Source of the DNA: Phycisphaerae bacterium
Lineage (GTDB): Bacteria; Planctomycetota; Phycisphaerae; Phycisphaerales; SM1A02
Length of the DNA: 44,257 nt
Direction of reading: 5' to 3'
Assembly (NCBI GenBank): GCA_002862305.1
Contig: PKCS01000096.1
Location: 1 to 44,257 of the forward strand
Position 1 is the first letter of the stretch; each line of letters opens with the position of its first letter. Positions 1 to 44,257 of the stretch are shown here, piece after piece. A program made the position numbers and the translations under genes. A model generated the notes under the pieces. It saw only the letters and a program-made list of their open reading frames with translations, did not search any database and was not told the DNA's origin.

Positions 1-501
1 ATGCAGCAGCCGTTCCTGTACTCGAAGTCGATCGGCGAGAACATCGCGATCACCCAGCCGGAGCTGGGCGGGGACCCGGTGGAGGCGGCCGCGATGGACG
101 CCTGCATCCACGACTCCATCCACGCCTTCGACCAGGGCTACGAGACCCGGGTCGGCGAGCGCGGCCTCACCCTCTCCGGGGGGCAGCGCCAGCGGGTGGC
201 GATCGCGCGCGCGCTGGTGCAGAACCCGGACATCCTGGTCCTCGACGACGCCCTCAGCGCGGTGGACACCCGGACCGAGCGCCAGATCCTCTCCGCGATC
301 CGGCGCCGGCACGGCGAGCAGACCACCCTGATCATCGCCCACCGGCTCTCGACGATCCGCCAGGCGGACCGCATCCTGGTGCTGGAACGGGGCCGGGTCG
401 CCCAGCAGGGAACCCATGAGGAACTGATCGGGCAGCCCGGGCTCTACCAGCGGATCTGGGCGCTCCAGTCCCCCGCGGCGGACGAGGGGGGTGCGGCGTG
501 A
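1..501 (+). CDS. ABC exporter half, C-terminal part of ATPase domain (5' truncated by window)
   Basis: This is the end of an ATP-binding cassette domain; the gene begins before the window, so the ATG at base 1 is internal, lying just at the Q-loop (MQQPFLYS). Visible in order are a canonical signature LSGGQRQR (about residues 58-65 of the visible part), a Walker B ILVLDDA, the D-loop SAVD and the switch histidine in IIAHRLST. The residue after the Walker B aspartate is Asp (D83) where an active site normally has Glu. That is the hallmark of the degenerate NBD of heterodimeric exporters such as TM287/BmrC. Its stop overlaps the GTG start of the next ABC gene, so the two are co-translated and very probably form one heterodimer in the inner membrane. 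The substrate cannot be read from the sequence. Confidence 0.93.
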   Translation: MQQPFLYSKSIGENIAITQPELGGDPVEAAAMDACIHDSIHAFDQGYETRVGERGLTLSGGQRQRVAIARALVQNPDILVLDDALSAVDTRTERQILSAIRRRHGEQTTLIIAHRLSTIRQADRILVLERGRVAQQGTHEELIGQPGLYQRIWALQSPAADEGGAA

Positions 502-2324
502 GCACCCAGCTGCAGTACGACGACGAGCGGTCGGGGGCGATCGACCTCCGGCTGTGGTGGAACTTCATCCGGCACCTGCGGCCCCACCGCCGGGTGGCCC
601 TCACCATGTGCGGCGCGGGCTTCGGGCTGGCCCTGGTGGAGGCCTCGATCCCCCCGCTGACCGGGTGGATGATCGACGAGGCGATCGAATCGGGGGTCAC
701 CGACCGCCTGCTCTGGATGGGCGGGGCGTTCGCGGCGCTGATGGCGATCTTCGCCTTCGCGGTGTGGATGTTCATCCGGGCGGCCGGCCTGCTCGCGACC
801 GGGGTCGCCTACGACCTGCGCAACGGCTGCTTCAGCAAGCTGCAGTCTCTGCCGTTCTCCTTCTTCGACGTGCGCCCGACCGGCTGGCTGATCTCGCGGG
901 TCACCAGCGACTGCGCCAAGGTCAGCGACCGCATGCCCTGGGTGCTGCTGGACATCTTCTGGGGTTCGACGATGCTCCTGGGCATCTCCACCGCGATGAT
1001 GCTCATCGACCTCAGGCTCGCGCTCTGGACGATGTCGATCGTGCCCCTGCTGGTGGCCGCCACCTGGTTCTTCAAGACCAGGATGCTCGCCAGCTCCCGG
1101 GAGATGCGCCGGACCAACAGCGCGATCACCGCGGCGTTCAGCGAGTCGATCAACGGGGTCCGCACCACCAAGAGCCTCAACCGCGAGCAACGGAACCTCG
1201 AGGAGTTCGACCAGCTGGCGGAGGCGATGCACGGTCACAGCGTCCGCAACGCGCTCCAGGCCGCGGTCTTCCTCCCCATCGTCGCGATCCTGGGGTCGAT
1301 CGGGGTGGGCCTCGCCCTCTGGAAGGGCGGGGTCCAGATCGAGGAGCAGACCGGTCTCTCGCTGGGGATGCTGATCGCCTTCATGGAGTACGCGATCCTC
1401 TTCTCGATGCCGATCCAGGAGCTCTCGGCCCGGCTGGCGGACCTGCAGTCCGCGCAGGCGGCCGCGGAACGCGTCCAGGGGCTGCTGGAGGAGGTCCCCG
1501 CGATCGGGGACAGCGAGGAGGTCCGCAGCCGCCTCGCGAGGGTCGCCCTCAACCCCGACCCCCGGACCGCCCCCGACGGGCGATCCCGGGAGATACGGAC
1601 CATCCGCTTCGAGCACGTGGACTTCCACTACACGCCCGAGGAGCCGATCCTCCAGGGCTTCGACCTCGAGGTCCGGGAGGGCGAGTCGATCGCGCTGGTG
1701 GGCCCCACCGGGGGCGGCAAGTCCACGATCGTGAACCTCGCGGCCCGCTTCTACGAACCCACCGGCGGGCGGATCGTGGTCGATGGGGTGGACTACCGGG
1801 AGCGCTCGCTGGAGTGGTGGCAGTCCCAGTTCGGGATCGTGCAGCAGGTCCCCCACCTCTTCTCCGGTTCGATCCTCGAGAACATCCGGTACGGTCGGCT
1901 GGACGCCACCGACCGGGAGGTGGTCGAGGCCGCGCGCAGCGCGGGGGCCCACGAGTTCATCGAACGCCTCGAGGACGGCTACCAGCACGAGGTCGGCGAG
2001 GGCGGTGAGCTGCTCTCCACCGGGCAGCGCCAGCTGGCCTCGCTGGCCCGGGCGCTGCTCTCGAACCCCCGGGTGTTCGTCATGGACGAAGCGACCTCCT
2101 CGATCGACACCGAGACCGAGTCGCTGATCCAGGGCGCGATCGATCGCGTGCTGGCGGGGCGCACCAGCTTCATCATCGCCCATCGGCTCTCCACCATCCG
2201 GCACGCGGACCGCATCCTGTTCATCGAGGGGGGCCGGATCATCGAGGAGGGCACCCACGAGCAGCTGCTCGAGCGCGCCGGTCGCTACGCGGAGCTCCAC
2301 GCCGGCCAGTTCGCGGGCAGCTGA
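498..2324 (+). CDS. ABC exporter half (TMD-NBD), consensus-site subunit
   Basis: A 608-residue full half-transporter. An N-terminal six-helix ABC transmembrane domain (about residues 30-320) is followed by an ATPase domain. Walker A is GPTGGGKS (402-409), Walker B is VFVMDEA with the catalytic Glu at 531, and the switch His is in IIAHRLST near 561. The signature is LSTGQ (506-510) rather than LSGGQ. The GTG start at 498 overlaps the preceding stop as GTGA, so it is translationally coupled. Taken with the upstream subunit, the asymmetry fits a heterodimeric exporter: this subunit gives the catalytic Walker B, its partner the canonical signature, and the other composite site is degenerate. Family knowledge suggests lipid or multidrug-type export; the actual substrate is unknown. 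Confidence 0.95.
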   Translation: MSTQLQYDDERSGAIDLRLWWNFIRHLRPHRRVALTMCGAGFGLALVEASIPPLTGWMIDEAIESGVTDRLLWMGGAFAALMAIFAFAVWMFIRAAGLLATGVAYDLRNGCFSKLQSLPFSFFDVRPTGWLISRVTSDCAKVSDRMPWVLLDIFWGSTMLLGISTAMMLIDLRLALWTMSIVPLLVAATWFFKTRMLASSREMRRTNSAITAAFSESINGVRTTKSLNREQRNLEEFDQLAEAMHGHSVRNALQAAVFLPIVAILGSIGVGLALWKGGVQIEEQTGLSLGMLIAFMEYAILFSMPIQELSARLADLQSAQAAAERVQGLLEEVPAIGDSEEVRSRLARVALNPDPRTAPDGRSREIRTIRFEHVDFHYTPEEPILQGFDLEVREGESIALVGPTGGGKSTIVNLAARFYEPTGGRIVVDGVDYRERSLEWWQSQFGIVQQVPHLFSGSILENIRYGRLDATDREVVEAARSAGAHEFIERLEDGYQHEVGEGGELLSTGQRQLASLARALLSNPRVFVMDEATSSIDTETESLIQGAIDRVLAGRTSFIIAHRLSTIRHADRILFIEGGRIIEEGTHEQLLERAGRYAELHAGQFAGS

Positions 2325-2339
2325 ACCTGGACCGGGGGG

Positions 2340-5108
2340 TCAGTCGTCGGGGCATTCTCCCCAGCGGCCGAGCAGGTACCCGATGTCCGCCCCGTCGATC
2401 TCGCCGTCCCCGGAGAGGTCGAAGTAGGTCACGATCGAGGGGTCGGACGCCTGCCAGTTGGCCAGCAGCAGGGTGAGGTCGACGCCGTTGATGAGCTCGT
2501 CGACGTTGTAGTCCCCGAAGCAGTTGCACGCATCGGGGAGGCCGTCGCCGTTGATGTCGACCTCGATGCCCTGGCTCACCTCGTAGACGTCGTTGTAGCC
2601 GTTCTCGTTGCAGTCCACGAGCGGCTGGAACCGTTCGATGTAGGCCGCGCCGGTCTGGACCCCGCCTTCGGTGTCCCCGACCGCGCCGATCGCGACCAGG
2701 TCCCCGCGAAGGTCGACGGAACTCCCGTAGCGCTTGTTCTCCTCCGGGTCGAACGCCGTGGCCAGCTCGGCCACGAACCAGGAGTCAAGTCGGTCGAGGT
2801 AGCTGATCAGGAAGACGAGTCCCGCCTCCTCGAACCCGTCGACCCGGGCAAGGGGGGCGCCCACCGCGATCCGGTCGCCGTCGATCGAGACCGAGCTGCC
2901 GAACGCGGCTTGCGACTCCGCGGCGAGGGTGGGGTTCAGGCGCTGCTCGAAGACCCACTGGATGCCGTCGTAGCGGTAGATGAAGACCGTGCCGCTGCCG
3001 GAGAAGGACTCCGGGCAGCCGATCAGCAGTCGATCGCCGTCCATCGACAGCGCGGTGCCGACCGAGCTCAGGATCGGCGTGCCCAGCAGTACCTGGGTCA
3101 GCTGCCAGTCCGCGGCGAATCCGGATCGCTCGTAGAGCAGGATGGCGCCGGCGCCACCGTTCGCGCGCGGGGCCCCGATCGCGAGGTGGTCGCCACTGAT
3201 CGCGATCGCCTCCCCGAAGCCAGCGTCCTCGCCGAGGGCGAAGGACTCGTTGTCCTCGCCGGACAGCACCCCGGCGATCTCCCAGGCGCCGGCGACGCGC
3301 CGGAACCACTCGACCTGGCCGACCTCCGAGGGGCTGGCGGAGCCCGCGAGGATCGTGGAGCCGTCGAAGGCCACCGTCCCGCCGAAGCGACGCTCCGCCC
3401 CGGGGGTGCTGGAGGTGAGTTCGGTCTCGAAGCACCAGCTCAGGCCGTCGTTGGCGAGCTCGAAGACGAAGATGCTCCCGGCCTGGGCCTGGGTCGAGCC
3501 ACCGCCGGACGGGGGGTTGTCGCGAAGCGGTGCGCCCGCCACCAGGGTCTGGTCGTCGCCCGCGAGGGAGAACCCGAACACGTCGTCCTCCCTGAGGTCG
3601 GGGATCGGCAGCTTGCCGGACTGCCGGTAGCAGGTGTCCCGGTCCCCGCCATAGACCGGGGCGCCCGAGCAGTTGGCGGTGGAGATCTCCTCGAAGGCGA
3701 AGACCGCACCGGAGTCGTCCGCGGCGTCGTCCGCGCTGAGGGCGGACACCACCACCTGCTCCCTGGCCAGCAGGACGTTCAGGCCGAACTGGTCGAAGTC
3801 GTCCTGCACGTCGGAAAGGAGCTTGAGGGTCTGGGGGAGCTGCGGCGCGCAGGCGAACTCCTCGACCACCGGCGCGAAGGTCTCCATCACCGAGACGTTG
3901 TCCGCCCCGCCGTCGGGCCCGGCCACGATCCCGATCGGCACGCCGTCGAACTCGATGTCGGGGTTCGAGAAGTAGGGAATCACCACCCCGGGGTTGAAGG
4001 CCATCACCGTCCGCCAGAGGCTGCCGCTGGTCCCGGTGAACCGGTAGGCGCGGGCTTGGGGCAGGAGGAAGTCGAGGTCGCTTCCGCAGCCGGGGTCGGA
4101 ATCCGCGTGACAGGCCCCGAGGTTGCGCCCGACCCCCTGCGCCAGCACGAAGCTGCCCAGGCAGAAGCGGGTGCAGAGGCTGTAGCGGCCGGGGTAGAAG
4201 TCCGCCTCCCCGCAGGCGCCCTCGTCGAACTCGACGACCAGGGTCGCGAGGTCGGCGCCGAGCTGGACCATCCGTCCGGGGACCTCGTCCATCAGCCCGT
4301 CGGCGGGGTTGCTGAAGCTGGCGAGGTGACCGACCTGGGTGGCGTCGTCGTAGTCGACCTGGTCGAACCCGACCACGCGTACCTGGACCGTCGAGTCGCT
4401 GTTGTCGAACGCGGTGTTGGCCTGCAGGACGGCGAGGTCGATCAGCGCCTCGAGCGACTGGTCCCCGCCCGCGCCGAGGGCCGCGAACGCGGTGTAGAAG
4501 ACCGCGATGTCGATGAACCGGGTCTGGCACGGGGTCGAACAGGTCCCGGTCCCCGCCACCGGGAGCGAGCGTGGCGTCGGGGTGGCGTCCGGCACCCGGG
4601 TTCGCGGGGCCGGGGCGGGCGTCGGTCGAACCCCCGCGCGTTCGGCTCGGCGCGGCGACGGGGTGGTCGCGAGGTCCTCCGTCCGGAGGGTGCCGTCGAG
4701 GTCGCGAAGCACCCGCCAGGCGCGGCCGTCGGCGGCGTGGAGGCTGCCGGCGAGGACGCCCTCCAGGGAGACGAACTGGGCGTGACCGAGGCGTCCACCC
4801 ACCTCGGTGAGGGTCCAGTGGACGCGTCGTTCGTCGGGACGGCTCAGGGCATCCAGCCTGAACTCAACCGGCTTCCCGACCGCGCGGGTCCCGGTGGACC
4901 GGGGCAGCCGGACGCGGAGGCGGTCCCCCACCTCCAGTGACTCGAGGATGATCGGATCCAGCCCGGGGGACCGCTCGGGGGCACCGTCCGAGGCGAGGTC
5001 CAGCACCATCGGCGCCCGGGGGGCGGTCCGGACCTCCTGGCCGAGGGCCCCTCCCACGGGAAGGAGGCTGGTCAGGATGGCCGAGAGGATGCTCGTGGAT
5101 CGCTTCAT
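2340..5108 (-). CDS. Secreted metzincin-like pseudoprotease with FG-GAP-like propeller and dockerin-like tail
   Basis: A 922-residue exported protein. I start it at 5108 (MKRSTSIL...), because a GGAG lies about nine bases upstream and a signal peptide (about 1-24, ending ...GGALGQ) follows at once. A propeptide-like region (about 30-140) leads into a domain beginning RFIDIAVFYT that resembles reprolysin-like M12B peptidases of planctomycetes. Where those have HExGHNxGxxH this protein reads QGVGRNLGACH (324-334): both first histidines and the catalytic Glu are gone. The last His (334) and the Met-turn TVMAF (M369) remain. Seven repeats of the form FGxxVxxxGDxLxxGAP...GxxxxY follow (about 430-850), probably a seven-bladed propeller. 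The C terminus carries a DCNENGYNDVYE stretch and two dockerin-like loops, the second canonical (DLSGDGEID). It probably acts outside the cytoplasm; function unknown. Confidence 0.88.
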   Translation of the reverse strand: MKRSTSILSAILTSLLPVGGALGQEVRTAPRAPMVLDLASDGAPERSPGLDPIILESLEVGDRLRVRLPRSTGTRAVGKPVEFRLDALSRPDERRVHWTLTEVGGRLGHAQFVSLEGVLAGSLHAADGRAWRVLRDLDGTLRTEDLATTPSPRRAERAGVRPTPAPAPRTRVPDATPTPRSLPVAGTGTCSTPCQTRFIDIAVFYTAFAALGAGGDQSLEALIDLAVLQANTAFDNSDSTVQVRVVGFDQVDYDDATQVGHLASFSNPADGLMDEVPGRMVQLGADLATLVVEFDEGACGEADFYPGRYSLCTRFCLGSFVLAQGVGRNLGACHADSDPGCGSDLDFLLPQARAYRFTGTSGSLWRTVMAFNPGVVIPYFSNPDIEFDGVPIGIVAGPDGGADNVSVMETFAPVVEEFACAPQLPQTLKLLSDVQDDFDQFGLNVLLAREQVVVSALSADDAADDSGAVFAFEEISTANCSGAPVYGGDRDTCYRQSGKLPIPDLREDDVFGFSLAGDDQTLVAGAPLRDNPPSGGGSTQAQAGSIFVFELANDGLSWCFETELTSSTPGAERRFGGTVAFDGSTILAGSASPSEVGQVEWFRRVAGAWEIAGVLSGEDNESFALGEDAGFGEAIAISGDHLAIGAPRANGGAGAILLYERSGFAADWQLTQVLLGTPILSSVGTALSMDGDRLLIGCPESFSGSGTVFIYRYDGIQWVFEQRLNPTLAAESQAAFGSSVSIDGDRIAVGAPLARVDGFEEAGLVFLISYLDRLDSWFVAELATAFDPEENKRYGSSVDLRGDLVAIGAVGDTEGGVQTGAAYIERFQPLVDCNENGYNDVYEVSQGIEVDINGDGLPDACNCFGDYNVDELINGVDLTLLLANWQASDPSIVTYFDLSGDGEIDGADIGYLLGRWGECPDD

Positions 5109-5160
5109 CACGTGGTCTCCAGGGCCCCGGGGCATGCCGCGGGGAGCCCGATGTCCTTCG

Positions 5161-5188
5161 ACTATGGCCGATCCGCAGGCGACTGCAA
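5161..5188 (-). promoter_or_regulatory. Candidate sigma-70-like promoter for the pseudoprotease gene
   Basis: On the minus strand TTGCAG (5188-5183) and CATAGT (5166-5161) are separated by 16 bp. This lies about 52 bp upstream of the start at 5108, in a non-coding stretch. CATAGT matches four of six consensus -10 bases; the -35 match is only TTG. This is a weak call. The rest of 5109-5331 is gene-free; it holds one short inverted repeat (CGGACC/GGTCCG near 5299-5313) with no T-run. Confidence 0.3.
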
Positions 5189-5331
5189 GCCTTTACTGGG
5201 GATCCGCCCGAATGCATGCCGGCACGTGGCCGGATTCCTGGCTGTCCCCCGGAAAGGGGTGGTTCCCGGCGCGCGGGCCGGGTCGGGTCGCACGCCCCCG
5301 GACCCGAGGTCCGAGAAGCGGGCTGCGGGCC

Positions 5332-8300
5332 TCACTCGACCTTGGAGAAGGCGAGCACGCGCGGCTGGTCGGTGGGCCCCTCGACGGTGCTGCGATCGAT
5401 CACCATCACGTACCGGCTCTCGTCGATGACCATCTCCTTGTCGGTGGCGTCCCAGTAGCCGGTGGCGGGGTCCTGCTTGAACGAGCGCACCGTGAAGTAG
5501 ACGGTGAACACGTCGCTGCGGGTGGTCAGCATGTTGGCGATGCCGGAGAAGAGCAGGTTCGCCTCCTCGGCGTCCCCCCCCACCATGTCCGGGGCGTAGA
5601 CGGTCCGGGAGAGGTCCGAATTCGGGTTCTTCAACCACGCGAGGCTGCGACGTTCGGTGTTGCGGTCGGTGGAGACCCGGGCGTCGACCGCCTGCTGCCC
5701 CGCGGAGGAGAAGGGATCGAACTCCTCGGTGCGGTCGCCCCGATACCCGAGTGCGTAGAGCTCGAAGGCCTCGTCGGCCTGGCGGGCGCCGTAGCCGATC
5801 CGCCAGTCCCCGCCGTTCTCGGTGCTGCGTCCGTACGGATCGAGGCCGAGGGCCCGGACCGAGGCGCTCTTGAGGCGGAAGTCCAGCGCGTAGTTGTGGT
5901 TGTTCTGGTCGGTCGTCGCCCCGCCGAGGTCGTTGAAGGGCACCGATTGGTCGCCGTTGAGCCCGAAGGCCTGGAGCTCGTCCGCCTGGGTGCGGTCCAT
6001 CGCGAGCAGCTCCCCGAGGGAGACGATGCCGGCGTCGTTGCGCATCCCGGGGTAGAAGCCCAGGACGTCGGCGGACAGCGTGGTGCCCGGTTCGGTCAGG
6101 CTGGGGTAGTCGGTGGCCCACGGGTTCGACGCGCCGCGGTAGCCGCGGTCCGCGTAGCTGGGCACCCAGTCGTTGAAGCCGCCGGAGGCGTCCTCGCGGT
6201 AGAGGAAGTCGCCGAGCCGGTAGCGCTCGATCGCCTCCGCGAAGCGCAGGTGCATCGAGTTCCCCAGCGCCTGCGGCACCGCGACCGCGCTCCGGTTGAC
6301 CTGGTTGAAGCTGAAGGGGTTGCGGGCGAAGTAGTCGTTGTAGATCAGACGGCTCATCTGCGGGAGGGCGCGCAGCACCTCCGGCGAGGCGGTGTTGACG
6401 TTGATCAGGCCGCGGGTGGGCTCGCCACTGAATCCGCGCGCGAGGTTCGAGTTGTCCTGCTCGGCCCGGATCAGCTCGTAGTCGCTGACCGAGCCGTCCC
6501 CGTCGTAGTCCGCATCGTTCGCCCGGACCCCGCGACCGTCGATGGTCACCCCGTCGAAGATCCCCGCACCCGCGGGGAGCAGGGGCTGGTAGGCGGGGAC
6601 CTGGAGGTTCGCCCCGAGGACCGCCCGCCACGGTCGGCCGGGATCGTACTGGCCGGGGGTCGAGGCGCCCCCGGGGCCGGGGCGGGAGACGCGGCCGGCC
6701 GGTCGGCCGGAGGAGAAGTCCAGCCGGTTGGCGAAGACCCCGCGACCCGCGGGGTAGGCATCGGGGGGCAGCGGCAGCGCCCCGGGCAGGGTGAGCCCCC
6801 ACCACTCCGGGGTGTTGTACAGCTGGCCGGTGGGGTTCACGCTGGTGTCGGTGATCCGCGGGCGCTGGAACTCGATGACCTCGGTCATCAGTTCCGCGAA
6901 GGTCCGCCTGGTCTCCAGCAGCCCGAAGGGACCGGGCGGGTTGGCGTAGTAGTCGGTGATGTCGATCACCGGCCCCCACAGGAAGACGTGGTTGAGCTCC
7001 CCGACCTGCTCGAAGTCGTCGTCCTTCAGCAGCATCTGCAGCGGCTCGTTCCAGAGGTCCTCGCGGAAGCCGGCGTGGAACTCCGCCTGGTCCTCCGCCA
7101 CCAGGTCCATGGGGATGTAGGCGTAGTTGCTCTCGTTGATCGGGGTCCCGAGCGGGTCCTCGGTGCGCCGGCTGGTCGACTGCGGGTCGTTCTCGTCGAC
7201 CAGCAGCGGGAACCCGTTGTCGTAGGCCGCGCCGATCCCGCCGAACTGCGGGTTGCCGGAGTCGACCACCGTCCAGGTGGGGAAGTTGAACGGCTTGCCG
7301 CGGATGATCCAGGGGGCGGGGATCGCGGTCGACTGCTCCCAGGCGTTCCGGCCGGGCGTGTAGTCGTAGGTGAACTGCTCGACCACGTCGGTGGGGCGGG
7401 TCAGGGGCGCGGTGTGGGCGAACGGACGGATCCACTGGTCGTTGCCCGGGAGGCCCGGCTGGTACTGGCCCGAGCCGTCCGCGAAGGAGCTGCGGGCGAA
7501 GGTGTCCCCGCGGAGGTCCTGGGTCTGGTCGTAGCCGGAGTCCTCGGAGCCGGTCACCGTCAGGTCCCCGGACTCGTCGAGCCCCAGGATCGGGTCGGTG
7601 GCGACGCTGTAGACGTACCTCGGGGAGATCTCGTCGAGGTCGTAGATCCCGCTGCCGTCCACGTCCCAGCCCCAGAAGCGGGAGATGCTGGCCCAGGTCA
7701 CGTAGTACTGGTCGTCGTCGAGGCGGATCCCGGACCAGTTGAGCCCCCCGGAGGGGAGCTGGCCGTTGGTGGGCTTGAACTCGTTGCCGGGCTCCGGCGG
7801 GCGCCCCTCCTCGAAGAAGCGGGCGAGTTCGCTGGAGAACTCGACCTCCCGGGTGGTGTCCGCGGTCTCCACCCGCTGGTGCTGGAGCCGGTCGACCACC
7901 AGGTTCACCCGGGGGTCGGGGGCGGTGGTGTCCGAGGCGTTGGTGAAGGCCGTCTCGCCCACGTAGGTCCGGATCAGCTGGATGAGCGGCTGGTGGTCGT
8001 CGGCGCCCTGTCCGTTGTAGCCGAGCAGTCGTTCGCGGGCCCCCTCCCCGAGTCCCCCGGGACTGATCATCCGCGAGGCGTCGAGCACCAGCGACTGGTG
8101 CTGGTCGAGGGACATGTTCTCCTCGTAGCCGAAGAGGTCGCCCTCCTGCAGGTCGAGGTAGTCGAGGCAGGCCTGCTTGAAGACCTCGTACTCCACCTCG
8201 AAGCCGGACTGCTGCGGGTCGCCCTCCGTGCCGGCGAACCCGGTGTAGCCGAGGTTCGAGGGGGGGACCAGGGCGAAGACCACCGCGGTCCGCGGGGCGT

Positions 8301-11300
8301 CGGGCTCGGTGGGGCCGAGGTAGAGGTCGTCGTGGTAGTAGCTCGACCCGAAGGGATTCACCTGCTGGGTGCCGGTGGTGGTCGCGAGCGCATGGGGGCA
8401 GTTGAGCGCCTTGAGGGCGATCTGCTTGTCCCCGATCTTCAGGGCGTAGTCGTAGAGGGAGATCGGCTCGTCGAAGGGGTTGCCGAGCTGCACCGCGATC
8501 AGCACCGCGGGCTTGGAGCGGTCGTCGACGAAGCTCTCGTCGGTCGCGCGGTTGGTGTCGTTGCCGGGGCTGGCGTTGGTGAAGTAGGTGTCGAAGCCCT
8601 CGGGGTGCACGACCTCCGGGATGGTGCTGCCGCTCGGCCAGCTGCCGACGGGCCCGGCGGCGACCTGGGTGCGGGGGTAGACCAGCGCGTAGAACGCCTG
8701 CATGATGAACGGCTGCTTCTCGAAGCCGAGGAAGCCGTCCCGGCGGGGGTCGTCCTCGAAGTTGATGACCCCGTCGGAGTTCAGGTCCCCGGGCGCCAGG
8801 GTGAGGTCCAGGCCGTAGCGGTCCTCGGTCGGGACCCGCCTCGCGTCGTAGGGATGCAGGGGCGGGTCGAGGTAGAGCACGTCCGCGTTGCGGGCCACCA
8901 GGTCGTCGAATTCATAGGGCAGCGGGCCGTCGCGCCAGGCCTCGATGTTCGCCGCGAGGCTCGCGGCCATCTTGTTGTTCTTGAAGTACGCGATGGTCAG
9001 GGGGCTCAGGTCGTCGTTGAGCGGCCAGCCGGGATCGGTGAAGTAGCTCTGGTTGACGTACCGGTCGGTGAGCTCGTCGTAGCACTGCACCGAGGTGGCG
9101 ACCTCGATCATGTCCTGCAGGTCGCTCAGCCAGCGGCGGCGGTTCTGGAGCCACAGCTCCCCCCCCACCGAGCCCGCGGGCTGGTTGACCACCTCGAAGC
9201 TCTCCCGGAGGTCGATCTTCCGCTGGAGGCGCTGGTAGGCGTCGTAGTCGTTGCGGTCCCCCTGCAGGTAGGTGGCCCCGTCGCGGTCGTAGTCGAGGTC
9301 CCGCTCGAAGAGGCGGCTCTTCCAGAGCCACAGCGGTCGGTACTCGTTGCGGGCGCCGCTGAACAGGGTCATGCGATGGCGGACGTCGCGGACCTGCTGC
9401 TCGTTGATGTTCTTGCCGGACCGGGGGATCGTCCCCCCGAAGTAGGTGCGCACCGGACCGGTCTCGGGGCGCTCGATGTCCCCGCGGAGGATCGAGAAGC
9501 TCGTCCCGCTGCCGGTGACGTGGTCCCCCAGCGCCCCCTCCAGCCGGCTGAAGCGGGTGGGATGGTTGAGCCCCGCGAAGGAGCGCAGCTCGAGCTCGTC
9601 CTCGAACCCGAAGGACTTGGCGGTGAAGGGCAGCAGCTGCGGGGTCCCGGAGGACTCGTCGACCCACTTGCCGGTGAACTCGTTCTGGACCAGCGTGTTC
9701 CAGAGGGTCCGTTCCCGCACCCCGGCGTCGAGGGTGTCCCCGCGCAGCGAGCGGTACTGGCCGTAGAACGGCTGCGGTTCCTGGGCGGTGCCCCCGGCGA
9801 GCACGTCGAGGCCTCGTTCGTTGAGGAACGAGCGGGAGGCGCCCGGGGCGTCGGGGGTCGCGAACCAGCGGTCGCGGTCGAGCACCTGCTGGACCTGGTG
9901 GTTGCCGGCCGCGGGGTAGAAGGTCGAGTCCAGCACCTGGTTCTTGGGGTCGCCCAGCAGCCCGATCCAGGTGTCGTTCTCGTCGAGGTCGGAGTCCGCC
10001 CCGCCGACGTTGAGGCGGCTGACCAGCGCGGCGTCCGCGGGGGTCGAGCCGCTGGTCGTCCAGCGGTCGAAGACGGTGGCGACGTTGGCGTTCAGCATGC
10101 CGCCGTTGTCCACCACCGAGACCCCCACCACCTGCTTGACCCCGGGGGTCGGGCTGTGGGGGGAGACGAACCAGAAGCTGTCGGTGAAGCCGTCGCCGTC
10201 GGCGTCCGCGAAGGTCCGCTCCACCACGTTGCGGTCGGTGCCGAAGACGAATCGATCGGACTCCGGACCCAGCAGGTTGAGGTCGAGGTAGTTGGGGAGG
10301 ACCTCGTTGCCCGGGGCCGCCCCGGAGTCGGTGGTGATCCGTCGGGACCCGTTGAAGTGGTTGACGGGACTGCTGAACCAGCGATCGCGGCGCTCGAGGA
10401 AGGTACCGGCGTCGAACTGGTAGCTGCCGTCGGGGGCGAGGAGGGGCTCGGGGATCACGTTGGGGTACCACTGCTCGTAGGGGGTCTGGATCGCGACGGG
10501 GAACGCCGCGTCGTGGTACGGGCGGTCGCCGTCGGCGAGGGTCCAGGCGTCGGCGGTGGTGTCCAGGGTGTAGCCGGAGGACGGTCCCGTGGAATAGCTC
10601 GGGACCGAGCCGTTGGGCTGGCTCTCGATGTAGTTGCCGGGGTTGAAGCTCGCGACGTTGGAGATGTCGTAGCAGACCCGCCAGCCGTTCTGCGCGGTGG
10701 GGATCCAGGAGAGGTGGGTCCAGTGGGTGTAGCGCTCGCTGAACGGACTGAAGTTCACGAAGTCGCCACCGTCGTAGTAGGCGCCCAGCCGGCGGGGCTC
10801 GCTGTCCCGGAGCCAGCGGCTGTCCCCGAAGCCCGGGTTGCCCCGGGGGTTGCCGGTGCCCAGCGGGTAGCTCACGTTGGTGAAGGGCGTGGCACCGCTG
10901 CGCAGGCGGTAGCCACCGAGGATGTTGCGGGCCCCCGGGCCGTGCGGCACGTAGAGCTCGCCCTCGGTGTCGTCCGGCCAGTTGGTCCAGGCCCGGGTCT
11001 CGTAGGGCGCGAAGTTGAAGTCGAACAGCGGGACGAAGTTGCTGATCCCCGGCGGGGAGTTGCCCTGGGGTATGAAGTCGGGGCTGGAGTCCCGGATGCC
11101 GTCGGGCCCCGAGGTCACGTTGCCCTGGTCGTCGACCCCGTAGAAGTCGCCGAGGTCCGCGCCGAAGCGCTCGATGTTGATCTGGTTCTCGAGGTAGGTG
11201 TCCCCCGAACCGTTGCCGAGGAACAGCTGCCACGGTTCGGTGACCGCCGCCCGCGGGACCCCGGAGAGGGTCCGCTCCGCGAACAGCTCCGCGGAGGACA

Positions 11301-11664
11301 CCTCGCCGTTGCTGTTGGCGGCCTCGTCGAAGATGTCCACCCGCCACGCGAGGGGATCGGGTGCACCGTTCGTGAAGTAGCCGTAGGCCTCCGCCTGGGC
11401 GCCGGGGTCGACCGAGGCGGGGAAGAGGGAACGGGAGATCTCGGTGGCCAGCTGGTCGGCGTAGATCGACGCGCTCTCCTCCCGCTGGAAGGCGTGGCCC
11501 TGCACGGTGGCGAGCTTGCGCCCGTCCTGGGTCCGGGTGATGAACGCGGTGGCGATGATGACCAGCAGGACCAGGATCGCGGTGACCAGGACCAGGGTGT
11601 TGCCGCGGCGGGTGGTTGGGGATTCGATCGGCATGGGCGAGGCGTGCTCCGGGGTGCGGGTCAT
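5332..11664 (-). CDS. Giant GspK-like minor pseudopilin (2110 aa)
   Basis: The last gene of the E-F-G-G'-H-I-J-K operon. The N terminus is a short basic leader RRGN followed by one hydrophobic helix (about 21-42). It lacks the Glu at +5 that other pseudopilins have, as GspK proteins do. Near the C terminus comes INVNTASPEVLRALP (from residue 1754), the helix-hairpin-helix signature of the GspK SAM-like domain. The final segment (SDVFTVYFTVRS..., ending AFSKVE) also resembles GspK ends. Typical GspK is 300-350 residues, so roughly 1400-1700 residues are extra. These hold D-x-D-G loops such as DLNSDGVIN and WDVDGSGIYD that could bind calcium. I chose ATG 11664: it sits one base after the upstream stop and has AGGA eight bases before it; M11 (11634) is the alternative. 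Expected role: tip or priming complex of the pseudopilus in the periplasm. The inserted region is unrecognised. Confidence 0.82.
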   Translation of the reverse strand: MTRTPEHASPMPIESPTTRRGNTLVLVTAILVLLVIIATAFITRTQDGRKLATVQGHAFQREESASIYADQLATEISRSLFPASVDPGAQAEAYGYFTNGAPDPLAWRVDIFDEAANSNGEVSSAELFAERTLSGVPRAAVTEPWQLFLGNGSGDTYLENQINIERFGADLGDFYGVDDQGNVTSGPDGIRDSSPDFIPQGNSPPGISNFVPLFDFNFAPYETRAWTNWPDDTEGELYVPHGPGARNILGGYRLRSGATPFTNVSYPLGTGNPRGNPGFGDSRWLRDSEPRRLGAYYDGGDFVNFSPFSERYTHWTHLSWIPTAQNGWRVCYDISNVASFNPGNYIESQPNGSVPSYSTGPSSGYTLDTTADAWTLADGDRPYHDAAFPVAIQTPYEQWYPNVIPEPLLAPDGSYQFDAGTFLERRDRWFSSPVNHFNGSRRITTDSGAAPGNEVLPNYLDLNLLGPESDRFVFGTDRNVVERTFADADGDGFTDSFWFVSPHSPTPGVKQVVGVSVVDNGGMLNANVATVFDRWTTSGSTPADAALVSRLNVGGADSDLDENDTWIGLLGDPKNQVLDSTFYPAAGNHQVQQVLDRDRWFATPDAPGASRSFLNERGLDVLAGGTAQEPQPFYGQYRSLRGDTLDAGVRERTLWNTLVQNEFTGKWVDESSGTPQLLPFTAKSFGFEDELELRSFAGLNHPTRFSRLEGALGDHVTGSGTSFSILRGDIERPETGPVRTYFGGTIPRSGKNINEQQVRDVRHRMTLFSGARNEYRPLWLWKSRLFERDLDYDRDGATYLQGDRNDYDAYQRLQRKIDLRESFEVVNQPAGSVGGELWLQNRRRWLSDLQDMIEVATSVQCYDELTDRYVNQSYFTDPGWPLNDDLSPLTIAYFKNNKMAASLAANIEAWRDGPLPYEFDDLVARNADVLYLDPPLHPYDARRVPTEDRYGLDLTLAPGDLNSDGVINFEDDPRRDGFLGFEKQPFIMQAFYALVYPRTQVAAGPVGSWPSGSTIPEVVHPEGFDTYFTNASPGNDTNRATDESFVDDRSKPAVLIAVQLGNPFDEPISLYDYALKIGDKQIALKALNCPHALATTTGTQQVNPFGSSYYHDDLYLGPTEPDAPRTAVVFALVPPSNLGYTGFAGTEGDPQQSGFEVEYEVFKQACLDYLDLQEGDLFGYEENMSLDQHQSLVLDASRMISPGGLGEGARERLLGYNGQGADDHQPLIQLIRTYVGETAFTNASDTTAPDPRVNLVVDRLQHQRVETADTTREVEFSSELARFFEEGRPPEPGNEFKPTNGQLPSGGLNWSGIRLDDDQYYVTWASISRFWGWDVDGSGIYDLDEISPRYVYSVATDPILGLDESGDLTVTGSEDSGYDQTQDLRGDTFARSSFADGSGQYQPGLPGNDQWIRPFAHTAPLTRPTDVVEQFTYDYTPGRNAWEQSTAIPAPWIIRGKPFNFPTWTVVDSGNPQFGGIGAAYDNGFPLLVDENDPQSTSRRTEDPLGTPINESNYAYIPMDLVAEDQAEFHAGFREDLWNEPLQMLLKDDDFEQVGELNHVFLWGPVIDITDYYANPPGPFGLLETRRTFAELMTEVIEFQRPRITDTSVNPTGQLYNTPEWWGLTLPGALPLPPDAYPAGRGVFANRLDFSSGRPAGRVSRPGPGGASTPGQYDPGRPWRAVLGANLQVPAYQPLLPAGAGIFDGVTIDGRGVRANDADYDGDGSVSDYELIRAEQDNSNLARGFSGEPTRGLINVNTASPEVLRALPQMSRLIYNDYFARNPFSFNQVNRSAVAVPQALGNSMHLRFAEAIERYRLGDFLYREDASGGFNDWVPSYADRGYRGASNPWATDYPSLTEPGTTLSADVLGFYPGMRNDAGIVSLGELLAMDRTQADELQAFGLNGDQSVPFNDLGGATTDQNNHNYALDFRLKSASVRALGLDPYGRSTENGGDWRIGYGARQADEAFELYALGYRGDRTEEFDPFSSAGQQAVDARVSTDRNTERRSLAWLKNPNSDLSRTVYAPDMVGGDAEEANLLFSGIANMLTTRSDVFTVYFTVRSFKQDPATGYWDATDKEMVIDESRYVMVIDRSTVEGPTDQPRVLAFSKVE

Positions 11665-11665
11665 C

Positions 11666-13651
11666 TCAGGAATCCTGGCGGGGAACGGGGATCACGAACT
11701 GCACGTCCCGGGCCCCACTGAGCCGGTCGTTGGAGTCATGCAGCCGCATCGACACCCGGACCGCGCTCGGCCAGGGGGTGTAGGTGGTGAAGACGCGGCC
11801 GTCCCCACCGGGGGTGAGCTGGAATTCCTCGTCTCCGAAGACGGGCAGACCATCCTGATACGTAAAGGGCTCCCCGTTGAGTTTGCGCAAAATGCCACCT
11901 TTTTGATTGAATCCGAAGACCGCCCCGTAGCGGCGGATCCGGGCACCCCCGTCCGCGCCGTTGCCGCCGTCGGTGTCGACCGATTCGATCAGGGTCAGCG
12001 GGGACTGGCCGACGGAGCCCACCAGCGGGTCGGCGAAGGTGTCGTCACCCATCCCGAAGAGGTTCCCGGAACCCTGGCTCGAGAGGTTGAACTCGTTGGT
12101 TCCGCCACCCGAGAGCAGCTCCGGTCCCACCGGGGGACCGATGCGGACGCAGTTGTTCGGATCCACCAGGGCCACCACGTCCTGGTCGTCCCAGGCCACC
12201 GACTGCCCCGGGAACGGGGCGTCGGCGAGGGTCCCCAGCGAGCCGTCGCGCCCCGCGAAGGCGATCGCCGGCGCGGTCTCGTGCTCGCGGCTGGAGAGCC
12301 CGAACCACGGGGTGGTGCTGGAGCGGAGGGTGCCGAACTCGTTCCAGAGCTCCCCCTCGCTGCCGGACGCGGAATAGGCGGCCCGGCCGTCGGAGATCCA
12401 GGACCCGTCGATGACCACCCCCGGGAACCCGCCGAGGAAGTGGCTGTTCCAGCCCGCGGGCAGGCCGAAGCTGGGCTGCCAGTTGTCGTTGGGGAGGATC
12501 CGGGTGCCGAGGTCGCGACCCACCCCGTCCTCCCAGGTCCACTCCACGCGGAAGTCCGAGACGAAGGGCGCGAGCACCACGTCGGTGAGCATCAGGTCCT
12601 GGCGGTTCATCCCCGGGGCGTCGAGTTCGGCGCGGGGGTAGCCGTAGTACATCGCCTCGAGGATCGATTCCTTGTCGACCCGTTCGGAGGCCGCGCTGGT
12701 GCCGTCGTCGGACCCCCCGAAGACCTGGCTGTTCCAGGGGTAGCAGACGGTCGCGCGAAGCTGGGTCTCGTCGGTGGCCGCCACGTCCCGCCGGGAGTTC
12801 ACGAGTTCCGGCGCGAAGCGGAGCGAGCCGTCGGCGGTGTCCACGAACAGGTTGCAGACCGAGTTCCGGAGCGGGGTGCCGGAGTCGTCGACCTCGTAGC
12901 CCATGTAGTACTCGCAGTCGGCGCCGATCGGGTTCTCCGAGACGTTCCGGGCCCCGTCGTCGTCCGCGAGCAGCACCTCCTGGCGCGCGAGCACCCAGTC
13001 GTCGACGGTGGCGGGGAAGAGCGGGACGCTGGTGGTCCCGACCACGTTGCCGTCGAGGTCCGTGAACCGGACCTCGTTCTTCGGCAGGTAGCTCCAGGGG
13101 AAGACCTCGTCGCCGGCCCCGGACCGGTCCAGGTCGAGGGGCTCGTCGCGGGCCTCCGCGGGCAGGGCGGTGACCTGCAGCCCCGGGCTGTAGAAGACGC
13201 TCGAGAAGTAGCTCTGGGCGGGCGCCAGCACGTCCACCCCGACCTGCTCGCCCCCCGCGGCGTAGCTCTGGGTGAACTGCCGGGAGTTGGTCGCGCCGTT
13301 GGTGAAGAAGAGCAGCTGGTCCGCGCGGATCTCGGCGTCGGCGGACCGGGTGGGATCGAGCAGGCGGCCGGTCGAGGCCAGGTTGACGTCGTTGCGGACC
13401 CCCACGCACTGGATCGCGAAGAAGCCGTTGGCGGACACCCGCTGGAGGTCCCGGCGCATCACCCGCTCGATCGCGATCGCCTGCTGGAGCAGCTCGCTGT
13501 TGGACTCCCCCACCGAGGCCACCTTCTGCGCGGTCCCGAAGATGGTGCTGGTCGCGATGACCACCACCAGCAGCACCGAGATCGCGACCAGCATCTCGGT
13601 GAGGGTGAACGCGCGTCGAACGGCGGAAGACAGTCGTCGGGTCGGCTTCAT
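11666..13651 (-). CDS. GspJ-like pseudopilin (prepilin-type N-terminal domain, 661 aa)
   Basis: The prepilin leader is MKPTRRLSSAVRRA followed by FTLTEMLVAIS, with the conserved Glu at +5 and a hydrophobic helix of about 20 residues. The residue before the cleavage site is Ala rather than Gly. Its position between the I-like and K-like genes and the TLTEML leader suggest GspJ, though it is about three times the usual GspJ length of around 200. The open frame continues upstream to 14770, but that part is out of frame with the real upstream gene. The start at 13651 overlaps the preceding stop (TGATG). Codons in about 11848-11925 are unusually AT-rich for the gene. The body beyond the helix is otherwise unrecognised. 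Confidence 0.85.
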   Translation of the reverse strand: MKPTRRLSSAVRRAFTLTEMLVAISVLLVVVIATSTIFGTAQKVASVGESNSELLQQAIAIERVMRRDLQRVSANGFFAIQCVGVRNDVNLASTGRLLDPTRSADAEIRADQLLFFTNGATNSRQFTQSYAAGGEQVGVDVLAPAQSYFSSVFYSPGLQVTALPAEARDEPLDLDRSGAGDEVFPWSYLPKNEVRFTDLDGNVVGTTSVPLFPATVDDWVLARQEVLLADDDGARNVSENPIGADCEYYMGYEVDDSGTPLRNSVCNLFVDTADGSLRFAPELVNSRRDVAATDETQLRATVCYPWNSQVFGGSDDGTSAASERVDKESILEAMYYGYPRAELDAPGMNRQDLMLTDVVLAPFVSDFRVEWTWEDGVGRDLGTRILPNDNWQPSFGLPAGWNSHFLGGFPGVVIDGSWISDGRAAYSASGSEGELWNEFGTLRSSTTPWFGLSSREHETAPAIAFAGRDGSLGTLADAPFPGQSVAWDDQDVVALVDPNNCVRIGPPVGPELLSGGGTNEFNLSSQGSGNLFGMGDDTFADPLVGSVGQSPLTLIESVDTDGGNGADGGARIRRYGAVFGFNQKGGILRKLNGEPFTYQDGLPVFGDEEFQLTPGGDGRVFTTYTPWPSAVRVSMRLHDSNDRLSGARDVQFVIPVPRQDS

Positions 13652-15123
13652 CAGAGATCCTTCACTGCCACGAACACCGGGATCAGGGTGATCCCGTCGC
13701 GGGTCTCGGGGGGGATGAACCAGATGGACTTGACGGCGCCCGCGCCGCTGGCGGTGGTGAACTCGCCGTTCTCGTCGACGACGTTGCCGTTGGAGGCCTG
13801 GCGCGGGACGTAGGGGACGCGCTGGGAGAGCCGGACCGGTCCCTCGCCGGCGGTGCGCCGGCCGGCCAGCACGCGGTGCACGGACCCGTTCTGGTCCAGC
13901 AGCCACTGGCCGGGCACCTGCCACCCGTCCCGGTAGGGGTCGAGCAGCAGCCGGGGGTTCTCCCCGGGCTGGGGGACGGTGCCCTGGATCACCATGTCGT
14001 CGGTGGGGTCGCCGGGGTCGATGCCCTCCGGGTACCACCTGGGGATGGTGATGGCGGTGCCGTTGGCGTTGGTGAAGTTCTGGGGGAAGTCCACGCGGGC
14101 GGGCAGCGGGGACTCGCTGGGCCAGTCGCTGGTCGTGTCGCCGGAGCACGCGTTCACGGTGTAGGACCGGGGCCCCGCACCCCCGAACACCGGTCGGTAC
14201 ACGAAGATCGCGACCTGGATCCGACCCTGGTAGCGACGGAACATGCAGTCCCAGTAGTACTCGGGGAACTCGGTCCCGACCGGCCAGGAACGCTCGCCCT
14301 GGGTGATGGTGACCAGGGGTTCCGCGCGACCCTCGCGTGCGGGATCGAGCCGGTAGTCGTAGGCGCCCGAGGAACCGGAGTTCACGAGCGATTCGTAGGG
14401 ATCGTAGGGATCGAGCACCGCGTACTTCGCGCGGTTGAAGGGGATCCCCGCCAGCACCGAGGACTCCCCCCCGCCGGAGTTCTGGTCGAAGGGGGGGATC
14501 GAGGGATCGGTCGAGCGGATCACGTCCCCGGGGTAGCGGCCGAAGAAGTTGATCGGGTACTTGCCGAAGTCGGAGGTGTAGAACAGGTCGCCGTCCTCGC
14601 CGGACTGCTCGGGAAGCGCCCCGAAGCCCGCGAGGTCGCGGGTGTGCCGGAGGCTGAAGACGTCGATCGCCCCATCGAGCGGCCCCGGCTGGGTGATCGC
14701 CGCGGGGGGCACGCCCGGGGCGATGGGGGCGCCGCCCGCGCTGGGCAGCAGGAAGGACGGGCGCATCCACCCCCAGTCGCCGGGGATGGTCCCCTGCGCG
14801 TCGGAGAGGACCTCGGGATCGCGGGCCCCGGAGTTCGCGCTGACCTGGTAGCGGTCGCCGGCCTCCAGCCCGAACTGCTCGAAGCTGCCGAAGTCCTCCT
14901 GGTCGAGCTTGGAGCGAAGCACCCCCACCGCCTGCTCGGCGACGATCGGGCCGTAGATCGCGTCCTTGGTCTGGACCTGCTGCGCGATGCCCGCGGGGAA
15001 GATCGCCGCGACCGAGATGATGCCGATCGCGAGGATGAAGACCGCGAGCAGCAGCTCCACCAGCGAGAAGCCCCGACGGGCGCGGGCTGCCGGGACGACG
15101 GGGATCCGGGGGTCACGGGTCAT
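13651..15123 (-). CDS. GspI/PilV-like pseudopilin (490 aa)
   Basis: The leader MTRDPRIPVVPAARARRG is followed by FSLVELLLAVFILAIG, a textbook type IV prepilin site with Gly at -1 and Glu at +5. The VELLLAVFILAIGI helix and the following AxxFPAGIAQQ resemble the GspI/PilV group. It is more than three times the normal GspI length of about 120-130. The long globular part has no domain I recognise. Its ATG overlaps the stop of the H-like gene by four bases (ATGA), and its stop overlaps the J-like start by one base. It would be cleaved by a prepilin peptidase (not in this window) and enter the pseudopilus tip. Confidence 0.85.
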   Translation of the reverse strand: MTRDPRIPVVPAARARRGFSLVELLLAVFILAIGIISVAAIFPAGIAQQVQTKDAIYGPIVAEQAVGVLRSKLDQEDFGSFEQFGLEAGDRYQVSANSGARDPEVLSDAQGTIPGDWGWMRPSFLLPSAGGAPIAPGVPPAAITQPGPLDGAIDVFSLRHTRDLAGFGALPEQSGEDGDLFYTSDFGKYPINFFGRYPGDVIRSTDPSIPPFDQNSGGGESSVLAGIPFNRAKYAVLDPYDPYESLVNSGSSGAYDYRLDPAREGRAEPLVTITQGERSWPVGTEFPEYYWDCMFRRYQGRIQVAIFVYRPVFGGAGPRSYTVNACSGDTTSDWPSESPLPARVDFPQNFTNANGTAITIPRWYPEGIDPGDPTDDMVIQGTVPQPGENPRLLLDPYRDGWQVPGQWLLDQNGSVHRVLAGRRTAGEGPVRLSQRVPYVPRQASNGNVVDENGEFTTASGAGAVKSIWFIPPETRDGITLIPVFVAVKDL

Positions 15124-16109
15124 GGTCCACCCACCTTCGCGAGGCCGGTGTACCGGTTGAAGTGGATGCGGTCCGCGTTCTCGTCGAGCCAGGTCCCGAG
15201 GATCCGGTCCCGGAACTCGATGAAGTCCCCGGCGCCGAGGCTGGCCTGCGCGCCGACGAAGGCGGTGTAGTCGATGTCCTGCTTGGCCTTCACCTCGTCG
15301 TAGACCGCGAGGAACTGGCAGACGTTGATGAACGACTCCGCGTTGGTCTCCCCCTGCTGGAAGAACGGGGTGTTGCTCGACCCGGAGCCGCTGGAGCGGT
15401 TGAGCAGGTAGTTGCCGTTGTTGTCCCGGAGGTCGTCGTAGTCGACCCAGTTGTACAGGCGGTTGGAGGCCGAGGTCTGGGCCTCGGGGTTCCGGGTGAT
15501 CACCGTGCCGTCGGCCCCGAAGAGCACGCCGAAGGTCGACCCGAACTCCAGGCTCCGGTAGTAGTCGTAGCGGCCGTCCCCGTCGTCGTCGATCGGGGTC
15601 CAGGGGCCGGGGCTCATGAAGTTCCAGGTGCCGGTGGGGTCGTCGACCACCCCGATGTCCTGGGCGGGCCCGGCGACCATGATCCCCTCGGGCAGGTAGC
15701 GCGGGGCCACCGCGGCGGAGGGGATGAACCGGCAGACGTCGGTGGTGGAGGCCGAGGCGTTCATCCGGATGCCGTCGTTGTCGCCCTTCACGATCTCGCC
15801 GGTGAACCCCGCGACCACCATCTCGACCTGGGCCGGCTGGCTGGGGTCGTCGAGGTCCTTCACGATGCGGAAGGTGAGCAGCGTGGGGTTGTTGGTTCGG
15901 ATCGCCTCGCTGCGCGCGGTGGAGAGCGCGCCGAGCACCCGGTTGACGCCGGTCGAGAGCTTCACGTCGCGGGTCACCCGCTGGATCGAGATCACGGTGA
16001 CCACCGCCAGCATGCTGATGATGCCGATCACCACCAGCAGCTCGAGCAGGGTGAAGGCGCGGGGGCGCGGGGCCATGGGACCCGGGGTGATGCGTGGCGA
16101 CCGGCTCAT
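15120..16109 (-). CDS. GspH-like pseudopilin (329 aa)
   Basis: The leader MSRSPRITPGPMAPRPRA precedes FTLLELLVVIGIISMLAVV; Ala is at -1 and Glu at +5. The segment LGALSTARSEAIRTNNPTLL is the RSEAI motif typical of GspH/FimT proteins just after the helix. The reading frame stays open upstream to 16814, but the start is fixed at 16109 by the leader and by the ATGA overlap with the preceding gene. It is about twice the normal GspH length. It is the fourth of the six coupled pseudopilin genes counted from K. Confidence 0.86.
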   Translation of the reverse strand: MSRSPRITPGPMAPRPRAFTLLELLVVIGIISMLAVVTVISIQRVTRDVKLSTGVNRVLGALSTARSEAIRTNNPTLLTFRIVKDLDDPSQPAQVEMVVAGFTGEIVKGDNDGIRMNASASTTDVCRFIPSAAVAPRYLPEGIMVAGPAQDIGVVDDPTGTWNFMSPGPWTPIDDDGDGRYDYYRSLEFGSTFGVLFGADGTVITRNPEAQTSASNRLYNWVDYDDLRDNNGNYLLNRSSGSGSSNTPFFQQGETNAESFINVCQFLAVYDEVKAKQDIDYTAFVGAQASLGAGDFIEFRDRILGTWLDENADRIHFNRYTGLAKVGGP

Positions 16110-17038
16110 GAACCCGACCTCGCGGAAAGCGGCTCGTAGGAGAAGATGTTGTCCTGGGCCTCGTTGAACTCGTTCTCGGCGGCGCTGGAGGTCGTGGGGT
16201 CCGCGTAGCGGTTGCCGATGCGGCCGTCCGGGCCGGAGGAGACCAGCAGCGGGCGGCGGTTGCGACAGATCCCGTAGAGGTGCTCGTAGGGCGTGCGGAT
16301 CGTCCCGTCGGGATCCCGGACGATCGGGAACTCGTAGTCGGAGTAGCCGGGGATCTGGATGCTGCCCTCCGCGTCGTCGGTGTCGTAGTAGCGGCGACCG
16401 GGGAAGATCATCCGCACCTGTCGGCCCCAGGGATCGATGAACTCCGTCATGTTGAAGGTGTCCTCGATCGGGATGCCCCCCCCCACCCCGGTCACGCAGA
16501 CCACCGCGCGGACCAGCTTTGGATCGCACTTGCCGAGGATCGCGGCGCAGGCGGGATTCCTGCCCATCACCGCGAGGGCCGCGGAGAGCCACTGCTGCTC
16601 GTGGTAGCGACCGAGCAGGTCGTCGTCCCAGGGGAAGCAGTCGCCGTTGGTCTCCCAGCCGTAGCCGCCCGCGTCGAGCCCGTTCATCAGGGCGTTGGGG
16701 GAGCCGTTGGCCAGGGTGGAGCGCATCGGCCGGAACGGCACGTCGACGTGGATGTCGGCGTTGGCGTCGCCGTAGCGGATCCCCGCGTGGGGGGCCTGGG
16801 TGGTGCGGTGCCACCCCTCGAAGATCATGGGCCGCCCGGCCTGCTGCTCGAACTCCAGCAGCGCGGTGTCGATGATCTGCATCGAGGAGCGGACCTGGCG
16901 TTCCTCGGACTGCGCGATGACCACCGATCCGACCCCGAGGACGAGGCCCATCAGGACCAGGATGATCCCGATCACGATCACCAGCTCCAGCAGGGTGAAG
17001 GCGCGACGCAGCGGGCGGGGGCGTGGGACCTGGTTCAT
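16106..17038 (-). CDS. GspG-like pseudopilin, second copy (310 aa)
   Basis: The leader MNQVPRPRPLRRA is followed by FTLLELVIVIGIILVLMGL (Ala at -1, Glu at +5). IDPWGRQVRM and, near the end, VSSGPDGRIGNRYADP match the DPWGNP and S-x-GxDGxxG elements of major pseudopilin GspG. A large middle segment, including a repeated pattern around dates or grid-like DANAD residues, makes it about twice the usual GspG length. Start at 17038 overlaps the upstream stop by four bases. It is a second G-type subunit next to the one at 17035-18186; which of them forms the pseudopilus shaft cannot be told from sequence. Confidence 0.85.
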   Translation of the reverse strand: MNQVPRPRPLRRAFTLLELVIVIGIILVLMGLVLGVGSVVIAQSEERQVRSSMQIIDTALLEFEQQAGRPMIFEGWHRTTQAPHAGIRYGDANADIHVDVPFRPMRSTLANGSPNALMNGLDAGGYGWETNGDCFPWDDDLLGRYHEQQWLSAALAVMGRNPACAAILGKCDPKLVRAVVCVTGVGGGIPIEDTFNMTEFIDPWGRQVRMIFPGRRYYDTDDAEGSIQIPGYSDYEFPIVRDPDGTIRTPYEHLYGICRNRRPLLVSSGPDGRIGNRYADPTTSSAAENEFNEAQDNIFSYEPLSARSGS

Positions 17039-18186
17039 GGACCGACCTCCACGAGGTTGTCGAGGTTGTAGCCCTCCACGTCGATGCGGCGCTCGTCGTC
17101 GTTGCGGCCGTCCGCCCCGGGGGTGAAGAGCGCGTACTCCGCGGCGAGCAGGGCCCGGGAGGTGGAGGTGTCGCCGTTGGCGTCGGCCCAGGCGCTCTCG
17201 CTGGTGCTGCCCACCGCGAAGGACTGGGGCCGGAGCGCGACCACGTCCGCGAGGGTGTAGCGGTCGTCGAGCACGCCGGGAGCGCGCAGGTCGCGCGGGG
17301 GCCGGGCGTAGAAGCGGATCGGGTTGCCCCAGTAGTCGAGGAAGACCTTGGGGGGGACTCCCTGCCCGTAGTCGCCGTCCCCGGGGAGCAGGACCCGCTC
17401 CCACTCCTGCCGGACGCCGTTGCCGCCCTCGTCGGAGATGGAGAGCCCGCGCACCTCGCCCAGGACCGTCGGGTCGCTCACGTCGAGGTAGGGACCGTAG
17501 ACCCGCCCCGGCATGGTGGTGAGGTTCCCCCCGGTGAAGGAGGCGATCCCCAGGTCGTCGGGGTTGCGGTCGGGGAAGGCCACGCCGTTGCGGTTGGGGT
17601 CCACCACCCCCTCCGCGAACCGCGGGTTCAGGGTGGCGTTCCAGTACCCGTCGAGGCCGGGGGAACGGAAGCCGAGCGAGGGATACTCCTTGTAGCCCTG
17701 CTGGTAGCCGGGGGAGCCCGGATCGTTGTTGGCCAGCAGCGGCGGGATCGGCTGGGAGTTGGTGGCGACGAACCCGTAGCCGTCGAAGCGACGGTCCCCG
17801 TAGCCCAGGAGGTACTCGGGCAGGCTGGTCAGGGAGAAGTAGGCCTGGACCTCCCGGTAGTCGTCGTTCTGCAGCGTCCCCGCGCCGGACGCCCCGAAGG
17901 GCGGGGCCAGCAGGTCGCGGCCGTGGCCGATCGAGTCCGCGGGGGTGGCACCGGGACCCAGCACCGGTGGCAGGTAGCCCTGGTCGGTCTTGAACCGGGC
18001 GATCGCGGTCTTGATCGAGTTCATCAGCTGCCCGGTCTTCGCGCGCTGGGACGAGCGGGTGGCCGAGGACAGCGCGATGACCAGGATGCTGGCGAGGATC
18101 ACGATCACCCCCACCGTCACCAGCATCTCGGTGATGGTGAAGCCGGGCCGGCGGGCGGGTCTGGATGTGGGCGACGATGGACGCAT
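17035..18186 (-). CDS. GspG-like pseudopilin, first copy (383 aa)
   Basis: The leader MRPSSPTSRPARRPG is followed by FTITEMLVTVGVIVILASI, with Gly at -1 and Glu at +5. Near the C terminus DYWGNPIRFY and LFTPGADGRNDDERRID correspond to the DPWGNPY and GADGxxGG...D elements of GspG. A GAAGGA ribosome-binding site lies eight bases before the ATG at 18186. The gene follows gspF with a 41-bp gap and begins the run of overlapping pseudopilin genes. At 383 residues it is well over twice the common GspG length; the extra sequence sits between the N-terminal helix and the GspG-like end. Confidence 0.85.
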   Translation of the reverse strand: MRPSSPTSRPARRPGFTITEMLVTVGVIVILASILVIALSSATRSSQRAKTGQLMNSIKTAIARFKTDQGYLPPVLGPGATPADSIGHGRDLLAPPFGASGAGTLQNDDYREVQAYFSLTSLPEYLLGYGDRRFDGYGFVATNSQPIPPLLANNDPGSPGYQQGYKEYPSLGFRSPGLDGYWNATLNPRFAEGVVDPNRNGVAFPDRNPDDLGIASFTGGNLTTMPGRVYGPYLDVSDPTVLGEVRGLSISDEGGNGVRQEWERVLLPGDGDYGQGVPPKVFLDYWGNPIRFYARPPRDLRAPGVLDDRYTLADVVALRPQSFAVGSTSESAWADANGDTSTSRALLAAEYALFTPGADGRNDDERRIDVEGYNLDNLVEVGP

Positions 18187-18227
18187 TGGATTCCTTCGGT
18201 CACGGGCCCGGGGGTCCGGGCGGGAAG

Positions 18228-19529
18228 TCACTTCTGGCCGGAGACGCTCTCGATCATCGAGACCAGGGGCAGGAACAGCGCGAGCACGATGGTCCCGACG
18301 ATGCCGCCGAGGATCACCACCATGAACGGTTCGAGCAGGCTGAGCAGCGACTGCACCGCCACGTCGACCTCCTCGTCGTAGTTGTCGGCGATCTTCATGA
18401 GCATCACGTCGAGGTCGCCGGTCTCCTCGCCGACCTGGATCATGTTCACCACGATCGCATCGCACACCTTGGAGTCGCGCAGCGGGTCCGCGAAGGTCTC
18501 GCCCTCCCGGATCGAGTCGTGGACGTTGCCGAGCGCTCGCTCGAAGACCCAGTTGCCCGAGGTCTCCTTGGTGATGGTGATCGCCTCCAGGATCGGGACC
18601 CCGGCCGCGATCAGGGTGCCGAGGGTCCGGGTGAACCGGGCGACCGCGGTCTTCTTGATCAGCTGGCCGACCACCGGGATCTTCAGGAACATCCAGTCGG
18701 TGGCGGCCCGGCCCGCGCGGGGGATCCGGATGAGCTTGTAGAGGCCGAAGAGGATCACCGGCGAGAACACCACCCAGATCGCGCCGGGGATGTCCTGGCC
18801 CTCCTGCTGCCCGGCGATCCAGCGACTGGCGTCGATCAGCCAGAGGGTGAGCCCCGGGAGCTTGACGTCGAAGTCGTTGAAGATCTCCTGGAACTTCGGG
18901 ATCACGAAGTACATGATGCCGGTCACGATCAGGACCGCGATGGTGATGACCACCGAGGGATAGATCAGCGCACCCTTGATCCGTCGACGCAGCCGCTGCC
19001 CCTTCTCCATGAACTCCGCGAGTCGCTGGAGGATGATGTCCAGGACGCCGCCGATCTCGCCCGCGGCCACCATCTTGCAGTAGAGGCGGTCGAAGGCCCT
19101 GGGATACTTGGTCATCGCGTCGGAGAGCGTGGTGCCCTGCTCGACCTCCTCGGAGACCCCCTTGAGGATGCGCTTGAAGCGCCCCCCCTTCTGCTGGCTC
19201 TCGAGGATCTGGAGGGAGCGCAGGAGGGGCAGGCCCGCGTCCTGCAGCGTGGAGAGCTGGCGGGTGAAGAGCGTCATCTTCTTGAGCGAGACCCCGCCGA
19301 TCGGAAGGTCCAGGCTGATGCCGCGTCCCTTCTTCTTCTTCTTCTTGCCGCTGCCGTCGTCCGCCTTCTTGCCACGACCCTTCACCTTCTGCTCGCGGAT
19401 CGTCCCCTGCATGGGGAAGAGCCCCTTCTCGCGGATCCGCTTGCCGGCCTCCTTCTCGGAGCCGGCCTCGATCGTGTCGCTCTGTTCCTTGCCGGTGGCG
19501 TCCACGGCCTTGTACTGGTAGATGGGCAT
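18228..19529 (-). CDS. gspF: GspF/PilC-type inner-membrane platform protein
   Basis: A 433-residue polytopic protein that anchors the cytoplasmic ATPase and organises pseudopilin assembly. It opens MPIYQYKAVDATGKE, the standard GspF/PilC start. Two T2SSF repeats follow: LFTRQLSTLQDAGLPLLRSL (from about 93) and ARFTRTLGTLIAAGVPILEA (from about 290). There are three hydrophobic segments, two flanking the centre and one at the C terminus (VVILGGIVGTIVLALFLPLV). Between the N-terminal portion and the first repeat is a short linker with six consecutive lysines, encoded by a TTC-repeat on the + strand near 19328-19350. It is the only GspF in the window, although three PilB/PilT/GspE ATPases are present. 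Confidence 0.95.
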   Translation of the reverse strand: MPIYQYKAVDATGKEQSDTIEAGSEKEAGKRIREKGLFPMQGTIREQKVKGRGKKADDGSGKKKKKKGRGISLDLPIGGVSLKKMTLFTRQLSTLQDAGLPLLRSLQILESQQKGGRFKRILKGVSEEVEQGTTLSDAMTKYPRAFDRLYCKMVAAGEIGGVLDIILQRLAEFMEKGQRLRRRIKGALIYPSVVITIAVLIVTGIMYFVIPKFQEIFNDFDVKLPGLTLWLIDASRWIAGQQEGQDIPGAIWVVFSPVILFGLYKLIRIPRAGRAATDWMFLKIPVVGQLIKKTAVARFTRTLGTLIAAGVPILEAITITKETSGNWVFERALGNVHDSIREGETFADPLRDSKVCDAIVVNMIQVGEETGDLDVMLMKIADNYDEEVDVAVQSLLSLLEPFMVVILGGIVGTIVLALFLPLVSMIESVSGQK

Positions 19530-19594
19530 TCGATGGATCCCTGGGTTGGGGGGTGCGTGGTGTGGTGGTGAGGAGCCCGCCGCGGCGCGGTGGG

Positions 19595-21313
19595 TCATTC
19601 GTCGACGATCGTCTCCCGGACCACCTCGTCGATGGTGGTCTGTCCTTCGTAGAGTGCCATCAGGCCGCTCTCGCGCAGGGTCCGCATGCCGAGGTTGCGG
19701 GCCTCGGCCCGGAGGGCCGCGGTGGAGGCCTGGGTGATGATGAGGTCCCGCATCTCGTCGTTCATCGACATGATCTCGAAGAGGGCCATCCGGCCCTTGT
19801 AGCCGCCGTGGCACTTGTCGCAGCCGCGTCCCCGGTAGAGGGTGCGGCCCTCGATGTCCTCCGGCTTGAGCTGGAGCTCCATGAGCTGCTCGAGGGTGGG
19901 CTCGAACTCCTCCCGGCACGCGGGGCAGATCCGGCGGACCAGGCGCTGGGCGACGATCGCCTCGATGGTGGCGGTGAGCAGGAAGCTCTCCACCCCGAGG
20001 TCGGTCAGACGCAGCACGGTGCTGGGGGCGTCGTTGGTGTGCAGCGTCGCGAAGACCAGGTGGCCGGTGAGGGAGGCCTGGATCGCGATCTGGGCGGTCT
20101 CGAGGTCGCGGATCTCGCCGACGAGGATCACGTCGGGATCCTGTCGCAGGAAGGAACGCAGGAGCGCGGCGAAGGTGAGGTCCTGCTCGGTGTTCACCTG
20201 GCACTGGATCAGCCCGTCGATGTCGTACTCGACCGGGTTCTCCGCGGTGAGGATCTTGGTCTCGGAGTCGTTGAGCGCGGTCAGCGCGGCGTACAGGGTC
20301 GTGGTCTTGCCGCTGCCGGTGGGCCCGGTCACGATCACGATGCCGTTGGGCTTGCGGATGATCGTGTCCACCTCGGCCCGGTCCTCGTCCCGGAGCCCGA
20401 TGTTGTCGATGTCCAGGCTCACCACCTCCCGGTCGAGGATACGCAGCACCGCGGACTCGCCGAACATCGTGGGCAGGATGGAGACACGGAGGTCGCGGCC
20501 CATCATCTCGATGCGGCCGTCCTGGGGGAGTCGTCGTTCGGCGATGTCGAGGTTCGCCATGACCTTGACGCGACTGATGATCGCCATCGCGAGGTGCTTT
20601 CGCACCGGGGCCATCTCGTAGAGCACCCCGTCGATCCTCTGGCGGATGCGCAGCTGGTCCTCGAAGGGCTCGAAGTGGATGTCCGAGGCCTGTTCCTGGA
20701 TCCCGATCCGGAGCACGAGGTCCAGCAGCTCGATGATCTGGTTGTCCGCGGCCGCCTCCTCGATCACCCCGAGGTCGATCGACTCCCCCCGGGAGGAGAG
20801 GGCCCCGAGCGCGTTGGAGTCCTCGGCCTTGGCCAGCACCTGGCCGAGGTCGGTGGCGCCGGAGAAGTGCTCCTTGATGAGCCCGTCGACCTGCTCGGCC
20901 GGCGCGACCACCGCCTGCACCTTGAAGTCCATGAGCTGGGAGAGGTCATCGATCGCTCGATAGTTGTCGGGACTCTTCATCGCGATCAGGATGCGTCGCG
21001 ACTGGGGCTCGTACTTCAGGGGCACCACCCCGTAGGCACGCACGGTCTCGGGGGGGATCGCCGCGAGCACGTCCTCCTCGATGGTGCGGCCCTCGAGGTT
21101 GACCATCTGGAAGCCGCGTTGCAGGGACAACGCCTCGGTGACCTGCATCGACGTGCAATGGCCGAGCTCGACCAGGAGCTCGCCCACCCGGCCCTTCTTC
21201 TCCTTCTGGAGGTGCAGGGCCTCGTAGACCTGTTCACGGCTGCAGCGACCGAGACGCCGGAGGATCCGACCGAGCCGCTCGCCCTTGAACACCTTGGGAT
21301 CGATCTTCGCCAT
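19595..21313 (-). CDS. gspE: GspE/PilB-family secretion ATPase (operon with gspF and pseudopilins)
   Basis: A 572-residue cytoplasmic hexameric ATPase driving pseudopilus assembly. It has an N-terminal MshEN/T2SSE-N-type region (GRLGRILRRLGRC..., GELLVELG), the ASDIHFEP motif, Walker A GPTGSGKT (330-337), the Asp box ILVGEIRDLET, and the His box GHLVFATLHTND. A zinc tetracysteine follows: CPAC...CDKC in the C-terminal domain. I start it at 21313 (MAKIDPKVFK) rather than the in-frame ATG 114 bases upstream, because homologous starts are short and the extra 38 residues are low-complexity Arg/Pro sequence. A 65-bp gap separates it from gspF. Its promoter must lie in the long gap 21314-21835. Confidence 0.95.
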   Translation of the reverse strand: MAKIDPKVFKGERLGRILRRLGRCSREQVYEALHLQKEKKGRVGELLVELGHCTSMQVTEALSLQRGFQMVNLEGRTIEEDVLAAIPPETVRAYGVVPLKYEPQSRRILIAMKSPDNYRAIDDLSQLMDFKVQAVVAPAEQVDGLIKEHFSGATDLGQVLAKAEDSNALGALSSRGESIDLGVIEEAAADNQIIELLDLVLRIGIQEQASDIHFEPFEDQLRIRQRIDGVLYEMAPVRKHLAMAIISRVKVMANLDIAERRLPQDGRIEMMGRDLRVSILPTMFGESAVLRILDREVVSLDIDNIGLRDEDRAEVDTIIRKPNGIVIVTGPTGSGKTTTLYAALTALNDSETKILTAENPVEYDIDGLIQCQVNTEQDLTFAALLRSFLRQDPDVILVGEIRDLETAQIAIQASLTGHLVFATLHTNDAPSTVLRLTDLGVESFLLTATIEAIVAQRLVRRICPACREEFEPTLEQLMELQLKPEDIEGRTLYRGRGCDKCHGGYKGRMALFEIMSMNDEMRDLIITQASTAALRAEARNLGMRTLRESGLMALYEGQTTIDEVVRETIVDE

Positions 21314-21835
21314 CGTGACCTGCCTGACCCGGTGCGGGTGGAAAGGGATTCGGGAACTGACGGGTCGCGCCCCGCGCCGGGGAGGACGAACCGGACTCGC
21401 CGGCGGGACGGCCGACCACTGCTTCATGATCAGCGGTCACTCAGGGCTTGGCAAGTCCCAGAACCGGGGTTTGGATTGCGACATCTGGACTTTTGAACGC
21501 TCTACGGGTCGCGAACGTCATCTGTACGGAACCGACGCGCCATTGTCCGCACCCAATCTCGAAGTTTGCCCGCAATTGACCCCCGCCAGGAGGGCGTGAA
21601 GCGGTTCGAGCTCATTGTGACAGCTGGATTGTGTTACGACTTCCAGGCACTGAACGGGCTGGAATCGATTCGTAGCCCGGGCCAGATGCCGTGGTTGGCG
21701 GGATATTCAACCGTCCTGAGGGATCCAGAGCGGAGATCTTGTCGCAATGGAGTCATTCAGGGCCACATCACGCCACGCCCCGTCAGGGGCCCGGAGCCAC
21801 GTTGCTCTGGAATGACTGGGCGGGGCGCTGGTCGA
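21314..21835. other. 522-bp gene-free region between pilT and gspE
   Basis: No convincing gene here on either strand. It is visibly less GC-rich than its surroundings between about 21440 and 21760. It must hold the promoter and leader of the gspE operon (minus strand), but I could not pick a clear -35/-10 pair. Just after the pilT stop it carries the stem structure listed separately (21751-21817). Confidence 0.6.
21751..21817 (-). terminator. Candidate structured terminator downstream of pilT
   Basis: Starting 19 bases after the pilT stop on the minus strand, an 8-bp outer inverted repeat (AGTCATTC 21751-21758 with GAATGACT 21810-21817) encloses a GC hairpin, GCCCC-loop-GGGGC (21777-21790). 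There is no T-run, so if it terminates it would be by pausing or Rho. It could also be a structured RNA leader element upstream of gspE. Confidence 0.35.
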
Positions 21836-22957
21836 TCAGCCCTCGTCGCCTTCGGCTTCGCCGTCGAGCTCCGCCCGCCCCACCGAGCCACCAAGCTTGT
21901 GGACCTTGGCAGTGAGGCCGGATGGATCACGACACTTGTCGATCATCTCCTCGGCGGAGATCATCCCGCGCGAGAAGAGCGACCAGAGGTGGTCGTCGAG
22001 CAACTGCATGCCGAACTTCTTCCCGGTCTGGATCGCGGAGTCGATCCGGAAGGTCTTCGCCTCGCGGATGAGGTTCGCGATCGCGGGGGTGACCACCAGG
22101 AACTCGTAGCCCGCGACCCGCCCCGGCTTGTCGACCCGGGCCAGCAGCACCTGGCTGAGGACCGCGATGAGGCTGGTGGACAGCTGGACGCGGATCTGCT
22201 CCTGCTGGTCGACGGGGAACGCGTCGATCACGCGGTTGATGGTGCCGGCGGCCCCGGTGGTGTGCAGGGTGGCGAAGACCAGGTGGCCGGTCTCAGCGGC
22301 CCGGATCGCCGCCTCGATCGTCTCCAGGTCGCGCATCTCGCCCACCAGGATCACGTCGGGGTCGGCACGGAGCGCGCGGCGAAGCGCCTCGGCGAAGCTC
22401 TCCACGTCGATGCCCAGTTCCCGCTGGTTGATGATCGACTGCTTGTGATCGTGGTAGTACTCGATCGGGTCCTCGACCGTGATGATGTGGTGGTCGTGGT
22501 TGATGTTGATGTGGTCGACCATGGTGGCGAGCGAGGTGGTCTTCCCCGAACCGGTGGGCCCGGTCACGATGAAGAGCCCCCGGGGCCGCCGGATCAGCTC
22601 CCGGCAGATCTCGGGCAGGCCGATCTGGTCGAAGGTCAGCAGGCGGTTGGGGATCAGCCTGAGGACCATCGCGATGTCGCCGCGCTGCTTGAACACCGCG
22701 ACGCGGAAACGGGCCTTCTCGCCGTAGGCGAACCCGAAGTCGGTGGACCCCCCCTCCTGCAGTTCCTGCTGGTTCTTCTCGGGGGTGACCGCCTTCATCA
22801 GGACGGTCATGTCCTCGTTGTCGAGCACCTTGGTCTCCAGGGTGCGGAGTCGCCCGTTGAGGCGCACCGTCGGCTGCCGGCCGGTGGTCAGGTGGAGGTC
22901 GGAGGCATCCTCGCGCACCACGGTCTCCAGTAGACGGTCGATCTGCATGGTTGACAT
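21836..22957 (-). CDS. pilT: PilT-type twitching/retraction ATPase
   Basis: A 373-residue ATPase of the PilT family, which depolymerises type IV pili at the inner membrane. Seen are the ASDLHL motif (18-23), Walker A GPTGSGKT (133-140), the Asp box HHIITVEDPIEY, Walker B ILVGEMRDLET, and the PilT hallmark AIRAAETGHLV then LHTTGAAGTINRVIDAFP. It lacks the CxxC zinc pairs of PilB/GspE, as expected. AGAAGGAG lies about ten bases before the ATG. It follows the PilB-like gene by 36 bp and is probably co-transcribed with it. Its presence argues for a retractable pilus as well as, or instead of, a secretion-only pseudopilus. Confidence 0.96.
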   Translation of the reverse strand: MSTMQIDRLLETVVREDASDLHLTTGRQPTVRLNGRLRTLETKVLDNEDMTVLMKAVTPEKNQQELQEGGSTDFGFAYGEKARFRVAVFKQRGDIAMVLRLIPNRLLTFDQIGLPEICRELIRRPRGLFIVTGPTGSGKTTSLATMVDHININHDHHIITVEDPIEYYHDHKQSIINQRELGIDVESFAEALRRALRADPDVILVGEMRDLETIEAAIRAAETGHLVFATLHTTGAAGTINRVIDAFPVDQQEQIRVQLSTSLIAVLSQVLLARVDKPGRVAGYEFLVVTPAIANLIREAKTFRIDSAIQTGKKFGMQLLDDHLWSLFSRGMISAEEMIDKCRDPSGLTAKVHKLGGSVGRAELDGEAEGDEG

Positions 22958-22993
22958 TGTTCGGCGGCTCCTTCTCTCGGTCGGTGCGGGGCG

Positions 22994-24757
22994 TCAGGAA
23001 ATCTCGTTGGGGTTGAAGCCCTCGATCTGCGCGAATCGAGCGACCTCGTCGGGGGTGGTGTCGCCACGGAGGATCTTGACCTTGCCGTCCTCCAGCAGGC
23101 TGCGCATGCCGCCCCGGATGGCGGCTTCCCGGATCTTGGAGATCTGGGCGCGCTCGAAGGCGAGCTCGCGGACCTCGGCGTTCATCCGCATCAGCTCGAA
23201 GATCGCCTTCCGGCCCCGGTAGCCGGTGCCGCTGCAGTTGGGGCAGCCGTGGGCCTGGCGGATGTTCCCCGCCGCGACGTCCTCGGGGCTGATGTTCACC
23301 AGGTTGAGCAGCTTGCTGTCGGGATTCTCGTCCGGCTTGGCGCACTTCGGGCACAGCATCCGGATCAGGCGCTGCGCCATGATCGCCTGGATCGAGCTGG
23401 CCACGAGGAACGGCTTCACCCCGATGTCGATCAACCGGGTGATCGCGGAGGGGGCGTCGTTGGTGTGCAGGGTCGAGAAGACCAGGTGACCGGTCAGGGA
23501 GGCCTGGATCGCGATGTCCGCGACCTCGCGGTCCCGGATCTCGCCGATCAGGATCACGTTCGGGGCCTGGCGGAGCATCGCCCGGAGGATCGCGGTGAAG
23601 TTCAGGCCGATCGACTCGCGGACCTGCACCTGGTTGATCCCGGTGAAGTTGTATTCCACGGGATCCTCGGCGGTGATGATCTTGCGGTTCGGGGTGTTGA
23701 GGGTGTCCAGCGCGGAGTACAGGGTGGTGGTCTTGCCGCTGCCGGTGGGCCCGGTGACCAGGAAGATCCCGTTGGGACGCTGGATGATCCGCTCGAAGGT
23801 CTTGAGGTTGTCCGGCTCGAAGCCGAGGTTCACCAGCCCGATCCGGACCGCGTCCGGTCGCAGGACTCGCAGCACCACGCTCTCGCCGTGGTAGGCCGGG
23901 CAGAAGCTCACGCGGAAGTCGATGTCGACCGGCTCCCCGCCGGACTCCTCCGCGATCGGCATCTTGATGCGGCCGTCCTGGGGGATCCGGCGCTCCGCGA
24001 CGTTCACGCCGGCCATCAGCTTGAGGCGGGCGAGCAGCGAGGCCTGGAGGCTCTTGGTGATGTCGTGGCGCTCGTGGCAGACGCCGTCGATCCGGTAGCG
24101 CAGGCGCACCCGGTCCACCATGGGCTCGAAGTGGATGTCGCTCGCCCGGCCGCGGACCGCCTCCTTGATGATCTTGTTCGCGAGGGCCACGATCTTCGAG
24201 TCACCGTCGACGTCGACGTCGACCGAGGCGTCGATGGAGTCGATGGTCTGCTCGCGGTCGACCGAACGGTCGTCGGACTTGTCGATCGTGGAATCCTCGG
24301 CGCTGGACATCCGCTCGATGTTCCCGCCGAGGTCGTCGATGTAGCTCTTGATCTGGCCGCGGGAACCGACCGCCAGCTCGATGTCGCGGCCGAGGCGGAA
24401 GCTCAGGGTGTCGACCAGCCCGAGGTCGGAGGGGTCGTGGACCAGGAGCCGGATCCGGCCGCCGGACTCGCCCAGCGGGAGGACCAGGTGCTTGCGGATG
24501 ATGTCGCCGTCGATGAGCTCGGCGTCGACGCTGGACAGCCCCTCGGTGGAGGCGAGGTCGACGTAGTCGATCCCGTACTGGGTGGCGACGCTCTGCGCGA
24601 TCTGGTTCTCGTCGGCGATCCCCTCCTCGATCAGGACCTCGCCGATCTTCTTGCCGGTGGCGGCTGCGGTCTCGCCCGCGGCATCGATCTGGTCCGGGGT
24701 GGCGACGCCGGCCTCGACCAGGATCTCACCGAGTTTCTTGCGTGCCTTCAGGACCAA
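22994..24757 (-). CDS. pilB: PilB/GspE-family extension ATPase
   Basis: A 587-residue ATPase. The N-terminal MshEN-like domain (LGEILVEAG..., IGEVLIEEG) is followed by an Asp/Ser-rich linker (about 150-190) that contains a GTCGAC hexanucleotide repeat at the DNA level near 24204-24226. Then come ASDIHFEP, Walker A GPTGSGKT (336-343), ILIGEIRDREV, GHLVFSTLHTND and a zinc tetracysteine CPKC...CPNC. It heads a two-gene unit with pilT, which suggests a type IV pilus extension role, while the other PilB/GspE-type ATPase sits with gspF and the pseudopilins. It diverges from coaB across a 196-bp region with an inverted repeat. Confidence 0.94.
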   Translation of the reverse strand: MVLKARKKLGEILVEAGVATPDQIDAAGETAAATGKKIGEVLIEEGIADENQIAQSVATQYGIDYVDLASTEGLSSVDAELIDGDIIRKHLVLPLGESGGRIRLLVHDPSDLGLVDTLSFRLGRDIELAVGSRGQIKSYIDDLGGNIERMSSAEDSTIDKSDDRSVDREQTIDSIDASVDVDVDGDSKIVALANKIIKEAVRGRASDIHFEPMVDRVRLRYRIDGVCHERHDITKSLQASLLARLKLMAGVNVAERRIPQDGRIKMPIAEESGGEPVDIDFRVSFCPAYHGESVVLRVLRPDAVRIGLVNLGFEPDNLKTFERIIQRPNGIFLVTGPTGSGKTTTLYSALDTLNTPNRKIITAEDPVEYNFTGINQVQVRESIGLNFTAILRAMLRQAPNVILIGEIRDREVADIAIQASLTGHLVFSTLHTNDAPSAITRLIDIGVKPFLVASSIQAIMAQRLIRMLCPKCAKPDENPDSKLLNLVNISPEDVAAGNIRQAHGCPNCSGTGYRGRKAIFELMRMNAEVRELAFERAQISKIREAAIRGGMRSLLEDGKVKILRGDTTPDEVARFAQIEGFNPNEIS

Positions 24758-24825
24758 GTGCTTCTCCGGGGCCGCCCGGAGGCGGCGGCGAAACCCTTCC
24801 TGTGCGGTCGGATTCCGGTTGGTGG

Positions 24826-24852
24826 ACGTCCCAAGGTACCCGCTTGGGACGT
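24826..24852. promoter_or_regulatory. Perfect 10-bp inverted repeat in the pilB/coaB divergent region
   Basis: ACGTCCCAAG (24826-24835) and CTTGGGACGT (24843-24852) are exact inverted repeats separated by seven bases. They are immediately next to TAGTAT/CATACT hexamers (24852-24857) that could act as a -10 on either strand. It lies about 69 bp from the pilB start and 102 bp from coaB. The geometry suits a dimeric regulator's operator; an RNA hairpin in a leader is the alternative. Confidence 0.4.
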
Positions 24853-24953
24853 AGTATGGAAGTCCCCGAAACGATCATCGGTGAACAAGCGGGTCGCCGT
24901 CGAGGCACCCCGCGACCGCAACGACCTGATAACCGCCCGCCAACGAGAGAGCC

Positions 24954-25610
24954 ATGAGCGTCGCGCCCCGAATCCTGATCACCGCCGGCCCGACCCACGA
25001 ACCGATCGACGAGGTTCGATTCCTGGGGAATCGTTCATCGGGACGACTGGGGATCTCGCTGGCCCGGGCCGCGGCGAGCCGGGGATGCCGGACCACGTTG
25101 CTGCTGGGGCCGACCGCGCTCGCACCCGATGATTCGGAGCTCGCGGTGCTCCGGTTCCAGTCATGCGCCGACCTGCAGGAGCTTCTGCACCAGCAGTGGC
25201 CCGGTCATGACGTCCTCTACATGGCCGCGGCGGTCGCCGACTACCGTCCGCGCGAGGTGCTTCGGGGCGGGAAGCTGCGGCGGAGGCCGGGCGAGCTCTC
25301 CCTGGACCTGGTCGCGACGCCCGACCTCCTCGCGGAGCTCGCGGACCACAGCCGACCCGACCAGCTGCGGATCGGCTGGGCACTCGAGCCGAGGGAGGGC
25401 CTGCTGGAGAGCGCACGCACGAAGCTCGAGCGGAAGCGGCTGGACGCGATCGTGGCGAATCCCCTCGAGACGCTCGACGCCGACGGGATCGAACCGCTGC
25501 TGGTGCTTCCCGACGGCGCGGTCCGGACCCCCGGGGCCGGGACCCTTCCCAAGGCCGAATTCGCCGGATGGTTGCTCGATACCACCCTTGGGATGCTCGT
25601 GGACGGATGA
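24954..25610 (+). CDS. coaB: Standalone phosphopantothenate-cysteine ligase (CoaB domain)
   Basis: A 218-residue protein corresponding to the CoaB half of CoaBC/Dfp, which joins 4'-phosphopantothenate to cysteine in coenzyme A synthesis. Visible are the nucleotide-binding start ILITAGPTHEPIDEVRFLGNR with SSGRLG (about 7-33), the AAVADYRP motif near 93, a Lys-rich stretch after it (GGKLRRR), IGWALEP where E. coli has a GFALET-like motif, and the IVANPL loop. There is no N-terminal flavoprotein CoaC decarboxylase, whose genes are often fused to coaB. A purine-rich GAGAGAG lies just before the ATG at 24954. The neighbouring downstream gene is the 6PGDH gene on the same strand, 90 bp away with its own promoter-like hexamer. 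Confidence 0.88.
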   Translation: MSVAPRILITAGPTHEPIDEVRFLGNRSSGRLGISLARAAASRGCRTTLLLGPTALAPDDSELAVLRFQSCADLQELLHQQWPGHDVLYMAAAVADYRPREVLRGGKLRRRPGELSLDLVATPDLLAELADHSRPDQLRIGWALEPREGLLESARTKLERKRLDAIVANPLETLDADGIEPLLVLPDGAVRTPGAGTLPKAEFAGWLLDTTLGMLVDG

Positions 25611-25636
25611 ACCCGGCACCCCGGACGGGGGTTGGG

Positions 25637-25642
25637 TATAGT
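25637..25642 (+). promoter_or_regulatory. Candidate -10 (TATAGT) for the 6-phosphogluconate dehydrogenase gene
   Basis: TATAGT, five of six consensus, stands out in a GC-rich 90-bp intergenic stretch, 58 bp before the ATG at 25701. A TTGGG run precedes it directly; no good -35 is seen at normal spacing. Confidence 0.4.
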
Positions 25643-25700
25643 CGCGGGCCCCCGCTCGCGGAGCGGGACCACACCACACTCTCACGCGAGGGACTCAGCG

Positions 25701-26726
25701 ATGCAGCTTGGAATGATCGGACTCGGGCGCATGGGCGCGAACATGGTTCGCCGGCTCATGAAGGACGGACACGAATGCGTCGTCTTCGACGTGAATCAGG
25801 ATGCGGTCAAGGAGCTCGAGGGCGAGGGTGCGATCGGGGCCGCGACCATCGAGGAACTGTGCTCGAAGCTGTCCGCGCCGCGCAACGTCTGGATGATGGT
25901 GCCGGCGGCGCTGGTGGACGGCGTCATCGAGCAGGTGGTCCCCCACCTCTCGGCCGACGACACCCTGATCGACGGGGGCAATTCCTACTACAAGGACGAC
26001 CTGCGACGGTCCAAGGAACTCCGCACCAAGGACATCCACTACCTCGACGTGGGCGTCTCCGGCGGGGTCTGGGGGCTCGAGCGTGGCTACTGCCACATGA
26101 TCGGCGGTGACGATTCGGCGGTGGAGCGCATGAAGTCGATCTTCGTGTCCCTCGCGCCGGGCGTGGACTGCGCGCCCCGCACCCCCCACTACGCGGAGAA
26201 CGCGAAGGGTGCCGCCAAGGACGCGGAACTCGGGTTCCTCCACTGCGGTCCCTGCGGGGCGGGGCACTTCGTCAAGATGGTGCACAACGGGATCGAGTAC
26301 GGCGTGATGGCGGCCTACGCCGAGGGGCTGAACATCCTCAAGCACGCCAACATCGGGAAGACCAAGCGCGAGGAGGACGCGGAGACCACTCCGCTCAGGA
26401 ACCCCGAGGAGTACATGTACGACATCGACTGCGGCGCGGTGGCCGAGATGTGGAGGCGCGGCAGCGTGATCGGGTCGTGGCTGCTGGACCTCACCGCGTC
26501 CGCCCTGGCCGAGAACCCCGACCTCTCGAACTTCCACGGCCGGGTGAGCGACTCCGGCGAGGGTCGCTGGACCAACCTCGCGGCGATCGACATCGGCGTC
26601 CCCGCCCACGTCCTGAGCGCGGCGCTCTACGAGCGCTTCGAATCCCGGGGCGAGGCCGACTTCGCGAACAAGCTGCTCAGCGCGATGCGGTTCGAGTTCG
26701 GCGGCCACCTCGAGAAGAGCTCCTGA
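25701..26726 (+). CDS. gnd: 6-phosphogluconate dehydrogenase (decarboxylating), short form
   Basis: A 341-residue oxidoreductase converting 6-phosphogluconate to ribulose 5-phosphate and CO2. It shows the N-terminal Rossmann motif GLGRMGANM (7-15), GGNSYYKD, the substrate motif DVGVSGGVWGLERGY, and GHFVKMVHNGIEYG with the catalytic Lys and the following Asn. It belongs to the short, often NAD-preferring branch (about 300-340 residues) rather than the approximately 470-residue Gnd. The start at 25701 has GAGGG 11-15 bases upstream; in-frame codons further upstream encode unrelated Arg/Ser-rich sequence. It ends in a strong intrinsic terminator, so it is probably a single-gene unit. Confidence 0.95.
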   Translation: MQLGMIGLGRMGANMVRRLMKDGHECVVFDVNQDAVKELEGEGAIGAATIEELCSKLSAPRNVWMMVPAALVDGVIEQVVPHLSADDTLIDGGNSYYKDDLRRSKELRTKDIHYLDVGVSGGVWGLERGYCHMIGGDDSAVERMKSIFVSLAPGVDCAPRTPHYAENAKGAAKDAELGFLHCGPCGAGHFVKMVHNGIEYGVMAAYAEGLNILKHANIGKTKREEDAETTPLRNPEEYMYDIDCGAVAEMWRRGSVIGSWLLDLTASALAENPDLSNFHGRVSDSGEGRWTNLAAIDIGVPAHVLSAALYERFESRGEADFANKLLSAMRFEFGGHLEKSS

Positions 26727-26753
26727 ACCACCGGACGGGCTCCGGGAACCACC

Positions 26754-26789
26754 ACTCACCGCACGCCCGGGCAGCGTGCGGTGAGTTTT
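26754..26789 (+). terminator. Rho-independent terminator after gnd
   Basis: A perfect 13-bp stem (26754-26766 with 26774-26786), 7-base loop and TTTT at 26786-26789. It starts 28 bases after the gnd stop. This is the clearest intrinsic terminator in the window. Confidence 0.9.
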
Positions 26790-26791
26790 CG

Positions 26792-26797
26792 TACAGT
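26792..26797 (+). promoter_or_regulatory. Candidate -10 (TACAGT) for tRNA-Leu
   Basis: TACAGT lies 15 bases before the mature tRNA 5' end and directly after the gnd terminator, so it is well placed for a short-leader tRNA promoter. The -35 would overlap the terminator stem and is not recognisable. Confidence 0.35.
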
Positions 26798-26811
26798 CAT
26801 GCCCACCACCG

Positions 26812-26895
26812 GGACCCGTGGCGGAACTGGCAGACGCAGCGGACTTAAAATCCGCGGCTCCTTGGAGCATGTGGGTTCGAATCCCACCGGGTCCA
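26812..26895 (+). tRNA. tRNA-Leu (anticodon UAA)
   Basis: An 84-nt class II tRNA. The acceptor stem GGACCCG pairs with CGGGTCC (26888-26894), with discriminator A at 26895, the leucine identity base. The anticodon stem GCGGA/TCCGC closes loop CTTAAAA with anticodon TAA (26846-26848). A long variable arm (GCTCC..GGAGC) and T arm GTGGG-TTCGAAT-CCCAC are present. CCA is not encoded. No integrase or duplicated tRNA end is nearby. Confidence 0.96.
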
Positions 26896-26907
26896 TTCAG
26901 GACGGGG

Positions 26908-27414
26908 CTACTCGCGGGGCGCCTCCGTGGTGACCTCGAGCACCCGGGTCGGGTTCGCGCACGCCTGCCACTCCGGGACCGGCATGATCACGGAGTCCCT
27001 GAGGGACCCCGCGTTGAACGCGATCCGGTCGTTCAGGAGCACGGAGCGATCCACCACCAGTTCCAGGGGGAGCAGCGGCTCGCCGAACGGCGGCACGCTG
27101 CCCGGCACCAGGCCGGTGAGCTGCTCCAGCTCCTCGCGACTGGCGAACCGGACCGAGCGGGCCCCGAGCTCCCGGCGAAGCCGCCTGGAGTCCAGGCGCC
27201 GGGCCGCGCTGAGCACCAGCACCATGAACCGATCGTCGACCTTGAGCACCAGCGCCTTGCCCCCCACCTCGATCGGTTCCCCGCGCACCCGGGCACTGTC
27301 CTCGGAGGTCGGGGTGGGCTCGTGCCGGAGGTGCCGGTGGGCGCAGCCACGATGCTCGAGGAGCTCGAGGATGCGACGGGTCAGCTCGGGAGGTTCGGGG
27401 CGTGGTTCATGCAT
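26908..27414 (-). CDS. YbaK/ProX-type aminoacyl-tRNA deacylase domain protein
   Basis: A 168-residue single-domain protein of the YbaK/EbsC family, which hydrolyses mischarged tRNA (Cys-, Ala- or other aminoacyl-tRNA) in trans. Seen are the EPTPTSEDSARVRG entry, the conserved Lys in GGKALVLKVDD, the LTGLVPGSVPPFG motif and FNAGSLRDSVIM near the end, all standard for the fold. The frame requires the ATG at 27414; a second ATG four bases away is out of frame. The open frame continues upstream as Arg/Pro-rich sequence, which I do not count. No clear Shine-Dalgarno is visible. It converges on the tRNA-Leu gene with 12 bp between them. Which amino acid it edits cannot be read. Confidence 0.88.
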   Translation of the reverse strand: MHEPRPEPPELTRRILELLEHRGCAHRHLRHEPTPTSEDSARVRGEPIEVGGKALVLKVDDRFMVLVLSAARRLDSRRLRRELGARSVRFASREELEQLTGLVPGSVPPFGEPLLPLELVVDRSVLLNDRIAFNAGSLRDSVIMPVPEWQACANPTRVLEVTTEAPRE

Positions 27415-27499
27415 GGGGGATGCCGGGAGGCGGTTCGAGGGGGCAGGGCATCCTAGCCTCGATCCCGGGTCGTCCGCCCGGCGGGCGGGGACTGCCGCC

Positions 27500-27550
27500 G
27501 GACGGCCGACGGACGCGTCCGGAGGCCGTCCAGGCGCCCCCCCGGGGGGC
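27500..27550. repeat. Two adjacent palindromes in the ybaK-like/folE2 divergent region
   Basis: A 32-bp imperfect palindrome (27500-27531, two mismatched pairs, with a perfect 10-bp core GGACGCGTCC at 27511-27520) is followed by a 15-bp run of seven C then six G (27536-27550). Together they dominate the 216-bp divergent region 27415-27630. Neither has a T-run. They could be operator sites, or cruciform-type pause structures. Confidence 0.4.
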
Positions 27551-27619
27551 TGAAAATATCCGGAGGAGCCGGGAGCCTCCCCCTGCAGGCTGCTATCCTT
27601 GTGGGCCACCCGCACCCAT

Positions 27620-27623
27620 GGAG
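27620..27623 (+). promoter_or_regulatory. Ribosome-binding site deciding the folE2 start
   Basis: GGAG sits seven bases before the TTG at 27631. The alternative GTG at 27601 has no such site and would lie next to a possible -10, TATCCT (27594-27599). Confidence 0.6.
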
Positions 27624-27630
27624 AACGGCC

Positions 27631-28434
27631 TTGACGCTTGCTACACCACGAGACAGCGAACTTCCGGACGTACAGAACGCACCCGACTCGAGAGCGATCT
27701 CCATCGACCAGGTGGGAGTGAGCGACGTCCGCCACCCGGCGACCATCCTGGACCGGGACGGCACCAGCCAGCCCGTCCCCGCGGTCTTCCGGATGACGGT
27801 GGCCCTGCCCTCGGACGTCAAGGGAACCCACATGAGCCGGTTCCTGGAGGTCCTCGGCACCCACCACCACGAGCTGGGTCCCGGCCGCATGGCGGGCTTC
27901 ATGAAGGAACTGAGGTCGACCCTCAACGCGGAACAGGCCAGGGTCGAGATGAGCTTCCCCTGGTACGTCCGCAAGGCGGCCCCGATCAGCGGGGGCGTCG
28001 GGCTCCTGGAGTACGGGGTCACCATCGAGGTGGAGATCGGCCCTGACGATCGCGTCGAGGAGTTCCTGCAGGTGACCGCACCGGCGACCAGCCTGTGCCC
28101 GTGTTCGAAGGAGATCTCCGAGTACGGCGCCCACAACCAGCGATGCGAGCTCTCCGCCCGGGTCCAGTGCAGCGAACCCGTCGGGATCGCGGAGCTCGGG
28201 GCCCGACTGGAGTCCTCCGCCTCCTGCGAGGTGTACCCGGTGCTGAAGCGCCCGGACGAGAAGTTCGTCACCGAGGCCGCCTTCGAGAACCCGAAGTTCG
28301 TCGAGGACATCATCCGGGACCTCGCCCTGGAGATGGACGGGGACGACCGGATCCTCTCCTATCGCATCACCAGCGAGAACTTCGAGTCGATCCACGGACA
28401 CAACGCCTGGGCCGAGATCCGGCGCAGCAAGTGA
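27631..28434 (+). CDS. folE2: GTP cyclohydrolase I type IB (FolE2)
   Basis: A 267-residue enzyme making 7,8-dihydroneopterin triphosphate from GTP, the first step toward folate and also toward queuosine-type precursors. It starts LPDVQNAPDSRAISIDQVGV, typical of FolE2. The metal site appears as TSLCPCSKEISEYGAHNQR, with the catalytic Cys at about 156 and His at about 168. ITSENFESIHGHNAWA closes the protein as in the family. FolE2 uses other divalent metals when zinc is scarce; I see no Zur box. I prefer the TTG start for its ribosome-binding site; 27601 GTG would add ten residues. Folate genes do not surround it here, and the next gene begins 97 bp downstream. Confidence 0.95.
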   Translation: MTLATPRDSELPDVQNAPDSRAISIDQVGVSDVRHPATILDRDGTSQPVPAVFRMTVALPSDVKGTHMSRFLEVLGTHHHELGPGRMAGFMKELRSTLNAEQARVEMSFPWYVRKAAPISGGVGLLEYGVTIEVEIGPDDRVEEFLQVTAPATSLCPCSKEISEYGAHNQRCELSARVQCSEPVGIAELGARLESSASCEVYPVLKRPDEKFVTEAAFENPKFVEDIIRDLALEMDGDDRILSYRITSENFESIHGHNAWAEIRRSK

Positions 28435-28483
28435 CCTCCCGGGCGCCGGGTCCCCACCGGCGAACCCTGGGCCGTCCCGCTCG

Positions 28484-28489
28484 TACAGG
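28484..28489 (+). promoter_or_regulatory. Candidate -10 (TACAGG) for the msrBA gene
   Basis: TACAGG lies 43 bases before the ATG at 28532 in the otherwise GC-rich folE2-msrBA gap. It resembles the TAYAGT hexamers upstream of other genes here. Weak call. Confidence 0.25.
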
Positions 28490-28531
28490 CATCGGGGCCG
28501 GCCCGAACGACCCAGGATGGAGGCACCCCCC

Positions 28532-29650
28532 ATGAATCCCCGCACCCTGCTCACGATCCCCGCCCTCGTCGTCGCATCCTGCCTCGGGATCGGCTGCCAT
28601 GCGGACACCGACACCCCGCCAAGCTCGATTGGAGACGTTGTGATGGCTGATGCATCGAAGGAAGACCGCCTCTCCGACAGTGGTTACGACCTGACCCCCC
28701 CGACCCCCGAGGAGAAGGAGAAGCTGGTCGCGAAACTGACCCCGGAGCAGTTCCGGATCACCCAGAAGGCGGGCACCGAACCGGCGTTCTGCGGGACCCT
28801 CCTCGACAACAAGAAGGAAGGGATCTACGTCTGCCAGGTCTGCGGCCTGCCGCTGTTCGACAGCGCGGACAAGTTCACCTCCGGGACCGGATGGCCGAGC
28901 TTCACCAAGACCTTCGACCCGCGGCACGTGGTCGGGAAGGTCGACCGGTCGCACGGGATGGTCCGGACCGAGATCCTCTGCGGACGCTGCGGAAGTCACC
29001 TGGGGCACGTCTTCGAGGACGGTCCGGCCCCGACCGGGCTCCGCTTCTGCCTGAACTCCGAGTCCCTCCGGTTCATCGAGAAGGGCGAGGAGCTCCCCCC
29101 CGAGTCCCGGCCCGTCGAGTCCGAGGAGGCGTTCTTCGCGGGCGGCTGCTTCTGGGGCGTGGAGTACGCGTTCTCCGAGCTGCCGGGCGTGCTCTCCGTG
29201 ACCAGCGGCTACCAGAACGGGGAGACCGAGGATCCCGACTACCGGTCCGTGTGCAGCGGGACCACCGGCCACGCCGAGTCGGTCCGGGTGCGCTTCGATC
29301 CCGACCGGATCGACTACGAGACCCTGGTCCGCTTCTTCTTCCGGATCCACGATCCCACCACCATGAACCGGCAGGGACCGGACGTGGGCACCCAGTACCG
29401 ATCGGGCATCTACACCGTGGGGTCCGAGCAGCTGGACACCGCGAGGAAGGTGGTCGCGGACCTCAGCGCCCGGGATGCGTTCGGCAAGCGGGAGATCGTC
29501 ACCGAGATCGAGCCCGCCCAGCCGTTCACCGTCGCCGAGGAGTACCACCAGGACTACGTCGCACGCACCGGGCGCGCCTGCCACCCCGGGATCGGCGAGG
29601 CGGTCGAGGAGTACAAGCGGAAGCTCTCCACCACCGGAACCGCCGGGTGA
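28532..29650 (+). CDS. msrBA: Exported MsrB-MsrA fusion, probable lipoprotein (peptide methionine sulfoxide reductase)
   Basis: A 372-residue bifunctional enzyme reducing both R- and S-methionine sulfoxide in proteins. A hydrophobic N terminus ends in two possible lipobox cysteines (VASC at 17, GIGC at 22), so it is probably membrane-tethered and extracytoplasmic. The MsrB domain (about 65-185) has zinc pairs CQVC and CGRC, GTGWPSF, and the catalytic Cys in RFCLNS (C173). The MsrA domain (about 200-365) has the catalytic GCFWG (C206) and a Cys in RACHPG that may resolve the disulfide. GGAGG lies about ten bases before the ATG. Its TGA overlaps the GTG of the next gene, so the two are coupled. 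Exported Msr enzymes repair oxidised envelope proteins; electron delivery from the cytoplasm would need a partner not visible here. Confidence 0.93.
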   Translation: MNPRTLLTIPALVVASCLGIGCHADTDTPPSSIGDVVMADASKEDRLSDSGYDLTPPTPEEKEKLVAKLTPEQFRITQKAGTEPAFCGTLLDNKKEGIYVCQVCGLPLFDSADKFTSGTGWPSFTKTFDPRHVVGKVDRSHGMVRTEILCGRCGSHLGHVFEDGPAPTGLRFCLNSESLRFIEKGEELPPESRPVESEEAFFAGGCFWGVEYAFSELPGVLSVTSGYQNGETEDPDYRSVCSGTTGHAESVRVRFDPDRIDYETLVRFFFRIHDPTTMNRQGPDVGTQYRSGIYTVGSEQLDTARKVVADLSARDAFGKREIVTEIEPAQPFTVAEEYHQDYVARTGRACHPGIGEAVEEYKRKLSTTGTAG

Positions 29651-30795
29651 CCACCCCCTTCGCGGGATGCAGCCCCGGGCGGTACCTCGGGGATGACGGA
29701 CGGTCCGCTCCCACGTCGACCCCGCACCTCGTCATCGACCTGCCCACCGTCCGCGACAACGTGGCACGGGTGCTGGAGGCCATCGGCGGCCCCGACCGCT
29801 GGCGGCCGCACCTCAAGACCAGCAAGCTGCCCGAGGTCTGGACCCTGCTGCGGGAACAGGGACTCAACCGCTTCAAGTGCGCGACGGTGCTCGAGCTGTC
29901 CCAGCTCCTGTCGATCGCCCCGGAGGCGGACTGCGTGCTCGCCCACCACCCGGACGAGGCCGCGTGCAGGGCGCTCGGAACGCTGGCGCGCGCGCATCCC
30001 CGGGCGCGCATCGCCTGCCTGGTGGAGGAGCCGGCGGATCTCGATCGCATCCCCCGGGAGGTGGGCCTCTTCGTGGACGTCGACCCCGGGATGCACCGCA
30101 GCGGGCTCGACCCCCGGCGGCGGGAGCCGATCGTCGAGCTCGTCCGCCAGGCGGGCCCCCGATGCCGGGGGATCCACTTCTACGACGGGCACCTTCGGGA
30201 CGGGAACGAGGCTTCCCGGAGGCAACGGGCCCATGCCGGCTACGACCTGCTGCTGGAACTCGATGCCGCCGCCGGAGGATGCGGGGAGCTGGTCACCAGC
30301 GGGACCCCGAGCTTCCTCCACGCCCTCGCCCACCGCGGGCTGGCGGGCACCGGACGCCACTCGGTGTCCCCGGGCACGGTGGTGCTGCACGACGGCATGA
30401 GCGAGCGACTGCCGGAGATCGCGCGGCTCGGCCTGGTCCCCGCCGCGGCGGTGATCGCCACGGTGGTCAGCCATCCCGGGGCGACGCTCGCCACCGCCAA
30501 CGCCGGGTCGAAGTCGATCTCCGCCGACGTCCCGGCCCCCTGCTGCACGGTGCTGGGCCATCCGGGCGCGATCCCGCTCGGGGCCAGCGAGGAACACCTC
30601 CCGATCGAGTTCCCGGGGGCGGGTACCCGGCCGGCACGCGGCGAACGGGTGGTGCTGGTCCCGGAACACGTCTGCCCCACGGTCAACCTCGCCCGGGGCA
30701 TCCTGCTGCAGGACCAGGGCGCCCGGCGGGTGGTGCCGAACCCCGCGGGGGGACACCCGTCGCCGATCGGATCCGACGCGGCCGCCTCCGGTTGA
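29647..30795 (+). CDS. D-threonine aldolase/D-serine dehydratase-like PLP enzyme
   Basis: A 382-residue protein with an alanine-racemase-type N-terminal barrel and the C-terminal DSD1-like domain. The PLP lysine is probably K57 in RPHLKTSK. The metal-binding pair near the end is H341 and C343 in EHVCPTVNL, as in D-threonine aldolase and eukaryotic-type D-serine dehydratase. GTSPS/SISADVP and the GKR-like turns also match. The substrate (D-serine, D-threonine, or another beta-hydroxy D-amino acid) is not decided by the sequence. The start GTG at 29647 shares GTGA with the msrBA stop. No signal peptide is visible, so it is a cytoplasmic enzyme coupled to an exported one. Confidence 0.85.
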   Translation: MTTPFAGCSPGRYLGDDGRSAPTSTPHLVIDLPTVRDNVARVLEAIGGPDRWRPHLKTSKLPEVWTLLREQGLNRFKCATVLELSQLLSIAPEADCVLAHHPDEAACRALGTLARAHPRARIACLVEEPADLDRIPREVGLFVDVDPGMHRSGLDPRRREPIVELVRQAGPRCRGIHFYDGHLRDGNEASRRQRAHAGYDLLLELDAAAGGCGELVTSGTPSFLHALAHRGLAGTGRHSVSPGTVVLHDGMSERLPEIARLGLVPAAAVIATVVSHPGATLATANAGSKSISADVPAPCCTVLGHPGAIPLGASEEHLPIEFPGAGTRPARGERVVLVPEHVCPTVNLARGILLQDQGARRVVPNPAGGHPSPIGSDAAASG

Positions 30796-30801
30796 GCGTG
30801 C

Positions 30802-31887
30802 TCAGGTCTTCAGGCCGTCCCCGGTCATCACCAGCATGGAGCTCAGCTTCCGGTAGGCCAGCCGGGTGCAGACCACCGAGCACAGGATGGCGATGCAGAT
30901 CGCCCACAGCCCGTCCTTGATCTGGGTCTTCACCAGCAGCTCGCCCTCGGTGACGGTGATGCCGAGGGCCATCAGGAAGACGCTCAGCATCGACCACTCC
31001 CCGACGATCCGGATCAGGTCGAGGCGCCTGGCGATCTGGTAGTGGGTCTTCCGGACCATCCAGCAGTGGCCGATCAGCAGCAGCACCAGCAGCGGGGTCA
31101 CGCAGGTGAACAGGATCAGGAAGATCGCGAGCCCGTAGTGCTGGTTCTCGAAGAGGGCGGAGATCGCGGCATGGATGCTGTAGCTCTTCGAGTAGAGGGG
31201 CACGTTGTTGATCTTGAAGAACGGGAGCTCGATCGCGAACACGATCGCGCCGAAGGCGATGAGCAGGAGCAGCGGCATCGTCCACCCGATGGCACCGGTC
31301 GAGGTGAGGGGCTCGAGCTCGGCATCGTCGTCCCCGAACCTGGCGCGATGGTTGAAGTTGATCCGCTGGTCGACCATCTCCATCAGGCGGCTCATGATCA
31401 TGTTGCCGATGATCGCGATGATGAAGAGGAACAGCCCGTACCGCGGCGTGGTCTCGATGAAGCGCTGCTCGGAGGAGATCACCATCAACAGGGTGACCAC
31501 GAAGATGTCGAACATCGACCACTTGCCCGCCGCCTCGAGGAGGAGGATGAACCGGTTGCGGAACCGGGGATTCATCCTGAGGAACCACACCAGCAGCAGG
31601 GAGACCGTCTTGAAGAGCGGGAAGATGATCGAGAAGCCGACGATGAGGATCGCGACCACGATGATGCCTTCGTTCCACATCAGGCGCACGGACTCGATCA
31701 GCTTGTACTCCTTGTCCCCCATGAACTTGATCGAGAGGAAGGGCACCAGCAGGGCGCAGATGTTGGCCGCGAGCACGCACACCAGGCCGATCGGGATGAG
31801 CATCCCCCACAGGCCCGCCTCGGTCGAGAGTCGGTTGCGCCGGACCAGGTCGCCGGTGGTCTTCTTTCCCGCGCTGGACGATGACAT
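30802..31887 (-). CDS. Paraquat-inducible protein A-like (PqiA/YebS) membrane protein
   Basis: A 361-residue inner-membrane protein with about eight hydrophobic segments. The PqiA signature appears twice in form: KWSMFDIFVVTLLMVIS (about 145-161) and EWSMLSVFLMALGIT. The rest has LVWFLRMNPRFRNRFILLLE, similar to PqiA halves. PqiA/YebS proteins usually act with MCE-domain partners in lipid transport between membranes; no MCE gene is next to it here. I start it at 31887 (MSSSSAGKK), since the upstream in-frame extension overlaps the promoter region. It ends six bases from the convergent DSD1-like gene. A TGTAAT hexamer (31939-31934) 47 bp upstream is a reasonable -10. Confidence 0.85.
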   Translation of the reverse strand: MSSSSAGKKTTGDLVRRNRLSTEAGLWGMLIPIGLVCVLAANICALLVPFLSIKFMGDKEYKLIESVRLMWNEGIIVVAILIVGFSIIFPLFKTVSLLLVWFLRMNPRFRNRFILLLEAAGKWSMFDIFVVTLLMVISSEQRFIETTPRYGLFLFIIAIIGNMIMSRLMEMVDQRINFNHRARFGDDDAELEPLTSTGAIGWTMPLLLLIAFGAIVFAIELPFFKINNVPLYSKSYSIHAAISALFENQHYGLAIFLILFTCVTPLLVLLLIGHCWMVRKTHYQIARRLDLIRIVGEWSMLSVFLMALGITVTEGELLVKTQIKDGLWAICIAILCSVVCTRLAYRKLSSMLVMTGDGLKT

Positions 31888-31970
31888 GGATGCTGCCTCT
31901 GGAGGATCGTTGACTGATTCGGGCCGTGGGCGGATTACAGGATAAACTTTGGGGGCCAAAAAGGAAGTTC
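31888..31970. promoter_or_regulatory. Divergent control region, pqiA-like / P1B-4 ATPase
   Basis: An 83-bp AT-richer stretch. Minus strand: TGTAAT (31939-31934, five of six) for the pqiA-like gene. Plus strand: TTGACT (31910-31915, five of six) with a TACAGG (31936-31941) at 20-bp spacing, longer than ideal, and AAGGA (31961-31965) as ribosome-binding site. A metal-sensor operator between them is possible, since MerR-type sites favour long spacers, but I see no clear dyad. Confidence 0.4.
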
Positions 31971-33926
31971 ATGCACCAGCACGCGGACTGCAATTCCCAC
32001 GATCACCATGACCACGACGAGGACGCCGGCCTGCTTCGCAGGTACTCGGACCTGATCCTGCCGCTGGTCTCCGGGGCCGCGCTGCTCCTGGGCTGGATCC
32101 TCGAACTGACCGGGGCCGCCCCCCGGGGGCTGGTCCTCTCCCTGTATGCAATCACCTACCTCGCAGGCGGTTTCGAACTCCTGGTCGGGAGTGTTCGGGG
32201 GATCACCCGGCTGAAGTTCGACATCGAGTTCCTGATGCTGGTGGCGGGCGTGGGGGCGGCGGTGCTGGGGAAGTTCGCGGAGGGCGGCCTGCTCTTCTTC
32301 CTGTTCTCCCTGGGGCATGCCCTCGAGCACTACGCGATGGGACGGGCGAGGCGGGCGATCCGCAGCCTCGGTCGGATCGCACCCGAGACCGCCCTGCGCT
32401 TGGGATCGGAGGGCGAACGATCGGTCCCGGTGGCGGCCCTCGAGCTGGGGGACCGGATCCGCATCCGGCCCGGCAGCCGGGTGGCGGCGGACGGGGTGAT
32501 CCTCGAAGGGCACTCGCCGATCGACCAGTCCGCGATCACCGGGGAGAGCACCCCCGTCGAGCGCGGGCCCGGCCAGCGGATCCTCGCCGGAAGCCTCAAC
32601 GGGGACCAGGCGCTGGTGCTGTCGGTGGATCGGCTCGCCGAGGACAGCACCATGTCGCGGATGATCCGGCTGGTCGAGGAGGCCCGTCGGAACCAGGGGG
32701 CGAGCCAGCGGTTCACCGAGCGGTTCACCCAGGTGTTCGTCCCGCTGGTGCTGGTCGGGACCGTGCTGCTGCTGGTGGTCCCCCCGCTGGTGGGCTGGCT
32801 GACCTGGGCGGAGGCGTTCACCCGGAGCCTCACGGTGCTGGTCGCCTCCTCGCCCTGCGCCCTGGCGATCTCCACCCCGTCGGCGGTCCTCGCCGGCATC
32901 GCGCAGGCCGCCCGGAACGGGGTCCTGATCAAGGGGGGACGCTACCTCGAGGAGCTGGGCACGATCCGGGCGATCGGCCTGGACAAGACCGGCACCCTCA
33001 CCGTGGGGCGGCCGGAGCTCGAGTCGATCGAGCTGGTGGAGGCCGCGGACGAACGGGAGGTCCTCGAGGTCGCGGGCGCGCTCGAGCAGCAGTCGACCCA
33101 TCCGATCGCCCGGGCGATCAGCCGGGTGGTGGCCGCACGCGGGCTCGCCTGCCCGAAGGCCGGTGGGATCCGCGACGAGGCGGGCTTCGGAGTGAGCGCG
33201 GTCATCGAGGACCGCGAGGTCCGGGTGGGCGGCAGTCGCCTGCTGGACGCCCCGGGGCTGCAGGTCGACGACGCGCTTCGGGAACGGGTCGCCGCGATCG
33301 AGGCCCGGGGGCTGACGGTGATGCTGGTCACCCGGGACCAGGGGGTGCTCGGGGTGCTCGGGCTCTCCGATCGACCACGCAGGGAGGCGGGCTGGGTGGT
33401 GGGTCGACTCCACCAGCTGGGGGTGCGCCTGGTGGTCATGCTCACCGGTGACAACGACACCGTCGCCCAGCGGGTCGGCGAGGCGGTCGGGGTGGACACC
33501 ATCCGGTCGAACCTGCTGCCGGAGGACAAGATCAAGGTCATCAGGACCCTCCGACGAAGCAAGGACAAGGCGGCGATGGTCGGGGACGGGGTCAACGACG
33601 CCCCGGCGCTCGCCGCGGCCACCGTGGGGATCGCGATGGGCGCCGGCGGGACCGACGTCGCGCTGGAGACCGCGGACGTGGCGCTGATGGCCGACGACCT
33701 CAAGCAGCTGCCGTTCGCGATCGGGCTCAGTCGGCGGGTGCGGCGCACGATCATCCAGAACTTCGTGGTCTCCCTCGGGGTGATCGCCACCCTGGTCCCG
33801 GTGGCGGCGCTGGGGATCGCGCCGATCTGGATCGCGGTGATCTTCCACGAGGGCTCCACCCTGGTGGTGGTGGTGAACGCCCTGAGACTCCTCAACTACC
33901 GGGATCACGTGCCGGATGGGTTCTGA
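31971..33926 (+). CDS. P1B-4 heavy-metal P-type ATPase (SPC type; Co/Zn/Fe-like efflux)
   Basis: A 651-residue metal pump. The N terminus is His/Asp-rich (MHQHADCNSHDHHDHDED), a likely metal-binding tail with no classical HMA domain. Then come TM segments, the actuator TGES, the transmembrane metal motif SPC (294-296), the phosphorylation motif DKTGT (D338), GDGVNDAPA near the end of the P domain, and HEGST (626-630) in the last helices. SPC plus HEGx(S/T) is the P1B-4 signature, linked to Co2+, Zn2+ or Fe2+ export (CoaT, CtpD, PfeT) rather than Cu+. AAGGA five bases before ATG 31971 decides the start over an in-frame GTG at 31926. Its last 11 bases overlap the ApbE-like gene. Confidence 0.93.
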   Translation: MHQHADCNSHDHHDHDEDAGLLRRYSDLILPLVSGAALLLGWILELTGAAPRGLVLSLYAITYLAGGFELLVGSVRGITRLKFDIEFLMLVAGVGAAVLGKFAEGGLLFFLFSLGHALEHYAMGRARRAIRSLGRIAPETALRLGSEGERSVPVAALELGDRIRIRPGSRVAADGVILEGHSPIDQSAITGESTPVERGPGQRILAGSLNGDQALVLSVDRLAEDSTMSRMIRLVEEARRNQGASQRFTERFTQVFVPLVLVGTVLLLVVPPLVGWLTWAEAFTRSLTVLVASSPCALAISTPSAVLAGIAQAARNGVLIKGGRYLEELGTIRAIGLDKTGTLTVGRPELESIELVEAADEREVLEVAGALEQQSTHPIARAISRVVAARGLACPKAGGIRDEAGFGVSAVIEDREVRVGGSRLLDAPGLQVDDALRERVAAIEARGLTVMLVTRDQGVLGVLGLSDRPRREAGWVVGRLHQLGVRLVVMLTGDNDTVAQRVGEAVGVDTIRSNLLPEDKIKVIRTLRRSKDKAAMVGDGVNDAPALAAATVGIAMGAGGTDVALETADVALMADDLKQLPFAIGLSRRVRRTIIQNFVVSLGVIATLVPVAALGIAPIWIAVIFHEGSTLVVVVNALRLLNYRDHVPDGF

Positions 33927-34995
33927 GCCCCGCACGCGTCCCGGCACCAGCCGAAGCCCCCGGGTGGGGCGCCGGATCGTCGTCCCGTTGGTGGCCGCAC
34001 TGGCCGGGGCCTGCGCGGGGCCCGGACCGGTGGAGCGCCCGGAGGCGGCGGGCACCCGGGAGGCGCCCCATGAATTCGTCGAGCTGGTCATGGCCTCCCC
34101 CGCGCGGATCACGATCTGGAGCGAGACGTCCTCGGGCGCGCGCGAGGCGGCTCGCGCCGCACTGGATCGGATGCACGCGGTGGAATCGACCATCTCCAGC
34201 TGGCGGGCGGACTCCTGGACCGCGCGACTGGTCGCGGCCGCCCCGGGGTCGCTGGAGGTTCCCGACGACCTGGGCACCGCGCTCCGGGTCGGGACGGAGG
34301 TCCACCAGGCGTCGGGCGGTGCCTTCGACCTCACCGTGGGGCCGATGATGGAACTCTGGAGGCGCTCCCGGGAGGAGGGCGTCCTCCCGGGGGAGGCGGC
34401 CCTGGAGGACGCGCGCGCCCGGCGGGCGATGGACGCGATCGAGCTCGAGGGACTTCGGGCCCGGATCGGCCGGACCGGGATCCTGCTCGACTTCGGGGGG
34501 ATCGGCAAGGGCCTCGCGACCTGGCGAGCGGGGAAGGTCCTGAGGGAACGCGGCATCGATCGGTTCCTCATCGACTTCGACGGGGAGATCCTGGCCGGGG
34601 ATCCCCCACCGGGACGGGACGACTGGGTGGTCGCGATCGCCGCGGTCGAACCCGCGTCCCCGCTGCTGGTCGCGACCTCGGGGTGCTCGATCTCGACCAG
34701 CGGGGACCTGCACCAGTACCTGGTGGTCGACGGGATCCGCTACGGCCACGTGATGGATCCCCGGACCGGACTCGGGGTGCGGGAGGGTCGACAGGTCACG
34801 GTCATCACCGACGAACCCGACGGCATCGGTGACGCGCTGGCCACCGCGGGCTGCCTGCTGGAGTTCCCGGTGTTCGAACGGTTGCTGCGGGAACGCTACC
34901 CGGGCACGTCCGCGGTGGTGCAGCGCCGCCGGGGCGACCGGACGATCATCCGGACGATCGGCGATCCTCCCGTTCGAGCTCCCGAAGCTCCATGA
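33916..34995 (+). CDS. apbE: ApbE-type FAD:protein FMN transferase, lipoprotein
   Basis: A 359-residue protein with a basic start, a hydrophobic run and a lipobox-like LAGAC (Cys 33). The ApbE fold is shown by FDLTVGPMMELW, the DFGGIGKGLA...D loop near 195, and the conserved segment SGCSISTSGDLHQY followed by the YGHVMDPRTG motif. Such enzymes covalently attach FMN to target threonines, with Mg2+, usually on periplasmic or membrane flavoproteins (NqrB/C, RnfG or others); no target is in the window. It begins inside the ATPase gene (11-bp overlap). Its last 50 bases overlap the 3' end of the opposite-strand glycosyltransferase gene, an unusually long convergent overlap. Confidence 0.93.
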   Translation: MGSEPRTRPGTSRSPRVGRRIVVPLVAALAGACAGPGPVERPEAAGTREAPHEFVELVMASPARITIWSETSSGAREAARAALDRMHAVESTISSWRADSWTARLVAAAPGSLEVPDDLGTALRVGTEVHQASGGAFDLTVGPMMELWRRSREEGVLPGEAALEDARARRAMDAIELEGLRARIGRTGILLDFGGIGKGLATWRAGKVLRERGIDRFLIDFDGEILAGDPPPGRDDWVVAIAAVEPASPLLVATSGCSISTSGDLHQYLVVDGIRYGHVMDPRTGLGVREGRQVTVITDEPDGIGDALATAGCLLEFPVFERLLRERYPGTSAVVQRRRGDRTIIRTIGDPPVRAPEAP

Positions 34996-35749
34996 TCGCG
35001 AGGTGCTTGGCGAGCGCCTGGGAGGCGACCCCGCCGGCGGCCACCCAGCCCCGCCAGCCGTCCATGAAGCCGCGACGCAGCACCAGCTGCTTGAGGAACG
35101 CGGCGGCGGGATTCACCAGCAGGTTGATCCGACGACCGCCCCGTTCGAACTCCGCGGCCCGGAAGCCGAAGTAGATCCCCCGCTCGAGCATGTGCCGGGC
35201 CCCGGTCCAGGAGTCGTGGAGGATCCGTCCCTCCAGTCGCCTGGTCGATCCGTCCACCTCGACCCGGTCGTGGCCCCCCACCGAGTCGCCGACCACCCGG
35301 CTGGCGCCGGAGCGCACCAGCCGGAGCCTCCACTCCGGCTGGAAGCTGTGCCGGAGCAGCCGACCGTCGAGCCAGGTGATGCGGTTGAGCTCGAACCCGG
35401 AGACGTCGGGAGGGCAGGCGGCGATCGCCTCGCGGATCGCCCGGCACGCGCGTTCATCCAGGGACTCGTCGGAATCCAGCAGCAGGGTCCAGCCACCGTC
35501 GGCGGCCAGCGACATCGCATGGGCCTTCTGCTCGGTGGGGTTGGTGAAGTCCCGGTGGACCGGCTGGACCCCGGCGTCCCGGAGGAACTCGAGGGTCCCG
35601 TCGGTCGAGCCGGAGTCCACCACCACCACGCGCTCCGCGAGCTCCCGGACCGAGTCCAGGGACCCGGGCAGGGTCCGCATGCTGTTCATGCAGGTGTAGC
35701 AGACGCTCAGGCCGGCGACCGGTTCGGGCTGTGACGGTGAGTCGGGCAC
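34946..35749 (-). CDS. Glycosyltransferase family 2, WaaE/KdtX-like
   Basis: A 267-residue cytosolic GT2 enzyme. It begins GLSVCYTCMNSMRTLPGSL, then VVVVDSGSTDGTLEFL (about 40-55) and the metal-binding LLLDSDESLDE with D92/D94. The C-terminal half has HDSWTGARHMLERGIYFGF and a WRGWVAAGG...LAKHLAI tail, as in WaaE/KdtX-type LPS core glucosyltransferases. It therefore probably extends a surface glycan. The start is a GTG at 35749 without a convincing Shine-Dalgarno, so it is less certain than the reading frame. It lies 35 bp after the Gfo/Idh gene, in the same operon. A TAGACT just upstream could be an internal -10. Confidence 0.87.
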   Translation of the reverse strand: MPDSPSQPEPVAGLSVCYTCMNSMRTLPGSLDSVRELAERVVVVDSGSTDGTLEFLRDAGVQPVHRDFTNPTEQKAHAMSLAADGGWTLLLDSDESLDERACRAIREAIAACPPDVSGFELNRITWLDGRLLRHSFQPEWRLRLVRSGASRVVGDSVGGHDRVEVDGSTRRLEGRILHDSWTGARHMLERGIYFGFRAAEFERGGRRINLLVNPAAAFLKQLVLRRGFMDGWRGWVAAGGVASQALAKHLAIMELRELEREDRRSSG

Positions 35750-35784
35750 GACGACCAGTCTACCCGTGGCGGGGATCGGGGTCC

Positions 35785-37086
35785 TCAGACGGTCCGATTC
35801 AGCTCGGTGACCCCGGGAACCGCCACCGGATGCTCCACGCGCGGTCCGAACTCGTAGACCTCGGGGGTCAGGTCGAGGGTGCTCGACATCGCCTGGTCCC
35901 AGGTCACCAGCTGGCCGGTGTAGGCCGCCTCGCGACCCATGATCGCGGTCATGGTGGACTCGGCGATCCGGCGCCCCTCGTTGAGGTGCGGTCCCGTCCC
36001 GCGCATCGAGGCGATCAGGTCGATGTGCTCCTGCACGTAGGGGTTGACCTGGTCGCCGGTGAAGCTCCAGGGCCGGGGGCCGGAGATCTTCATGCCGTGG
36101 CCGGTGGAGGCCCGCCCCTCGGTCCCGATGATCCGCTCCTCCACCCGCTGCTGGGTGCCGACCTGCTGACGGCACATGCTGTGCGCGACGCGATCCCCGG
36201 GGTAGACGTACTCCAGCGAGAAGTGGTCGAAGATGTGCCCGTACTTCGGATCGGTGCGCGCCTGTCGACCCCCGACCCCGTAGACCGAGACCGGGTGCGC
36301 GTCGTAGACCCAGTTCACCACGTCGATGTTGTGCACGTGCTGCTCGACGATGTGGTCGCCGCTCAGCCAGGCGTGGTACAGCCAGTTGCGCAGCTGGTTC
36401 TCCATGTCCGAGCGGGCGGGGTCGGCGTCCACCGACCACAGCCCCCCCTGGTTCCAGTAGCACTGGGCGGCCATCGGGGTGCCGATCGCACCCTCCCGGA
36501 TGCGTTCGATCAGTTCGAGGTAGCCCTTCTGGTGCCGGCGTTGCGTGCCGGAGACCACCGAGAGCGAGCCCTGGTCGGCCCGGGCGGAGGCGTCCAGCAC
36601 GGTGCGGACCCCGGCGGGGTCGACCGCGACCGGCTTCTCCATGAAGACGTGCTTGCCGGCGTCGACCGCGGCGGCGAAGTGCTGCGGGCGGAAGCCCGGC
36701 GGGGTGGCGAGGATCACGTAGTCGCATTCGGTGGCGAGCACCTCCCCGTAGGCGTCGAAGCCCACGTGGCAGTGCCCTTCGGCGGGAACCGCCCGGTCCC
36801 CGAACTGCTGGGCGAGGGTGGCGAAGCCGGAGCGGGCGCCCTCCACCCGGTCGGGGAAGACGTCGCCGATGGCGTGGATGGAGGTGTCGGGGGAGGCCTC
36901 CAGCGCGTTGCGGGCGGCACCCATGCCGCGTCCGCCGCATCCGATCACCCCCACGCGGATCTCGTCGGAGCCGAGTCGGGGCAGCGCCCCGAAGGCCCCC
37001 GCGGCGAGGGGCAGTGCCGCCCCCACGGAGGTCGAGGCGATGAAGGCGCGCCGGGAGAGTGCTTCGCGGGTGGGATCAGGATGCAT
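35785..37086 (-). CDS. Gfo/Idh/MocA-family oxidoreductase with Tat signal
   Basis: A 433-residue NAD(P)-dependent sugar-type dehydrogenase. The N terminus has the twin-arginine motif SRRAF (11-15) followed by a hydrophobic stretch, so it is probably exported folded with its cofactor. The nucleotide-binding GVIGCGGRGMG starts at 46, and the conserved EKP is at 150-152 (K151). The segment AWLSGDHIVEQHVHNIDVVNW, with several histidines, is typical of planctomycete versions. Its substrate is unknown; relatives act on sugars, inositols and amino sugars. The ATG at 37086 lies within the last codons of the SUMF1-fold gene (11-bp overlap), with AAGGAG about 10 bases upstream. Context with a glycosyltransferase suggests envelope sugar chemistry, an inference only. 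Confidence 0.93.
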   Translation of the reverse strand: MHPDPTREALSRRAFIASTSVGAALPLAAGAFGALPRLGSDEIRVGVIGCGGRGMGAARNALEASPDTSIHAIGDVFPDRVEGARSGFATLAQQFGDRAVPAEGHCHVGFDAYGEVLATECDYVILATPPGFRPQHFAAAVDAGKHVFMEKPVAVDPAGVRTVLDASARADQGSLSVVSGTQRRHQKGYLELIERIREGAIGTPMAAQCYWNQGGLWSVDADPARSDMENQLRNWLYHAWLSGDHIVEQHVHNIDVVNWVYDAHPVSVYGVGGRQARTDPKYGHIFDHFSLEYVYPGDRVAHSMCRQQVGTQQRVEERIIGTEGRASTGHGMKISGPRPWSFTGDQVNPYVQEHIDLIASMRGTGPHLNEGRRIAESTMTAIMGREAAYTGQLVTWDQAMSSTLDLTPEVYEFGPRVEHPVAVPGVTELNRTV

Positions 37087-38014
37087 CCTTGGCAGGCTCC
37101 TTCCCGGGGGAGGCGGGCTCGGGGGTCGGGGAGCTCGTGGCCGGGGCGGAGGCGTCGTTCCCGCCGGCGTCGACGCAGACCAGCCGAACCCCGACGAACG
37201 CGGCGTCGGCCAGCCACCAGATGCTCTTGGGGAACTGCGGATCGCTGTCGTTCCACATCGGGTCGTAGTCGACCTGGTGGGCGCAGTCGAGCGCGGGGCC
37301 GTCGGACTGGTAGTCACCACCCATCAGCACCCCGACCGGCTTCTCCGGGGTGCCCCCGGCGAGGCACCACTCCCCCACGTTCCCGTAGAGGTCGTGCAGG
37401 CCGAGGGCGTCGGCCTTCTTGGTCCCGACGGGATGCGTGGTGTCGCCGCTGTCGTCGACGAACCACGCGTACTCCTCGAGGGACTCGTCGGGGATGCTCG
37501 CCGCGGCGCAGATGCGCGACCACTGCTCGACGGTGGGGACCCGGTAGGTCCGCCCGGTCTTCTCGCTCAGCCAGTCCGCGAACTGGATCGCCCCCTTGAG
37601 CGACATCGAGATCGCGGGGTACCCGTCGTGGCCGAACCCGCGGTCGACCGCGATGTAGGGCTTGGTGGGCCTGGTCACCGCATCGGAGCCGGGGGTGCTG
37701 TTCCCCTTCTTCTCGTCGAGACGGAAGATGAAGATGTCGAAGAGGTTCCAGGTGAGCTCCTTCTCCATCACCCAGAGGGGCTGGTCGTCGGGGCCCGGGA
37801 CCGGCCGCATCGAGAGCTCGATGGCGGTGCCGGGGACCGGTTCGACCCAGGCCTCCCCGACCCGGGGCCGGACGGTCGGGGTGGGGTCCTCGGCCACGCG
37901 GTCGGCGGAGGGCGCGGCGACGGCGAACGGGACCGCGAGGGCGACCCCGGCCAGCAGGGCCGTCGGGAGGACGTGGCGGTCGGTTCGTACGGTCGTGGAT
38001 CGGGTGGTCTGCAC
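37076..38014 (-). CDS. Secreted SUMF1/formylglycine-generating-enzyme fold protein, probably non-catalytic
   Basis: A 312-residue exported protein. I use GTG 38014: GGAG is seven bases upstream and a signal peptide (LPTALLAGVALAVPFAVAAPSA) follows. The longer open frame to 38161 lacks support. The SUMF1-type fold is shown by YPAISMSLKGAIQFADWLSEKTG, RVPTVEQWSRICAA, HDLYGNVGEWC and the terminal AFVGVRLVC. Near the end, where true formylglycine-generating enzymes carry two redox cysteines, only one Cys appears (ALDCAHQ). So I doubt sulfatase-activating chemistry; it may bind or modify a sugar or protein instead. It heads the operon with the Gfo/Idh gene. A TATGCT (38067-38062) 48 bp upstream is a candidate -10. 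Confidence 0.85.
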   Translation of the reverse strand: MQTTRSTTVRTDRHVLPTALLAGVALAVPFAVAAPSADRVAEDPTPTVRPRVGEAWVEPVPGTAIELSMRPVPGPDDQPLWVMEKELTWNLFDIFIFRLDEKKGNSTPGSDAVTRPTKPYIAVDRGFGHDGYPAISMSLKGAIQFADWLSEKTGRTYRVPTVEQWSRICAAASIPDESLEEYAWFVDDSGDTTHPVGTKKADALGLHDLYGNVGEWCLAGGTPEKPVGVLMGGDYQSDGPALDCAHQVDYDPMWNDSDPQFPKSIWWLADAAFVGVRLVCVDAGGNDASAPATSSPTPEPASPGKEPAKDAS

Positions 38015-38021
38015 GTGGAGT

Positions 38022-38025
38022 CTCC
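38022..38025 (-). promoter_or_regulatory. Ribosome-binding site deciding the SUMF1-fold start
   Basis: GGAG on the minus strand, seven bases before the GTG at 38014, favours this start over upstream in-frame codons. Confidence 0.6.
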
Positions 38026-38167
38026 AGGGGGCGGACACCGTGAGCGGTCCGCACCACGACCAGCATATCGCCTCCGCGGGCGTCGGCCGAGGGGAAACGT
38101 GGGCCTTCCGGAGGGACGCCGTGGGGGCCGGGCTCCGGTGGGGTCCGGTGGGGTCCGTCACGCCGTA

Positions 38168-38181
38168 CGCGACCGGTCGCG
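38168..38181. repeat. 14-bp perfect palindrome after the choice-of-anchor B gene
   Basis: CGCGACCGGTCGCG begins two bases beyond the stop at 38184 on the minus strand. It has no T-run and could be a weak terminator or a protein site. In the same 169-bp gap a 10-bp unit (GGGTCCGGTG) is repeated about 2.7 times in tandem (38131-38157). Confidence 0.4.
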
Positions 38182-38183
38182 GG

Positions 38184-40421
38184 TCAGCGGGGGTTCCAGT
38201 TGGCGAGCACCAGGGCGAGGTCCTGGCCGTTGACCAGGGCGTCCTGGGTGATGTCGCCGATGCAGGTCCCGGTGCAGTTCCAGTTGCCGAGCACCAGGGC
38301 GAGGTCCTGGCCGTCGATGAACCCGTCGACGTTGACGTCGGCGGGGTTGAAGGGCTCGTTGCAGCCGGGGTTCCGGATGCGGAACGCGTCGAGGCCCGCC
38401 TCGACCACCGACGCGGGGGCGAGGTCGCTTGCGGTGACCCGGAGCCGGAGCCCGCTGGTCAGGGCCACGAAGTCGTTCACCCGGAAGCTGCTCTCGGTCC
38501 AGCCGGTCTGCGCGCTGGTACCCAGCGGCACGGTGAGGATCGTGGTCCAGCTGGCCCCCGAGTCGCCGGAGAGCTCCACCACGAACGGGTCGTCGTTCTG
38601 GTCGTTGTCGGACGAGGAGTTGTCGTACCACCAGGAGAACACCACCTCGGGGTCGGTCGCGTCGGTCTGGTAGACGGCCGAGAGCAGCACGGTGGTCCCG
38701 TCGTCGATGTCGTTGGCGCAGGCGGTGGCGGAGACCCCGTTGCCGGTGAGCCAGCAGCCGCCGCTGCCATCGGCGTCGGTGGCGGGCGCGCTGCAGTCAT
38801 CGACGGAGATCGAGTCCCCGCTCGGGATCCCGCGCTCCCAGCCCCCGGTGGCGGCGTTGGAGGTCGCGGTCCACCCCGCGAAGTCGTTGAAGTCGAGGTC
38901 CACGAGGAGGTCGGTGAAGTCGGCGATGGTCGAGGTGTAGACCCCGCTCTCGAAGAGCTCGCCCTCGACGTCGCGGATCAGGAAGGAGAGCGAGAGCTGC
39001 CCGGGGCACGCGAGCTCGGGCAGGGTCGCGCGGAAGGTGCCGAAGCCCAGGGGCAGGAGGTCGACCTGGCGGTTCCCGGTGCCGTCGTTGAAGACCACCA
39101 GGCCCGAGCCGGGATCGAGCTCGCCACCGCTGATGGTGATGGCGACCTCGAGGTCCCCGCCGGAGGAGGGGAACTGCGCGGGGACGCCGCCCACCGGGTT
39201 GAAGCCGACGGAGGCTCCTTCCGGGGCGAAGACGAAGAGCCCGCGTTCGATGTCCGAGACGATCACCGTGCCGCTGTCGAAGTAGGGGCAGGCGGTCCAG
39301 GCACCGTTCTGGCTGATGCTGTTGCTGCCCGGGTAGGTGTCGAAGTAGGCGATCTCCTGGGGGGCCAGGGGGTCGCTGATGTCCAGCACCCGGAGTCCGC
39401 TCCGGTAGTTCGCGGCGTAGAGCCGGTCGCCCTTGACGTAGCAGTTGTGCGCGGCGGAGCCGAGCCCGTTGGTCCAGCGACTCACGAAGGTGGGGTCGGT
39501 GGGATCCGAGACGTCGAAGATGAAGGTCGAGGAGCTGCCGTTGTAGAGCTCGTCGTTGATGTAGAAGATCTGGCTGTCCTCGGTGAGCCACCCCTGGTGG
39601 CAGAAGGCCGCGCCCGGGTAGCCGGTCTCCGCGAGCAGCTGGGGGCTGGTGGGGTTGGTGACGTCGACGATCGCCAGCCGGGTGTTGCCCGAGCCGTTGC
39701 CGAGGCCGCCGCAGCAGTAGGCGAGGGTCCGGCCCGCGTAGGGGCCGCTGGAGAAGGTGCGCAGCTGGACGTCGTGGACGTAGATCGGGGTCCACTCCCC
39801 CACCAGCGGTGGGTTGGACTTGCTGACCGTGGCGTCGTAGAGCACCAGCCCGAGGTTGTTGCCGCCCCCGCAGCGCGCGATCAGCCCGGTGTCGGTGTCG
39901 ATCGCGATGTTGTGGCTGCTCGAGGAGGGACCGGTGTTGACGGTGTTCACCAGCGACACCACGCCGGCGTCGATGCCCGCGAGCGAGACCACCTGCATGC
40001 CGCCGCCGCAGTCGCTGACGATGTAGCAGTGGTCCTCGTAGACCTTGACGTCGCGCCAGAGACAGTTCGGTCCGTCGAGGTAGGCGATGATCTGGGGATT
40101 GCGGGGGTTGGTGATCTCGACGAAGTTGGTGCCGAGGGTGGTGGTCATCAGCGCGTACTCGCGCCCGGAGGGCGAGGTGTAGGACCAGCAGTCGGCGCCC
40201 TCCCCCCCACCGAGGTCCGGCATGGTGATGTTGGCCGCCAGCTGGACGCCGTCGAAGTCGAATCCCCCGGCGAGCGAGCCGTCGTCCACCGCGCTTCGCC
40301 AGCTGGGCCCCTGGTAGGGCGTGCGCTCGACCAGCGCCTTCGGGTCGCCGTCGTGGGCGGTCGCGAGGGAGCCGGCGATCAGTCCGGAGAGGAGCACGGT
40401 GCGGACGGGGGCGTTCGACAT
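38184..40421 (-). CDS. Secreted choice-of-anchor B family protein (LVIVD repeats) with dockerin-like tail
   Basis: A 745-residue exported protein; the N terminus (MSNAPVRTVLLSGLIAGSLATA) is a signal peptide. The body has repeats of the type FVEITNPRNPQIIAYLDG, LAIVDVTNPTSPQLLAETG, FIFDVSDPTDPTFVSRW and LRVLDISDPLAPQEIAYFD, the LVIVD/choice-of-anchor B beta-propeller. A second, less repetitive domain follows (about 450-700), then two dockerin-like repeats with the pattern NGxDLALVLxNW. The first loop is canonical (DVNVDGFID) and the second degenerate (DITQDALVN). Several Cys and aromatic residues in the propeller suggest it is folded outside the cell. Tail and family point to a surface or matrix protein, exact role unknown. 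Confidence 0.9.
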   Translation of the reverse strand: MSNAPVRTVLLSGLIAGSLATAHDGDPKALVERTPYQGPSWRSAVDDGSLAGGFDFDGVQLAANITMPDLGGGEGADCWSYTSPSGREYALMTTTLGTNFVEITNPRNPQIIAYLDGPNCLWRDVKVYEDHCYIVSDCGGGMQVVSLAGIDAGVVSLVNTVNTGPSSSSHNIAIDTDTGLIARCGGGNNLGLVLYDATVSKSNPPLVGEWTPIYVHDVQLRTFSSGPYAGRTLAYCCGGLGNGSGNTRLAIVDVTNPTSPQLLAETGYPGAAFCHQGWLTEDSQIFYINDELYNGSSSTFIFDVSDPTDPTFVSRWTNGLGSAAHNCYVKGDRLYAANYRSGLRVLDISDPLAPQEIAYFDTYPGSNSISQNGAWTACPYFDSGTVIVSDIERGLFVFAPEGASVGFNPVGGVPAQFPSSGGDLEVAITISGGELDPGSGLVVFNDGTGNRQVDLLPLGFGTFRATLPELACPGQLSLSFLIRDVEGELFESGVYTSTIADFTDLLVDLDFNDFAGWTATSNAATGGWERGIPSGDSISVDDCSAPATDADGSGGCWLTGNGVSATACANDIDDGTTVLLSAVYQTDATDPEVVFSWWYDNSSSDNDQNDDPFVVELSGDSGASWTTILTVPLGTSAQTGWTESSFRVNDFVALTSGLRLRVTASDLAPASVVEAGLDAFRIRNPGCNEPFNPADVNVDGFIDGQDLALVLGNWNCTGTCIGDITQDALVNGQDLALVLANWNPR

Positions 40422-40532
40422 GGGAATCCGATCTGGCGACCCGGCGGGACGAGCTGTCTGGGTCCGGCCTGCCGAGGCATGGCGGTGAGGGACGGGTGGG
40501 GATCGAGACGCCCGGGGCGCATCGATGAATCA

Positions 40533-40559
40533 AGTATAGAAGGCCGAATCGGCCTTCAA
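40533..40559 (-). promoter_or_regulatory. Candidate promoter with palindromic operator in its spacer
   Basis: On the minus strand, TTGAAG (40559-40554) and TATACT (40538-40533) are separated by 15 bp. An exact 8-bp dyad, GAAGGCCG-3-CGGCCTTC (40539-40557), fills and slightly overruns the spacer. It lies about 112 bp upstream of the choice-of-anchor B start. It could also act as a hairpin after the cytochrome peroxidase stop 37 bases away. No T-run follows. Confidence 0.4.
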
Positions 40560-40593
40560 AGCCCTAAATCGGGGTTTGGGGGAAGATCGGTGC

Positions 40594-41931
40594 TCAGTCC
40601 CCGGGGACCGCCCCGGGGGCGGACGCGAAGGCCGGGTCGGCCGGCTGCCCGTCGAGGGATTCGAGGAACGCGACCAGCTGCGCGACCTCCTCGTCGTCGA
40701 GGTGCAACGGCTCCAGCACCGACTCCTGGTGGTGGTCGAGCTGGACCGCGCCCTCCAGGGTGGAGTAGAAGCGGACCACGTCCTCCAGGGTCTCGAAGCG
40801 TCCCTCGTGCATGTAGGGCGCGGTGCGCGAGACCTCGCGGAGCGACGGGGTGCGGAACCGCCCCCAGTTGTCCGGGGTCTCGACCAGGGTCCGGACCATC
40901 CGGGCCCGGCCGCCCTCGGGGTGGTCCGACCACTCGCCGGCGGCGTTGAAGGGGTCGCGCTTGACGATCGAGGTGCCGGCGTGTCGACCGCTGTCGGTGG
41001 GCATCCCCCCCGCGACCGGCGGCACCCCGATGTTGTGGAACTCACCGGTGGTGATCATCGGCCCCGCGTGGCACTCCCAGCAGCCGGCCTCGCCGGTGAA
41101 CAGCGCGAGCCCGCGCAGTTCCCGCGCCCCGAATCCCGGCACCGGTTCGTACCGGCCGGACGCGACCGAGGCGACGAATCGATCGAAGGGTGCATCGGCG
41201 GACCCCAGGCGACGCTGGTAGGCGCCCATCGACTTGCCGACGTTCACGAAGACCTCGTCCACCGCGCGCCGGGTGTCGGGCGGCAGTGCCTCCCACCGCT
41301 CGTGGAGCGAGTCCGGCGTCCCCTCGCGCACGGGCCGTGCCGGGGCCTCCCCGGGATCGGCGAGGTCGGGCAGGGGACCGAAGATCGATTCGTAGGCCCG
41401 GTGGTACGCCGGGTCGGCGTGGACCAGGGCGGCCACCGAGCAACGGTCCCCCGCCATCTCCACCTCGTTCTCGAGCGGCTCGAGGGCCTGGGCCCAGAGG
41501 GAATCGGAGCGGCCGTCCCAGGTGAGCCAGCGATGGTGGCCGGCGTTGAGGACGGTCGGGGTGTTGCGGAGGTTCAGGCCCGCGCCCTCCGCGACCCGGA
41601 GCCCGTCGGTGAAGTCGTGCGCGGGGTCGTGACAGCTCGCGCAGGAGACGTCGCCCCCCGCGGAGAGCCGGGGATCGAAGAAGAGCTGGTGCCCGAACCG
41701 CGCGGCCGCGAGGTCGTCCGCGACCCGGTTGGTCGGGTCCGCGGGGAGCTCGGGCACCTCGGCCATGCGTTCGATGCGGCCCCACTGTCGGGGGGTCAGC
41801 TCCACGCCGTGGGTCCGGAGGAGTCCGGGCAGGTCGGGGGGGCCCCCGGCCGCGGTCGGTTCCGTCGAGGGACCGCTTCGATCGCAGGCCGCGAGCGCGA
41901 CCAGGAGGATGAGTCCGGACCACCTCCTCAT
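40594..41931 (-). CDS. Di-heme cytochrome c peroxidase-like lipoprotein (MauG/CcpA family)
   Basis: A 445-residue exported protein. The signal ends at a lipobox, LLVALAAC (Cys 17), so it is likely anchored to a membrane. Two c-type heme sites are clear: CASCH (97-101) and CWECH (284-288). LFFDPRLSAGGDVSCASCH, FTDGLRVAEG and RNTPTVLNAGHHRWLTWDGR are classic for this family, as is FRTPSLREVSRTAPYMHEGRF after the second heme. Such enzymes reduce H2O2 or oxidise protein side chains in the periplasm. The ATG at 41931 overlaps the preceding stop (ATGA). It is the last gene of a three-gene coupled unit. Whether it is a peroxidase or a MauG-type oxidase is not decided. Confidence 0.92.
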   Translation of the reverse strand: MRRWSGLILLVALAACDRSGPSTEPTAAGGPPDLPGLLRTHGVELTPRQWGRIERMAEVPELPADPTNRVADDLAAARFGHQLFFDPRLSAGGDVSCASCHDPAHDFTDGLRVAEGAGLNLRNTPTVLNAGHHRWLTWDGRSDSLWAQALEPLENEVEMAGDRCSVAALVHADPAYHRAYESIFGPLPDLADPGEAPARPVREGTPDSLHERWEALPPDTRRAVDEVFVNVGKSMGAYQRRLGSADAPFDRFVASVASGRYEPVPGFGARELRGLALFTGEAGCWECHAGPMITTGEFHNIGVPPVAGGMPTDSGRHAGTSIVKRDPFNAAGEWSDHPEGGRARMVRTLVETPDNWGRFRTPSLREVSRTAPYMHEGRFETLEDVVRFYSTLEGAVQLDHHQESVLEPLHLDDEEVAQLVAFLESLDGQPADPAFASAPGAVPGD

Positions 41932-42389
41932 CCGGACAACCACATCGACCACTGGCTGCGTTCCAGCCGGCCGTCCTCGATCAGGTCCACGTAGAGCTGC
42001 CAGCGTCCGGGCATGTGGAAGAGCATGCCGCGGGCGATCCAGCGGGCCGGACCGTCCCGGCCGACTTCCGGGGCCACGTTCATGCCGTGGCGATGATGCG
42101 GCATCCCCGCGTCGACCAGGATCCGGTCGAAGCGGGCCGGCACCGCCATCGAGTCGTCCTCCCAGACCTCGACCTCCACGTCGAAGGGATCCGCGAGGGG
42201 GATCGGTTCCTCGAGCGGTCGCCAGCGGACGAAGAACGTCCCGTCGGCACTGGACGCCGATCGCCACTCGATCGGGGAGGCGGCCTCCCCCGCCACCGCG
42301 TCGTCGGGTTCGGCGGACGGCCGACACCCCGCGCCGGGCACGACCGCCGAGGCGACCAGGGCCAGGAGGATGGGCGTGGTTCGGCGCAT
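41928..42389 (-). CDS. Small YtkA/FixH-like lipoprotein with HHxHGM motif
   Basis: A 153-residue protein. The signal peptide ends at PGAGC, a lipobox-like site with Cys at about 22. The mature part has one domain resembling YtkA/FixH-type beta folds: FFVRWRPLEEPIPLADPFDVEVEVWED, then MPHHRHGMNVAPEV, and FHMPGRWQLYVDL near the end. The dense MPHHRHGMN stretch (several His plus Met) could bind copper or another metal. Both overlaps (one base with the NHL gene, four with the peroxidase) indicate co-translation. The YtkA/FixH assignment is by motif resemblance only. Confidence 0.7.
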   Translation of the reverse strand: MRRTTPILLALVASAVVPGAGCRPSAEPDDAVAGEAASPIEWRSASSADGTFFVRWRPLEEPIPLADPFDVEVEVWEDDSMAVPARFDRILVDAGMPHHRHGMNVAPEVGRDGPARWIARGMLFHMPGRWQLYVDLIEDGRLERSQWSMWLSG

Positions 42390-44257
42390 CAGGACGGATC
42401 CCCTTCCCCGGGGGCGGCGGGTTCGTCCTCGGCGGGGGCCGGGGGACGGGGCACGGTGTAGCCACCGGACAGGGTGAACGTCGACCGCCAGGTGCCGTCC
42501 GGTGCAAAGATCTGGGCGCGATGGTTCCCCTGGTCCACCACCACCAGGCGGTCGCCCCGGATCCGCGCCAGTCCGGCGGGGGCCCAGAAGCGCCCGTCCA
42601 GCTCGCCGGTCCCGCCCCAGGACCGATCGGGGGTCCGGGCGGCCTCGCCGGGGCGGGGATCGAGCACCTCCTCGTAGACCTCCACCCGGTCCCCGGAGGC
42701 GGAGCCGAGGTAGAGCGTCCCGTCGAGGAACACGGCCCCGAGCGACCGTCCCTCGAAGGCCAGTTCGACGGGGTCCCCGAGCGGGGCGCCGGTGGGATCG
42801 AGCGGGCGGGCGAGGAGTCCGCGCCCGCGGGGTTCCAGCAGCAGGAGGCCGGGGCCGGCGGCGAGGAGCTGGCCGTGGCCGGCACCGGCGGCGCCGATCG
42901 AGCGGGGCCGGTGCCGTGCGTCGAGTTCGAGCAGGACGTCGTTGGCCCGGTCCACCGCGACCAGGGGAGCCCCGTCGATCCGGGCACGGGCCAGTCCGGT
43001 GATCCGCGGGTGTCGCCAGGATCGGTCGGGATCGAGCCGGCGCAGGTCCGCGAGCATCGCCTCCGACTCGATCGCGGAGGTGAGCCTGGCCATGAACGGG
43101 TCGTAGGCGATCGGCGTCGACCGATCGCGCTCGAGGCGCCAGGTCATGAGCCGGTCGTTCACCGGGTCCGAGACCACGAGCTCCTGTCGCGCCCCGTCGA
43201 GGTGCAGCGCCCCGAGGCGCCCGAGGTCGTCCCACCCCGAGCCGTGGTTGGTGAAGACGGTGATGTTCAGTCCGGTGTCGGTGGTGACGTCGAAGACCGC
43301 GATGGAACCGGTCTCCGGCTCCCACATCGCCAGCAGGTCGTCCTCCGCGGCCACCTGCGCACCGAAGTGGCTGCTGACGTCCTGCTTGGCGGGCATCGGG
43401 CTGGACCGCGCCTCCGCGAGCCCGCCGGGCAGGCGGGTGAAGCACTGGATCCGACGCTCGAAGGGCTCGAGCACCACCGCCCGGGACCCGTCGGCGGAGA
43501 CGTCGAGGCAGGTGGGGTAGTGGATTCGACCCTCCCCCTCGCGCGGCACCACCGCGTGCATCCCCCACTGGTACTGGAAGCGCCCGTCGGTGTCGAAGAC
43601 CGACACCCGGTGGTTGAGTTCCTCGGCGACGTAGACCAGGTCCCCCTCGACGTCGATCGAACTGGGGGCCGCGAGCAGGCCGGGGAACGCGCCGCGTCCG
43701 CCCCACGCCAGCTGGAACCGGCCGTCGGGCCCGAACCGCTGGATCCGGTGGTTGTCGGTGTCGGCCACGTAGCAGCGACCCCGGGAGTCGACCGCGACGT
43801 CGGCGGGGAAGTTGAAGGCACCCTCGCCGGCACCCTTGCCCCCGGTCGAGAACCGCTCGCGGCCGTCGAGGTCCAGCGCGCGCAGGCGGTGCGGCGCGCG
43901 CTCCAGGAACAGGAAGCCGGTGATCGCCTCCCCGTCGAACAGCGGTCGCACCCGGACCACGTCGGCCAGGGGCTCGATCCCCGCGGCGGGCAGTTCGATC
44001 GATCGCGGGCCGCCGGGCAGGTTCTCGAGCCGGAGCTCGATCACGCCCGCGCCCCCCGGATCGTCCCCGGGGTGGACCAGGAAGCAGGCCGGGCGTTCGT
44101 CCACCGACGGGGCGTCCCCGGAGGGCGGGAGCACCGACTCCCGGATCGTCCCCGCCTCGCGGTCGAGGGCGATCGAGCCGTCCCCGAGCCAGGTCACGCG
44201 ATCGACCCCGATCGCGACCGGGAGCTCGCGGTCGAAGGAGCCCAGGGCGGGATCCTG
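42389..44257 (-). CDS. NHL-repeat protein (5' end outside the window)
   Basis: The frame is open to the right edge, so the gene starts beyond 44257; the GTG at 44197 is internal, as 20 further in-frame codons continue past it. At least 622 residues are visible. NHL-type repeats are clear around 43600-43830: FPADVAVDSRGRCYVADTDN, HRIQRFGPDGRFQLAWGG, ...VYVAEELNHRVSVFDTDGRF. Another pair lies near the end: LARIRGDRLVVVDQGNHR and AQIFAPDGTWRSTF. This is a beta-propeller, probably exported, of unknown ligand; many planctomycete members read like sensor or structural proteins. The last coding base is shared with the YtkA/FixH-like start (TGATG). The C terminus is Pro/Ala/Glu-rich. Confidence 0.85.
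   Translation of the reverse strand, partial: QDPALGSFDRELPVAIGVDRVTWLGDGSIALDREAGTIRESVLPPSGDAPSVDERPACFLVHPGDDPGGAGVIELRLENLPGGPRSIELPAAGIEPLADVVRVRPLFDGEAITGFLFLERAPHRLRALDLDGRERFSTGGKGAGEGAFNFPADVAVDSRGRCYVADTDNHRIQRFGPDGRFQLAWGGRGAFPGLLAAPSSIDVEGDLVYVAEELNHRVSVFDTDGRFQYQWGMHAVVPREGEGRIHYPTCLDVSADGSRAVVLEPFERRIQCFTRLPGGLAEARSSPMPAKQDVSSHFGAQVAAEDDLLAMWEPETGSIAVFDVTTDTGLNITVFTNHGSGWDDLGRLGALHLDGARQELVVSDPVNDRLMTWRLERDRSTPIAYDPFMARLTSAIESEAMLADLRRLDPDRSWRHPRITGLARARIDGAPLVAVDRANDVLLELDARHRPRSIGAAGAGHGQLLAAGPGLLLLEPRGRGLLARPLDPTGAPLGDPVELAFEGRSLGAVFLDGTLYLGSASGDRVEVYEEVLDPRPGEAARTPDRSWGGTGELDGRFWAPAGLARIRGDRLVVVDQGNHRAQIFAPDGTWRSTFTLSGGYTVPRPPAPAEDEPAAPGEGDPS

Follow-up and report, generated by a model that had tools for sequence, protein, structure and literature searches.

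A giant minor pilin variant of the GspK kind in a type IV pilus-like gene cluster of a Phycisphaerae bacterium

The stretch of DNA analysed here, from a marine planctomycete of the Phycisphaerae (44,257 nucleotides; the window), encodes a genuine, intact gene, K, whose 2110-residue product is, judging from its sequence, a variant of the GspK kind. The oversized K recurs across Planctomycetota, and the window protein is provisionally identified, with moderate confidence, as a minor pilin of the K type that would carry a binding head at the tip of a retractable filament resembling a type IV pilus.

Integrity and recurrence of the K gene

5332..11664, minus strand: K, giant GspK-type minor (pseudo)pilin gene; 2110 aa, 233 kDa, calculated pI 4.5

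K starts with ATG and reads through 2110 codons with zero internal stops, in agreement with the open reading frame reported by the first-pass annotation. It is considered a real gene because its differences from the relative L031 (71% identity) are distributed as 0.22/0.18/0.42 over the three codon positions, with position 3 highest in all ten blocks of ~212 codons, and its GC content by codon position is 0.65/0.47/0.97. The longer plus-strand open reading frame lying over K (4807-11721; 2304 aa) was rejected as the true gene and is a high-GC shadow of K, as the best antisense frame carries 6-17 stops in six relatives.

The length of K is the single point suggesting an ordinary GspK lengthened by gene fusion or assembly error, and this explanation is extremely improbable, as same-family relatives with an intact K gene have single open frames of 1492-2341 aa, order-level giant relatives have single open frames of 1068-1650 aa, and the giant K type forms a branch distinct from ordinary GspK with support of 100/99, in a tree whose giant rows were chosen by profile similarity, which favours such grouping, and from which the unparsed row o_L101 was omitted. 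A missed frame error, a fusion or an artefact of one assembly, which the first-pass annotation had named as a possible source of the length, is ruled out by the intact frames in relatives and the codon-position differences. The family alignment comprises 27 sequences after removal of duplicates, partial sequences and order-level rows.

A search with the C-terminal profile found frames reaching 900 aa or more in at least 74 of 392 sampled genomes of the phylum, the longest among the matches listed being 2909 residues; 118 genomes matched, the counts are taken from the 116 of them in the rows listed, and the frame lengths run from stop to stop, slightly above protein lengths. Looking for the same architecture in other Phycisphaerae, as had been proposed, thus recovers a conserved long design in both family and order relatives. 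One locus (L055) encodes a 1056-aa K without the N-terminal third, and zero cluster genes were detected in its 20-kb stretch. The region retrieved for L180, a candidate distant giant, ends before the end of K, and its genome is not among the matches listed.

The GspK-type frame and its insertions

The following features of K all lie on the minus strand:

11485..11664: leader with RRG^N at its end, followed by the hydrophobic N-terminal helix, residues 1-60
10180..10206: calcium-loop motif DADGDGFTD, residues 487-495
10075..10131: degenerate strand/motif VVGVSVVDNGGMLNANVAT, residues 512-530, the putative first helix-hairpin-helix (HhH); its profile match is weak (E 0.021)
7879..8508: probable beta-sandwich resembling the lamin tail domain and interrupted by an insertion, about residues 1053-1262, end uncertain
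6472..6516: second calcium-loop motif DADYDGDGSVSDYEL, residues 1717-1731, ahead of the second HhH and recognised in the sequence
6358..6414: second HhH motif RGLINVNTASPEVLRALPQ, residues 1751-1769
5335..5571: C-terminal strands, residues 2032-2110, GspK-like and Verru_Chthon_A-like

GspK proteins typically lack glutamate at position +5 and are usually of about 300-350 aa. The predicted prepilin-type cleavage site of K is RRG^NTLVL, where +5 of the mature protein is leucine, and the 32 homologues parsed (36 taken, four not parsed) have Leu, Phe, Met or Val at this position, with Glu in none. Residue 1754 is the first of the motif INVNTASPEVLRALP, and residue 2047 the first of TTRSDVFTV. A clearer motif for the first HhH, V-N-V/I-N-T/S, is found in five of ten order-level giants.

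The K family was compared by hhalign, profile against profile, with 15 ordinary GspKs from the same order, which were picked by motif and eye from 20 fetched regions (L096, L098, L099, L100 and L109 excluded), PF03934 matches in the order including non-GspKs and several lying in frames of 120-180 aa. With K in segments, the second HhH (E 1.6e-8), the C-terminal strands (4.8e-6) and the N-helix (2.1e-5) match collinearly with GspK; with whole K, the values are 4.5e-7, 4.3e-5 and 2.4e-4, respectively. A reversed GspK profile gave E 0.4 against the C-terminal part of K and 0.095 against K as a whole, and the best of 20 column-shuffled profiles 0.1. The N-helix match is not specific for GspK, as the J pilin family also matches the N-helix (E 1.3e-4). 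The leader without Glu at +5, the HhH near residue 1754 and the SDVFTV end, on which the first-pass annotation had based its GspK assignment, are confirmed, and the profile matches, controls and many relatives agree with its picture of long conserved inserts enclosed on either side by a GspK-like frame.

The library models fall short of their cut-offs: K reaches 15.1 bits with the T2SSK model PF03934 at the second HhH (cut-off 24.2) and 12.9 bits with NF037980 (cut-off 130), and a Pfam scan of every member of both half alignments returned weak T2SSK rows in 4 of 11. The annotation's caveat that the ends might not match GspK profiles therefore holds for the library models, whereas the order's own GspK profile matches clearly. 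As K does not reach the curated cut-offs for GspK and Verru_Chthon_A, K is named a variant of the GspK kind and not a GspK.

Ordinary GspKs of the order, measured from near the helix, have 431-510 aa, so that K, at four to six times the usual size, lies far above them and contains about 1,600 inserted residues, of which the insert segments compared with ordinary GspKs by hhalign gave no match (E 0.16 and 0.47). The D, G and T positions of the first calcium-loop motif are invariant in all ten aligned rows, and a loop of the DADGDGFTD type occurs in nine of ten order-level giants, being absent from L066. As to the second motif, EF-hand models weakly match 1 of 11 relatives (best E 0.0069). The D-x-D-G loops previously noted in the insert are thus present as conserved calcium-loop motifs, and they may bind calcium. 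Among 45 segment pairs compared for internal repeats, the best gave E 0.0019 and the pair linking both calcium-loop/HhH units E 0.0041. The Pfam scan of half-alignment members also gave a weak FG-GAP row in 1 of 10.

One insert segment (about residues 1053-1262) is probably a lamin-tail-like beta-sandwich. PF00932 scores 21.8-23.4 bits (cut-off 34.3) in three giant relatives from 41 genomes searched, at the model positions that correspond to residues 1053-1067 of K, and in an hhalign comparison with PF00932 this segment is the best of 17 windows (E 0.012); the same search of the source genome gave zero matches. The earlier statement that most of the protein is unexplained stands for the inserts without a GspK match and can be relaxed for this segment. 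AlphaFold models of the two halves, built from 10 and 11 sequences, had mean pLDDT values of 30.8 and 34.9 and were discarded as unusable. Foldseek, run with the second-half model only, gave no match at or below E 0.001; its highest-ranked row was a lamin-B1 tail (E 0.72), a hint at most because that model is poor. In PDB sequence searches, single K had a best E of 0.26, the C-terminal profile had no match at E 1, and the N-terminal profile had a best E of 0.75, across the calcium loop.

The gene cluster and the predicted role of K

K is the last gene of a cluster ordered PilB-PilT-PilB-PilC-five pilins-K, whose other members, all on the minus strand, are:

22994..24757: PilB-type ATPase with MshEN domain (the second of this type); PF00437 E 1.8e-124
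21836..22957: putative PilT-type retraction ATPase, 373 aa; PF00437 E 1.9e-52, no MshEN row
19595..21427: PilB/GspE assembly ATPase with MshEN domain; PF00437 E 3.6e-131
18228..19529: PilC/GspF inner-membrane platform protein, 433 aa; PF00482 E 1.1e-64
17035..18186: first pilin of the cluster, 383 aa; prepilin motif
16106..17038: second pilin, 310 aa; prepilin motif
15120..16109: GspH-position pilin, 329 aa; prepilin motif and position
13651..15123: GspI/PilV-position minor pilin, 490 aa; N_methyl 26.5 bits, above cut-off
11666..13651: GspJ-position minor pilin, 661 aa; prepilin motif RRA^FTLTEM

Neighbouring pilin genes share 1-4 bases, and K begins one base past the end of the J gene. The GspI/PilV-position pilin matches PilV at E 1.5e-5 and Verru_Chthon B at E 0.071, neither match reaching its cut-off, and family scans of the last 618 residues of the GspJ-position pilin gave no match. 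In 34 of 41 loci, K is closely preceded by matches to I- and J-type pilins. The product of 21836..22957 is provisionally named PilT from its PF00437 match without MshEN and its sequence; PilT occurs in the same run as K in 23 of the 41 loci, window included, most of the remaining loci ending before that point, while in L062 it was not detected though the stretch has room. Since PilT and two MshEN-domain PilB/GspE ATPases are encoded, the cluster resembles a type IV pilus more than a type II secretion operon; its description as a type II-like operon with K at the end is thus correct for the position of K, but its content is type IV pilus-like.

In its proposed role, K would use its GspK frame, consisting of the N-helix without Glu5, two HhH units and the C-terminal strands, to pack with two enlarged minor pilins, I (490 aa) and J (661 aa), and to prime and cap the filament. 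The ~1,600 inserted residues would make up a large external head that contains calcium loops and the lamin-tail-like beta-sandwich. PilB-type ATPases would extend the filament, the K head would bind a surface or macromolecule, and PilT would retract it. That the prepilin is cleaved, that K sits at the tip, that it binds calcium and a ligand and that the filament retracts are all predictions, as is the large tip structure, which the first reading of the gene had also suggested.

Alternatively, K may be the tip of a periplasmic type II secretion pseudopilus, acting as a receptor or gate choosing bulky enzymes such as the neighbouring metalloprotease-like protein. This is rather unlikely. The H-I-J-K-like gene order, the four secretin matches above cut-off in the source genome and a PilO-like protein elsewhere in that genome, which passes the cut-offs of both PilO and T2SSM_b, are in its favour, as is a gene 196 bases downstream of K for a secreted, metalloprotease-like protein that has FG-GAP and dockerin-like repeats; however, similar genes were detected in a minority of loci (7/41), PilT shares the run of K in the loci counted above, GspC/GspL were not recognised among the translated cluster genes, and other genomes of the order have separate ordinary GspK genes, although none was found in the source genome. 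Close to their cut-offs in the source genome are PilM-like (26 vs 27 bits) and PilN (20.8 vs 22.8 bits) matches; no secretin or PilMNO was recognised within the cluster, and a tie of the genome's copies to it is assumed.

PilY1 is a known tip adhesin of type IV pili. Its model scored above cut-off in one of 61 genomes (G014, which has no K match), with no match in the source genome and none in 14 control genomes either, which thus provide no positive control.

Known systems and biological meaning

GspK (NF037980/PF03934) shares with K the N-helix without Glu5, the order of HhH and C-terminal strands, a calcium-type loop ahead of the second HhH and the last place in an H-I-J-K-like run; it differs in its 307-position model against 2110 aa, in the curated cut-offs that K does not reach, in the PilT of the K cluster and in the separate branch of K. 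Verru_Chthon cassette protein A (TIGR02600) is the second named family with a local match to K, and is also long (1296-position model). Its C-terminal segment matches K residues 2025-2091 (E 8.1e-6), but K scores 24 bits, far under the cut-off of 332.3, and the model was above cut-off in none of 61 genomes searched. The literature search found no mention of Verru_Chthon, and its results do not name a giant K in planctomycetes.

Modular type IV pilins, such as PilB and PilC of Streptococcus sanguinis and ComZ of Thermus, resemble K in carrying an extra large module on a pilin frame, which in ComZ is a beta-solenoid inserted in the sheet and thought to bind DNA (PMC8179133). According to the passages available of that survey, it demanded an N-terminal IPR012902 domain and its most extreme multi-domain case has 860 residues (PMC8179133), whereas K has no N_methyl (PF07963) match at E up to 5. 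By analogy with ComZ, K might be the tip of a DNA-uptake (competence) pilus, a reading which shares the big insertion within the pilin frame and the retraction ATPase, and lamin tail domains are mentioned by papers dealing with bacterial DNases; nevertheless it is quite improbable, as competence genes were not recognised among the translated cluster genes and the calculated pI of K disfavours DNA binding unless local patches differ. In the Kil/Tad system of Myxococcus, the passages describe the minor-pilin trio KilLMN, with extra domains, as a swappable filament tip (PMC12075869); these are Tad-type pili, and the likeness to K is one of design and not of sequence comparison.

Labelled dextran binds pili-like fibres from planctomycete crateriform pits, whose molecular component is not named in the passages available (PMC5394234). 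Giant K proteins could conceivably be the ligand-catching heads of these fibres, with the phylum feeding by retracting K-tipped type IV filaments that carry large molecules and with the size and content of the insert setting the diet, but this idea is speculative and very doubtful.

The Planctomycetota branch of K, with frames up to 2909 residues among the matches listed, stands against the small known GspKs, and carries the concept of custom-tipped filaments far past the modular pilins surveyed so far, in a survey whose entry filter, as its passages describe it, misses K-type proteins. The recurrence of the oversized design across the phylum suggests very large heads on retractable planctomycete filaments, for touching or catching things outside the cell, and K is thus a concrete candidate for planctomycete surface contact or large-molecule capture.

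The K gene and its cluster

The giant GspK-type minor pilin (K) is encoded last in a cluster with the order PilB-type ATPase, PilT, PilB/GspE-type ATPase, PilC/GspF and five pilins with prepilin motifs. The genes discussed are:

13651-15123, upstream of K: minor pilin in the GspI/PilV position (I), 490 aa
11666-13651, minus strand: minor pilin in the GspJ position (J), 661 aa
5332-11664, minus strand: K, 2110 aa
2340-5135, minus strand: secreted metalloprotease-like protein, 931 aa, with a Mep72-like metzincin region (E 9.5e-8, below cut-off)

Read as an open reading frame, K runs uninterrupted from ATG to stop (11664 to 5332, 2110 codons) and starts one base past the end of the J gene; adjacent pilin genes share 1-4 bases, and the intergenic gaps upstream of the pilin run are 36-408 bases. 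I and J are also long, and their counterparts in relatives, measured from the prepilin site, comprise 331-480 and 424-682 aa. Three of the five pilins contain Ala, not Gly, ahead of the prepilin cleavage site (RRAFTLLE, PRAFTLLE and RRAFTLTE; 15120-17038 and 11666-13651, minus strand). K is a real gene. As compared with the K of a relative (L031, 71% identical), differences at codon positions 1, 2 and 3 amount to 0.22, 0.18 and 0.42, and the third position is the highest in each of the ten blocks (about 212 codons) into which the gene was divided. An overlapping plus-strand ORF of 2304 aa was rejected as a gene, as it is not conserved: in six relatives, its best frame is interrupted by 6-17 stops.

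The metalloprotease-like protein also carries FG-GAP repeats and, at its C-terminus, a dockerin-type repeat. As similar genes are present at 7 of 41 K loci, the window counted, this protein may serve as a partner or substrate.

The GspK-like frame

K falls below the cut-offs of the library models Pfam T2SSK (15.1 bits, cut-off 24.2), NCBIfam GspK (12.9, cut-off 130) and TIGR02600 (24 bits, cut-off 332.3), the last being Verru_Chthon cassette protein A, a long protein of related kind that was modelled earlier and whose name derives from Verrucomicrobia. As these models are weak on K, a profile was built from 15 ordinary GspK proteins of the same order, which measure 431-510 aa from near the helix and are encoded separately in genomes other than the source genome; the latter yielded none. 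In the profile-profile alignment, three pieces of K are collinear with the GspK order, namely the N-terminal helix, the second helix-hairpin-helix (HhH) and the C-terminal strands (E 2.4e-4, 4.5e-7 and 4.3e-5 with whole K; 2.1e-5, 1.6e-8 and 4.8e-6 with K in segments). Two insert segments gave 0.16 and 0.47. With reversed GspK as a control the values were 0.4 and 0.095, and none of 20 column-shuffled profiles did better than 0.1. The N-terminal helix match is generic, as the J pilin family matches this helix too (E 1.3e-4); the C-terminal part of K matches the I and J families only at 0.032 and 0.79. The first HhH is degenerate in the window's K (E 0.021 against ordinary GspK), and reads V-N-V/I-N-T/S in five of the ten order-level giants. 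The frame of K is GspK-like, as read in the first-pass annotation, by the controlled profile alignment and not by the curated GspK cut-offs.

In a tree of the C-terminal blocks, 22 giant-type rows stand apart from 14 ordinary GspKs (support 100/99). With only 121 columns kept, giant-type rows picked by profile and some long end branches, it is read as a distinct branch, not as a dated origin.

The inserts

Conserved blocks span the entire length of K in the family alignment. The D-x-D-G loops that had been pointed out in the insert are indeed conserved: in DADGDGFTD (residues 487-495) the D, G and T positions are invariant in 10/10 rows, and loops of this type occur in nine of the ten order-level giants, L066 being the exception. 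A second loop lies ahead of the second HhH, and the ordinary GspKs of the order have D/N-rich loops between their HhH units too. These loops may bind calcium.

The segment AVLIAVQLGNPFDEPISLYDYAL of K resembles the start of a lamin tail domain. Across 41 genomes, Pfam PF00932 matches three order-level giants (G040, G043 and G051; E 1.7e-4, 2.6e-4 and 6.9e-4) at 21.8-23.4 bits, below the cut-off of 34.3, with the motif aligned to the same giant-K profile positions as K residues 1053-1067. Among 17 windows of the family alignment, the lamin-tail profile fits best at that segment (E 0.012; 0.010 with the segment centred), and windows without overlap with it gave 0.078 or worse. As 0.012 is by itself weak with 17 windows, a lamin-tail module is considered probable, not established. 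AlphaFold models of K were unusable.

No paper on giant K proteins was found in the open-access literature. A survey of modular pilins (PMC8179133) demanded an N-terminal domain, which K lacks in a Pfam scan, and gives an 860-residue protein as the most extreme multi-domain case. Myxococcus Tad pili are described with tip pilin trios bearing extra domains (PMC12075869), and planctomycete pili-like fibres with dextran binding (PMC5394234).

Recurrence and proposed role

Giant K is not confined to a single assembly, a possibility raised by the first-pass annotation, as it recurs as single frames in same-family and order-level genomes. A protein search with K matched 56 of 61 genomes, source genome included, several of these matches being fragments at contig ends. 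Same-family loci with an intact gene encode 1492-2341 aa (2379 in L035), except L055, where K has only 1056 aa, lacks the N-terminal third and has no detected cluster genes around it. Six further loci of the 41 lack either the I or the J neighbour in view, five of them (L040, L065, L068, L072 and L073) short or ended by a contig or stretch edge; in L069 only a recognised I is absent. In L042, the GspF match is spread over three overlapping frames; an assembly frameshift may be the cause.

Order-level frames are 1068-1650 aa. The C-terminal K profile matched 118 of 392 genomes sampled across the phylum, with no match in the same-family genome G403. Among the matches listed (116 genomes), 74 genomes have a best frame of 900 aa or more, 53 one of 1500 or more and 6 one of 2000 or more, counts based on this profile alone, with few frames inspected individually and some belonging to the profile itself; listed frames below about 750 aa include ordinary GspK. 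Also among the matches listed, ten genomes of the same class outside the order have frames of 950-1333 aa, and the longest (2909 aa, L177) belongs to another family of the phylum. Three distant long frames were read. Two of them, L177 and L179, have a pilin-type helix close to their start and carry the motif G-x-x-N-x-N-T together with a T-x-R-S strand end; the motif and the strand end are also present in the third, L178, whose helix was not parsed. L178 and L179 adjoin frames with weak pilin matches (16-34 bits).

Genomes of the order seem to house several type IV filament systems side by side, as ordinary GspK genes with at least two helix types are located at separate sites (L091, L092, L097, L101, L104, L107 and others). 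The source genome encodes four secretins, and Pfam identifies PilM-like, PilO and further PilB-type genes, one of each, at its locus L171; these sit elsewhere and nothing ties them to the K cluster. PilM/PilN-like and GspE-like genes were noted by eye only at L172 and L174, and the two L172 proteins scanned had no Pfam match.

GspK has been proposed at the pseudopilus tip together with I and J (PMC8179133). By analogy, K would cap the filament with its inserts facing outward. PilT lies in the same run at 23 of 41 loci, which favours a filament that would retract; in L062 it was not detected though the stretch has room. This locus, the short K of L055, the six loci short of an I or J neighbour and the missing match in G403 speak against the reading. 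For the K system we infer a tip position, calcium binding, a ligand and retraction. PilY1 is a known type IV pilus tip adhesin, and exceeded its cut-off in only one of 61 genomes (G014), in a search run without a positive control; G014 had no K match in the 61-genome protein search, so K could fill the tip-adhesin role of PilY1. Overall, K is real and conserved, and forms a branch of its own within the GspK kind, with very large inserts and a proposed function at the filament tip.
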